The translations under genes were made by a program, and so were the position numbers. Shown in pieces: positions 1 to 64,000 of a stretch of 64,000 bases of DNA (its first letter is position 1; every line of letters starts with the position of its first letter). This DNA is from Anisus vortex (taxonomy: Eukaryota > Mollusca > Gastropoda > Planorbidae), in assembly GCA_949126835.1 (NCBI GenBank), contig OX421497.1, forward strand, positions 24,927,612-24,991,611. Reading direction: 5' to 3'. Under the pieces are notes generated by a model. It worked only from the letters and a program-made list of their open reading frames with translations. It was not told the DNA's origin and ran no database searches.

Positions 1-3
1 TAT

Positions 4-80
4 AGTCTAACTGGAGAATCGAACCCGGGTCGCCCGCATAGCAGTCCGCTACGTTTACCACTGAGCTATCCAAGACACAT
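4..80 (-). repeat. tRNA-like sequence (tRNA pseudogene or SINE head)
   Basis: On the minus strand this reads as a tRNA-like sequence with an A-box-like TAGCTCAGTGGTA, a plausible 5-bp anticodon stem with a 7-nt loop, and a B box GGTTCGATTCTC. The loop lacks the usual U33 and the acceptor stem pairs poorly, so a functional tRNA is unlikely. It is more likely a tRNA pseudogene or the head of a SINE. It lies where the 5' end of a left-hand 5'-nucleotidase paralogue might be expected, and no exon is visible there. Confidence 0.5.
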
Positions 81-199
81 GTCCGATGTGAAAAATATAG
101 GGCTAGGCCTAGATAGGTCAGTGATATCACGTGATTTCAAATTGACCAATGGGGATCCGCGGGGGACCTAACACTGTCTTTTTATATATATAGATTAGA

Positions 200-768
200 T
201 AGGCTATACAAATTAATATCCCAACTGGTGAATCTCTTTGTAGTGACGTAAACCTTCTATGAGGGCTTTTGTTACGTTTTTTTGTATCTCTACCTATCTT
301 TTTACGTCTACCTAAAACAACATGGCGTACAACGATCACCGATGACCTCCGCTCTGTTGACATAAACTGGGAAGACATCAATGCCGTTACCGCAGCAGCT
401 ACGGACAGAGGCAATTGGAGAACTATCAATGCCTGATGCGCCGAATGGCGCGGGATGATCTAAATCTACAGTAAACCTAAACCTTCTATATGCGTTGATC
501 TTGCTTAATTAAGACAGGACTACTGGAATGTCGTCTTTCTGACAAACATCATTAAAAATTGCACGACTTGTTGTCTATGTTTCATTACATACTTAGTTAA
601 CACAAAAAATGTCAAAACCTAAACAAAACCAAGGAACAAAGTCTATATTTTTAATACTTCACCTTACATGAACAAAAGGAACAATAACAGCTAAGAGTTA
701 TCTTTTCTTTATATAAAAGTATACAAGTTATACATACACAGTAGGGGGGAAAAGCAATATGTCACCTT
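200..768 (-). other. Paralogous 5'-nucleotidase upstream region, left copy, part 1
   Basis: This block resembles 32297-32695, which lies just upstream of exon 1 of the 5'-nucleotidase gene. Shared strings include AAACCTTCTATATG, AAGACAGGACTACT, GTCTTTCTGACAAA and AAGCAATATGTCACCTT in the same order. It is interrupted by a LINE tail at 261-477 and ends at the SPIN/OC1-like insertion at 773. The homology continues at 4306-4950. The likely reading is the upstream flank of another 5'-nucleotidase gene off the left edge; its exon 1 is not in the window. Confidence 0.7.
261..477 (+). mobile_element. 5'-truncated LINE tail with target-site duplication
   Basis: The plus strand at about 310-460 encodes the end of a non-LTR reverse transcriptase ORF: a PKTTWR motif, then TDDLRSVDINWED and TDRGNWRTI, the usual C-terminal tail of many LINE polymerases. 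A stop codon breaks it within this tail. The fragment is flanked by the direct repeat TAAACCTTCTAT at 249-260 and 478-489, a good target-site duplication. The same target is single at 32330-32343 in the paralogous block, which supports an insertion here. Confidence 0.75.
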
Positions 769-924
769 ATAGCAGTGGTTCTCAACCTTCTTAATGCTGC
801 GACCATTAAAGACAGCTTCCTACGTCGTGGCGACCCCCAACAGAAAATTATTTTCATTGCTACCTTGTAAATATAATTTGCTACTTTTATGAATTGTAAT
901 TTAATAAAAGTATGCCGTCGGACC

Positions 925-1162
925 GAATCGATCCATAGGATAGGTGAAGCAGTGTTCAGCAGTTTCTGTAGCATACGATGTGATTTGTGTGGCCAGTACT
1001 CTGCATCAGCCCTAACTAAAGTCAGGTACTTATCAGAGCTGGGTAGACTCAGAGACACCCTGCAGACCTGGGAAGAAATTCCTAGTCTGAACCAGGATTC
1101 GAATTCAGGACCTCCGGTACGCCAGTCGAACGCGCTGCCGCTCGGCAACATCGCCCCATAAA
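925..1162 (-). mobile_element. tRNA-derived SINE, copy 1
   Basis: On the minus strand the head has a tRNA-like A box (GTTGCCGAGCGGCA) and B box (ATTCGAATCCTGG). The body contains a GAATTTCTTCCC stretch, GTGTCTCTGAGTCTACCC and a tail with ACTGCTTCACC. It matches the SINEs at 8682, 51150 and 56528 in organisation. It interrupts the hAT element within a TAATGTAAATATC context, and the repeated AATTGTAAT on both sides is a plausible target-site duplication. Confidence 0.75.
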
Positions 1163-2065
1163 TTGTAATGTAAATATCTTATATCTTACAGAATGAACGC
1201 ATAGTGGTTAATCTCGAAAGCAATATGCGGTCTTGCTTTCTGATGTTTTGATTTCACCATAAAGTTCAAAAACAGGTTATAAAACGTTTCCTATCGACAA
1301 GCATCTCAAATCAGTGGGAAATAAACTTTTTTTCAGCGCATCCAAGTCGTTGCCCAATTATTGCGAAAACAGTGACTGTATGAAGTGTTGACCATTACCA
1401 AATTAACACAACTTATAACGCCTTTAATTAATTCTTGTAATACTTGTGGTAACGTCTTAGTTACTAATAGTTGAAATATATAGTGAGCTTCGATTACTTT
1501 TGGTGACTCATTCAGTCAGGGCCGTATTTAGGATTGTGGGGGCCCTGTTCCCAAATGGCCCTTAGTGGCCTCGCCCCTGTATTCCGAGTCCCGACATTGC
1601 TGTATGAGCCTGAGGCTGAATGATAGACTAACCAGTAACCCACTGTCTGACTCTGACTACCGATTTGGTGAGAAAATTAGCATTTTTACTTCATTTAACT
1701 TCAGTTGATCGCTTGAACACTAAAACATGAGCAACCACATAGGACTACACAATGTCCGTTAGTTAACAATCCAATTTGTGATTTCTCATTCACGGTAAGC
1801 TTATTTGTTGCAGTAGGCCTCTTTGCTAGTTCAGTCTCTGACTGTTTCTAACAGTTACATGCCCGTAAAAGTCTTTATGATTTATTCTGGTCTGAGCCTT
1901 AATTAGTGATGTTAAAAAAACTTTATTTTTACGTCTTTGATTTTATGTTGTTTTTTTGGTTGTGTTTTTTTTTTGTTCAAATATTTTGTTTTTTAATGAA
2001 TTGCATTAATATAACATAATTAAAACAAAACATTTTTTTAGTGGAAAATTAGTAGTTTTTTTTAT

Positions 2066-2290
2066 CTAAAAATAAGAAATGTATAAGTTAAATTCAATTT
2101 TTTTAACTTCTTCATCCGTTTCTTCTTTATCGTTTAAAAATTCATGTTTTGCAATGTGTTCAGCTAGAAGATAGTCATATTTTGCTATCAACTCCAGAAT
2201 ACCTAGAAAATTATCATTTTCGGCCAAACCAAAAGTTTGATTGCTTCCTCTGAATGCCAACAAACTTTATTACATTGACAAGTCGCATTA
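2066..2290 (-). pseudogene. Fragment of a DUF4371/ZMYM-type hAT transposase
   Basis: The minus-strand reading frame contains LAFRGSN, then NDNFLGILELIAKYD and LAEHIAKHEFL. This matches the pattern of the DUF4371 region in ZMYM1/ZMYM5-like hAT transposase derivatives (LALRGH, NFLELLELIAK, LxEH). Only about 65 residues are open and the surrounding frames are broken. It is a dead fragment lying inside the larger hAT insertion and probably comes from a different hAT family than the SPIN/OC1 ends. Confidence 0.55.
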
Positions 2291-2901
2291 CATTTCTCCA
2301 GTGTGTAACTGCAGTGGACAAGTAATCGTTGATGTCCGACTCAATGCTACCCAATTCTACAGCTTTACGGACAGCTGCTAACACATCTTAACATAACACG
2401 TTGTTGTTCATGCTTAGACAACCTTGCACTAGAATGACACCAGATATCGATACCAACATGTGATAGCTGCGAGCTAAGCTTTGAAAAAAGCTTACACATA
2501 TAGCGCAATAGCTTCTGATGGAGAAAAACATAGCCATTAACGATATGCACAGTCTACATTTTTAAACAGATGCTTATTAGTGCATTTACGAATGGAGACT
2601 GCTAGCCTGTTTCTGAATAAATTTACTTTCCATCTCCTTCTCATCACAACCATTAACCAACCAGGGTCCAACCAATAGACTATGAAACGTTTACTTGGTT
2701 TATCAGGCCATAATGCATCATCAATGATAATTATATTGTGTATTGTGTTTCTACCACAGCGCTATTGCTTAAATAGGCAATTTGAATGCAAATTCATTTC
2801 CGCTATATTTCCGTAAACAATCGTATAATTATCTTTTCGGCATGTTTCAAGTGCATTGTGGAACTTCCGGTTTCATTTTGTTTTGATTACAATGGCAACC
2901 A

Positions 2902-3502
2902 TTGACAAGTCTTAACGTGTATGCATGCATAAAAGTTCACAAGAAAAAACATTTCCGGTCGAATTCGATCATTTTATTCGAAACATGTCTGTGTGCTGGG
3001 TTACTGGTTGTACGAACATTTGTTGGGGATTAAAATTTCTTTCATTTCCAAAACATGTTTACAAAAGAAAACAATGCATTGTGAAAGTCAGAAGGGAATA
3101 ATCACATTTTTTAAATATCAAACTTATTGCTTAATGCAAAATAATTTTTTTATTCGTTTTTATGAATCTACAAATTTTGTTTTTTTAATAACCAAGAAAA
3201 CGCAACTCTTGACTAATTTATTTTATAAACAAGCTACAGGCGACTAACACTTGAGTAGGCTATTAATTATCGCCTACTCACTTTTGATGTTAAAAACGGA
3301 TTCCTCATAACAAATATTGTATCCTTTGTATAATTCTAAAAGACTAGAACTAGCCGTCGAGGTTGAAATCAACTGTCAATAACCAGCAAAAGCATGCTTT
3401 TTTGTTTACGTAAATACCTAAAATAATTAAACATTTAAAAATAGAACCGGAAGTTCACGATCACCCCAGTTCAAAAGGTCACGCCTAATTAAGACTTGTC
3501 GA
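2902..3502 (+). mobile_element. THAP-bearing MITE, copy 1
   Basis: The element has terminal inverted repeats TTGACAAGTCTTAA (left) and TTAAGACTTGTCGA (right) and is about 600 bp long. Two other copies lie at 18422-19025 (same orientation) and 26844-27452 (inverted). Subterminal sequence TATGCATGCATAAAAG is shared. A short THAP-like frame is at 2985-3101. The combination suggests a deletion derivative of a P-element-like transposon, but no transposase core is present. Confidence 0.7.
2985..3101 (+). pseudogene. Truncated THAP zinc-finger coding segment
   Basis: The frame begins [11 protein letters not shown], continues with FLSFPK and [12 protein letters not shown], and stops after 38 codons. 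THAP domains have an N-terminal C-X2-4-C pair, an F-x-F-P motif and a following basic helix with an invariant Trp. Here the Cys pair and FLSFPK are visible, while the Trp position is Cys and the second Cys-His pair is lost by truncation. The copy in 18422-19025 keeps [14 protein letters not shown] in a shifted frame. The domain is inferred to be the DNA-binding part of a P-like transposase and is non-functional here. Confidence 0.55.
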
Positions 3503-4305
3503 TTACGATTGTAAGCAGAGATTTACGCCTTGTTGCTGACTTAACATTCACGGATGTTTAGAAATTCATTGCACTTATATTTGCAAGTTCAGGCCAACTA
3601 GAAATAAACAAAGGCTATAAGTATTATTGTGAGGATTATGTCTTCAATATCAAAAGTGAGTATGCAAGAATTTATAGCAGAAGGCATCCATATTTTAATC
3701 AAATTTAGCGAATAGGATCGAAAGCGAAGTTGCATCCAAAACTTATGCTTGCATAAGATTTAATACTCGTCAATTCTAATTGCCAAAAGAAAAAAACTTA
3801 AAAAAAATGGGGGGGGGGGGGGAATGTGTAGGGACGCCTTTTAATGTCGGTGCCCTGTTCCAAAGAAACATGTGGAACATGCCTAAATACGTCACTGCAT
3901 TTTGTATCAAACGTTGATATTCAGACCGAATAGAATCTACATATATAATAAGTTCCAATATATTCATGAAATGTTGTCAATCGCCACTACTGCTGCGTTC
4001 AACACAGCAACTCTCTGGCACATCTGTGACTGGCCTGCATAAGTAAGCCTACATTATGGCGCCAAACCTGTCACATACGCCTTGATGTGTACGGGGAGTA
4101 TTTGGTGGGGTTGGCGCGATGATGTCATCGTAAGAGGATGTATCTGCATGTGGGCGGTTCCCGCTCTGTGACGGATAGATGAACAGTGTCTTGGTTCCTA
4201 AGACCATTGAACATATATTTATAAAATGTTTTAATTGTCTTAGGCGACCCCCGTAAAATGGTCGTTCGACCCAGGGGTCGCGACCCACAGGCTGGGAACC
4301 GCTGC

Positions 4306-4606
4306 CCTTATGGCCAAAAATATGTAATTATGTCCTCTTCTTATGTTTTATGACTGTGATGAAAGACATACACGTTAACAGATTAACATCAGGAATATTC
4401 AGGAATATGAGTCAGGAATATTTCGTACACTGAAAGGTTTACATTTAGGGTTAAGTATGGGCGTAGGATACTCTAGGTTTGTAAATATTATTTTATAAGC
4501 TCTGCCATTTTGAAATTTGGGTTCGCCACTTAATTTTTGTTTATCCATGTAGTAATAGGGTAGTATGATATAGACGTGAACGCACCACAACATCCCAACG
4601 AAACTT
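4306..4606 (-). other. Paralogous 5'-nucleotidase upstream region, left copy, part 2
   Basis: This resembles 32700-32940 upstream of the main gene. Shared strings include GACTGTGATGA/GACTATGATAA, CACGTTAACAGATTAA, TCAGGAATATT, AAGTATGGGCGTAGG and GGGTTCGCCACTTAATTTTTG. It leads directly into the 33-bp array at 4607-4950, just as 32700-32940 leads into the array at 32940-34455. Confidence 0.7.
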
Positions 4607-4950
4607 TTATGTATGGATAAAGCGATCCTACCATATTATTCATAAATGGATAAAGCGATCCTACCACATTATTCATAAATGGATAAAGCGATCCTACCAC
4701 ATTATTCATAAATGGATAAAGCGATCCTACCACATTATTCATAAATGGTTAAAGCGATCCTACCACATTATTCATAAATGGATAAAGCGATCCTACCACA
4801 TTATTTATAAATGGATAAAGCGATCCTACCACATTATTCATAAATGGATAAAGCGATCCTACCACATTATTCATAAATGGATAAAGTGATCCTACCACAT
4901 TGTTCATAAATGGATAAAGCGATCCTACCACATTATTCATAAATGGACCA
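4607..4950. repeat. 33-bp minisatellite, left copy (about 10 units)
   Basis: The unit is 33 bp (TAAATGGATAAAGCGATCC plus TACCACATTATTCA). It is open on the minus strand, giving repeated MNNVVGSLYPF, but there is no sign it is coding because the same family at 32940-34455 is much less conserved and largely not open. Unit-to-unit identity is high, so this array looks recently homogenised. Confidence 0.9.
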
Positions 4951-4999
4951 AGTTATCTTGAAATCCTCATATTGATTTTGTAATTAAAAAGTCTAACGA

Positions 5000-6080
5000 A
5001 ACAATAGGATTCATAAAAAGGAACTTTTATTATTAAATTAAATAAGAATATAAAACTAAAATGATATTTCACATTAGTTAGGCCTATACTTAGAGGCGTA
5101 TTTATGCATGTTCCACATGTTCCTATGGAACAGGGGCCCCTACACAAAAGGGACACCCACACATTCCAAAATAACAATTTTATTCTTTTCCTTCGGTAAT
5201 TAGAACAATGCTGTTGTAGAAGCGCACAATGAACAAACACCGTGAATGGGAAATCACATTTGATTTTTAAGTGACACTGGCAGGATCCAGTTCACGAGGG
5301 GGCCCCCACATAAATATGGCTTTAAGGAACAGGGCCCCACAATCCTAAATACGGCCCTGCCTATACTAGAATATGCATCATGCATAAACTAAAGAAAACA
5401 TAAACAAATTAGAAAAATTCAGAAAAAAAGCTGCAAGGTTCATTAGTAGCGAACATTCATAACTGACAAGAGTAACACCAATAGTCAAATCGCTAAACCT
5501 AGAAAATCAAACAAAATATTAGGATTCATGAAAAGGATTTTTTACAAATGTAATGAGAACATAAAACTAAAATGCTATCACACATTAGTTAGGCCTATAC
5601 TAGAATATGTATAATCTGTATGACTGTATGGGACCTATCAAAAAAAAAAAAAACATTTAAAAATTTGAACAAATTCAAAAAGAGCTGCAAGGTTCATAAC
5701 TAGTGAATATTACCAACTAACAAAAGTAACACCATTAGTCAAATCACTAAACCTAAAAACACTAGCGGACAGAAGGGCAAAGAGTAAAGTAGTAAAAATA
5801 CATAAGGCATTAAACTCTAATTTAGAAATTATACAACCCGATAACAACCTGTTGCAAAGCTCAGATAAACATTAAGACAAAAACACTTTCTTTATCCCTT
5901 ATGCGAGCACAAATACATATCTTAGTAGTCTTTCTTCCCAAGTGGCATTCGGGCATGGAATTGGTTGCCTGAACAAACCAGGGAAACCAGTAACTTAACA
6001 TAATTTAAAACATTAATAAAGATGCAAGACTAGACTTGGACCACGGATGAGCGTAGGACGCAATTTACTTCTTAATAGAA
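5000..6080 (+). mobile_element. Degenerate LINE reverse-transcriptase 3' fragments
   Basis: Broken plus-strand frames encode the C-terminal side of a CR1/jockey-like LINE polymerase: LGFMKRIFYKC, HTLVRPILEY, then TPLVKSLNLKTLADRRAKSK and NTFFIPYAR. Two or three overlapping copies seem present (about 5010-5100, 5365-5530 and 5530-6080). Stops and frameshifts are frequent. Between them, at 5100-5160 and 5290-5365, lie GGGGCCCC-rich ends of a small DNA element. Confidence 0.6.
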
Positions 6081-6111
6081 AAAGCGTCTGTAATATATAT
6101 ATATATATATT

Positions 6112-6180
6112 GTGCCTTGGAATCGATCACCAGCATCTAGCAGTAAATTATTTAGATACTTCTATCTTATTTTGTTTCAC
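6112..6180 (-). pseudogene. Degenerate copy of 5'-nucleotidase exon 3
   Basis: The minus strand matches the start of exon 3 (29640-29705) and its acceptor: CTGCAG then GTGAA, followed by CTGCTAGATGCTGGTGA and TTCCAAGGCACAAT. The DAGD metal-binding motif is still readable but indels and a stop break the frame, and homology is lost at an AT-repeat at 6090-6110. Intronic homology continues to about 6260 (TTAGTTTGATTG). No partner exons are next to it, so it is an isolated pseudo-exon left by an old partial duplication. Confidence 0.75.
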
Positions 6181-6378
6181 CTGCAGTTGAAAAAAAAAAC
6201 GCTTATTATATGCATATAGTAAATATAATTTATAGGTTAGTTTGATTGTCAAGATTAAAGACCAACTAAACAGAAATATTACGTCAAACACGCAAACTAT
6301 AGAAATATTTAAAATTTGTATTCAGCATCAGAATGCTAATAAAATTATTTAAACAAAATATACATTGCATTCAACGAA

Positions 6379-6590
6379 TCAGTTAGATATTAGCATATTG
6401 TAGACGTCCGTGCGTGCGTGTGGGACATGCAGATTGAGCTGCTGACCTCGGGTTGAGCGGGACGCCTGTCGGATGCGACCTGGCTGAGTGGACATTTCCA
6501 CGTGGCGGTTCATGATCTTGTACATAGTGGCGACTTTGTTGTACTTGTTTGGATTCATTTCCCACTCCCTCTGCCTTACAGTCATGACTG
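6379..6590 (-). mobile_element. LINE reverse-transcriptase C-terminal fragment
   Basis: The minus strand gives NKYNKVATMYKIMNRHVEM, then a TRGQQ motif and LHVPHARTDVYNM. The order (MYKI, RTRG-like, VPxARTDxY) matches the C-terminal region of CR1/jockey-like LINE ORF2 proteins, which normally continues with SFFP and WN.LP. That continuation is lost here. Local GC content is higher than the surrounding AT-rich DNA, as expected for old coding sequence. Confidence 0.5.
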
Positions 6591-7079
6591 CGCAACTAAT
6601 GTACGGCGCATGCATTTGTGAATTAGAGATAGGAATTGAACCAAACTCGATCCAAACACCACTGGCGTAGCTAAGTGGGGAGGGGGGGGCAGGGGGGGGG
6701 ACATATGTCCCCGGGCGCCACGTTAGGGGGCGCCAAAATGAGTATTAAAATTAATAATTTAATTTAATTTTGATGTATACTAATGTATCCCATACGTTTG
6801 CAAGACTGAATTTTGGAGCTCCACAAATATCTTCATTACAAACCAGTTGGCAAACATGATTTTGGCGCCCCCATTGAGCATTAAGGAGCGCCATTTTACT
6901 CATAAACAAATAACACATCCACAATGTAGGATTGCTGATGGTGTTTTTTGTTAAACAAAGATAAGTTCGGGTTTAAATATTATTCTTCATATACAGAAGG
7001 TGGCATCTGGTTTTAACAATTATACAGGTTGGATAATTTCGAGTCGAATATAGGATTTTACGGTATCTTTTTTTGACTC

Positions 7080-8509
7080 AATACCCGATCTAGGACACTG
7101 GGAACAGCTTTCTCGAGTCATCAGATTTGTGGATGTGGATTTTCAAACTATAAAAGTAACCATCAAAGAATCAGATACATTCCAAAGACGCAGCAAGCAT
7201 TGAAAGAGTTATCGTAGAGAAACTGGAATCTGATAACATTCCTCTAGCCGACTGTCGGTCACAATGTTATGACAATGCTGCTGTAATGACTTTGCATATA
7301 TCCGTCCTTTAACAGCGAATTTGTGCCAGAAATCACAGAGCATTGTTTGTCAACTGTGACAACTACATCTTAAACTTAGGAGTACACTCAGATAAACAGG
7401 ATCCAGTTGTTATCACATTTTTTGGAACAGTTGAAAGTATGTATTTGGTTTTCTCTCGTTCAACAACTCGTTGGGAAGAATTAAAAAGAGTTGTGCCAAT
7501 CACAGTGAAGAGGGAGTCTGAAACACGCTGAAGTGCACGATCAGAAAATGTTAAAGCTATTTTTGAAGAACTAGATGAACTAGTAGGGCTGTTGGAAAAA
7601 TTATCAGAATATGCAACTATGACGCCTGACACCAGAATTGATGCATAAACTTTGCTGGCAGGTATATTATACTTCAACTTCCTAGTTTTGTTACATTTCT
7701 GGAACATCATACTTGGGAAAATTGATCGTGTCCGGAAATGGTTGCAGGATCCTACTATGAATTTCAAGGAAGAAGCATCTGATCTTGAATCGCTGGAGCA
7801 AGAACTTGTCAACCTTTGTGATAATTTGAGCCAGGTTGCTGTAGACAATGGAAAAACACGATGCACAACTTGGGGAATCGAGGTTGACAGAAGGATTAGA
7901 CGACATCGGAAGATGCCTGGAGAATCAGCAAGAGATGCAGGACTTTCTGCAGAAGACGAAATGTCACGTGTTATGAACAGCGTAATTGATAGACTCCAAC
8001 AGGAGATATCAATACGGTTTGTACGACTAATAAAGCTAAACACCAAATATGGATTTCTACTAAACGTTAAAACGCTTCTCGCTGAGACAAATTTAGACAT
8101 ACTTCGTCAAAATTGCTTAGATTTTGGACATTTCTACGGCACTGACGTCAATGGTCACGAATTGTGCACATAAATCGGAGACTGCAAAATGCTGCTCAGT
8201 ACCCGGACTGAAGTTCTACCGGAAACTCCTTTGGATCTTCTTGGTTTTATTGTTTCATATGGATATAGAGAAGACATATTTCCGAATCTGCGCATTTCAC
8301 TGCAAATACTTCTAACAATTGCTGTTTCAATTGCAAACTGTGAGCGGTCCTTCAGCAAACTGAAGCTTATTTTGTCTTATTTACGTGCTTCAATGGGACA
8401 AGATCTTGCACTTCTTAGCATCGAAAGAGAAACACTTGAGAATATTAATTTTGACAACGTGATTGACGAGTTTGCGACAGTCACATCAAGGAGTATCAAT
8501 GTGTTGTAG
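7080..8509 (+). pseudogene. Dead ZMYM/DUF4371-type hAT transposase, copy A
   Basis: Successive plus-strand pieces read ADCRSQCYDNAA, FVNCDNYILNLGVHS, VVITFFGTVESMYLVFSRS, VKRESETR then a stop, SARSENVKAIFEELDELVG, then a long segment 7652-8173. A hAT C-terminal dimerisation region follows at 8189-8509 (LRISLQILLTIAVS, CERSFSKLKLI, LSIERETLENI). The pattern is that of ZMYM1-like proteins derived from hAT transposases. In-frame stops after SETR and at 8171 kill it. The first is shared with copy B, so inactivation preceded the duplication. Copy A lacks an in-frame 12-bp stretch that encodes RLSD in copy B. Confidence 0.8.
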
Positions 8510-8681
8510 ATAGAAGTATATTAATTATTAAGGCTTAGCACAAAGTCTTCAATTCTAAAGAATTACTTAAGTTGATGTTAAATGTGTATAACAGGTTTAA
8601 ATGGTTTTTATATTGTATTTAGAATCGTATCGATATTAAAAAAGTAAAGTACCTTTGGGACCATACTGATCATAGATCATT

Positions 8682-8905
8682 ATGGGCACAGTGGTCAAGT
8701 GGCAGCGCGTTTGACTGGCGATCCGAAGGTTCTAGGTTCGAATCCTGGGATTTTTCCCGGGACTTGAGGATGCCCCTAAGTCTACCCAACTTTACTAGTT
8801 GGCGTAAAGTAAAGGCGGCTTGGCATTGTGCTGGCCATACATCTCCTCGTATGCCGTGGCCACAGAAACTGGTGAACGCTGCTTCACTAGCCCTATGATC
8901 AGAAT
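8682..8905 (+). mobile_element. tRNA-derived SINE, copy 2 (in duplication A)
   Basis: The head is tRNA-like with A box TGGTCAAGTGGCA and B box GGTTCGAATCCTGG. It is followed by GGATTTTTCCCGGGACTTGAGG, the body segment GTAAAGTAAAGGCGGC and a tail ending in TGCTTCACTAGCCC. It is flanked by TGATCATAG/ATGATCAGAA and GTATCGATA on both sides, plausible insertion footprints. The orthologous SINE is at 56528-56755, so it predates the segmental duplication. Confidence 0.85.
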
Positions 8906-11844
8906 AGTATCGATAATTCATTGAAATTGATTTATTGCAGCGTAAAGATTATTAGCGTACTCCAATATGTGTTCTTTTAGTCTTTTACAGATTTCTAGTA
9001 GGCATTTACCTTAGCTTCTTCTTCGGGTGAAATACATTCTAGCAAATTCTGCAAAAAAAACCTATGTAAGGTTCACAGTCGCAGATGTGTACTTTTTTTT
9101 TTTTATGGTTTTATAAAGTGTTAAAGAAGCTATTTATTATCCACCAGTGCTTTTTATTCATGTAATAATTGTGCATAAGTCAAATCATTACATTTTTCTT
9201 TAAACGTTTATCGCGTGGCTTGAGTGTATTAGTTCATAGTGAAACTAGACCGTAGACGGGCCACATTGACCCGGGACATAACTAGGTTTAAGTTATTAAA
9301 ATGAGGCTCAGGCAATATTTCAATACAGTTTAAAACAAAGTGAAATTAATAGTTCGGCTAGGAAAGCCAAAATCTACATATTTTATTTATTAAATGTCAG
9401 GCCTTCTCTACACATTTTTATTATTTTTTTCACCGATAGGGTTTACATCATCACCATAAGTTATACAATTACATGCACATTTTAAAATTATTTAACAATG
9501 TTTTTATTTTAATATTATAGCATCATTTATATGATTGTCTCGTAATAATAAATTATATGTTAAAAATTCTTTATTTATTCGGATGGATTAGGGATATAAA
9601 TATAAATGTATTATTTAAGATACTTATTGACAAATAAACTGCAGGTCACATGATGTAATATCTTAATTTATTTAGGATTTAAAAAAAAACCTTAGATGGG
9701 GAATAGACTGAATTATACTAACATATTATAGAGCCATTAAAATAAATTTAGTAATTGTATTTTGAATGTGTGTTTTAACTTTTTATTTATAAATATAAAC
9801 TAAAATATTTCACAAATTTTAATTTCAGCCAAAGGAATGTAACATCTTTTTAGAGTTTAAGGCACCCGGAGAGAAAAATCAATTCTAATTGTCTTCTTTA
9901 AAATTATAAGCAAGGATGTCTTAATTTATATTTTTTGGAAAAACATGAAGGATTGTAAAGCATTTTAAATGGTGTTATTAAATTGTTTTTTTTGCATTAC
10001 AAAACAATAAAGAAGACTATCACGGATGAACGTAGGACGCAATAATATTCTTTATAGGAGGAGCGTTGTTGGATATAAGAGAAAATTATTTATTTTTAGA
10101 AAGTCCGACATTTTATTCATTTTATTCTTGAAAATGTCCTAATTCTTTTCATTTAAAATGTTTCCTTTTTTCATTTAAAATGTCCATTTTTTATTCTTAA
10201 AAGGCCACAATTTTTTTCTTGAAATGACCCAATTTTTTTTTCTTGAAACAGTGTACGTTTTGTTCTTGAAAAGGCCCCCTCTTTTTTTTATTGAAAAGAC
10301 TTCCCATTTCTTTATTTAAAAAATCTTTTTATCATTGAAAAAACAACAATTTTTAGTACTAAATTGGCCCCACTTTCTGATAATAGTCTCAGGGGGGGGG
10401 AGCAGTTGTTCTCCCTGCTCCCCCCACCCCCTCGTCCTGGCTACACCAATGGCCCATTCCTTTTATGTTTCATGTCAACTGTCACTTTTTTCAATAGTTT
10501 CACATAAACGCAGCAGTTTTTTCTGTCCTTTAAGTTTTCATTTTTTTTTCCGGAGGCGTTTGTCATAGTATAAAATATTTATTTGCACGGATAATGTTAA
10601 CAGTTTAGCAATATTATTATATTCCACAATTATGCCTTTACACTGTTAACAAATACTGTTAGGCCTTCTACCGATGCAGTGGTAATAAAAACTTCAGTAG
10701 GTACTCATGTTTAATAAGAAAATGTTGCATTATTTTCAATCGGAATACAATAAAATGTACCGCTATATCACACATAAATAAAGTAAAATACAGCATATAA
10801 TTCAGCTCATAATGATAATTATAAAAGTGCAGAACACAATAATTTAAGTTTCACAATCATTTCATTTATTATGTGAAAGTAAATGTCGTTATCTTTAGCA
10901 GTTAATCAAAACAGCAGATCGAAGCGCATTGATTAGAACAAAATGCACATCAAAAGTTACCCACTGCCTAATGGGTGATAAAGTTATTTCCGCTAATTTA
11001 AACACGAATGTTGTTTGTGTATTTAAATACAAAACTCATGACGTCATAAAATAGTCTTGTCGAGCCATGCTTTTTTCCATTACCACTAGTCCATTGTAAA
11101 GCGGATTTTTCACTAAAAATTACAACTAAGCTTATGGTCATCGTTTTAAAAGTAAAACCTAAGCACAAAGAAAATATGTGTCAAATTTATTGTTATTTAA
11201 TATAGTATTAAAGAAATGAATGATTAAGCAGCATGTACAGGCAAGCTCACACCTTTTCAGATTTGAATTTATGATATACATGTATGATGTAATATATGAT
11301 GTGTGTGTGTAAAAGGACTGTTTTGTCAGAAGACATGCATAAGTGCATTTGACAATATATACATTTCATTTTAAAAAGTGTTAAAAAAAGATAACAATAA
11401 GATCATCTTAAGCATGTACAAGTTACCTTCATTATAACTTGACATTGGTAGATTAAATATAAATGTAATTTTATGCCAATGGAGTCGTAAAAACACATTC
11501 AGGAAAACGTATACATGTATCTATAAATATTCATCACAGGAAGTTAATCCAAGCTTGCAAACCAACAAGGAGCATTTGAGATGGGACGAAAAGGGAAAAT
11601 TAGGTTGATTTACCTTTTGTAGACAAACCCTGTCCAGGTTGAATATGATCTCCAGTGGTGGCACTCCTTTATCATAGGATAGGCGTAACTGGATACCCCC
11701 CCCCCTCATTATGTGACACTATGTGTTCGACCTACCTTGAGGAAAATGCAAAGGTGACAATTAGGGTAGGAAACTATGGGTAACCAGATGAACTAACCCC
11801 GCCCTCTCTGTTTGACACAACAGAGTTTGGACCGTTTCCCATTC
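8906..11844. other. AT-rich non-coding DNA of duplication A
   Basis: I see no gene here. The stretch is A/T-rich, with a T-rich run of short TTCTTGAAA-type motifs at 10130-10330 and a C-rich patch near 10410-10435. It is colinear with 56756-59354. The part at about 9487-9822 has no counterpart in copy B. Confidence 0.7.
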
Positions 11845-12290
11845 CAAGATTTCACATCTTGACTAGATGTTAACTAGATGTTAACTAGATGTCAACTAAA
11901 TGTCAAAACTAGATGTAAAAACTAGATGTCAAAACAAGATGTAAAATCTAGATGTAAAAACTAGATGTCAAAACTAGATGTCAAAACTAGATGTAAAATC
12001 TAGATGTAAAAACTAGATGTCAACTAGGTATCAAAACTAGGTGTCAAAGCTAAATGTTAACTAGATGTCAATTAAATGTCAAAACTAGATGTAAAAACTA
12101 GATGTAAAAACTAGATGTCAACTAGGTGTCGCAACTAGTTGTCAAAGCTAAATGTTAACTAGATGTCAACTAGGTGTCAAAACTAGGTGTCAAAGCTAGA
12201 TGTTAGCTAGATGTTAACTAGATATCAACTAGATGTCGAAACTAGATGTCAACTAGATGTTAACTAGATATTAACTAGATGTTTGAATGA
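11845..12290. repeat. CTAGATGT short-period minisatellite, copy A
   Basis: Irregular 10-14 bp units built around ACTAGATGT with TAA, CAA or AAA spacers. The paralogous array is at 59355-59615 and is shorter. No coding potential. Confidence 0.9.
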
Positions 12291-12339
12291 TCTTCATTTG
12301 GATATTTTATTTGTATGTTTTCACTGGCTTTCAAATTTG

Positions 12340-13225
12340 TGTGATATGGAGTGTATGTATTTATCTGTGTGATATGAAGTGTATGTATTTATCTGTGTGA
12401 TATGGAGTGTATGTATTTATCTGTGTGATATGGAGTGTATGTATTTATCTGTGTGATATGGAGTGTATGTATTTATCTGTGTGATATGGAGTGTATGTAT
12501 TTATCTGTGTGATATGGAGTGTATGTATTTATCTGTGTGGTATGGAGTGTATGTATTTATCTGTGTGATATGGAGTGTATGTATTTATCTGTGTGATATG
12601 GAGTGTATGTATTTATCTGTGTGATATGGAGTGTATGTATTTATCTGTGTGATATGGAGTGTATGTATTTATCTGTGTGATATGGAGTGTATGTATTTAT
12701 CTGTGTGATATGGAGTGTATGTATTTATCTGTGTGATATGGAGTGTATGTATTTATCTGTGTGATATGAAGTGTATGTATTTATCTGTGTGATATGGAGT
12801 GTATGTATTTATCTGTGTGATATGGAGTGTATGTATTTATCTGTGTGATATGGAGTGTATGTATTTATCTGTGTGATATGGAGTGTATGTATTTATCTGT
12901 GTGATATGGAGTGTATGTATTTATCTGTGTGATATGGAGTGTATGTATTTATCTGTGTGATATGGAGTGTATGTATTTATCTGTGTGATATGGAGTGTAT
13001 GTATTTATCTGTGTGATATGGAGTATGTATTTATCTGTGTGATATGGAGTGTATGTATTTATCTGTCTTATATGGAGTGTATTTATTTATCTGTGTGATA
13101 TGGAGTGTATGTATTTATCTGTGTGATATGGAGTGTATGTATTTAGTGTGATATGGAGTGTATATATTTATCTGTGTGATATGAAGTGTATGTATTTAGT
13201 GTGATATGGAGTGTATGTATTTATC
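12340..13225. repeat. 28-bp minisatellite, copy A (about 31 units)
   Basis: The unit is TGTGTGATATGGAGTGTATG followed by TATTTATC. The central units are nearly identical while the right end carries shortened TATTTAGTGTG variants. The same array in copy B (59668-60105) has about half as many units and is dominated by the shortened variant. Confidence 0.95.
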
Positions 13226-13966
13226 TGTTCGTGCATTAAAAGTTTTTCTATGCAAATAAAACAATATTGTTAATATTCTATCGTGCTACTTGTAACGTAA
13301 AGGTCCAGTAAATGTATTAACGCATTAGGGTCCCCATGCACCGATTTCTTTGATAATAAACTCCACCACGTTATCTCAGCTAAAAGAATTATGCCCACTC
13401 TGTGAAGTCATCACCATGTGTGAGTCTATAAGATAAGTGAAGCTGTTCTCTAAATAAATCAATCGGTCCGTTTCTATAAAAAAAATTAAGTCGAATTTTT
13501 GTTTACCATCATTACCTTAAATCATTTCGCTTGTCATTAAGTGGCTTAAGCATCGTGCTGACGTAACTTATACTAACTCATACACATGCATACCAGAGGT
13601 GGCAACTAGCAATACACTCAAAGCTACGTTACCACACTATTGCAAAAGATATGTAGGCTTATTTGTAAAAAAAACAACAACAATTTATAAATATAAACAC
13701 ATACATTTTTATAAGTCATAAGCAAGCTAATTAAAAATTTTTGTTTACTATTTTTATAATGTTATATATGACACAAAGTATTTAACTACACATTTTGTCA
13801 CATACACGACAAGAACACGAACTAAAACTTGCCAACTCCACAATATACATCAAATGCATTATCTAGTTTGTGAACAAGACAGATTGACCATCCATAAATG
13901 TGCAATAATAAACTCTGACTTTAACCAAATTTAACTTAAAACTATACGGTAATACATTCTTAAATT

Positions 13967-14157
13967 TTACTTTAGGAAAATAGCTAAAAGGCAAATCGAT
14001 GCCATCAACAAAGATGGCTGCCAAACGGTTGCATCGCTTTGTGAACATTGGTTTGTTATTTCTATGTCTTGTATGTGACGTATTCTGCCTTGAAGTCCTG
14101 TTATAAGTGGTGAGTGAGATTTTATGTAATCCACAAAAACATCCGTGTCAATTTTAC
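13967..14157 (-). CDS. 5'-nucleotidase exon 11 (GPI signal, stop)
   Basis: It encodes [34 protein letters not shown], a polar segment [12 protein letters not shown], then hydrophobic [17 protein letters not shown] and TAA. EGRI/QGRI is conserved near the end of the folded domain. The final hydrophobic stretch preceded by Ser/Asp/Ala fits a GPI-attachment signal. No clear AATAAA was seen on the minus strand close by. Confidence 0.92.
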
Positions 14158-17100
14158 CTGAAAAAATATGAAATAACTTTTATGATTGCAGCATTGAACA
14201 AAAGTCAAAATCATTCATTTAGTAAATATATAACTAGATAACTAGATCACTTACTCTGCAAAATTTAGTATTGGTTATCGTAGATAAAAAAAATTTGTTG
14301 GGCATATGTCTATAATAATTAAAGATATTTATTCTACTAATATCAATGTTATGAAGTGGTGCATATATTCCGGAGATCGTGATCCTTTTCTCCGCAATAT
14401 TTTGGATCTAGTTTTCTATATATTTTAAGTGTACGGACCAAATAACATCCATGAGAGGGTTTTTTTTTCATTACAAGACAAGCAATTTGTTTTGTGGCAC
14501 TTTGCGCACTGTCTCCTTCAGCGTATCCAAAAGATGGCGGATGGGGAGGCTCTTTATTGTAGTCTGATAAATATAGCACTTGATGCTGGTGCAGATGTCA
14601 TGTGCTAGCCAGACTACCCTTGAGTACAAATGCCGAACTTGGTTCGTGGCTCACGATTCACGGCTGGCGCAATTGGATTCACCTTAACAGACCCAGATCC
14701 CAATTAACAAGTTATTGATAGGCTATATATTTAAACGACCGTTTCCTCGGTCTCATCCTGTACATTCGTTTTGCTTCGAATTGGTCAACAAATAAAACCA
14801 AATAAACACGATAAACAAACATCTTCTGGAAGATAGGCACTTCTGTACCCATGAGACTCAAAGTCCGCTTAGTGTATAAACCATTGGTTCCCCGAGTCAG
14901 ACCAGTGAGCCAATGTATGGGACTGCGGTCGCCATAAGCCTCCACCCCAATAACTGAGGGCGTCGGGGAAAGAACTGCTCGTATGGTACGATTCAGGCTC
15001 GTACGGTTCAATCTGGCTCCAGTGGTAGTGCACACCACACCACCTGGCTCCTCCGGGGGTGAGGCTTGGTGCGACGCCAGTTATTGTCCTGATAACCGCT
15101 GGTTCAAAGATGGTCTTGAGGAATGTGTCCGCTTTAGGCGGGGGCATCCCTGAGTCAGACAAAATCACCTCTACCAACACCGTACCAGCCAACATTATAG
15201 GAATACGAGGCATCCCATGTATGACTCGAGGGGTGATGCAATTATACATTCGGAAAGGGGATTACAAATAGAGCAAGCAAGCCCAACATGGGACCGCCCT
15301 ATAGGCGTGCCTTCATAGGGCTAGCCTATAGGGCTAGATTGAACCTGAGACGACTTCCTCCCACCTTTCCTGCACAAGATGCATGGCCTGCTGCCGCCAC
15401 TGCATTACTCTGCTCCAATCTCGGCCGAGTGGCGGTTAGCGTTTGACACTTGGACGATGTATCTCTGCACCGACCTTGAGTCCATTAAGGATTCAAAACG
15501 GCAGATAGGGATGAACCCTGACCTAAAATCAGGAATCCTGAAATCAGTTTGTTTGTGGCCAAAGCTTCGTAATGCGACGCCGATTGTGCACAACTACCTG
15601 TTTACTAGGTTTACCCTGTAGTTGGCTGTGCTGCTTTTGCAAAGCGTTGTCCAGGCAACTTATTTCCTGCTCCATCATCCTCTGAGTTCGGACAGAGCCC
15701 CTTTAATTATTGTATATACTGATAGTGTCATATTCCATTTCTGTATCCACGGACCTCATCGTTGGCGAAGTGTGGAAACCACCAGTTTCTCTTGAAACAA
15801 AAGCACCCAGGTGGGCTGATGCGCGCCAGAGGTATCATTGCACTGCCGAGAGGCCCTGAGCCTCGGAGGGGAGGAAGCAATTTAGGGGGGGGGGCAGGAG
15901 TACCGCCTAAACCCCTCCCTGTTAGCTGGATGTCCAGGCCTATAGGCTGCAATTTGTGCTACCGGGCCACAGTGCAGGTATAGGCCTACGAGGAAGACAC
16001 CATGATAATGATCCTAGGGAAATTCCGCAGATGGTGAGAAGTAGTGTAATGTATGTGACTGTGGAAACCACATATATATACATATAAGTATGTGTGAATA
16101 TCAATATAAGTAGTGTATACCTATAATTGTTTTCTTGATAATGCTATTTGGGAACATGTTATATCCATCACCACCTTGATATATAAATGAACTACACAGT
16201 AGATTGTATTCCTCGTTAGGTTTTACTAATTCCAACTTGGGCACACGGCATTTGGTACAGGTGACTTTAAGCTCAACTACACGAGAACCAACAGGCCTCT
16301 TGATGTCAAATGTTACCTGTATACCTGAAAAATAAACTACACATTACAGATGTGCACATCTACCCACCTATATATCCATCACCCACGCAACCATTCATCG
16401 ATAGATCCAGCAAGGAAAAACTTCTTAAAACAATTTTTAAAAAGAAAGAGGCGTAACAAGAAATACTATTTTGTATTGAAGGAGCGTATATAACATATAA
16501 ATATCCACCCACCAATCGACACATTAGCTCACTCATCCATTCATCCATTAAGCTTCTCAACAATCCATCCTTACATCAATCTATACAGCCATCCCAAATC
16601 ATCTTTCCATGTATAAATATAATCTAGTAGCTCATTTTTAATATAATCTATAATCTAATGTACAATCATATCTGCAATCGAATCTACAAGCTAATCTACA
16701 CTATAATATACAAGCTAATCTAATATACAATCTAATCTACAATCTAATCTGCAAGCTAATCTACAATCTAATCTACAAGCTAATCTACAAGCTAATTTAC
16801 AATCTAATGTGTTATCTAATTTATAATCTAATCTATACTCTTATATATACGCTAATCTACACTGTAATCTTTACTCTAATATATACTCTAATATATACTC
16901 TAATCAATACATTAATCTAAAATCTAATATATGATCTAATCTATAATATATTTTATAACCTATTCTATAATGAATTCTATAACATTTTCTATAATCTATT
17001 CTTAAATCTGTTATATAATCTTTGGAAGACTTTGTTTTCGATTCAATTACTCTGATAATAAACAAAATAATATGTATTAATCAAGATTAAGAAAAAATAA

Positions 17101-20100
17101 TTTTAAAAATATATTTTTAAAAAACTCAATAAATCACTTACCAGAAACTTGTAAAAAGCCACCAAACAGCTCACCCACATCAGTTGTCCACTTTCCAGCC
17201 ATTCGTTCAAACATGTCTAAAATAGTCTGACCTTTAATTGTGATTATATCCATTGTGTTTCTAAATGGCTGGGTAAATATAGCATTTTCAAGTGTTATTG
17301 GACCTGTAAATATAGCATTTTCAAGTGTTATTGGACCTGTAAATATAGCATTTTCAAGTGATATTGGACCTGTAAATATAGCATTTTCAAGTGTTATTGA
17401 ACCTGTAAATATAGCATTTTCAAGTGTTATTGGACCTGTAAATATAGCATTTTCAAGTGTTATTGGACCTGTAAATATAGCATTTTCAAGTGTTATTGGA
17501 CCTGTAAATATAGCATTTTCAAGTGTTATTGGACCTGTAAATATAGCATTTTCAAGTGTTATTGGACCTGTAAATATAGCATTTTCAAGTGTTATTGGAC
17601 CTGTAAATAAAGCATTTTCAAGTGTTATTGGACCTGTAAATATAGCATTTTCAAGTGTTATTGGACCTGTAAATATAGCATTTTCAAGTGTTATTGGACC
17701 TGTAAATATAGCATTGTCAAGTGTTATTGGACCTGTAAATATAGCATTTTCAAGTGTTATTGGACCTGTAAAACGCAATAACAATGACATTAATTATACC
17801 GTAAATTGGAAGAAATATTTTATGAAAGCTTGGAAATTACTTACAAGAGTTCACCTAAAGACCTAAATGGATTAAGCAATTTGACAAATCTATCTCACCT
17901 ACATAAATAGAGATGACGCTATATCTAATCTGGTTTACATGTTTCGATGGTACTATTTCCATAGACTATAATATACATGGACCGCTTGCTTCAGTATTTC
18001 TGCTATATGATGACTTGAAACACTGATGTTCGGAATTCCCGATTCTAAATAACGTAATTGCTATACAGGAAATAAAGTAATTGAAATACAACTTACGTTT
18101 TATTTAATCGCTACGATTTTCTCAATGAAAAATTAAAATCGAAAGTTGTACAGAGCGGAAACATTTATAGATCAGTGTTGTGTACGCACCGAAAAGAACA
18201 TAAGCTCTAAAAATAGAGCAGGCGGTCATCTTATTATAGTCACTGATAATAGGATTAATAGGCCTACAAGTATTCATTTAAAGTCGAAAAAAATGCGATT
18301 TAATAAAACGGAACTTGTATAAGAATTACTTCATTTAGAATCGGGAATTGCAAAAAAAAAAAAAAGAAGATAATAGCATAAAAAACTAAAGCAAGCGGTC
18401 CATGTATATTATCATAGACTATTGACAAGTCTTAACGTGTATGCATGCATAAAAGTTCACAAGAAAAAACATTTCCGATCGAATTCGATCACATTATAAA
18501 AAAACATGTCTGCCATGTGTGCTATGTTACTGGTTGTAGGCTACGAAAATATGTAGAGAATTAAATTTTATTTCATTTCCAAAAAGATGGCGCCAGAAGA
18601 AAACGATGGATTGTGAATGTCAGATTTGAAGAATCACCTACTTATAATCCCAAACTAATTGCTTGATGCAAAAGAATTTTTGTGTTGTTGTTTTTTATAA
18701 ATTTCCGCATTGTGTTTTTTTTAATTACCAAGGACGCAACTCTTGACTAGCTTATTTGATAAACTAAACCTAAATTTAACCAAACGCGACTAACACTATG
18801 AGTATTAATTATCGCCTACTCACTTTTGATGTTAAAAACGGATTCCTCATAAATAATCTTGTAGCCGTTGTATATTCTAAAAGACAAGAACTGGCTGTCG
18901 ATGTTGAAATCAATTGTCAAACAGCACCAAAAGCATGGTTTCTATTTACGAAAATGGCGGTAAATTTCACCGGAAGTTCACGCTCATCCCAGTTCAAAAG
19001 GTCACACCTAATTAAGACTTGTCAATAATATACACGGACCGCTTGCTTTATTATTTCTGCTATATGATGACTCGAAAGACTGCTTTTCGGAATTTCCGAT
19101 TCGTTGTTTCCTTTGCACTTCCCTTTTATTGAATCCCTTCGATTTTCTCAAGGAAAAATTATAATTAATATTGAAATTTTTATACAGCGGAAACATTTAA
19201 GAAGCAACGAGGCGCGTAGAAGTAATTTCAGACAGCGTTATTGGTTGCGCACGCAAAAAAAGTACATATAAGCTCTAGAAAATAGAGCAAGCGGTCCATC
19301 TTATTATAGTCTATGATATTATAGTTTATCGTATTATTATTACTTTATCTTAAGTTAATTTTTATGTTATATAACAAGCGTATGAATGGATATAAATAAC
19401 TTTTGTATTAACAAATATATGGAACAGTATATAAAGCATGCTCTCCGTGTGATGACATGAAGTTTTACCTGTTGGAATGGACGCTCGAAACCCTCCAGCA
19501 TTAATCACTGCCATGCTGACGTCATTCCACATATTGTCTCTGGGTACGAAAATATTGGCGCTCAGTACAGCATCAGCGAGGACGTTCCCTAAACAATAGA
19601 ACAATTATTCTAGGTGAATGGCCATAATTAAATAATAGAAAAATCACACTAGGTGAATGGCCATAACTAAACAATAGAACAATCACACTAGGTAAATGGC
19701 AATAACTAAACAATAGAAACATAACACTAGGTGAATGGCCATGAATAAACAATAGAACAATCACACTAGGTGAATGGCCATAAATAAACAATAGAACAAT
19801 CACACTAGGTAAATGGCAATAACTAAACAATAGAAACATAACACTAGGTGAATGGCCATGAATAAACAATAGAACAATCACACTAGGTGAATGGCCATAA
19901 ATAAACAATAGAATCATCACAATAGATGAATGGCCATAATTAAACAATAGAACAATCACAATAGGTTAATGGTAATAACTAAACAGTAGAACAATCATAC
20001 TAGATGAATGGCCATAACTAAACAATAGAACAATCATAATAGTTTAATGTCCATAACTAAACAATAGAACAATCACATTAGATGAATGGTCATTACTAAA

Positions 20101-23100
20101 CAATAGAACATTTTACTAGGGGTATGGCCATAACTAAACAATAGAACAATCACCTTAAGTGAATGTCCATTACCAAGCACTTCCCATTTCAAAGTATAGG
20201 CTTAGATATGAAATAGGCGAAGTGTCAATCAAATATTACGTATGAAATATTATATAATGTCCCACAATGCTTGAGCATAAATTGTTGGGACCTTTGCTTG
20301 CTTTTGTTTAAAAAGTCACAGATAATTACCAGTTTGTAGGCCTATATAGACACACTATATATTATGTAATATCCCAGCTTTCTATTGTATTGTGTACTCT
20401 AGTGTGTAGTCTTACAACTACTTTCAGTTAAAACATTTGAAACTCTGTGTTCACCATTTTAACGTTGCTACATTTAGCTTGCCTATTTTACTATTGCCAT
20501 TTTTACCGTTACCATTTTTTACAGTGATGCCAAACGTCTCATGAATGAGCTAACTTATTCAAATTATAGTCCAAAGTTCTACATCAAACTCTATATGAAG
20601 CTATAAACTTAGTCAAATTATATTTCATAGTTCTACATTTAACTCTATATAAAGTTACAAACTTATCCAAGCTACATATTGTTGTTCTACATTTAACTCT
20701 ATATAAACTTACAAACTTATCCAAGCTACATATTGTTGTTCTACATTTAACTCTATATAAAGTTACAAACTTGCCCAAACTACATATTGTTGTTCTACAT
20801 TTAACTCTTTATAAAGTTACAAACTTATCCAAGCTACATTTTGTTGTTCTACATTTAACTCTTTATAAAGTTACAAACTTATCCAAGCTACATATTGTTG
20901 TTCTACATTTAACTCTTTATAAAGTTACAAACTTATCCAAGCTACATATTGTTGTTCTACATTTAACTCTTTATAAAGTTACAAACTTATCCAAGCTACA
21001 TATTGTTGTTCTACATTTAACTCTTTATAAAGTTACAAACTTATCCAAGCTACATATTGTTGTTCTACATTTAACTCTATATAAAGTTACAAACTTACCC
21101 AAACTACATATTGTTGTTCTACATCTTACTTTATATAAAGTTACAAACTTATCCAAGCTACATATTGTTGTTCTACATCTAACACTATATGAAGTTACAA
21201 ACTTACCCAAGGTACATATCATTGTTCTACATCTAACTATCTATAAAGTTACAAACTTACCCAAGTTACATTCTTTTGTTCTACATTGAACTCTATCAGC
21301 CATAAGGTCAACGTTGGTAAATCCAATGGTCGTATTCTTGAGTTGTTCTATTTCTGGCAAGTAGGTATTTATAATACTTAGTGTTACTGGATCTGAAATA
21401 CACGACATGTAGGTCTTTGCGATGAATTGAATTAGGCGAAAACACATATTAGATTAAATAATTTACTAGCATATGACATTAATTATGAACTAATTTTTAA
21501 TGCGCATTAATCATCACTGTTTACTCACGCGCTCTATGTTTTTCCCCCATCTATAAATATAGACTAGAAGGTTCTCACCACAGAATAAATATAGAACAGA
21601 ATGCGCAATCGTATTTAGTCTGTTTCTGGAAGTAATACCGACGCCATAATGTTTAGACTCAGCAGACTTGGTTACACTATATATTTATGCTTATTTACAA
21701 TGTCTTTTTCATCAAATCTACAATTTCGAACACCCAAAGCTAATGCTTCAGGCAAAAGGTACAAAGGCTGATGTGTAATAAACTGCAACAATGATTCGAA
21801 AACGATTGATTATCGTACAAATAAGCATTTCAAACCACATGGCTTTCCTGACCCCGTAAAGGATAAATCACGGTAAGTTGTAACCCCATATTATTTAATA
21901 TTCATAGCCTTTCTTTAATCCTATGCTTGCTAAGACTAGATATCAGTAATAAAAAAGCCTTTCTTATTTTACTATAATATTAGCGTCTCTAGTGACCGCT
22001 GCCTTGAGTCAAAAGTAAATAGCGGAAGCCGAGCTTCATTTTTAATGACTGCGCAATAGGGATTGCGCATTCTGTTTTATACATATTCTGTTGTTCTCAC
22101 CTTCAACCAGCTAATTATCAACCGTAGAAGTAAATATTATGGTTTGTTCATTGATAAAGGGGTTCAACCCATTATGCACTAAGGGTTCAACCCGTTATGC
22201 ACTAGGGCTTGCTGTAAAAAAGCACCAAGAAGTACATAATATTGTGAAGTAAAATAATTTACACACTAAGCGTGTAAACAGATTTATTGAAAATTCCACT
22301 CGGGCGGATGTTATATAGTCAGTCACTAGGTGACGGTCTAGGAGTTGTCTAGTGACGCGAGGTTAACAATTGAATGGTAGAAGTTAATCTAGCCATGGAC
22401 ATTTTGAAAGAGGAGGTCCATCGGCACCGACTAAGAGCTAACATGAAAGAAGAAATTCTTTGCATCGTCACGGAGTTTCAGAGTCCAATTTAGCACTCAA
22501 CTGTAATACAAGCTAGCTAACTAGATAATTCACTAACTAACAATGTAAAACAATTTAGCACTCAACTGTAATACAAGCTAGCTAACTAGATAATTCACTA
22601 ATTAACAATGTAAAACAATTTAGCACTCAACTGTAATACAAGCTAGCTAACTAGATAATTCACTAACTAACAATGTAAAACAATTTAGCACTCAACTGTA
22701 ATACAAGCTAGCTAACTAGATAATTCACTAACTAACAATGTAAAACAATTTAGCACTCAACTGTAATACAAGCTTAGCTAACTAGATAATTCACTAATTA
22801 ACAATGTAAAACAATTTAGCACTCAACTGTAATACAAGCTAGCTAACTAGATAATTCACTAATTAACAATGTAAAACAATTTAGCACTCAACTGTAATAC
22901 AAGCTAGCTAACTAGATAATTCACTAATTAACAATGTAAAACAATTTAGCACTCAACTGTAATACAAGCTAGCTAACTAGATAATTCACTAATTAACAAT
23001 GTAAAACAATTTAGCACTCAACTGTAATACAAGCTAGCTAACTAGATAATTCACTAATTAACAATGTAAAACAATTTAGCACTCAACTGTAATACAAGCT

Positions 23101-26100
23101 AGCTAACTAGATAATTCACTAACTAACAATGTAAAACAATTTAGCACTCAACTGTAATACAAGCTTAGCTAACTAGATAATTCACTAACTAACAATGTAA
23201 AACAATTTAGCACTCAACTGTAATACAAGCTTAGCTAACTAGATAATTCACTAACTAACAATGTAAAACAATTTAGCACTCAACTGTAATACAAGCTTAG
23301 CTAACTAGATAATTCACTAACTAACAATGTAAAACAATTTAGCACTCAACTGTAATACAAGCTTAGCTAACTAGATAATTCACTAACTAACAATGTAAAA
23401 CAATTTAGCACTCAACTGTAATACAAGCTTAGCTAACTAGATAATTCACGAACTAACAATGTAAAACAATTTAGCACTCAACTGTAATACAAGCTAGCTA
23501 ACTAGATAATTCACGAACTAACAATGTAAAACAATTTAGCACTCAACTGTAATACAAGCTAGCTAACTAGATAATTCACGAACTAACAATGTAAAACAAT
23601 TTAGCACTCAACTGTAATACAAGCTTAGCTAACTAGATAATTCACGAACTAACAATGTAAAACAATTTAGCACTCAACTGTAATACAAGCTAGCTAACTA
23701 GATAATTCACGAACTAACAATGTAAAACGTTTTACTAGCGAAACATCAAGATAAATTAGATAGTTCGGGCTAAATCAGGTCTTAGCAGATATTATTAAAG
23801 CTTAACTCGGCAAAAAAATTATTTTGACCAATGGCGAAGTCCACATGTATAACTTCGAACCTTGCACAATGGAGTTATCAAGCAGTACTGGATTGCCGCT
23901 CCATGACGTCACCTTGCCTTGATCGTCAAACACAACATGCAGCTCGCCCAGGTATTTGCCGTAGGCGTAGTCTTGAATCACTAGCACGCGCTGGCTCTTG
24001 TCATGGGACTCCACCACCGTGGGGTAGACACCCTCGGCGGTTTCCGTGGATGGGACGGTGCCTGGAAACAAAATTGAAAATGTGTGATACATGTAGGAGC
24101 TCCAGCGCTCCCTTTCACGAAATTTCGGAAGAGATTGGCACAAGTGGTTGGCTTTCCAAATTTATTAGAACCGGTTTTATAATCTTATATTTCTTTACTT
24201 TAGTGATAATCCAACAAATTATTTTTTCTGATGTGTAATATTGTAAATAGAGTTTAATGTTTGAGTTATTTGAGTTATTTCCCTTTGTAAAGTGTCTTAT
24301 TCGTATACTTTAAAAATGTCCTTTATGTTTTTTCAACATTATACAAATTTGAACTTGCAGAAGAAATGTAAAACATTTACTTCATTGTTGAAATAAATGA
24401 GTTTCCACATGAAATGACTAATTATGAATGTCCCTAATCATTGTAAATAAATGTATTGGTGTGACCTCATACTACTATGCCCACTAACCGTTGTAAAGAA
24501 ATGTATTGGTGTGACCTCATACTACTATGTCCACTAACCGTTGTAAAGAAATGTATTGGTGTGACCTCATACTACTATGTCCACTAACCGTTGTAAAAAA
24601 ATGTATTGGTGTGACCTCATACTACTATGTCCACTAATCGTTGTAAACAAATGAATTGGTGTGACCTCATTCTACTATGTCCACTAACCGTTGTAAAGAA
24701 ATGTATTGGTGTGACCGCCCACTACTATGTCCACGTTTTTTAAACGTCTAGCGATTTCCAGATCTGCTGCGAAGCCAGAGTGACCAAGGGCAATGATTTT
24801 ATTGACACCCTGAGATGTCAGATTGTCCACTTCCGCTTGAATGGCCTGGAGTTCATCAATAAATTTCACAGTCTCTGTGAATAAAACATATTTAACTTAT
24901 ACTCCATTTACGGTATGTAGATAAAAAAAAACAGCTTTACATTTAGTTTCAACCATGTGGGTTAAACATACTTTACATTTACTTTTAATCCTGCAGGTTA
25001 AACATACTTTACATTTAGTTTCAACCCAGCAGACAGTGGCGTATTTAGGCCTATTCCACATGTTCCATTGGAACAGGGGCCCCAAGGGCCGGTCTTAGGC
25101 CACTGCAACCTATGCGGCCGGAAATGTTATATCTTATGAACTTTTATGCATGCATACACGTTAAGACTTGTCAATTTAGTGGATGAACTTTCATGCATGC
25201 ATAAACGTTAAGACTTGTCAATTTAGTGGATTTTCTCTAAAAATACAACGTTATTATCTTATTTTACAATTGACCAGTCTTAAATCTTATGCATGCTTAA
25301 GGTTCAGATGCAACTTCACTTCCGATCCTTATCGCTAAATTTAATTTAACTGCCTTCTGCTATAATTTCTGGCATACTCACTTTTAATATTTAAGACATT
25401 ATCCTCACAATAATACTTATAGCCTTTGTTTATTTGTATTCGACCTGAACTTGCAGTTGAAAGTGCAATGAATTTATCAGCATCCGTGAATGTTAAGGCA
25501 TCAACAAGGCATAAATCTCTGCTTGCAATCGTAATGGTTGCCATTGTAAGCAATACAAAATGAAACCGGAAGTTTTAACAGAAATTATGTAAACTTTAGA
25601 TAAGGTTACGACAGTATCATAAAAATTAAAGACATGACTTGTCTAGTATGGTTTGTAACGGGAGGGGGGGGGGCGCCGTACTGAGCGAATAACACAAGTG
25701 ATATCACGTGATTTGTCTATATGATTTTCTTAAACCAGCTTAACTTTGGTTCTTCATCCACAATACCCGGACATCAGTTCAATATCAAATAAACATAATA
25801 TGCAGCCAGGCCTTGTAGCATTTTTTTAGTATTACAAAGCTCTCATTGAAGAAAGCTTAATATTTTATCGTCTTTAAGGTTCACGACATGTTTTTGTTTA
25901 TTAGTAGATGCCAAATGTAAAAGAAATAGCTAAATGGAGCATTGTACACTTTACGATTAAAGTTACGAAAATGTGATTGATATTTCGTTTAGAACATGCT
26001 ACCACTAGAATGTCTCAGAAATCATTAACAAACATTAATAAACATTTTAAAAAAACATTAATAGACATTAACAAACAGTAAGAAACATTGATACACATTA

Positions 26101-26317
26101 AAAAAAACATTAACAGTCATTAACAAACAGCAAGAAACATTAATAAACATTATAAAAAAACATTAATAGACATTAACAAACAGTAAGAAACAATGATACA
26201 AATTATAACACTTTAGCGGATGCACACTCACAATAGGTAACAAAAACAAATCATCACCAAAAACAAATATTTGAAAATAAAATCGTTAAAAGATTTGTGA
26301 GCCTTATTAATTAGCCC

Positions 26318-26382
<65 letters not shown>

Positions 26383-26412
26383 ATATATATATAAATATAT
26401 ACATAAATATAT

Positions 26413-26478
<66 letters not shown>

Positions 26479-29400
26479 TATATTGTTATTCTCTCACCAG
26501 GCTTAGAGATGAATTCAGTGTCTGTTGTTGTATAACCAACAACTCCAACTCTCTGGCCTCCAACTGTCAGGACTGTTGACGGTACGATCAGGCCTAACAG
26601 CAATTTGGTCGTGTTTAAATTCATATTACTAGACAAGAGTGGAAAGGTAACGTTGGCTGCAAAAGGAGCTAGACCTTCAACTCCTTTGTCAAACTCATGG
26701 TTGCCTATTGCCTTGGAATAGAATGCAAGGGGAAAATGATAGTACAATAAGCTGATTTTAGTAGATAACGTAGACTACATTGACAACCACAAATTATTCA
26801 ACAGCTAGCGGATTTTCCATATCAACCCACCAATTCTGCGCCATTGACAAGTCTTAATTAGGCGTGACCTTTTGAACTGGTGTGATCGTGAACTTCCGGT
26901 TCTATTTTTAAATGTTTAATTATTTTAGGCATTTCCGTAAGCAAAAAAAGCATGCTTTTGCTGGTTATTGACAGTTGATTTCAACCTCGACAGCTAGTTC
27001 TAGTCCTTTAGAATTATACAAAAGATACAATATTAGTTTATGAGGAATCCGTTTTTAACATTAAAAGTGAGTAGGCGATAATTAATACTCAAGTATTAGT
27101 CGCATGTAGCTAGTTTATAAAATAACTTAGTCAAGAGTTGCGTTTTCTTGGTTATTGCTAAATTATTGCAAAACAAAATTCGTAAATTGATAAAAACGAA
27201 AAACAAAAATTATTTTGCATTAAGCAATAAGTTTTATATTATAAAAAGGTAATTATTCCCTTCTGAGTTTCACAATACATTGTTTTCTTTTGTAAACCTG
27301 TTTTGGAAATGAAAGAAATTTTAATCCCCAACAAATGTTCGTACAACCAGTAACCCAGCACACAGACATGTTTCGAATAAAATGATCGAATTCGACCGGA
27401 AATGTTATTTCTTATGAACTTTTATGCATGCATACACGTTAAGACTTGTCAATTTAGTGGATTTTCTCTAAAAATACAACGTTATTATCTTATTTTACAA
27501 TTGACCAGTCTTAAATCTTATGCATGCTTAAGTTTCAGATGCAACTTCACTTCGGATCCTTATCGCTAAATTTAATTTAACTGCCTTCTGCTATAATTTC
27601 TGGCATACTCACTTTTAATATTTAAGACATTATCCTCACAATAATACTTATAGCCTTTGTTTATTTGTATTCGACCTGAACTTGCAGTTGAAAGTGCAAT
27701 GAATTTATCAGCATCCGTGAATGTTAAGGCATCAACAAGGCGTAAATCTCTGCTTGCAATCGTAATGGTAGCCATTGTTAGCAATACAAAATGAAACCGG
27801 AAGTTCCACAATGCACTTGAAACATGTAAAAAGTGATCATAACACGTCTAGAGTAAATTACTAGAAACATGCCGAAAAGATAATTATACGATTGTTTACG
27901 GAAATATAGCGAAATGAATTTGCATCCAATAGAGCGTTCCCAATGGGCGTGGCTTAGGTTTTTTTAGTGACGTATTTGTGTAAATAGAAGCCACTATTGG
28001 TGTACAAAAATGGTGAAGTACTTCTTTATCATGCAAAATTGATATCTGAATATTGGCTATCCTACTCAAAAATAAGGAGGTAAATAGTAGTACTGTAGAT
28101 TAATTGATTAATGTGATTAGGCTAGGGCCGGCTAGACCTATTTACACTTTCAATTTCACTTTATAGGCCTACACTTTTAATGTTTCGTAGGCTAGGCTAA
28201 TGCAAGTAGGGATGCCAAGTGGTAGTGTTGGTGAATAGGCTATCTAGTCAAGTCACTAATATGCTTACATCGTCTATGATCTATGTCTATGATAATAATA
28301 AAATAGCCTATTTTATTTAACAGACATAATACAGCTTAAACCTTAACAGGACTTTAAACACAAAACATCATTTTTAAAAAGCTCGAGCCTATATGAAACT
28401 TTATTAATACAGCGGCCATTGTTACTTGTACACCATTACTCAAAGTAAACAAAAATCACGTGCTTTTTGTCACGTGATTGCAAACGCCCTATTTACCTAT
28501 TTAACTGTGATACTAGTCCTTAGTAGGCCTTCCACGAAATAAACAAGATTTTAGGCTTTTATAGTTTTTCAATAGCTCTTTTGAAACATTGTACATTCTG
28601 CTTTATGCTTTACTTTTAGATAGTAAGTTAATAGGCTAACTTTCGACAATCGACATCTTCAATTAAATATTCGGCACTTACGGAACCTTTTCCATTGATT
28701 TTTAAAGGTTTAAATTTGAGCTTTGAATGTTATTTTACATCGCTTGACAGTGTTTTATATATGTTTTACCTTATATTGTTGAAATGATCACATTTAAAAA
28801 TAAAACCTTCTTAAGGCTATAGTAATACAGCTGCCATTTATCACCTCTAGACAAAGTAAAAAAAATCACATTAATTTTTATTAGTAATTATTATTCCTAC
28901 CAATTAGTTAGTACTTTTGTGACAACTAGTTCTCAAAAAACATTTGCTTTATTTTTTCTTAGTGTAGCCTACATGTCCGCGGGAGGGATTAAGTGTTATA
29001 TGGGACTATCTCGCGGGAAGGGAGGGATTAAGTGTCGCGGGACCAAATGTCAATGGGATTATCTGTCGTGGGGTTAAGTGTCAGGGAGTAACTGTCACGC
29101 GATCAAATGTCGCGGGATGAAATGTCCGTACACCCTTTTTGTCACGTGATTGCAATCGCTCTAATACTTCTATATCTAACGGATTTTCCCATTTCTCTAT
29201 ATCTAAAAAAAAATCTACCTTTAACCTCTTATTTTGTCACGAACCCACATGGAAACACTGAAATATGTAAGAAATATAACATAAAATAGAAATAAAGCAA
29301 AAGTCCTCTAAAAAGAACTTTTTGTAAAAATATCTCTCTACAATTATTTTTTAGCTTAATTTAATTATTGCCCCTGATTTATTCGTGTTTGGCATGTTTG

Positions 29401-32076
29401 TTTTGTGCATAAATACATCTATCATAACATTGCTATGTTTACACCATGTCTAATGCGTGCCATCTATCTGTGAGCTACCCCAAAAACAAAACAAATACGG
29501 CCATTGATTAACTTGTACAAGTACACACGCACACACATACGGTATAAATGTAAAATGTTTGTATTACCATAGCGTCATAGCGAATGAGGTTCATGAATCT
29601 AGCAGTCGCCAAACCTCCAAACTGATAAAACCAAATTGTGCCTTGGAACTGGTCACCAGCATCTAGCAGTATAGTATTTGGATACTTCTGTCTCTTTTCA
29701 TTCACCTGCAGTTAGAAATTACCCCTTTTATACCACATATAAATTTATATAGGTCAGTTTGATCGCCACGGTTCTAGTTAATTTGTTAATGTTTACGCTT
29801 AAATCTATTTATATATATTTATTCCTATTTATATGTCTTGAACATTAACGTTTCTTTTCTGTTTCAACTTTGGTCTAAAATGTAACGAATGTATGCAGTT
29901 CAGTTGCATTTTTTATTTTTATTAGAAAAAAAGTGGCCATAGCCTTATAATGGCAGCATTAACTGGGTGGGATGACAGTCACAATGGCCATGGTGAGAAA
30001 ATGTTTTGATCTTGGATTTATTGCGCACAGGGCACAGGTAACCTTTTTCAGTGTATAATTCATTTTTGTATTCACTTAAACAGATTTGCATTTAGAAAGA
30101 ACAATGCATTAGATTTTTAAGTAAAACCGTAGTTTATATGATACATTTTGTTGTGTTCCTTTGCAACCCCATTACGTAAATATAAAACTGCTGGAATTCA
30201 GTGGAATATTTCCTCCTCCCCGTGATCGCTTGACATAATAGGCGTATGACATAACATTCAAATGGGGAAATGTTAAAAAAAAATTATTTACAGTATAAAT
30301 TACAAGCTTGTCTGATGTTTGGCGCGAACATTGATAACATAGAATCTGGTGAAAACTACATAATAGAGCGACATAATCATCAACATCTACAACACTGCCT
30401 TACCATTGTACGTATTCTTGCAACGCCACCAAAACATTTTCCCGTAGCTGCCAACTCTGCCGTGCAAGGTGCACTGTTCCTGAAAACAATCAGATTTAAG
30501 TTGTAGGCCTATAAACACTGATCAGTGGCTGTACAAGCATTGACACTTAACTGAGTTTCACTCACTGATCTATAAAAAGATTGGATTAGGCTCGGAAACA
30601 ATATTCTTGACGCATAAAGCGTCCTCCATTGTTATATGCTACCACTTATCTATACATTTATATTTATTAAGGCTTTACATTTAAATTTATTTAAAGTGAC
30701 TTCCTTTCTGTTCTTATAGATTTGCAACAGTTATATGTGGTTTATTACTAAAAATAAAATACATGCGTTAGTGAATTGTGAATAAAGTGTATACCAGTAT
30801 AGCTTCGCTTGCATCAATAAGTACATACATATTTTTTGAGGAGGCTTGAGACATTCTCTTTATTGATAAGTGGTTTCACCAATCAAATGACAAGTGTAAA
30901 ACTATAGCAAGTGCAGCTGTGAAATAATTACACACTCTTGTTATAAATCACAAAATTTAATTTAATTACTGCCCCTGATTTATTCGTGTTTGGCATGTTT
31001 GTTTTGTGCATAAATACATCTATCATAACATCGCTCTGTTTTTCAGTGACGTCATTTGTAAATAGAAGGCACTTGAGGAACAAATATGGCGAATGTTCTT
31101 TATCATGCCAAATTCACATATTTATGAATATTGGCTATCCTACTCAAAAATAAGGAGGTAAATAGTAGTAGATCATCTTCTATGATCTATGTCTATGATA
31201 ATAGGCCTAATACAGCTTAAACCTTAATAAGACTTAAAACACAAACATCATTTTAAAAAAAGCTCGAGCCTATATGAAACTTTATTAATACTACACAAAG
31301 TAAACAAAAAACACGTGCTTTTTGTCACGTGATTGCAAACGCCTTATTCTATCCCAATGTTTAAAGAAGCAGCCAATCACGAACTATAGACTAAACACGT
31401 GCCTATAGATACTATAAAAAACTTACTTGTCAGCTTTTTCTATTCCAAATTTAAACAAAAAAGAACACCCAATCACGAAATATGAACACGTGCCTATAGC
31501 TACTATAAATAGCTAACTTGTCAGCTTATTCTATTCCAATATTTAAAAAAGCAGCCAATCACGAACTATAGACTAAACACGTGCCTGTAGATACTATAAA
31601 TAACTTTCTTGTCAGCTTGTTATATTCCAAATTTAAAAAAAACACACCCAATCACGAACTATGAACACCTGACTCGATACTAAAAATAACTTACTTGTCA
31701 GCTTGTTCTATCCCAATGTTTAAATAAGCAGCCTATCACGAACTATGAATACGTGACTAGAGTCTATAAATACTATAAATAACTTACTTGTCGGCTTGTT
31801 CTATCCCAATGTTTAAAGAAGCAGCCTATCACGAACTATGAATACGTGACTAGATTCTATAAATAACTTACTTGTCGGCTTGTTCTATCCCAATGTTTAA
31901 AGAAGCAGCCAATCACGAACTATAGACTAAACAAGTGACTAGATTCTATAAATAACTTACTTGTCGGCTTGTTCTATCCTGGCGTGTACATCGTTGGTGT
32001 GTAAGATGGTGAGCTGAAACTCCGACACAACTGACGTCACCGTCAATAACAACCAGAGTAGACAAATCACAGCCAT
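13967..32076 (-). CDS. Ecto-5'-nucleotidase, GPI-anchored (CD73/NT5E family), 11 coding exons
   Basis: Joined exons: 32076-31961, 30479-30404, 29705-29568, 26711-26498, 24874-24689, 24061-23861, 21392-21261, 19588-19469, 17303 (or up to 17765)-17142, 16324-16121, 14157-13967. All introns are GT-AG and phases match. The family hydrolyses extracellular AMP to adenosine. The minimal product is 579 aa (human CD73 574). A signal peptide covers about residues 1-18. Metal ligands are D29 and H31 (NDVH), D82 (DAGD), N114 (GNHE), H213 (GHS) and H236 (GGHT). R389 (GGFR), F408 and Y503 (GGDGY, where human has Phe) line the nucleotide site by homology. The C-terminal 20 residues are hydrophobic after a small-residue stretch, as in GPI signals. 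Minisatellite copies of its own splice junctions sit at five exon ends. Expression is not shown by sequence. Confidence 0.94.
15065..15890. other. Intronic segment present only in duplication A
   Basis: This lies in intron 10 of the 5'-nucleotidase gene. In copy B the flanks CTCCGGGGGTGAGGCTTGG and CCGCCTAAACCCCTCCC are almost adjacent. The segment has higher GC content and carries open but unrecognised frames on both strands, such as 15379-15621 ([13 protein letters not shown]) on the plus strand. It may be a mobile-element fragment inserted in A or sequence deleted from B. No family assigned. Confidence 0.6.
16121..16324 (-). CDS. 5'-nucleotidase exon 10 (GGDGY motif)
   Basis: It encodes [36 protein letters not shown] and [18 protein letters not shown], then [13 protein letters not shown]. 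The family pattern is KVLCTKCRVP and GGDGF. The substrate-stacking Phe of mammalian CD73 is Tyr here. Acceptor TTTTCAG, donor ATAG|GTATAC. It begins without an ATG, so it is visible only as a spliced segment. Confidence 0.9.
16620..17030. repeat. Degenerate 11-12 bp CTAATCTACAA repeat in intron 9
   Basis: Short irregular repeats of TCTAATCTACAA with AAGC and TATA variants fill most of intron 9, up to about 110 bp from the exon 9 donor. No coding potential. Confidence 0.85.
17142..17765 (-). CDS. 5'-nucleotidase exon 9 with 15 in-frame 11-aa cassettes
   Basis: The constant part encodes [19 protein letters not shown] through [11 protein letters not shown] and ends CTG|GTAAGT. Before it lie 15 copies of the 33-bp unit encoding [11 protein letters not shown], all open and in phase. 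Each unit starts just after its own TTTACAG. Any unit used as acceptor joins in frame to exon 8 (PT-G). Use of the innermost one (17303) gives the family's normal length and matches the expected G-x-I-T-x-E-N segment before the PF motif. The outermost one (17765) has the best pyrimidine-rich context. Which is used cannot be told from sequence. Confidence 0.88.
17271..17769. repeat. 33-bp array of exon 9 acceptor/cassette (15 units)
   Basis: On the minus strand the unit is GTCCAATAACACTTGAAA then ATGCTATATTTACAG. Fifteen units run without indels. I count four substitutions among them, changing T to S, P to S, I to L and E to D; none is silent. The array straddles the intron 8/exon 9 boundary and is both coding-like and acceptor-like. 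Confidence 0.95.
17955..18420. mobile_element. MITE with GGACCGCTTGC terminal inverted repeats, copy 1
   Basis: The ends ATACATGGACCGCTTGCTT and AAAGCAAGCGGTCCATGTAT are inverted repeats, with outer ATAGACTATAAT and ATTATCATAGACTAT also inverted. Subterminal TATTTCTGCTATATGATGAC and GAATTCCCGATTC are shared with the element ends at 19026, 36420 and 50450. No coding capacity. Confidence 0.8.
18422..19025 (+). mobile_element. THAP-bearing MITE, copy 2
   Basis: Ends TTGACAAGTCTTAA and TTAAGACTTGTCAA are perfect inverted repeats. Internal sequence keeps the THAP-like pieces (CYVTGC, then [19 protein letters not shown]) in broken frames. It abuts MITEs of another family on both sides. Confidence 0.8.
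19026..19312. mobile_element. MITE with GGACCGCTTGC terminal inverted repeats, copy 2
   Basis: Left end ATACACGGACCGCTTGCTTT and right end GAGCAAGCGGTCCATCTT are inverted repeats. The interior has GATTTTCTCAAGGAAAAATTA and GCGCACGCAAAAAAAG. The right subterminal region (GCTCTAGAAAATAGAGC) matches the left end of the 7.2-kb element at 43527. Confidence 0.8.
19469..19588 (-). CDS. 5'-nucleotidase exon 8 (GGFR motif)
   Basis: It encodes [37 protein letters not shown] and IPT. The Arg of GGFR corresponds to a nucleotide-binding arginine in the family (GGIR). Acceptor TTGTTTAG, donor CAG|GTAAAA. The acceptor sequence is repeated upstream as a 39-bp minisatellite. Confidence 0.92.
19590..20178. 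repeat. 39-bp array of the exon 8 acceptor region (about 15 units)
   Basis: On the minus strand each unit contains ATTGTTCTATTGTTTAG, the same pyrimidine tract and AG that precede exon 8, followed by TTATGGCCATTCACCTAG. Only the innermost copy abuts exon 8. In the exon 8 reading phase the upstream units contain stops, so upstream acceptors would not give an open product. Confidence 0.92.
20585..21265. repeat. 54-bp array of the exon 7 donor region (about 12 units)
   Basis: On the minus strand the unit GAGTTAAATGTAGAACAACA then ATATGTAGCTTGGATAAG and TTTGTAACTTTATA resembles the last 35 bp of exon 7 plus its donor. In most units the donor GT is changed to AT (GGATAAGT), but the units near 21207 and 21089 keep GGGTAAGT. 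Open frames across the array on both strands are by-products of a unit length divisible by three. Confidence 0.92.
21261..21392 (-). CDS. 5'-nucleotidase exon 7
   Basis: It encodes [18 protein letters not shown] through [11 protein letters not shown]. The CRxxECN(L/M)GN pattern across the exon 7/8 junction is characteristic of the start of the substrate-binding domain. Acceptor TATTTCAG, donor TTGG|GTAAGT. Its 3' end is repeated as a 54-bp minisatellite at 20585-21265. Confidence 0.92.
21590..22095. mobile_element. MITE with ACAGAATA..GAACAGAATGCGCAATC ends
   Basis: Left end ACAGAATAAATATAGAACAG and right end GATTGCGCATTCTGTTTTAT are inverted repeats of about 30 bp. The 8-bp TTCTCACC flanks both sides, fitting hAT-type target duplication. 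Related copies lie inside units 1 and 3 of the 7.2-kb element (44287-45030 and 49069-49815). Confidence 0.75.
22486..23727. repeat. 65/66-bp minisatellite in intron 6 (about 19 units)
   Basis: The unit begins CAATTTAGCACTCAACTGTA and includes GCTAGCTAACTAGATAATTC and AACAATGTAAAA. Variants form runs: AGCTAGC or AGCTTAGC, and CACTAACTAAC, CACTAATTAAC or CACGAACTAAC, the last only at the right end. It is about 135 bp from exon 6 but is not a copy of that exon. Confidence 0.95.
23861..24061 (-). CDS. 5'-nucleotidase exon 6
   Basis: It encodes [18 protein letters not shown] through [20 protein letters not shown] and [11 protein letters not shown], matching the linker between the catalytic and C-terminal domains (family pattern QAYAFGKYLG). 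Acceptor TTTCCAG, donor CAAG|GTTCGA. Confidence 0.92.
24430..24738. repeat. 50-bp array of the exon 5 donor region (about 6 units)
   Basis: On the minus strand each unit repeats GGACATAGTAGT, then GGTCACACCAATACATTT, CTTTACAACG and GTTAGT, which are the last bases of exon 5 plus its donor. Repeat units have ATGA where the exon has GGGC. The unit length is not a multiple of three, and reading through the first donor meets TAG at once. Confidence 0.93.
24689..24874 (-). CDS. 5'-nucleotidase exon 5 (GHS and GGHT motifs)
   Basis: It encodes [19 protein letters not shown] through IIALGHSGF and [13 protein letters not shown]. The two histidines are metal ligands. Acceptor TTCACAG, donor ACG|GTTAGT. 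The exon's last 48 bp and donor are repeated downstream as a 50-bp minisatellite. Confidence 0.92.
25030..25565 (-). mobile_element. [15 protein letters not shown] element, copy 2 in intron 4
   Basis: Almost identical to 27400-27850. The minus-strand frame at 25341-25544 encodes [34 protein letters not shown] and [15 protein letters not shown]. The left side has two partial copies of a MITE end (CGTTAAGACTTGTCAATTTA) and, at 25030-25085, a GGAACAGGGGCCCC element end. Peptide function unknown. Confidence 0.6.
25566..26319. other. Intron 4 sequence with degenerate ACATTAA repeats
   Basis: No gene seen. A G-rich patch sits near 25663-25673. At 26010-26205 a loose repeat of ACATTAATAGACATTAAC with AAACAGTAAGAAAC is tandemly reiterated about three times. 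Confidence 0.6.
26320..26477. repeat. (TATC)n and (TA)n microsatellite beside the exon 4 donor
   Basis: About 14 TATC units at 26321-26378 are followed by a nearly pure TA tract to 26476. The tract ends roughly 20 bp from the 5' splice site of exon 4 at 26497. Confidence 0.97.
26498..26711 (-). CDS. 5'-nucleotidase exon 4 (GNHE motif)
   Basis: It encodes [18 protein letters not shown] through [17 protein letters not shown] and ends one base into the next codon. Asn and His of GNHE are catalytic-site residues. Acceptor TTCCAAG, donor CTG|GTGAGA. The donor is followed within about 25 bp by a long (TA)n tract and then (TATC)n. Confidence 0.92.
26844..27452 (-). mobile_element. THAP-bearing MITE, copy 3 (inverted)
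   Basis: Ends TTGACAAGTCTTAA at 26844 and TTAAGACTTGTCAA at 27439-27452. The interior is the reverse complement of 2902-3502, with the THAP-like start (CCAGTAACCCAGCACACAGA on the plus strand). It lies in intron 3. Confidence 0.8.
27453..27925 (-). mobile_element. [15 protein letters not shown] element, copy 3 in intron 3
   Basis: The minus-strand frame 27572-27775 encodes [18 protein letters not shown] through [18 protein letters not shown]. It differs from the 25341 copy at very few positions. Upstream sequence GGAACTTCCGGTTTCATTTTG is shared with 2860-2885. The product is not recognised. Confidence 0.6.
27926..29480. other. Intron 3 with a repeated segment and no gene
   Basis: 27960-28500 resembles 31040-31350 (GAATATTGGCTATCCTACTC, AATAAGGAGGTAAATAGTAG, CACGTGCTTTTTGTCACGTG). 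29340-29440 resembles 30955-31035 (GCCCCTGATTTATTCGTGTT). 28975-29130 has loose TGTCGCGGGA repeats. These look like scattered copies of non-coding elements. Confidence 0.6.
29568..29705 (-). CDS. 5'-nucleotidase exon 3 (DAGD motif)
   Basis: It encodes 46 whole codons from VNEKRQKYP to IRYDAM, with [13 protein letters not shown]. The second Asp of DAGD bridges the two metals in this family. The acceptor is CTGCAG and the donor ATG|GTAATA. A decayed copy lies at 6112-6180. Confidence 0.92.
30404..30479 (-). CDS. 5'-nucleotidase exon 2 (short, GGVAR motif)
   Basis: This 76-bp exon is bounded by TTTTCAG acceptor and ATG|GTAAGG donor. With the phase left by exon 1 it encodes K then [20 protein letters not shown] and RIRTM. 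The CFGGVAR motif and the paired cysteines match this position in ecto-5'-nucleotidases. Joining exon 1 directly to exon 3 would create an immediate stop (AAG TGA), so this exon is required. It was found by searching for the missing GG-V-A-R segment. Confidence 0.88.
31346..31975. repeat. 85-95 bp array of the exon 1 donor region (about 7 units)
   Basis: On the minus strand each unit contains GATAGAACAAGC(C/T)GACAA then GTAAGTTATT, identical or nearly so to the last 20 bp of exon 1 and its donor. It is followed by TATAG and about 60 bp of intron with CACGTG/TACGTG and TGATTGG-like sequence. Copies lie near 31427, 31512, 31600, 31689, 31779 and 31866; the true donor is at 31960. Most keep the GTAAGT. 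Confidence 0.92.
31961..32076 (-). CDS. 5'-nucleotidase exon 1 (signal peptide, NDVH motif)
   Basis: It encodes the start methionine, a hydrophobic signal peptide ([14 protein letters not shown]) and [19 protein letters not shown]. The Asp and His of NDVH are metal ligands of the metallophosphoesterase domain. The upstream in-frame Met at 32154 was not chosen because the intervening 26 residues are polar and would bury the signal peptide. An AG preceded by a T/G-rich run at about 32127 could be the acceptor of a 5' UTR exon. The exon ends AA|GTAAGT (phase 2). Confidence 0.9.
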
Positions 32077-32296
32077 CTCCCTTACAAAGATTGTGTCATA
32101 GACAAAAGAAACCAGCCGATGTTTTGATAACTGCGGACACACAAACGCAAACACACTGATGTTTTAATTCTAATTAAAATATACAATCTCTTGTCAAGTA
32201 CTCCATTCAACAACTTTTTTTGTCTTTCTTTTTTTTTATTTTTGAAGAATGAGAACTTGGTAAAGAAAAGAAAACACAGCACAACAATACAATAGA

Positions 32297-32939
32297 TTAA
32301 TCAACAACTGGTAGATCTTTTTCTAGTGGCGTAAACCTTCTATATGGTTTGATCTTTTTTAAGACAGGACTACTAGGCTGGCGTCTTTCTGACAAAATTA
32401 ATTAAAAAGTACACATCACCAAACACACGTGGTCTATAAACTTTGTTTTGTTGTTTGTGTTTCATTACAGATTTACACCTAAACAAAACCAAAGAACGAA
32501 GACTATATTTTTCATACTTCACTATACAATTTAAAAAAAAAACATTTTTTTTTTACGCAAGCATAGTAAAGAACAATAACAATGTATTCATAATGTTGTA
32601 CCTACAGTTATCTTTTCTTTTTTAAAAAAAAAACAACAACAAGTTACACATACACACAGTAAGGGGGAGGGGGGAAGCAATATGTCACCTTTTATCAAAA
32701 CATAATATAATTATTCCCCCTTGTTTTGTGTTTATGACTATGATAAGACACCTACACGTTAACAGATTAAATGCGAGTCAGGAATATTTGATACACTGAA
32801 AAGGTATAAATGTTGGGCTAAGTATGGGCGTAGGCTACTCTAGTTTTTAAACATAGTTTTGAAAGGTGGGTTCGCCACTTAATTTTTGTTTATCCATGTA
32901 GTATTATTTAGACGTGAACTCACCACAGCATCCCATCGA
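32297..32939 (-). promoter_or_regulatory. 5' flanking region of the 5'-nucleotidase gene (shared with left copy)
   Basis: This region lies 220 bp upstream of the start codon and is homologous to 200-768 plus 4306-4606. Being repeated in the same relation to a 33-bp array at both places, it likely contains the promoter or 5' UTR of each paralogue. No unambiguous TATA box was assigned, so the regulatory role is inferred from position only. Confidence 0.45.
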
Positions 32940-34455
32940 ACTTTTCATATATGGATAAAGTGATTCCAACGCTCATTTTATAAATGAATAAAGTGATCCC
33001 AACGCTCATTTTATAAATGAATAAATGGATCCCAACGCTCATTTTATAAATGAATAAAGTTATTCCAACGCTCATTTTAGAAAAATGAATAAAGTTATTC
33101 TAACGCTCATTTTATAAATGAATAAAGGGATCCAAACGCTCATTTTATAAATAAATAAAGTGATCCCAACGCTCATTTTATAAATGAATAAAGTTATTCC
33201 AACGCTCATTTTAAAAATGAATAAAGGGATCTTAACGCTCATTTTATAAATGAATAAAGGGATCCCAACGCTCATTTTATAAATGAATAAAGGGATCCCA
33301 TCGAACCTTTCATAAATAGATAAGTGATCCCACCACATTATTCTTACATAGATAAAGTGATCCCAACGCTAATTTATAAATGGATAAAGTGATCCCAACG
33401 CATATTTCATAAATAGATAAGTGATCCCACCACATTATTCTTCATAGATAAAGTGATCCCAACGCACATTTCATAAATGAATAATGTGATCCCACCACAT
33501 TATTCTTACATGGATAAAGTAATCCCAACGCTCATTTTATAAATGGATAAAGCGATCCCAACGCACATTTCATGTATGGATAATGTGATCCCAACGCTAA
33601 TTTATAAATGGATAAAGCGATCCCAACGCTCATTTCATAAATGAATAAAGTGATCCCAACGCTAATTTATAAATGGATAAAGCGATCCCAACGCTCATTT
33701 CATAAATGAATAAAGTGATCCCAACGCTAATTTATAAATGGATAAAGTTATCCCAACGCACATTTCATAAATAGATAAGTGATCCCACCACATTATTCTT
33801 ACATAGATAAAGTGATCCCAACGCACATTTCATAAATGAATAAAGTGATCCCACCACATTATTCTTACATGGATAAAGTAATCCCAACGCTCATTTTATA
33901 AATGGATAAAGCGATCCCAACGCTCATTTCATATATGGATAATGTGATCCCAACGCTAATTTATAAATGGATAAAGCGATCCCAACGCTCATTTCATAAA
34001 TGAATAAAGTGATCCCAACGCTAATTTATAAATGGATAAAGCGATCCCAACGCTCATTTCATAAATGAATAAAGTGATCCCAACGCTAATTTATTAATGG
34101 ATAAAGTGATCTCAACGCACATTTCATAAATGGATAAAGTGATCCCATCACATTATTCTTACATAGATAAAGTGATCTCAACGCACATTTCATAAATGGA
34201 TTAGTGATCCCATCACATTATTCTTACATAGATAAAGTGATCTCAACGCACATTTCATAAATGAATAAAGTGATCCCAACGCTAATTTATAAATGGATAA
34301 AGTGATCTCAACGCACATTTCATAAATGAATAAAGTGATCCCATCACATTATTCTTACATAGATAAAGTGATCTCAACGCACATTTCATAACTGGATTAG
34401 TGATCCCATCACATTATTATTACATAGATAAAGTGATCTCAACGCACATTTCATA
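32940..34455. repeat. 33-bp minisatellite upstream of the gene (about 46 units)
   Basis: Unit TAAATGAATAAAGTGATCCC plus AACGCTCATTTTA, with a second family CCACCACATTATTCTTACAT interspersed. Two or three unit types alternate, giving higher-order blocks such as 33555-33720. It is homologous to the 10-unit array at 4607-4950 but about five times longer and more diverse. Confidence 0.93.
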
Positions 34456-34733
34456 AATGGATCTATACTAAATCTTCATAGTTAAGAACTATTTGAAGAA
34501 TGCAGAACTCGCCCTCCTTCCTATCTTAGAAAAGATTATGCAGACGCCTATGAGCTGAGGTGGTATATCGTTACATACAACGGGTTGGGGGACAAAGAGT
34601 AGTGAAATGTTAGAACAAATTGATTGACTATTTCTAGACAATCCAAACATAAGTTTCATACAACTGAACTTTTCTTCCCTTCACTTTTTGAAAACAAAAA
34701 TTCATTGCGTGGCATAATTAACTATTCATTTAA

Positions 34734-36143
34734 TACCCTGTAATTTATAAGCTCTTTAATAAAATATGGGACAAAGAACATGTACCTACCTCATGGAAAC
34801 GAGGGATTATTGTCAAAGTTCCCAAGAAAGGCGACCTAACCCTCTGTGAGAATTGGAGAGGCATAAACCTATTGTCTGTTACAGGAAAAATCTTTTGTAG
34901 AATCTTACTGATGAGAATGAGAACAGGAATAGAGAGAGTCCTACGTGAAGAACAAGCTGGTTTCAGAGCTGGAAGATCATGCAATGATCAAATTTTTGTC
35001 CTGCGTACCATAGTGGAACAGTCATTGGAATGGAACTCCTCTTTGTACATCAACTACATAGATTTTGAAAAGGCTTTCGATAGCATCCACCACCCAACAC
35101 TTTGGACAATTCTGGAATCATATGGATTCCCAGACAAAGTCATTAACATCCTGAAAGACATCTATACTGGAAACCAGTGCTGTGTACGCCATGAAAACCA
35201 ACAGAGTGAATGGTTCCAGGTGAAAACAGGTGTCCGACAAGGATGTGTGATATCACCTGTTATCTTCTTAATAGTAATGGACTGGGTCATGAGGAGAGCT
35301 ACTGCAGATAAACCTCGAGGCCTAGTATGGGGACTAACTTCCTATCTAGAAGACTGCGATTTTGCAGATGACATAGCTCTGCTCTCTCATTCTCAACCAG
35401 ATATCCAGGAGAAGACAACAAGAGTAGAACAAATAGCCAAAAGTGTTGGCTTAAAGATCAACTCAGGGAAAACAAAAATCATGAAAGTTAAGACAAAGAG
35501 CTCTAAGAGGACAAGTGCCAATGGTGTGGAGGTGGAAGAGATTGAAAACTTCAAATACCTTGGCAGCTACATCTCTGCTAATGGAAGCATAGACATGGAA
35601 ATCTCCACCAGACTAGCTATGGCAGCTCAGGCCTTCAACAAACTGGGGAAAATATGGAAGTCATCCTCTCTGCAACTAAGAACAAAACTGAAACTATACA
35701 AGTCAAATGTACGCTCAGTCCTTCTCTATGCTGCAGAGACCTGGAAGACCAATACCAAAATTGAAGGCCGCCTTAGAGGGTTTGAAGGTAGATGTCTCCG
35801 ACGTATTCTAAGGATCAGCTGGGAGGACCACATCTCCAACATCGAAGTCCACCAAAGAACTGGAATAAGCTTCATTATCGATGAAATAATGAAAAGAAGA
35901 TGGAGATGGCTGGGTCACATCCTCCGCATGGACAAAATGAGGCTCCCAAGCAGCGCATTGAAATGGACACCACCAGGAAAAAGACGAAGGGGAAGGCCAA
36001 TGGGAACGTGGAGGAGGACAATGGACGAGGAAGCAAAGGCCACAAATAAAACATGGCACGAAATCCGATGGCTCGCCCAGGATAGGGAGGCCTGGCGGAA
36101 CTTTGTTGCTGCCTTATGCTCCACGGGGAGCGATAAAGACTAA
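34734..36143 (+). mobile_element. 5'-truncated LINE, reverse transcriptase domain largely intact
   Basis: An open frame of about 470 codons begins after a stop at 34731-34733 with LFNKIWDKEHVPTSW and WRGINLLSVTGKIF. It continues with the fingers/palm (EEQAGFRAGRSCNDQIFVLR), the FEKAFDSIHH motif A Asp, RQGCVISP, the catalytic FADD box (CDFADDIALL), LGLKIN-like and YLGSYIS. It ends with a C-terminal WRWLGHILRMD, GKRRRGRPMGTWRR and a RLAQDRxxWR tail. The endonuclease domain is absent. The lack of stops over 1.4 kb suggests recent insertion. Clade not assigned; sequences of this type are common in aquatic invertebrates. Confidence 0.92.
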
Positions 36144-36419
36144 GAAGAATTTATAAGCAGTCAAAAGTTTTATCGGGGTTTCCAGATTCTTCCCATCATT
36201 TATCTTAAAAATATGTTACAGGTCACAGAAGCTACTATACGGTAGGGTGTATTCTTGCGCATGGCCATAATATAATATTTGATCCATTGGTCGTCGGAGT
36301 ATCTTATTATATTATTGTTTTATTTCTGCTATGCAATGTACTGGCTGTAATATGTGTTGTGTTTTAAGTTTTTCCAAAGAATATAATGAGATGGACTCTA
36401 TTTGTAGAGTTTAAGTGTT
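36144..36419. other. LINE 3' flank and unassigned AT-rich DNA
   Basis: Follows the LINE stop codon. It includes CAAGCAGTCAAAAGTTTTATCGGGG and then AT-rich sequence without recognisable features. Confidence 0.4.
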
Positions 36420-36655
36420 GTTGTTTTTCCGTGCGCAGCCAATATCTTTGTCTTTAATGACATTCTAAACTTCCATAAAGACTTCCGCTGTGTTAAACTT
36501 TCGATTTTAATCTTAATTTTTCATTGAGAAAATCATTGCAAATGTCTAGAAGACAAGGTTTGGTCGGAAATTTCGAAACTAAGTGTTACAAGTTATCAAA
36601 TAGAAGAAATATCAAAGCAAGTGGTCCATCTTATTACAGTCTTTAGTTTTTCTAT
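36420..36655. mobile_element. Solo end of the GGACCGCTTGC MITE family
   Basis: Matches 50460-50706: TTCCGCTGTGTTAAACTTTC, GATTTTAATCTTAATTTTTC, GAAACTAAGTGTTACAAGTT, AGTTATCAAATAGAAGAAAT and the terminal CAAGTGGTCCATCTTATTAC. The opposite end is not obvious nearby, so it is probably a truncated copy. Confidence 0.65.
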
Positions 36656-36771
36656 TACACTTGTCTGTTGTAATTTATTTTTACATGTAATGAGTCATAC
36701 AGATCTTTATGATATTTTTCTTAGTTTCTATAACTTGTTTTCTTTAGTTGATGGATCCTAGACTGAAGATG

Positions 36772-36996
36772 CCTAAAGTTTGACTTGATTGCAGATGTTT
36801 AGTCTTAACAGCAATGAACAATATATCTTACAATGAAGCATAAAGAGATTTAACCTAAAGTTTGACTTGATTGCAGATGTTTAGTCTTAACAGCAATGAA
36901 CAATATATCTTACAATGAAGCATAAAGAGATTTAACCTAAAGTTTGACTTGATTGCAGATGTTTAGTCTTTTAACAGCATTGAACAATATATCTTA
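36772..36996. repeat. 81-bp triplicated repeat
   Basis: Three nearly identical tandem copies of AGTTTGACTTGATTGCAGAT through ACAATGAAGCATAAAGAG. The third copy has small changes and runs into 37000. No coding evidence. Confidence 0.9.
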
Positions 36997-36999
36997 CAA

Positions 37000-38079
37000 T
37001 GCAGTTCTTTTATTTTACTTCAATGGACAGCTTGTACCAGGCTGTTCGGGTGCAAACTAATTCCCTCACACAGTCAAAGGGACATTTTCATCACCTACTA
37101 AATCTCAACTCGTGTAGGGATCTGGATTGGGATTTACCCAAAAAATCTGCCAACAGACTTAAATCATATTGTTGGTGTTTTACATCATTATGTTGATGTT
37201 TTGACATTACCACCACTGAGCAACAAGTCCACTGATTTTGTTACAGCAATCGATTCTCAATTTTAAAAAAAACAGCTAGGTCTGGGTTCAGCCTTTCTCC
37301 TTAAAGCATTTGGCGTAGCCGGGGGAAAATGGGGCGTGACCTGGGGCGTGGGTCCAAAACGTAGGCAATTGTCTAGAATGTTAGATTTTAGATCTGGTAC
37401 GACAGGGTGATGTGTTGGAATAATTTCTTTTCTTTACTGTCAGCTGATTTCGATGTGTTAAATATTTTTTTTACAGTGTTAGTTTAGCGTCCATCCATTT
37501 CTTCTCGCCCGGTACGACCACCCTTACGCGCGCCCCTTTAGATTACGCCACTGCCTAAAAGATGGTAGCTTAAGAAGTAGAGGGAGGCGGGTGTAGCCAC
37601 AAAGCTGCCAAAGTGACACTTAACTTTTATGTGCGTTAAAATACTAATAAATAAAAACTGTCATTTTAAAACAGGCGCCGAATTCGACCACGTACCAGGC
37701 GCCATTTTTCCTAGATACGCCACTCCTAAGATTGACAGACTTTCAAAGTTTTTTTTTTTTTTTTTTTTTTTTGTTGCTGTTGTTGTTTTGTGTAAGGGAG
37801 GTAAAACGTTTGATCGCATTGTTATGAATACATTTCTGCATTGATTTGCAATTTACCTTTAGTCTAAAATAACTTTTTAGATATAGGTACAATGTGTCTA
37901 ATAAATGCTGTTAGCTAAATCTTTATTGTCACTGATATAGTTTGAAGTGTTTATAGTAATGTAGACACAAATAAAATAGTTACAATATAGAAGTACTCTT
38001 TATTTGTCACTAGCAGAGTACTTAGTTCTCTGTTTTTATTCGTATCTGTGTACAGTGGCGTAATTAGGCATGTTCCACA
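37000..38079. other. Non-coding stretch with MITE scraps
   Basis: No gene seen. 37310-37560 and 37670-37730 contain GGCGTAGCCGGGGGAAAATG and TAGATACGCCACTCC type ends of short DNA elements. A T20 tract is at 37749-37773. 38054-38080 begins GTGGCGTAATTAGGCATGTTCC, another element end. Confidence 0.5.
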
Positions 38080-39295
38080 ATCAGAGCAATGGAGGATGCA
38101 ACAAACCTAAGCTCTATGGAAACTAGACGAGAAACCAAAATCCCTACTCACTTCACCAAGTTAGAAGCATCAGGACATCACCCTCTAAAACCCAAGCTAC
38201 TCAAAACCTCCTCAACAAAAAGACTTCAAAGATCCAATTTTATGCAAGAAGCCAAACATCTAAAAAGTAAATAGAAAATAGAAAACATTGCAATTGAACC
38301 TACCCACTTCCCCCCCCCCCCTGGGACCCAAGCCCTCCTCTAAAAATCAGAGACGAACTAAGCAACATAGGGAAAAAATCTGACTACACACCCGAAATAC
38401 TAAAAGAAGCAGTAAACAACATCATTAGAGAACAATACCCTCACAATTCATGGACCAGAGTCTATACTGACAGGTCAACTGAAAAAGATTTGAAAAATGG
38501 AGGAGCCGGCATTTTCATAGAGTGGCCAAATGGAGAACTCCTAGAAAAAGCCACTGTCACAGGTAGCCTCTCAGATAGCACTAGAGCAGAAAGAAAAGCA
38601 ATTGAGCTTGCTGCAAATATACTAACAAGCCACACACAATCCCCCAACAGCCGGATTGTCATTTTCACTGACGCCAAAACAGTACTCCAGTCTCTAAAAA
38701 ACCCAATGCCCTGATCAACCAGTCACTCAGTACAGAACTTTTAAAACTGTGTAAAATAACTAAAGAACTGGTTCTCCAATGGATCTTTGTGCATATACAA
38801 AATGAAGGAAATGACACTGCCGACACCTTAGCTAAAGCTGGAGGTAGACAAAACCAGACAGACCCATCTCTACACCCCGAAGAAATTAAGCCGATACTCA
38901 AAAGGAATGAATCCGAAAGATGGTCTGAGCTGCAACCAAACAACCCAAAGATTGATGCTTACTACAAACTCTCCCGCAAAATTTCAACACATTAACTTCA
39001 GACTAAGGACTGGTCATAATAGGCTAAAGCAACACATGTTCCGCAAACTACGAATCGGAGCAAGCAAAATGTGACCCTGCGAAACAGCTCCCGAAAATGC
39101 GGAGCATGTCCTTCAGGCCTGCCCTCTGTATCTTTCTACCCAGTCAGCCTTTTGGCCCCTGGGGGCTACCTTCAAAGGCAAACTGTTCGGTGGACTAGAG
39201 CTACTGACAGCCATGGCGCAGTTCACTACAACTATAGGACTTGTTGTCTGAATCCTCACGATCATAACATTTGAGAACGAAGAAGAAGAAGTTGG
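38080..39295 (+). pseudogene. Degenerate LINE 3' part with RNase H domain
   Basis: Pieces of the plus strand give VYTDRSTEKD, NGGAGIFIEWPNGELLEK, AERKAIELAANIL and IVIFTDAKTVLQSLKN, the start of a type I RNase H fold with its catalytic Asp and Glu and the FTDA Asp. After a frameshift come NEGNDTADTLAKAG (final RNase H motif) and then TGHNRL, HMFRKL and CGAC/EHVLQACPLY, the Cys/His tail seen in some LINE polymerases. A (GAA)n tail occurs at about 39285. At least three frameshifts or stops make it non-functional. Confidence 0.75.
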
Positions 39296-39603
39296 TAAAA
39301 CACAGCTGAAAGTTGTTCATCAATTATGACATTTTTTTTACTTACTACAACACATTTATCTTTTTTTTTTACTATTATGACATTTTAACTCGGAGATTGC
39401 AATCTTCTGATGTACCACTGTGTGTACCAAAGAAACGGTAAAAAACACGCTGGTCCTGCCAGTATGATGCGACGATTGCATTTGCAGCCTGATGCCTGAT
39501 ACAAAAAACTTTGAAGCTTTGGAGTCAATTGCCGATGATGATGACTAAAAAGGTATCATCCGTTAACAGGCTGATGGTCTTTTAATTCGAATGTCATCTT
39601 TCG

Positions 39604-40425
39604 ATGTGGACATATATTGTTGTATTTTGGCAAGAGATTTTAGAACGTTTTAATGCCATAAGTATAGCCCTTCAAGACAAACATATGAGCGTCAACATGG
39701 CCGTAGCCTGTCTCAAGTCTCTCAAAACCTTTGTTGAATCAAGGCGAAAACTATTCGACGATTATGAAGCTCGCGGAAAAGTGAAGTCTGGGAAAGACGA
39801 ATATGTTAAAATAAATACCAGACAACGTCGTGGCAGTGTTTGTGTGACATCACTTGAATATGGACAGGTACAAGAAGATATTATCAAGAGAGAAGTTCCG
39901 TGTGGACAGTTTTCTTCCAGTTATAGTATAGGTTAATTAAAAAAATTACTTTATCAGCGTATTAATGCATACTTTATTGTTTGTGAACGATTTGAATTAC
40001 TTGGTCAGTTGTAAAATGTATCCGAATTTATGACAAAGATATGGACAATTGCCTCGGTGATGAACTGGTTCAATTCGCTGAATTATTCAAGTAATATGCT
40101 GATTTTATGAAGGATAAACAAAAACATGACATTGGATATGAACAATTAATTTAAAAATTGATTGTTGATCAACGTCTAGCAGATACTTTTCCAAACATTA
40201 AAGTTGCCCTAAGAATGTATCTGGTACTTATGGTTGCCAATGCATCTAGGGAACGATCATTCTTTGAATTGAACTGCGAACAACCATGACTCAGGAGAAG
40301 CTGGCTGCCCTAAGTCTACTCAATAATGAATGAGACATATAGCGTGAAATGGACTGTAGTGACATCATTGAAATATTAGCTGCTTGTAAAGCACGAAGAG
40401 CCAATGTTCAGTTAAGACTATAAGG
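39604..40425 (+). pseudogene. Degenerate ZMYM1-like hAT transposase
   Basis: The frame 39604-39936 encodes VVFWQEILERFNAISIALQ, ACLKSLKTFVESRRKLF and YEARGKVKSGKDEY, resembling the region before the hAT dimerisation domain of ZMYM1-like proteins. Downstream, with stops, come ALRMYLVLMVANASRERSFF, TTMTQEKLAALSLLNNE and DIIEILAACKARRANVQ, the dimerisation region. It is a different, older family member than the pair at 7080 and 55092. Confidence 0.7.
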
Positions 40426-41029
40426 ATGTGATCTAGAAATATTGCAACAGTTTTATTTCAAATTGTTTCGTTGTTTTTTTTTAAAATATTTCCAGGACTA
40501 AAAAAACACATTTCTTTTTTTTTTTTAAATTTTAAATAAAAATATAACATATTTTTTAATTTTTAAGAACTTAAAAAAATATTTGCTTTCGGTATAAGCT
40601 CATAAATTTCCAGTTTGGCAAAACATTTATTATTAAAATGTACATAATTATAAAGTGGTCGTGGATGAAGCATATTATAGTTTTAAAGTGGCTTGTGTGC
40701 AAAAATGTTAATCTAAAAATCAACAAGCATTGTTGAACCACTTATATAGTGGAAGGAAATATACAATGCATGACTTTACCGCTATCGAAAATAACATTTC
40801 ATATTTTATTATTGCCGCCACTACCACAGATTTAGCTCCATATGTTAATGTTTATATCTTCAAAAGGAACAAAAGGAAGCTAAATGTAAAAATGTATTTA
40901 TGTATTTCAAAATTTAAAGTTCACTTCAAATTCCAATGAAATAGACGATAATGATAAAAAGGCTGATGAATTGAAAAATAATTATAATAAAATTTTTTCT
41001 TCTATCCTTTGTCATCGAACGCCACAACC
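40426..41029. other. AT-rich DNA without recognised features
   Basis: I see no gene, repeat array or element end here. Confidence 0.5.
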
Positions 41030-41998
41030 TCAAATATCATTCTTTCGCCGATGACACCCAGCTGTATAACAGTGCAGAGCCTGAGGACTTCGACAGGCTC
41101 CTTGCTTCCATCTCCATCTGTTTCCTGGACATCCAGAGCTGGATGACGGAAACAAGTTGAAGCTTAACAGTGAGAAGACTGAAGCTCTTATCGTCGGTAC
41201 GAGACAGATGGTCGTGTCCCTCACTGCGTCCGATCTTCAGCTGGCTGATGCGACTGTGCCTTTCTCCCCGACTATCAAAAGCCTTGGCGTCTATCTGGAC
41301 TCCACGCTGTCCATGCAAACCCACATCTCCTTCCTCACTAAAATCTGCTTCTTCCATCTGCGTCGTATTGCCGCCATCCGTTGTTATCTCACCAAGGAAG
41401 CTTGTGTTAAGCTCATCATCTCTCTCCTATTTTCCCACTTGGACTATTGTAATTCGCTTTTGGCTGGTCTCCCGGCCTCCTCCCTTCAAGGACTCCAACG
41501 TATCCAGAATTGCGCAGCCCGACTAGTTCTCAAGAAGAAGAAGTCAAATGATATCAATCCTCTGCTCCGATCTCTGCACTGGCTACCCATCAACAACCGG
41601 ATCTCATATAAGCTGGCTTCCCTCTGTTATAGGTGCCTGAATAACTGCGCCCCGGATTATCTTCGCTCTTGTATGGAGCTCTACACCCAGTCCCGCCCAC
41701 TTCGTTCGGCATCTGACGCGCTTACTCTGCGGATCCCTCGTGTGAGGCTAGTGTCCGCTGGCGAAAGTTCATTTTCCTACGCAGGACCGTCCGCTTGGAA
41801 TCACCTCCCACTACAGCTTCGCCAGAGCCCTAGCTATGACACCTTCAGGAGCCGGCTGAAGACTCACCTATTTCGTCAGCAGAATTAGCGTATTACTATA
41901 TATTTCGTTGTCTGTCTGTATTCTGTAACTGTCGTCTGCGCATAGAACTGTCACCAACGGGATATGCGCTATATAAGCACCGTTATTATTATTATTAT
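41030..41998 (+). mobile_element. 5'-truncated CR1-like LINE with (ATT)n tail
   Basis: The first frame reads YHSFADDTQLYNS (FADD catalytic box) and then, after a one-base frameshift near 41150, LKLNSEKTEALIVGTRQM, KSLGVYLDSTLSMQTHI, HLDYCNSLLAGLPASSL, RIQNCAARLV and HWLPINNRISYKLASLCYR. It ends with SAGPSAWNHLPLQLR-like sequence and THLFRQ. A short (TTA)n tail is at 41984-41998. Both the frameshift and the 5' truncation make it non-autonomous, but the frame after 41157 is otherwise clean, so it is fairly young. Confidence 0.88.
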
Positions 41999-42116
41999 TC
42001 TATTTAGATATGGTTTATTAACTCTATTAATTTGTTACTTTTATAAAAATAATAATTTGTAATGATTATGTTATGTTCAGCATCATCATCAAGCTCTTGA
42101 CAGTTGTAGTCGTTGT

Positions 42117-42475
42117 GTGTGTGTGGGGGGGGGGGGGGGGGGCGAATGGACACCTCAGCAGTTAACTTTCTCCACTTTTGCCTGTCTTGAGCTGTTGTCA
42201 ATAGTTGAGTCAACTGCAGCCCTGTCCAATATTTTATGTTGTCGAACCAGCATCTTCACTGACGGCCTTTCCGACGTCCACCTTCTACAGTTACTTTGAG
42301 GATTGTTTTTGGCAGGTTATTATGCCGCAACACCTGACCGAACCATATCAGTTTGCGCCATTTGATTGTTGTCATAATGTTTTCTTGAAGGCCTGCACTT
42401 GAAGATATTCCGTCCCAGACATTCTCATTAGTCATGTGTTCTGCGTAGGTAATTCGAATTATTTTTCTCATGCAT
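42117..42475 (-). mobile_element. LINE polymerase C-terminal fragment
   Basis: The minus strand gives RITYAEHMTNENVWDGI, then TTIKWRKLIWFGQVLRH, TILKVTVEGGRRKGRQ and, after breaks, TTAQDRQKWRKLTAEV. This is the C-terminal signature of a widespread LINE group (KRRKLxWFGHVxRH, GGRRRGRQ, xDRxxWR). A G18 tract at 42124-42142 follows. Confidence 0.7.
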
Positions 42476-43526
42476 TTATTTTCGAATGCCTGCTTCTTCT
42501 TTTGTTATGTTAATGCAATTAAAAAAAATTGAAATAGATATATAAAAATTTGAATTAACAAAAAAAAAAAAATGAAATTAAACACAAGTAAAACATGTAG
42601 CGGGCATGATAGAGACTGAACTAGCAAATACTGCAACAAATACTGTAAATGAGAACTCGCATTTGATTGTTAACTGACACGGACATACTACATCAACATG
42701 GTTGTTCACGTATGAGTGTTCAAACGAGCAACTGAAGTTAAATGAATTGAAATGCTAATTTGGTAGCCAAATCGGCGTTACTGGTTTTCATTCAGCAACA
42801 GCAATACTATACACAGGCTAACCGCGCTAGCCCAGCAATGTCGGAAGTCAGGGGTGAGGCCACGAGGGGCCCCCGTATAAATTTGGGAACAGGGCCCCCA
42901 CAATCCACTGTCTGTGTATAGTTCACAGCATTAAGAAATGGGAAACAAAGTAAACGGGCGACAACTCTATTGTTTGACAAAGGAAGCAACAATGATAAAC
43001 AACAATACGCCGAAAGATACAAATTACTGCTTTCTTCTCTTATCTGTGGGTCTGAGGGTATATTCTTGTCTTACATTTTGTTTGGGTTTTAAATTATGTT
43101 AACTTGTTGGTTTTCCTGGTTAGTAGGCTATCTGTTGGGGTTTAAAATATATATTCTTGTTTTAATAAGACACATTTTTATAATGTAGTCTAAAAATAAT
43201 AAATAAAAGTGTGACGTATGACGATAAAAACTATGACGCGTGAGTTAGAATTGACGTTGTGAATATAATGCAGAAATGGTAGACGACCTTAGATTTATGG
43301 AACGACAGGACGTATTTAGACTAGGCTTTGGATTATGCTTTAGAATGTTGAGTTGAATATTGTATATAAGTTACTGCAATGTATTTCATGATTAAACAGT
43401 TGAATTGTTACTTACTTTCAATCAGTATTTGGTTCAGTAGACCTATACTTAATTTAAGTGTAATCTGCCCTGAGATTTATGAATTGAATATAAATATATA
43501 GAAGCAACAGCAGCAGTACCAAATAC
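42476..43526. other. Non-coding DNA with a GGGGCCCC element end
   Basis: No gene seen. 42855-42906 carries GAGGGGCCCCCGTATAAATT and AGGGCCCCCACAATCC, matching element ends at 1517, 5290 and 5340. The rest is AT-rich. Confidence 0.5.
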
Positions 43527-44286
43527 TATAATAAGATGGACCGCTTGCTCTATTTTTAGAGCTTATAAAATTACAAGCCGTTATGTGCCCGATTCTTCGA
43601 ACGGGCTTTTTTTTAGAATATGCTTGACACATTATAGTTTTTTAGTTTTGTTTTCGCAACATACATAAAGTAGTATGTTTTTTTTTTTGTGGTCAGTATT
43701 TTTTAAATTTATTTTTGTTTTGCACACTTTATTATACACCAATTCAATATACAACTAAAAAGGAAAAACAAATAATAATAATTTTTTTTTATTTCTTGCT
43801 CAAAGTATGACCACTATGATCGAATTTTGTGAGTTTATTGGGTAATTAAACTCTTTCTGTAAAATAGAACTCACATGTCTTTTAAAAAGTACTGTTAATT
43901 CAAAAATGATTGTTTGATTTTTTTTTTCTACAACATTAGTCGTAGATCAATATTTATTTTTTTTTGTGTTTTTTTGTTGGTGATATTTGCTATTTATTTA
44001 TTGTTGCTTTGGAAGCAAACTTAAAATTAAATTTTAAATTCAACAGGAAAAACAATAACAACTGAAACCGATATGAATCATAGTTTATACAACGTATACG
44101 ACATGAATTAAAACTTTAAAAAGTTGGTCTGGCAAATTCAAACATTGCCCGGCAATATAAAAATTTCCCGCTACATAGTTTATAAGACGTATACGATACA
44201 AATTAAAACTTTAAAACGTTGAGCTCGGCAATTTAAACATTGCCTGGCAATTGAAAAATTTCCCGCTACAAAGTTTATAAGACGTA

Positions 44287-45030
44287 TACACAGAATAGGT
44301 ATAGAACAGAATGCACAATCTCTATATACGCAGTCACTGAAAGTTACCATTTTCCGCAATGCAGCGGTCGATAGAGACGCTACTATAATAAAATGAGAAA
44401 GGATATCTACGTCTGCCATAAATATATACAATATATATAGGGCCTACATTATCTTTCATTATAGGCTTACTTTTATATAAATTTGACTTAATTACCCATT
44501 TTGTTTTCAACATTATAGGATTAGGCCAATATGATGTAAAAATATTTATTACCCGGTACTGATTTGAAAAAAAATGGCTTAGACGTAGCTCGGTACCGGT
44601 AACTAAATTGCTACGGCTACCGGTACATAAATATATACTTTTTAAACCAAAATAAACTTTTAAAATTATGAAGGGAAATAGGCATATAATTCATAATGAG
44701 TTAATATGAGGTTGTTTATGCCGTTGTTTATCCTTTATGGAGTCAGGAAAGCCATGCAGTTTGACATGTTTTTTTTTACGATAATCAGTCGTTTTCGCAT
44801 CATTGTTGTAGTTTATTACACAACCGTTTATGCACATTTTGCCTGAACTATTAGCTTTGGGTGTTCAAACTTGTAGATTTGAAGAAAAGGACGTTGTAGG
44901 CTAAATAAGCATAAATATAGAGTGTAACCAGGACCACTGCGTTTAAATAGGCTTAGTATGGCGTCGGTATTACTGCCCAAAACAGAAATAAAATGCGATT
45001 GCGCATTCTGTTTTATACCTATTCTGTGGA
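44287..45030. mobile_element. MITE nested in unit 1
   Basis: Ends CAGAATAGGTATAGAACAGA and GCATTCTGTTTTATACCTAT are inverted repeats, the same family as 21590-22095. Unit 3 has the same insertion at the same place (49069-49815), and unit 2 lacks it. Confidence 0.8.
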
Positions 45031-45254
45031 CACATACAACACGAATAAAAACGTGAAGGAATTTTGTATTTCCCAGATACAACGTAAGATACCCATTCAA
45101 ACCATTAATCATTACCCATTATAACAATTTAAAAATATCCCGCTATAAATTACGACGCAAATTAAAACGTGAATATATTTTGTTCTATTCATTCATAAAG
45201 TACATTAGCAAAGGTTGAAGCAAAGTTAATTTTAAATGAATACGCAAAATTTGA

Positions 45255-45387
45255 TGACGTCATAACGAAAAGCCGGCTAGCTATCTCTGCGCAAACTTTG
45301 ATGACGTCATCCTGAAAAAAATCTCAACGCCATCCTTTTTTTTATTTTTTTAGCGCGATCGATCGAAAAACTATAAAAAGTTGGAAC
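45255..45387 (+). promoter_or_regulatory. Promoter-like block: two TGACGTCA sites and a TATA-like box
   Basis: Perfect CRE palindromes at 45255-45262 and 45302-45309 are 47 bp apart. A GCGCGATCGATCG palindrome follows at 45354-45366 and TATAAAAA at 45372-45379, about 20 bp before the ATG at 45400. The same block recurs in unit 2 (47974, 48021) and unit 3 (50039, 50086) with the same 47-bp spacing. Promoter activity is inferred only. Confidence 0.4.
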
Positions 45388-45399
45388 GGCAATTTTAAC

Positions 45400-45597
45400 A
45401 TGAACCCAAAATATGTCGTTTTATTCGCGTTTTTTGACCAAACTGACCACTGCGGTCATTTTAATTTTTTTAAAACCTTGACAGTGTTCACCGCCGTAAC
45501 GCAAAGAATATTTGTAGCAAATTTCACGTTTTTATGTCCAGTATTTAAAAAGATTATGCGGTATGTACATACCCAGCCAGCCACATATTCCTTTTGA
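45400..45597 (+). CDS. Small ORF of unknown function, unit 1
   Basis: It encodes 65 residues starting MNPKYVVLFAFFDQTDHCGH and containing FNFFKTLTVFTAVTQRIF and FLCPVFKKIMRYVHTQPA. The same frame is at 48119-48340 and 50184-50450, where it is lengthened at the end by a (CAGC)n repeat giving SQPA steps. The protein is rich in Phe and has no recognised domain. Because the units are recent duplicates, conservation does not prove translation. Confidence 0.3.
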   Translation: MNPKYVVLFAFFDQTDHCGHFNFFKTLTVFTAVTQRIFVANFTFLCPVFKKIMRYVHTQPATYSF

Positions 45598-45734
45598 GAT
45601 TTATATATATACAAGCTGATATGTGCCCGATTCTTCGAACGGGCTTTTTTTAGAATATCCTTGACACATTATAGTTTTCTAGTTTTGTTTTTGCTACATA
45701 CATAAAGTAGTATGTTGTTGTTTTTTTAAAGTTA

Positions 45735-46520
45735 GTTCCGGCAATTTAAACATTGCCCGGCAATTTAAACATAGCCCGGCAATTTAAACATAGCCCGGCA
45801 ATTTAAACATTGCCCGGCAATTTAAACATTGCCCGTTAATATAAACATTGCTCGGTTATATAAACATTGCCCGGTAATTTAAACATCGCCTGGTAATATA
45901 AACATTGCCCGGTAATATAAACATTGCCCGGTAATATAAACATTGCCCGGTAATATAAACATTGCCCGGCAATTTAAACATCGCCCGGTAATATAAACAT
46001 TGCCCGGTAATATAAACATTGCTCGGCAATTTAAACATTGCCCGGTAATATAAACCTTGTCCGGTAATATAAACATTGCCCGGCAATTTAAACATCGCCC
46101 GGTAATATAAACATGGCCCGTTAATATAAACATTGCCCGGTTATATAAAAATTGCCCGGTAATTTAAACATTGCCCGGTAATATAAACATTGCCCGGCAA
46201 TTTAAACATCGCCCGGTAATATAAACATCGCCCGTTAATATAAACATTGCCCGGTTATATAAACATTGCCCGGTAATTTAAACATTGCCCGGTAATATAA
46301 ACATTGCCCGGAAATTTAAACAATGGTCGTTACCAAGGGTATAAGCCTAAAGGTGCCTATACACTTTGCCCGGTAATATAAACATTGCCCGTTAATTTAA
46401 ACATTGCCCGGTAATATAAACATTGCCCGGTAATTTAAACATTGCCCGGTATTATAAACATTGCCCGGTAATTTAAACATTGCCCGGTAATTTAAACATT
46501 GCCCGGTAATTTAAACAATG
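45735..46520. repeat. 19-bp GCCCGG array (about 38 units)
   Basis: Unit ATTGCCCGG(C/T)AAT(T/A)TAAAC. TTT and ATA variants alternate. It is interrupted at 46320-46365 and followed at 46517-46555 by copies of GTTACCAAGGG(T/G)ATAAGCC. Minus-strand frames such as 45856-46095 are by-products. Confidence 0.93.
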
Positions 46521-48118
46521 GCCGTTACCAAGGGGATAAGCCTAAAGGTGCCCAGTTCTCGGAACCGGATAAAAGTTATGTTTACATACACTCTAACTAC
46601 TCAGGCAGTTATAATGAGATTGCCCGCATGACCTACGACACGAATTTAAACGTGAGGTAATTTTTTATTTGCCCGCTACAACATGAATTACCCGTTAAAA
46701 TCATTACTCATCACCCATTATAACAATTACAAAATTGCGCGCTATAAATTACGACGCAAATTAAAACATGAATATATTTTGTTCTATTCATTGATTAAGA
46801 ACATTCGACAGTACTTTTATTTTTTTTTAATGATTGTTTGATATATTTTTTTTACGACAAACATTAAGTCGCAGATTTATGTTGTGTTGTTTTTGTTATT
46901 TACTATTTATTTATTTATTGTAGCTTTGGAAGCAAACTTATAATTAAATTTTCTATTTAACATGTAAAACAATAACAAATGAAACCCATAAGAAACAAAG
47001 AAGAAATATTTTTTTTGTTACATTGTGTTCAATGTAATCGCATAATGATCTTTTACATACACTTTACATATCCATGGAGTTATAATGAGATTGCCCGCTA
47101 CACAGTTAATATATAAGGCAATTAAAGGTAATTTTTTATTTGCCCGCTACAACATGAATTACCCGTTAAAATCATTACTCATCACCCATTATAACAATTA
47201 CAAAATTGCCCGCTATAAATTACGACGCAAATTAAAACATGAATATATTTTGTTCTATTCATTGATAAAGAACATTCGACAGTACTTTTTTTTTAATGAT
47301 TGTTTGATATATTTTTTTACGACAAACATTAAGTCGCAGACCTATGTTGTGTTGTTTTTGTTTATTTGCTGTTTATTTATTTATTGTTGCTTTGGAAGCA
47401 AACTTAGAATTATTTTTTCTATTCAACATGTAAAACAATAACAAATGAAACCAATAAGAAACAAAGAAGAAACTTTAAAAAAAAAAAAATTGTGTTCAAT
47501 TTAATCGCATAATGATATTTTACATACACTTTATCTACCCATGGAGTTATAATGAGATTGCCCGCTACACAGTTAATATATACGGCAATTAATAAAACCC
47601 TGCCCGTTAAAAAGTTTATCGATGTATACGTCACAAATTTAAATGTGAATGACATTTTGTACGCCCGCTACAACCGAAACGAACTGAAACGTGAAATATT
47701 TCCCGCTAGAAACGAATTGAGTGAAATATTTCCCGCTAGAAAGATTTTAATGCGTATACGCCCGCTTCAAACGAATTGAAAAAGCTAAAAGTTATGTTTA
47801 CATACACTCTTACTACTCAAGCAGTTATAATGAGATTGCACGCAACAACTACAAAGTTTATATTTCGTATACGACACGAATTAAAACGTGAATATATTTT
47901 GTTCTATTCATTCATAAAATACATTAGCAAACATTGAAGCAAAGTTAATTTTAAATGAATACGCAAAATTTGATGACGTCATTACGAAAAGCCGGCTATC
48001 TATCTCTGCGCAAACTTTGATGACGTCATCCTAAAAAAAATCTCAACGCCATCCTTTTTTTAATTTTTTTAGCGCGATCGATCGAAAAACTATAAAAAGT
48101 TGGAACGGCAAATTCAAC

Positions 48119-48291
48119 ATGAACCCAAAATATGTCGTTTTATTCGCGTTTTTTGACCAAACTGACCACTGCGGTCATTTTAATTTTTTTAAAACCTTGA
48201 CAGTGTTCACCGCCGTAACGCAAAGAATATTTGTAGCAAATTTCACGTTTTTATGTCCAGTATTTAAAAAGATTATGCGGTATGTACATAC

Positions 48292-48326
<35 letters not shown>

Positions 48327-48340
48327 CATATTCCTTTTGA
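48119..48340 (+). CDS. Small ORF of unknown function, unit 2
   Basis: Same start and body as the frame at 45400, but the C-terminal QPA is extended to about three QPAS steps by (CAGC)n. Located about 20 bp downstream of a TATAAAAA at 48092. See 45400 for features. Confidence 0.3.
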
Positions 48341-48355
48341 GATTTATATATATAC

Positions 48356-50356
48356 AAGCCGATTTGTGCCCGATTCTTCGAACGGGCTTTTTTTTAGAAT
48401 ATGCTTGACACATTATAGTTTTTTAGTTTTGTTTTTGCAACATACATAAAGTAGTATGTTTTTTTTGTGGTCAGTATTTTTTTAATTTATTTTTGTTTTG
48501 CACACTTTATTATACACCAATTCAATATACAACTAAAAAGGAAAAACAAATAATTTTTTTTTATTTCCTGCTCAAAGTATGACCACTATGATCGAATTTG
48601 GTGAGTTTATTGAGTAATTAAACTCTTTCTGTAAAACAGAACTCACATGTCTTTTAAAAAGTACTGTTAATTCGAAAATGATTGTTTGATATATTTTTTT
48701 GCTACAACATTAGTCGTAGATCAATATTTATTTATTTTTGCTTTTTTTTTTGTTTTTGTTGGTGTTATTTGCTATTTATTTATTGTTGCTTTGGAAGCAA
48801 ACTTAGAATTAAATTTTAAATTCAACAGGAAAAACAATAACAACTGAAACCGATATGAATCATAGTTTATACAACGTATACGACATGAATTAAAACTTTA
48901 AAAAGTTGGTCCGGCAAATTTAAACATTGCCCGGCAATATAAAAATTTCCCGCTACATAGTTTATAAGACGTATACGATACAAATTAAAACTTTAAAACG
49001 TTGAGCTCGGCAATTTAAACATTGCCTGGCAATTGAAAAATTTCCCGCTACAAAGTTTATAAGACGTATACACAGAGTAGGTATAGAACAGAATGCACAA
49101 TCCCTATATACGCAGTCACTAAAAGTTACCATTTTCCGCAATGCAGCGGTCGCTAGAGACACTACTATAGTAAAATGAGAAAGAATATCTACGTCTGCCA
49201 TAAATATATACAATATATATAGGGCCTACATTATCTTTCATTATAGGCTTACTTTTATATAAATTTGACTTAATTACCCATTTTGTTTTGAACATTATAT
49301 GATTAGGCCAATATGATGTAAAAATATTTATTACCCGGTACTGATTTGAAAAAAAAATGGCTTAGAAGTAGCTCGGTACCGGTAACTAAATTGCTACGGC
49401 TACCGGTACATAAATATATATACTTTTTAAACCAAAATAAACTTTTAAAATTTTGAAGGTAAATAGGCATATAATTCATAATGAGTTAATATGAGGTTGT
49501 TTATGCTGTTGTTTATCCTTTATGGAGTCAGGAAAGCCATGCAGTTTGACATGCTCTTTTTTACGATAATCAGTCGTTTTCGCATCATTGTTGTAGTTTA
49601 TTACACAACCGTTCATGCACATTTTGCCTGAACTATTAGCTTTGCGTGTTCGAACTTGTAGATTGAAGAAAAGGACGTTGTAGGCTAAATAAGCATAAAA
49701 ATAGAGTGTAACCAGGACCGCTGCGTTTAAATAAGCTTAGTATGGCGTCGGTATTACTGCCCAAAACAGAAATAAAATGCGATTGTGCATTCTGTTTTAT
49801 ACCTATTCTGTGGACATATACAACACGAATAAAAACGTGAAGGAATTTTTTATTTGCCAGATACAACGTAAGATACCCATTAAAACCATTAATCATTACC
49901 CATTATAACAATTTAAAAATATCCCGCTATAAATTACGACGCAAATTAAAACGTGAATATATTTTGTTCTATTCATTCATAAAGTACATTAGCAAAGGTT
50001 GAAGCAAAGTTAATTTTAAATGAATACGCAAAATTTGATGACGTCATAACGAAAAGCCGGCTAGCTATCTCTGCGCAAACTTTGATGACGTCATCCTGAA
50101 AAAAATCTCAACGCCATCCTTTTTTTTATTTTTTTAGCGCGATCGATCGAAAAACTATAAAAAGTTGGAACGGCAATTTTAACATGAACCCAAAATATGT
50201 CGTTTTATTCGCGTTTTTTGACCAAACTGACCACTGCGGTCATTTTAATTTTTTTAAAACCTTGACAGTGTTCACCGCCGTAACGCAAAGAATATTTGTA
50301 GCAAATTTCACGTTTTTATGTCCAGTATTTAAAAAGATTATGCGGTATGTACATAC

Positions 50357-50407
<51 letters not shown>

Positions 50408-50432
50408 CATATTCCTTTTGAGATTTATATAT
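48356..50432 (+). repeat. Unit 3 of the 7.2-kb element
   Basis: Near-identical to unit 1 throughout, including the nested MITE (49069-49815), the CRE pair (50039, 50086) and the small frame at 50184. Its end runs into (GATAT)n at 50433-50455 and then the MITE right end. Confidence 0.85.
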
Positions 50433-50450
50433 ATATATGATATGATATGA
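50184..50450 (+). CDS. Small ORF of unknown function, unit 3
   Basis: As at 45400, with the longest (CAGC)n extension at 50357-50407 and a shifted C-terminus that reads into the unit end. Function unknown. Confidence 0.3.
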
Positions 50451-50706
50451 TATGATGTTCTTTTTTTTTTCCGCACGCAACCAAAAAAGGCTGTCTTAAC
50501 TCTTAAATGACTTCTACGCTCCGACGATTGTATTAAAGGTTTCCGCTGTTTACAACTTTCGATTTTAATCTTAATTTTCCCTTGAGAAATTCATAGCGAA
50601 TTACTAGACCGGAAGTGTAGAGGACGTAGTGCGATCGGGAATTCCGAAACTAAGTGTTTCAAGTTATCAAATAGCAGAAATATCAAAGCAAGCGGTCCAC
50701 CTTATT

Positions 50707-51144
50707 TTAGTCTTTGTTTTTACAGCCGACCCATTCCGTGCACAATCACCTCTTAGCACAAAAGAGAATTTTATTCTGTCATTAAATACGGAATGAGAAA
50801 AAGTATTTTTGTCTTTCTGAGTAATATGTTAGATCTAGTTTTTTTAAAGTTTTTTTTATGCATAATGTATTTTGATGACCCTGATTTAGCGATTTTTTTC
50901 TAACTATGCTAAACTTGTTTGTTGTGAATATTCTGAATTTGTTATAGTTAAAAAAAAATTCTCTTTAGTTGACGGTATGTCAGGGAACTCCACGGGCTGT
51001 AGCGCAATATATGATGATAATGGGTCACATACAGACAATGCTTAGGCCTTTTGTAGTCAATGTCTAACTAAGCTTAGGTAGTATGCCTATTTTGTTTTCT
51101 TATTACAACTGTAAAAAATGATATTTCATAAGGTTTAATGACTT
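50707..51144. other. AT-rich DNA without recognised features
   Basis: Nothing identified on either strand. Confidence 0.5.
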
Positions 51145-51395
51145 ATTTATGGGGCGTGGTGACCGAGCCAGCAGCGCGTTCGTCTAGAGTCTAGTGCAAC
51201 AAAGGTCCTGGGTTCGTCCCTGGTGAAGGCTTGGAATTTTTCAGGGTTTTTCGGGTGTCCCTGTGTCTATCTGAAAAGTAAAGGCGGCTGGACATTGTAC
51301 TAGCTACACAATCACCTAGTATGCCGTGCCCCGTGGCCACATAAACTGGTGAACGCTACTTCACCGGCCCTATGGATCAATTTGGTCAGACTGGA
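51145..51395 (+). mobile_element. tRNA-derived SINE, copy 3
   Basis: The head GGGGCGTGGTGACCGAGCC, A-box-like segment, B box GGGTTCGTCCC, then GGAATTTTTCAGGG, AAAGTAAAGGCGGCTGGACA and tail TGGTGAACGCTACTTCACC. It is more divergent from copies 2 and 4 than they are from each other. Confidence 0.8.
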
Positions 51396-52130
51396 ATATT
51401 TTACTTTACCAATGTCTTATTTATTTATTTGCTAAAAATTCATCAATATAGGAATTGTATGATAAGTTCTCCATTTGTTATGACTCTTAAGTAAATTAAT
51501 TTGCGTCAAAGTTTTTCAGCTATAATAACAAACAATTAACATGCATAATAACATAACATAAGGCAAACCTACCTGACTTGTAACTGCACTCTAAAAGCAA
51601 CCAGCCCACTTCTGCATGTATTTACTTCAACACCCGCCAATCTCACAGCCAAAATAACAGGATGCGCAAGGGAGATAACTGACAATTATACAAGGCCAGA
51701 AACCCTTCAGTTCTCCCAACCCTTAGCGGGTCAAGTTTCGAATGTCTGTGATTTAAAAGATTCGTAGGCGCTGGTGGGAGGGGGCCGTCCATAAATAACG
51801 TCACATGATTTTGGCCATTTTTCAATACCCTATTGTCACAAGTCGTCACAAACGTCAGACTAACCCATTTCTTTTCCCAATATAACGTCACATAGCTATG
51901 CCCCCCCCCTAAAAAAACAAAAAAACAAACAACCACAAACAACACATCGGAGCACCAATTTCAAAATTAGCATGTTTTAAATTTATTGCCACTTTTTTAT
52001 ACGTATTACAATAATCAATATAGATCTAATTACTGTCGTTAATAAAAATGAAACTAGTTAAAGTGAAAATTGTATTTAAATGTAAAATTTTGTTTTCAAT
52101 TCGAGGTCACTTATTTCAAAAATATTTTTT
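51396..52130. other. Non-coding DNA
   Basis: No gene seen. 51770-51910 contains GGAGGGGGCCGTCCATAAA and ATAACGTCACATAG type sequence, probably the end of a small DNA element, with a C-rich/A-rich patch at 51901-51930. Confidence 0.5.
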
Positions 52131-52535
52131 TTATAACTTGTCACCATCTAAACATCATTGGTCAGCAGGGAGGAACAACTGCGACGTCAAGGCAAGAATT
52201 AGCATAAAAAGATCCGCCTTCACCCAACTTAAATCGATCTTGAGAGAGTTGCCATTGAACATCAAGGTTCGATTATTCAACTCCCATGTGAAGTCAGATC
52301 CGCCTAGCGACACCGATCTTTGGCAAACTGTCAACTTTCTATTGAACTATTCTTCCTATTGAATACACCAGAAAGAGGAACTGTGGTTGGATAGGTCACA
52401 CTCAACACAAACCGCCAGCCAATGTCACTAGACTGAAGTGGAACCCACAAGGAAAGAGTGAAAAAGGCCGCCCAAGAAATACCTGGCGACGCGACCTTGA
52501 GGCAGACACAACAAAGATGGGTTACAACTTAAACT
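52131..52535 (+). pseudogene. Degenerate LINE polymerase C-terminal region
   Basis: Frames with several shifts give GGTTATSRQELA-like sequence, SAFTQLKSI, NIKVRLFNSHVKS, then LKWNPQGK-like, RPRNTWRRDLEAD and TKMGYN. The order follows the C-terminal half of the LINE at 34734. It is old and not coding. Confidence 0.55.
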
Positions 52536-53144
52536 AGAAAAAAAAAGGGCTCAGTACAAAGAACTAAGGATTCGTTTCCTCGATTATTAGTGTTCTTTTT
52601 TTAATATAAATTACAAACAATATTTCTCTGACGAGCCAAGATTTCACAGAATATTCTCGTTAGAAATCCCATATAGTATGCATACAATATTATTGTTCAC
52701 ATTTAAGATTGTTCAAATTGTATGAATGAAATTTAGGCTCTCAACAGAGTCAACGAAGAGTCTGTTCCTTTAATTGTTTATTGAGCATTAATTAAGGAGA
52801 ACAGTCTTTTTACATTGACATTGTGTCCAGGGATAGGCCTACCTTAGAATAATTAATTAACATAATTTAAGTAAATATAAAAACTAACTTTCATTTGGCA
52901 ACTTTTAAAAAAAAATACTTTACAACTAATGCATTCTTTTCTTGCACAGATGATAGCTTGTTAATTTATTTTTATTCTATTCATGTTAATATACTTTTTA
53001 AAACCGTAAGCCTACAAAACTTAAAATATTACAAAAGTCGGACATTTTAAAGATTTTTAGCTTCACCTTCCGGACGGAGGACATTAAAAATAAAGAGGAC
53101 ACAAAGGAAATGTCCTAAATTTGCGCTTTCTGTTTTCATTTTGG
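52536..53144. other. AT-rich DNA without recognised features
   Basis: Nothing identified; a short GGACGGAGGACATT patch lies near 53074. Confidence 0.5.
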
Positions 53145-53560
53145 GACCCGTTAATTGGTTTAGTGTCCCGGTAATTGGTTTGGTGTCCCGGTAATTTGTT
53201 TACTGTCCCGGTAATTGATTCATTGTCCCGGTGATTGGTTCAGTGTCCCTGTAATTGGTTCAGTGTCCCTGTAATTGGTTCAGTGTCCAGGTAATTGGCT
53301 CAGTGACCCGGTAATTGGTTCAGTTTCCGGTAATTGGTTTAGTGTCCTGATAATTGGTTCAGTGTCCAGGTAATTGGCTCAGTGACCCGGTAATTGGTTC
53401 AGTTTCGGGTAATTGGTTTAGTGTCCTGATAATTGGTTTGGTGTCCCGGTAATTGGTTTAGTGTCCCGGTAATTGGGTCAGTGTCCCAGTAATTGGTTCA
53501 GTATCCCGGTAATCGGTTCAGTGTCCCCGTAATTGGTTCAGTGTCCCCGTAGCGGGTGGT
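53145..53560. repeat. 20-bp minisatellite (about 20 units)
   Basis: Unit GTGTCCCGGTAATTGGTT(C/T)A with small variants. It lies just left of the start of duplication copy B. Confidence 0.93.
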
Positions 53561-54009
53561 CAACGGTCATGTTTGAGAAACACTGCTTTAGACTTTAAAA
53601 CCTTGTAGTTCGAGTTATATGGAGAATTAGAGATGGAAATTGAACCAAACTCGATCCAAACACCAGTGGCGTAGCTAGGGGGGAGCAGGGGGGACATATG
53701 CCCCCGGGCGCCACGTTAGGGGGCGCCAAAATGAGTATTAAAATTAATTATAATTATTTAATTTTATTTTGATGTAAACTAATGTATCCCATACGTTTGC
53801 AAGACTGAATTTTGGAGCTTCACAAATATCTTCATTACAAACCAGTTGGCAAGCATGATTTTGGCGCCCCCATTGAGCATTAAGGAGCGCCATTCGGGTT
53901 TAAATATTATTCTTCATATACAGAAGGTGGAATTTGGTTTTAACAATTATACAGGTTGGATAATTTTGAGTCGAATATAGGATTTTACGGTATCTTATTT
54001 TGACTCAAT

Positions 54010-56357
54010 ACCCGATCTAGGACACCGAGAACAGCTTTCTCGAGTCATCAGATTTGTGGATGTGGATTTTCAAACTAAAAAAGTAACCATCAAAGAATCA
54101 GATACATTCCAAAGACGCAGCAAGCATTGAAAGAGTTATCGTAGAGAAACTGGAATCTGATAACATACCTCTAGCCGGTTATGTGGTCCGACTTCTTAAT
54201 CCCTGATACAATGCGTGCCTCAGTGTTTTGTACTTTCTGGAGTCTCTGAAGCTGGTTCTGGGGCAGACCCCACAGACAGCTATTACAGTAATCCAGCCTT
54301 TATTGAATTAGAGAGACTGCTACGGCATTAGCTGTTCTCTTATTAAGTTGAGGACGCAGCTGACCCAGGGCGTGTAGATGAAAGAAACAAGCCCTTACCA
54401 CAGTACCAATGTGCGGAACCATTGTAAGCTTTTTGTCAATAAAAAAAACCAAGGTCTCTAACAGTGTTGGACAAGGGGATATCCAAGACACCAACTTTGA
54501 TTGATTCAATATCGACCTTTCTAAGACTGGCGTCAGAACCACACAGAATTGCCTCTGTCTTTTCATCATTTAAATTGAGTCTGTTTGCTGCCATCCAGGA
54601 TTTTACTGTAAGACAGCAGTCTTCCTCAGCCCGAATAGCATCACCGCAAGCAGAAGGATCAGGCTTGAATCTCTTGTACAGTTCTGTGTCGTCAGCAAAT
54701 GTTTTCCGGGAAATTCCATGATTTTCAACAATTCTGCCCAGCTGACTAGTGTACAAAGAGAACAGAATAGGCCCTAAAACTGCGCCCTGCGGTACTCCAC
54801 AGGTAAGAGGCGTGTCCCGTGAAGAGGCCTGATTAACAACAACACGCTGAGTCCTGTCCTCCAGATAGGAATTAAACCAACGAAGTGCAGTTCCGGAGAT
54901 GCCCGCCTCATTTTGAAGTATCGACAGAAGAAGCTCATGGTCAATTACATCGCATCAGCACTGAGATCCAGCAGGACCAAGAGTGTCAGATCACCTCGGT
55001 CAGCACTACAAAGAACATCACTCAGGACACGGAGTAAGGCTGTCTCACAGCTGTGCCCAGATCGATAGGCTGATTGAAACTTATCAAGCAGGTTATGACA
55101 CAATGTTATGACAATAATTTTGTAATGACTGTGCATCCGGCCTTCAACAGCAAATATGTGCCAGAAATCACAGAGCATTGTTTGTCAACTGTGACAACTA
55201 CATCTTAAACTTAGTAGTACACTCAGCTAAACAGGATCCAGTTGTTATCACATTTTTTGGAACAGTTGAAAGTATGTATTTGGTTTTCTCTCGTTCAACA
55301 ACTCGTTGGGAAGAATTAAAAAGAGTTGTGCCAATAAAAGTGAAGAGGGAGTCTGAAACACGCTGAAGTGCACGATCAGAAGCTGTTAAAGCTATTTTTG
55401 AAGAACTAGATGAACTAGTAGGGCTGTTGCAAAAAATTATCAGAAGATGCAACTATGACGCCTGACACCAGAAGTGATGCATAAACTTTGCTGGCAGGTA
55501 TATTATACTTTAACTTCCTAGTTTTGTTACATTTCTGGAACATCATACTTTGGAAAATTGATCGTGTCCAGAAATGGTTGCAGGATCCTACTATGAATTT
55601 CAAGGAAGAAGCATCTGATCTTGAATCGCTGGAGCAAAAACTTGTTAACATTCGTGATAATTTGAGCCAGGTTGCGGTAGACAATGGAAAAACACGATGC
55701 ACAACTTGGGGTATCGAGGTTGACAGAAGGATTAGACGACAGCGGAGGATGCCTGGAGAATTAGCAAGAGATGCAGGACTTTCTGCAGAAGACGAAATTG
55801 CACGTGTTATGAACAGCGTAATTGATAGACTCCAACAGGAGATATCAATACGGTTTTTACGACTAATAAAGCTAAACACCAAATATGGATTTTTACTAAA
55901 CGTTAAAACGCTTCTCGCTGAGACAAATTTCGACATACTTCGTCAAAATTGCTTAGATTTTGGACCTTTCTACGGCACTGACGTCAATGGTCACGAATTG
56001 TGCACATAAATCGGAGACTGCAAAATGCTGCTTAGTACCCGGACTGAAGTTCTACCGGAAACTCCTTTGGATCTTCTTGGTTTTATTGTTTCATATGGAT
56101 ATAGAGAAGACATATTTCCGAATCTGCGCATTTCACTGCAAATACTTCTAACAATTGCTGTTTCAATTGTAAGCTGTGAGCGGTCCTTCAGCAAACTGAA
56201 GCTTATTTTGTCTTATTTACGTGCTTCAATGGGACAAGATCGTCTGAGTGATCTTGCATTCCTTAGCATCGAAAGAGAAACACTTGAGAATATTAATTTT
56301 GACAACGTGATTGACGAGTTTGCGACAGTCAAATCAAGGAGTATCAATGTGTTGTAG
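54010..56357 (+). pseudogene. Dead ZMYM/DUF4371-type hAT transposase, copy B, split by a LINE
   Basis: Same organisation as 7080-8509. It is interrupted at 54177-55091 by a LINE on the opposite strand. The dimerisation end keeps GQDRLSDLAFLSIERETLE, including the RLSD that copy A has lost. The stop after SETR is shared with copy A. Confidence 0.8.
54177..55091 (-). mobile_element. Truncated CR1-like LINE inserted in the hAT
   Basis: The minus strand reads LLDKFQSAYRSGHSCETALL, LTLLVLLDLSA, then after a one- or two-base shift DVIDHELLLSILQ, LTCGVPQGAVLGPILFSLYT, KTFADDTELYKRF, AANRLNLNDEKTEAILCG and further broken C-terminal sequence (VVRACFFHLHALGQLRPQLN). Motif FADD is intact, but frameshifts near 54950 and 54460 and truncation at both ends disable it. 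It is absent from copy A, where the sequence around CTCTAGCCG is continuous. Confidence 0.85.
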
Positions 56358-56527
56358 ATAGAAGTATATTAATTATTAAGGCTAAGCATAAAGTCTTCAA
56401 TTCTAAAGAATTACTTAAGTTGATGTTAAATGTGTATAACAGGTTTAAATGGTTTTTATATTGTATTTAGAATCGTATCGATATTAAAAAAGTAAAGTAC
56501 CTTTCGGACCATACTGATCATAGATCA

Positions 56528-56755
56528 TTATGGGCACGGTGGTCGAGTGGCAGCGCGTTCGACTGGCGATCCGAAGGTTCTAGGTTCGAATCCTGGGATT
56601 TTTCCCGGGACTTGAGGGTGCCCCTAAGTCCACCCAACTTTACTAGTTGGGGTAAAGTAACGGCGGCTGGGCATTGTGCTGGCCATACATCCCCTCGTAT
56701 GCCGTGGCCACAGAAACTGGTGAACACTGCTTCACCAGCCCTATGATCAGAATCG
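56528..56755 (+). mobile_element. tRNA-derived SINE, copy 4 (in duplication B)
   Basis: Orthologous to 8682-8905. Head GGGCACGGTGGTCGAGTGGC with B box GGTTCGAATCCTGG. Its box A is closer to a normal tRNA head than copy A's, so copy B may be nearer the ancestral state. Confidence 0.85.
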
Positions 56756-59354
56756 TATCGATAATTAATTGAAATTGATTTATTACAGCGTAAAGCTTAG
56801 TAAAGATTATTAGCGTAGTCCAATATGTGTTCTTGTAGTCTTTCACAGATTTCTAGTAGGCATTTTCCTTAGCTTCTTCTTCGGTTGAAATACATTCTAG
56901 CAAATTCTGCACCAAAACCTATCTAAGGTTCACAGTCGCAGACGTGTAGTTTTTTTGTTTTATGGTTTTATAAAGTGTTAAAGAAGCTATTTATTATCCA
57001 CCAGTGCTTTTTATTCATGTAATAATTGTGCATAAGTCAAATCATTACATTTTTCTTTAAACGTTTATCGCGTGGCTTGAGTGTATTAGTTCATAGTGAA
57101 ACTAGACCGTAGACGGGCCACTGTGACTCGGGACATAACAAGGTTTAAGTTATTAAAATGAGGCTCAGGCAATATTTCATTACAGTTTTAAACTAAGTGA
57201 AATCAATAGTTCGGCTTGGAAAGCCAAAATCTACATATTTTATTAATTAAATGTCAGGCCTTCTCTACACATTTTTATTATTTTTTCACCGATAGGGTTT
57301 ACATCATCACCATAAGTTATACATTTACATGCACATTTTAAAATATTTCACAAATGTTAATTTCAGCCAAAGGAATGTAAAATCTATATAGAGTTTAAGG
57401 CACCCGGAGGAAAAACCCATTCTAATTGTCTTGTTTAAAATTATAAGCAAGCATGTCTTAATTTATATTTCTTGGAAAAACATGAAGGATTGTAAAGCAT
57501 TTTAAATGGTATTATTAAATTGTATTATTGTATTACAAAACAATAAAGAAGACTATCACGGATGAATGAACGTAGGACGCAATAATATTCTTTATAGGAG
57601 GAGCGTTTGTTGGATATAAGAGAAAATTATTTATTTTTATAAAGTCCCACATTTTATTCTTGAAAATGTCCTAATTTTTTTCATTTAAAATGTTCATTTT
57701 TTTATTCTTAAAAGGCCACACTTTTTTTCTTGAAATGATCCAATTTTTTAAATCTTGAAACAGTGTACGTTTTGTTCTTGAAAAGGCCCCCTCTTTTTTT
57801 TTATTGAAAAGACTTCCCATTTCTTTATTTTAAAAACCTTTTTATCATTGAAAAAACAACACTTTTTAGTACTAAACAGGCCCCACTATCAGATAATAGC
57901 CTCAGGGGGGAGCAGTTGCTCTCCCTGCTCCCCCCACCCCCGCACCCTGGCTACACCAATGGCCCATTCCTTTTATGTTTCATTTCTACTGTCACTTTGT
58001 TCAATAGTTTCACATAAATGCAGCAGTTTTTTCTGTCCTTTAAGTTTTCATTTTTTTTTTCGGAGGCATGTGTCATAGTATAAAATATTTATTTGCATTG
58101 ATAATGTTAACAGTTTAGCAATATTATTATATTCCACGAGTATGCCTTTACACTGTTAACAAATACTGTTAGGCCTTCTACCGATGCAGTGGTAATAAAA
58201 ACTTCAGTAGCTACTCATGTTTAATAATAAAATGTTGCATTCTTTTCAATCGGAATACATTAAAATGTACCGCTATATCACACACAAATAAAGTAAAATA
58301 CAGCATATAATTCAGCTCATAATAATAATTAAAAAAGTGCAGATTACAATAATTTAAGTTTCACAATCATTTCATTTAATATGTAAAAGTAAAGTAAATG
58401 TCGTTATCTTTAGCGGTTAATCAAAACAGCAGATCGAAGCGCATTGATTAGAACAAAATGCACATCAAAAGTTACCCACTGTCTAATGGGTGATAAAGTT
58501 ATTTCCGCTAATTTAAACACGAATGTTGTTTGTGTATTTAATTACAAAACTCATGACGTCATAAAATAGTCTTGTGGAGCCATGCTTTTTTCCATTATCA
58601 TTAGTCCATTGTAAAGCGGATTTTTCACTAAAAATTACAACTATGGTCATCGTTTTAAACGTAAAACCTAAGCACAAAGAAAATATGTGTCAAATTTATT
58701 GTTATTCAATATAGTATTAAAAAATGATTATGCAACATGTACAGGCAAGCTCACACCTTTTCAGATTTGAATTTATGATACATGATATAATATATGATGT
58801 GTGCGTGTAAAAGGACTGTTTTGTCAGAAGACATGCATAAGTGCATTTGACAATATATACATTTCATTTTTAAAAGTGTTAAAAAAAGATAACAATAAGA
58901 TCATCTTAAGCATGTACAAGTTACCTTCATTATAACTTGACATTGGTAGATTAAATATAAATGTAATTTTATGCCAATGGAGTCGTAAAAACACATTCAG
59001 GAAAACTTATACATGTATCTACAAATATTTATCACAGGAAGTTAATCCAAGCTTGCAAACCAACCATGAGCATTTGAGATGGGACGAAAAGGGAAAATTA
59101 GGTTGATTTACCTTTTGTAGACAAACCCTTTCCAGGTTGAATAAGACCTCCAGTGGTGGCACTCCTTTATCATAGGATAGGCGTACCTGGATACCCCCCC
59201 CCCCCTCATTATGTGACACTATGTGTTCGACCTACCTTGAGGAAAATGCAAAGGTGACAATTAGGGTAGGAAAATATGGGTAACCAGATGGGCTAACCCC
59301 GCCCTCTCTGTTTGACACAACAGAGTTTGGACCGTTTCCCATTCCAAGATTTCA
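56756..59354. other. AT-rich non-coding DNA of duplication B
   Basis: Colinear with 8906-11844 minus the A-only segment. No gene seen. Confidence 0.7.
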
Positions 59355-59615
59355 CATGTTGACTAGATGTTAACTAGATGTTAACTATATGTCAACTAAA
59401 TGTGAAAACTAGATGTCAAAACTAGATGTCAAATCCAGATGTAAAAACTAGGTGTCAACTAGATGTCAACTAGGTGTCAAAACTAGGTGTCAAAGCTAAA
59501 TGTTAACTAGATGTCAAAACTAGGTGTCAAAGCTAGATGCTAACTAGATGTCAACTAGAAGTCGAAATTAGTGTCAAAGCTAGATGTCAACTAGATATTA
59601 ACTAGATGTTTGAAT
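59355..59615. repeat. CTAGATGT short-period minisatellite, copy B
   Basis: Counterpart of 11845-12290, about 260 versus 445 bp. Confidence 0.9.
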
Positions 59616-59667
59616 GATCTTCATTTAAATATTTTATTTGTATGTTTTTACTGGCTTTCAAATATTT

Positions 59668-60105
59668 TGTGTGATATGGAGTGTATGTATTTATCTGTGT
59701 GATATGGAGTGTATGTATTTATCTGTGTGATATGGAGTGTATGTATTTAGTGTGATATGGAGTGTATGTATTTAGTGTGATATGGAGTGTATGTATTTAT
59801 CTGTGTGATATGGAGTGTATGTATTTAGTGTGATATGGAGTGTGTGTATTTATCTGTGTGATATGGAGTGTATGTATTTAGTGTGATATGGAGTGTATGT
59901 ATTTATCTGTGTGATATGGAGTGTATGTATTTATCTGTCTGATATGGACTGTATGTATTTAGTGTGATATGGAGTGTATGTATTTATCTGTGTGATATGG
60001 AGTGTATGTATTTATCTGTGTGATATGGACTATATGTATTTAGTGTGATATGGAGTGTATGTAATTATCTGTGTGATATGGAGTGTATGTATTTATCTGT
60101 TCGTT
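59668..60105. repeat. 28-bp minisatellite, copy B (about 16 units)
   Basis: Counterpart of 12340-13225. Units with the short TATTTAGTGTG form alternate with full-length ones. Confidence 0.95.
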
Positions 60106-60835
60106 CATTGAAAGCTTCCCTATACAAATAAAACAATATTGTTAATATTCTATCGTGCTACTTGTAACGTAAAGGTCCAGTAAATGTATTAACGAATTGG
60201 GGTCCCCATGCACCCATTTCTTTGATAATAAACTCCACCACGTTATCTCAGCTAAAAGAATTATGCCCTTTCTGTGAAGTCATCACCATGTGTGAGTCTA
60301 TAAGATAAGTGAAGCTGTTCTCTAAATAAATCAATCGGTCCAGTTCAATAAAAAAAATCAAGTCGAATTTTTGTTTACCATCATTACCTTAAATCATTTC
60401 GCTTGTCATAAGTGGCTTGATGATCGTGCTGACGTAACTTATACTAACTCATACACATGCATACCAGAGGTGGCAACTAGCAATACACTCAAAGCTACGT
60501 TACCACACCATTGCAAAAGATATGTAGGCCTATTTGTAAAAAACAACAACATTGTATAAATATAAATACATACATTTTTGTAGGACATAAACAAGCTAAT
60601 TAAAAAAAATTTTTTATAAATTTTTATAATGTTATATTTGACACAAAGTATTTAACTACACATTTAGTCACATACACGACAAGAATACGAACTAAAACTT
60701 GCCAACTCCACAATATACATCAAATGCATTATCTAGTTTGTGAACAAGAGAGATTGACCATCCATAAATGTGCAATAATAAACTCTGACTTTAACAAAAT
60801 TAAACAAAAACTATACGGTTATACATTCTTAAATT

Positions 60836-61026
60836 TTACTTTAGGAAAATAGATAAAAGGCAAATCGATGCCATCAACAAAGATGGCTGCCAAACGGCTG
60901 CATCGCTTTGTGAACATTGGTTTGTTATTTCTATGTCTTGTATGTGACGTATTCTGCCTTGAAGTCCTGTTATAAGTGGTGAGTGAGATTTTATGTAATC
61001 CACAAAAACATCCGTGTCAATTTTAC
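60836..61026 (-). CDS. Last exon of a second 5'-nucleotidase gene (partial)
   Basis: It is 191 bp, exactly the length of exon 11 at 13967-14157, with the same TTTTACCTGA (TTCAG acceptor side) and stop. The translation differs from the first copy only at two positions in the GPI-signal region (DAAVW for DATVW, LLSIF for LLAIF). The reading frame is intact, which suggests the paralogue is functional or recently so. Its upstream exons would lie beyond 64000, since the exon 10 donor repeat begins at 62100. Confidence 0.9.
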
Positions 61027-62099
61027 CTGAAAAAAAAAATGAAATAACATTTATGATTGCAGCATTGAACAAAAGTCAAAATCATGCATTTAGTAAATAT
61101 ATAACTAGATAACTAGATCACTTACTCTGCAAAATTTAGTATTGGTTATCGTAGATAAAAAATTAGTTGGGCATATGTCTATAATAATTAAAGATATTTA
61201 TTCTACTCATATCAATGTTATCAAGTGGAGCATATATTCCGGAGATCGTGATCCTTTTCACCGCAATATTTTGGATCTAGTTATCTATATATTTTAAGTG
61301 TACGGTACAAATAACATCCATGAGAGGGTTTTATTTTCATTACAAGACAAGCAATTTGTTTTGTGGCACTTTGCGCACTGTCTCCGTTAGCGTATCCAAA
61401 AGATGGCGGATGGGGAGGCTCTTTATTGTAGTCTGATAAATATAGCACTTGATGCTGGTGCAGATGTCATGTGCTACCCAGACTACCCTTGAGTACAAAT
61501 GCCGAACTTGGTTCGTGGTTAACGATTCAAGGCTGGCGCAATTGGATTTACCTTAACGGACACAGATCCCAATTAACAAGTTATTGATAGGCTATATATT
61601 TAAACGACCGTTTCCTCGGTCTCATCCTGTAGCCTACATTCGTTTTGCTTCGAATTGGTCAACAAATAAAACCAAATAAACACGATAAACAAACATCTTC
61701 TGGAAGATAGGCACTTCTGTACCCATGAGACTCAAAGTCCGCTTAGTGTATAAGCCATTGGTTCCCCGAGTCAGACCAGTGAGCCAATGTATGGGACTGC
61801 GGTCGCCATGAGCCTCCACCCCAATAACTGAGGCGTCGGGAAAAGAACTGCTCGTATGGTACGATTCAGGCTCGTACGGTTCAATCTGGCTCCAGTGGTA
61901 GTCCACACCAAAACCATCTTCCTCCGGGGGTGAGGCTTGGGTGGGGGGGTCAGGTGTTCCGCCTAAACCCCTCCCGGTTACCTGGATGTCCAGGCCTATA
62001 GTCTGCAATTTGTGCTACCGGGAGACACCATGATAATGATCCTAGGGGAATTCCGCAGATGGTGAGAAGTAGTGTAATGTATGTGACTGTGGAAACCAC
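61027..62099. other. Last intron of the second 5'-nucleotidase gene
   Basis: Colinear with 14158-16060, without the roughly 820-bp segment at 15065-15890. It shares the unexplained conserved stretch GAAGATAGGCACTTCTGTAC through GGGACTGCGGTCGCCAT. No exon seen. Confidence 0.7.
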
Positions 62100-62236
62100 A
62101 TATATATATATATATAATTTTGTGTGTGTGTGAATATCAATATAAGTAGTGTATACCTATAATTGTGTGTGTGAATATCAATATAAGTAGTGTATACCTA
62201 TAATTGTGTGTGTGTGTGAATATCAATATAAGTAGT
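62100..62236. repeat. Exon 10 donor-region repeat, first block
   Basis: Units of AATATCAATATAAGTAGTGT, ATACCTATAATTGT and (GT)n. On the minus strand each contains ACAATTATAG|GTATACAC, the last bases of exon 10 and its donor in the main gene. The main gene has a single copy at 16100-16130. Confidence 0.88.
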
Positions 62237-63474
62237 TGTAACATAACACCACTGATCCTGATGTAATAACTAGTAATCAGTTATGCAGTGTTACCTCGAC
62301 GAATACTCCAATGGTCATCTTACATTGTCGAGTATGCCAAGTAAAATTAAATTCCTGGTCAAGCCGTTTGGACGTAGAGTTCCAATTAGTAATGTAAGCA
62401 AGCCAGTTATTTATTATATTATTGAATTAGATGACAAGCTAGTGCTGGTAGTATTAGATCTAGGTGAGTAGTAGATTTGGCAAGTGAGCCCCCGTTTGAC
62501 TTTACGACTTCTTTATGCCGTATAGAAATTATAATTAGTTATAGTTCAATTCTATCAGCACAGCATTAGTATTTTATCAATTAGATAGTGTATTATGTTG
62601 GAATTTAGTTTATCATGTCTAGAGGATTCCCTGAATTCGATATCCCTGGGTGAGCTGAAGTTGGCAACATGGAGTATGTATTTCCGTGCAGTGTGAACGT
62701 TATTAAGATGGCTCTTATCTCTTAACTTAAAATTGTATAACTTGCTGTATAAGTGTTCCTTTTGAAAAATATTATTATTTCTATTATTATTAGGTGTTAG
62801 AATCACACACAAATAACTTGAATAATGGAATAAAATCCGTATGTATGTTGAACATATAGACATTTAATTACACTTCATCAAGCAGGTCTGATGAACGACT
62901 AGTATTTATACAATAACACAATAGATCTAGTAATCCAGTTGAAAAATAACAATATGTAAATGAGCGCAGTAGGCTCCACACCTTAGATATGCGTTTACAA
63001 TATTAGTGAAAAGTATCCTTCGGGTAATCCATTTAGAATTATTATTTAGTCCGAAAGGATGAATAAAAATGAACAAACAATCACAAGTAATCCAGGCTAT
63101 TTCAGAGTATAAGGGAACGATGCTCTCTCGGGCAAGGCTGGTAGTAGGAGAGGACGTTTGGCGCGCGTTGATGAGTTTTATACCAAGAAAGTATCGAGTA
63201 GTTTGGTGTAGTCGAGATCAGTTCAGATATATCGACTACAAGAACGCGATTGAACTAAAGAGGGAAAAACTCAATATTACCAATTAACGATTATAAAAAA
63301 AAAACACTTTCAGACCGAATCTAAACTTCTAGAATGTTCGGAAGGAGTGGTCTTCCGTTTTTTTTTGACAATTAATAACAATACTTCTTCCATCAGTGCA
63401 TTCGCTATTCGCTTCCTAATGATTAATAAGGAATTTACGAAGATTATAATTATTATGAACTCCGTTTCGTAACA
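62237..63474. mobile_element. Probable solo LTR inside the donor repeat
   Basis: The 1238-bp insertion begins TGTAAC and ends GTAACA (TG..CA) and is flanked by the 4-bp direct repeat TAGT (62233-62236, 63475-63478), exactly splitting a repeat unit. A TATAAAAA run occurs at 63291. Short frames at 62283-62471 and 63069-63287 (MNKQSQVIQAISEYKG) match nothing I recognise. A solo LTR of a retrotransposon is the simplest reading; no internal gag or pol is present. Confidence 0.65.
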
Positions 63475-64000
63475 TAGTGTATACCTATAATTGTGTGTGT
63501 GTGAATATCAATATAAGTAGTGTATACCTATAATTGTGTGTGTGTGTGTGAATATCAATATAAGTAGTGTATACCTATAATTGTGTGTGTGTGTGAATAT
63601 CAATATAAGTAGTGTATACCTATAATTGTGTGTGTGTGTGAATATCAATATAAGTAGTGTATACCTATAATTGTGTGTGTGTGTGTGAATATCAATATAA
63701 GTAGTGTATACCTATAATTGTGTGTGTGTGAATATCAATATAAGTAGTGTATACCTATAATTGTGTGTGTGAATATCAATATAAGTAATGTATACCTATA
63801 ATTGTGTGTGTGAATATCAATATAAGTAGTGTATACCTATAATTGTGTGTGTGTGAATATCAATATAAGTAGTGTATACCTATAATTGTGTGTGTGTGAA
63901 TATCAATATAAGTAGTGTATACCTATAATTGTGTGTGTGTGTGAATATCAATATAAGTAGTGTATACCTATAATTGTGTGTGTGTGTGAATATCAATATA
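63475..64000. repeat. Exon 10 donor-region repeat, second block (about 11 units, continues off edge)
   Basis: Same 43-49 bp unit as 62100-62236, varying mainly in the length of the (GT)n. It runs to the window end, so the functional exon 10 of the second gene must lie further right. Confidence 0.9.

Follow-up and report, generated by a model that had tools for sequence, protein, structure and literature searches.

Minisatellite-like tandem duplications of exon–intron boundaries have been described in amphioxus under the name of mirages (PMC3087553, PMC3902484). According to the accessible text of the first paper, they affect the 5' or the 3' boundary, vary in unit length, and keep the splice signals in many of the repeats though not in every one; the genes concerned are Adh3 and the globins BflGb6 and BflGb9 (PMC3087553). 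Further cases are TnC and PGBD5, the latter with imperfect repeats (PMC3902484, accessible text). Regular splicing and length instability are both reported for amphioxus mirages in the accessible parts of this literature. In humans, internal tandem repeats with units of about 30 bp have been found in segmentally duplicated genes, some of them at exon–intron boundaries (PMC2812944, as far as its accessible text goes). The formation of introns from internal gene duplications or tandem arrays, with AG/GT signals involved, has been treated by Gao and Lynch (2009) and Zhuo et al. (2007), both known here through their citation in PMC3087553. A literature search with few subscription papers in its coverage, judged at listing level, found no gastropod mirages, and the accessible text of two gastropod gene-structure papers (PMC7931591, PMC3862624) does not describe them.

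The arrays presented here belong to this described kind. The preliminary description, which knew of no system like it, was mistaken on that point. They lie in a window of 64,000 nucleotides from the snail Anisus vortex, within a gene whose product is most likely a CD73-type enzyme, judged by its predicted protein. The gene model comprises 11 exons on the minus strand and encodes 579 amino acids in an uninterrupted frame, and all ten introns have GT and AG at their ends. Residues 9–543 of the 579 match solved 5'-nucleotidase chains (best PDB match, E 4.8e-145), so that the similarity to known structures is full-length, and residues G234, G235 and H236 are invariant in an alignment of nine sequences. 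Among the protein matches listed, the closest are from the planorbids Biomphalaria glabrata (72% identity) and B. pfeifferi (74%), followed by Lymnaea and Physella. The parts of the gene needed below are these:

13967 to 32076, minus strand: ecto-5'-nucleotidase (CD73/NT5E-like) gene, coding part, based on the gene model, the PDB match and the protein relatives
31961 to 32076, minus strand: exon 1, coding part from the ATG (gene model)
24689 to 24874, minus strand: exon 5 (gene model)
21261 to 21392, minus strand: exon 7 (gene model)
19469 to 19588, minus strand: exon 8 (gene model)
17142 to 17303, minus strand: exon 9 (gene model)
16121 to 16324, minus strand: exon 10 of the main gene (gene model), with a single-copy exon end and donor

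Tandem Repeats Finder (TRF) returned 58 rows for the whole window, and those within the CD73-like gene were merged by hand into 16 arrays. Six of these qualify as long-unit arrays, defined by a unit of at least 30 bp and at least five copies:

31343 to 31979, minus strand: exon 1 donor array, 7 copies of 84–93 bp, 19 bp exonic
24428 to 24734, minus strand: exon 5 donor array, 6 copies of 50 bp, with 46 of the 50 bp exonic
22486 to 23728, minus strand: intron 6 array, 19 copies of 65 bp, 133 bp off the nearest junction
20552 to 21296, minus strand: exon 7 donor array, about 13 copies of 54 bp, 36 bp exonic
19589 to 20170, minus strand: exon 8 acceptor array, about 15 copies of 39 bp, purely intronic and stopping at the AG
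17273 to 17772, minus strand: exon 9 acceptor array, 15 copies of 33 bp, 31 bp exonic

Five of the six touch a junction, three of them at donors (exons 1, 5 and 7) and two at acceptors (exons 8 and 9), and the 65-bp array of intron 6 is the sole long-unit array of the gene away from junctions. This is an unusual density within one gene. TRF and the dissection of the units thereby bear out the preliminary description, which had placed arrays with units of about 88, 50, 54, 39 and 33 bp at these five junctions. Its statement that every array holds the exon end together with the splice site is accurate for exons 1, 5, 7 and 9, whose TRF spans include 19, 46, 36 and 31 exonic bases, but not for exon 8, where the span includes none. 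All five arrays are placed on the intron side, and four are bounded by the exon copy.

The correspondence with amphioxus mirages, as the accessible text on them goes, extends to several properties. In four of the five snail arrays the tandem unit spans the boundary, the exon 8 array merely abutting it; donors (exons 1, 5 and 7) and an acceptor (exon 9) are both affected; and AG or GT is present in many but not all copies, exon 9 being the case in which all 15 have AG. Unlike the amphioxus examples covered there, the snail arrays occur in a gastropod, at five junctions of one gene with an additional array in a paralogue; one of the five stays wholly within the intron, the exon 9 units are in frame, and the arrays are known here from one DNA sequence. 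The minisatellite units at exon–intron boundaries also resemble the human internal tandem repeats. Those, however, belong to recent primate duplicates in which novel introns can form, according to the accessible text of PMC2812944, whereas the snail introns bear no sign of newness.

The copies differ in how well they have kept the splice signal. The GT donor is retained in five of six intronic copies of the exon 1 array, three of five at exon 5 and two of 12 at exon 7. In the exon 8 array, counting the real acceptor, TTAG stands at 9 of 15 repeat ends. The exon 9 array contains TTTACAGG 15 times, again including the real acceptor, and all 15 acceptors have kept their AG. When exons 1, 5 and 7 are lengthened to a decoy donor (one decoy for each exon), an in-frame stop precedes the decoy.

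Protein relatives give an indication of which sites may be used. Indels were checked in 115 relatives, kept from the best 120 of 2,485 matches, and none of them has an array-sized insert at an array-bearing junction (106 cover the junction of exons 1 and 2). Within 6 amino acids of that junction, the largest indel is 5 amino acids, found in 3 of the 106 relatives that cover it. The corresponding maximum is 12 amino acids at exons 5/6 (any indel in 8 of 115) and 6 amino acids at exons 8/9 (any indel in 17 of 115), and at exons 7/8 none of the 115 has an indel, all within the same best 120 of 2,485 matches. The homologue alignments are thus consistent with normal splicing of the CD73-like mRNA. 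Since splice use is read here from homologues, many of which are gene predictions, the insert-free relatives support, but do not show, that the exon-proximal splice sites are used.

In our reading, the arrays are probably neutral minisatellites of the mirage type, removed by splicing. Founder units would have chanced to span junctions of a conserved CD73-like gene and, in one case, to abut one. Each array may go back to a small tandem duplication that arose between short direct repeats, and would then have grown by slippage or unequal exchange. A junction-spanning duplication could persist, since it leaves one junction intact; most exon-internal duplications would be purged by selection. The spliceosome would pick the site closest to the exon, a donor at exons 1, 5 and 7 and an acceptor at exon 8 and probably at exon 9. 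With the exon-proximal sites in use, the arrays would normally be removed with their introns.

The units of the exon 9 array start with GT and finish with AG, and with a period of 33 its frame stays open across the 15 copies, which read as 11-residue repeats without stops. Isoforms that are longer in steps of 11 residues are therefore possible, all acceptors being in frame, and the array may correspond to a minor isoform. The array was also considered as established coding sequence; this was rejected, since the frame is open yet the insert is absent in the 115 relatives (best 120 of 2,485 matches).

Selection might in principle retain the arrays, either for robustness of splicing or because exon 9 yields useful length variants of the protein. 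The 15 in-frame acceptors of exon 9 and its stop-free series of 15 repeats would suit such a role. Four of the 14 intronic copies are nevertheless one base off the consensus, and all four changes alter an amino acid, so protein constraint is not evident. At exon 7 the decoy donors are mostly gone (GT in only those two of 12 intronic copies), decoys read at exons 1, 5 and 7 bring stops, and the 115 relatives kept from the best 120 of 2,485 matches lack an array-sized insert. Retention by selection is therefore very unlikely.

The preliminary description had spoken of an independent expansion of several junctions, and this is supported. A BLAST comparison of the unit consensuses found no cross-similarity at the setting used, and the mean divergence between units ranges from 2.4% at exon 9 through 7.3% at exon 5, 10.5% at exon 7 and 13.7% at exon 1 to 15.0% at exon 8 (14 units). 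The unrelated unit sequences and the differing internal divergence indicate that the arrays arose separately, and by their sequence they are separate events that differ in age or in homogenisation. A single repeat family behind all arrays was considered and rejected, because the unit consensuses lack cross-similarity.

Traces that fit the proposed birth of the arrays can be seen by eye at two of them. TTTAC is present both at the acceptor of exon 9 and where the unit ends within that exon, and GGACAT marks each end of the array of exon 5. Such flanking direct repeats would fit array birth through slippage between short repeats, but an incomplete final copy would give the same appearance of microhomology, which leaves the founder step unproven.

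The resemblance of each exon 9 unit to a proto-intron, with its GT start and AG end, raises the question of whether the introns themselves derive from duplicated exon segments by tandem genomic duplication, and the amphioxus globin paper proposes in its accessible text that introns arise from mirages (PMC3087553). Such an origin should leave the donor and acceptor regions of one intron similar to each other. In 80-base windows, same-intron pairs scored 10–16 (n=10), whereas the other pairs had a mean of 14 and a maximum of 23 (n=90), so the two ends of an intron are no closer than other pairs, and none of the ten introns shows a donor–acceptor duplication against the 90 other pairs. Intron ends made of duplicated exon sequence were not found, in which the snail introns differ from the intron creation of Gao and Lynch and of Zhuo et al., as those studies are cited in PMC3087553. 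With the caveat that old gains would be decayed by now, intron gain of this type is scarcely credible as an explanation of the gene's introns.

How far the position of the arrays departs from chance depends on the model. In the preferred null, one founder unit for each array is placed at random in the gene, with wholly exonic placements excluded. For the six long-unit arrays, 0.39 would be expected at junctions against five observed (P 5.8e-6; four or more, 2.3e-4), and with all 16 arrays 0.72 would be expected (P 4.3e-4). When whole arrays are placed instead, the expectation is 0.63 (P 5.0e-5; four or more, 1.3e-3). An estimate from the background rate gives P 2.9e-9 for five arrays and 2.8e-7 for four, which is rough, being derived from three arrays of the window that lie away from junctions and were counted by hand. 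Because the gene was chosen for its striking look, every one of these P values is post hoc and none is clean.

A coverage test over the windows of the gene, in which a strong nearby copy means a match of 27 or more of 40 bases within a reach of only 1.2 kb and the identity of the array is ignored, gives a different picture. Of the 20 windows at junctions, 4 had a strong nearby copy, compared with 31% of the 1,065 in introns, 21% of the 53 mixed ones and 3.4% of the 87 in exons, so no per-base repeat enrichment at junctions relative to introns was found. The founder test is the better model, because events are what it counts, though its basis is six arrays in a gene selected post hoc. The earlier view that the arrangement is hard to ascribe to chance is thus upheld by founder placement and not by coverage, and the choice of the gene was post hoc.

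These figures are also a difficulty for the neutral reading, since random birth predicts about 0.4 of the six arrays at junctions and five are there, an excess that stays unexplained unless the post hoc choice of the gene accounts for it. It could instead reflect a junction-biased mutational process, in which splice-boundary DNA of this gene or lineage is duplicated more often than DNA elsewhere, for example through breaks or slippage tied to transcription and splicing. The five of six arrays at junctions under founder placement (P 5.8e-6), the rough background rate, the additional array in the paralogue, and the comparable arrays known from several amphioxus genes, as the accessible literature presents them, all speak for such a bias. 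Against it stand the post hoc gene, the coverage test, with 20% at junctions and 31% in introns, and the weaker P of 4.3e-4 once all 16 arrays are counted; moreover, the units have no common sequence and their GC skew varies among arrays. A bias of this kind is unlikely, though it has a real chance of being right. It is doubtful that the snail lineage duplicates DNA preferentially at junctions, repeatedly and at different times, and has in this way produced, at exon 9 at least, a series of 15 in-frame acceptors by which the conserved enzyme could be lengthened in 11-residue steps. The process targeting splice boundaries that the preliminary description put forward is possible but unproven. Its suggestion of R-loops is not clearly supported either: the six long arrays are AT-rich, with 26–38% GC, and on the coding strand five of them have a positive GC skew (0.07 to 0.46) and the exon 9 array a negative one (-0.21).

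Should arrays at junctions turn out to be frequent in snails and not just in amphioxus, mirages would no longer be a peculiarity of cephalochordates but a general trait of animal genomes rich in minisatellites. They would then also provide a natural setting in which to study how the spliceosome selects one of several identical sites lying close together. If the junction excess is true, it would point to a mutational hazard linked to splicing or transcription.

The 3' part of the locus is present a second time at about 56.9 to 62.2 kb, with about 92–95% identity and including a second last exon. This partial paralogue carries a further array:

62113 to 64000, minus strand: paralogue array built on the exon 10 end and its donor, two blocks about 1.2 kb apart with 14 copies in all, leaving the window

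The units of the larger block measure 41–47 bp, and its 11 units differ by 0.4%. Between 63972 and 62161 there are 14 copies of the string formed by the exon 10 end and the donor; the junction of the main gene has a single one. The preliminary description counted this as a sixth array at the exon 10 donor of the paralogue; the repeated sequence is there, whereas the junction itself cannot be seen, as exon 10 of the paralogue is beyond the window. The single-copy donor of the main gene may represent either the ancestral or a collapsed state. Single in one copy of the locus and repeated in its neighbour, the exon 10 donor offers a pair for studying the birth, or the collapse, of an array.

Arrays are difficult to assemble and this one leaves the window edge, which could suggest an assembly artefact. 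The copies bear distinct variants, though, the gene is open, and periods and divergence differ between arrays, which makes such an artefact highly improbable.

The duplication that carries the CD73-like 3' end pairs 9001–16130 with 56859–62166 in pieces of about 92–95% identity with gaps, and both copies bear a 28-bp and a 13-bp array. Within the gene, introns 4 and 3 contain a repeated element (25344–25574 and 27575–27847, minus strand), with a short ORF that is nearly identical in both copies. Transposon-like sequences flank the gene, with matches to RVT_1 (reverse transcriptase) and to a hAT dimerisation domain at 34734–36140, 54439–54954 and 8174–8506. The 33-bp arrays at 4613–4947 and 32943–34462 have units that share ATGGATAAAG and, one base away from it, GATCC; one of the pair precedes the ATG of exon 1 by about 0.9 kb. 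Arrays of 19–20 bp at 45738–46517 and 53147–53551 have CCGGTAAT common to their units, and 95-bp repeats at 44079 and 48861 look related to them by eye.
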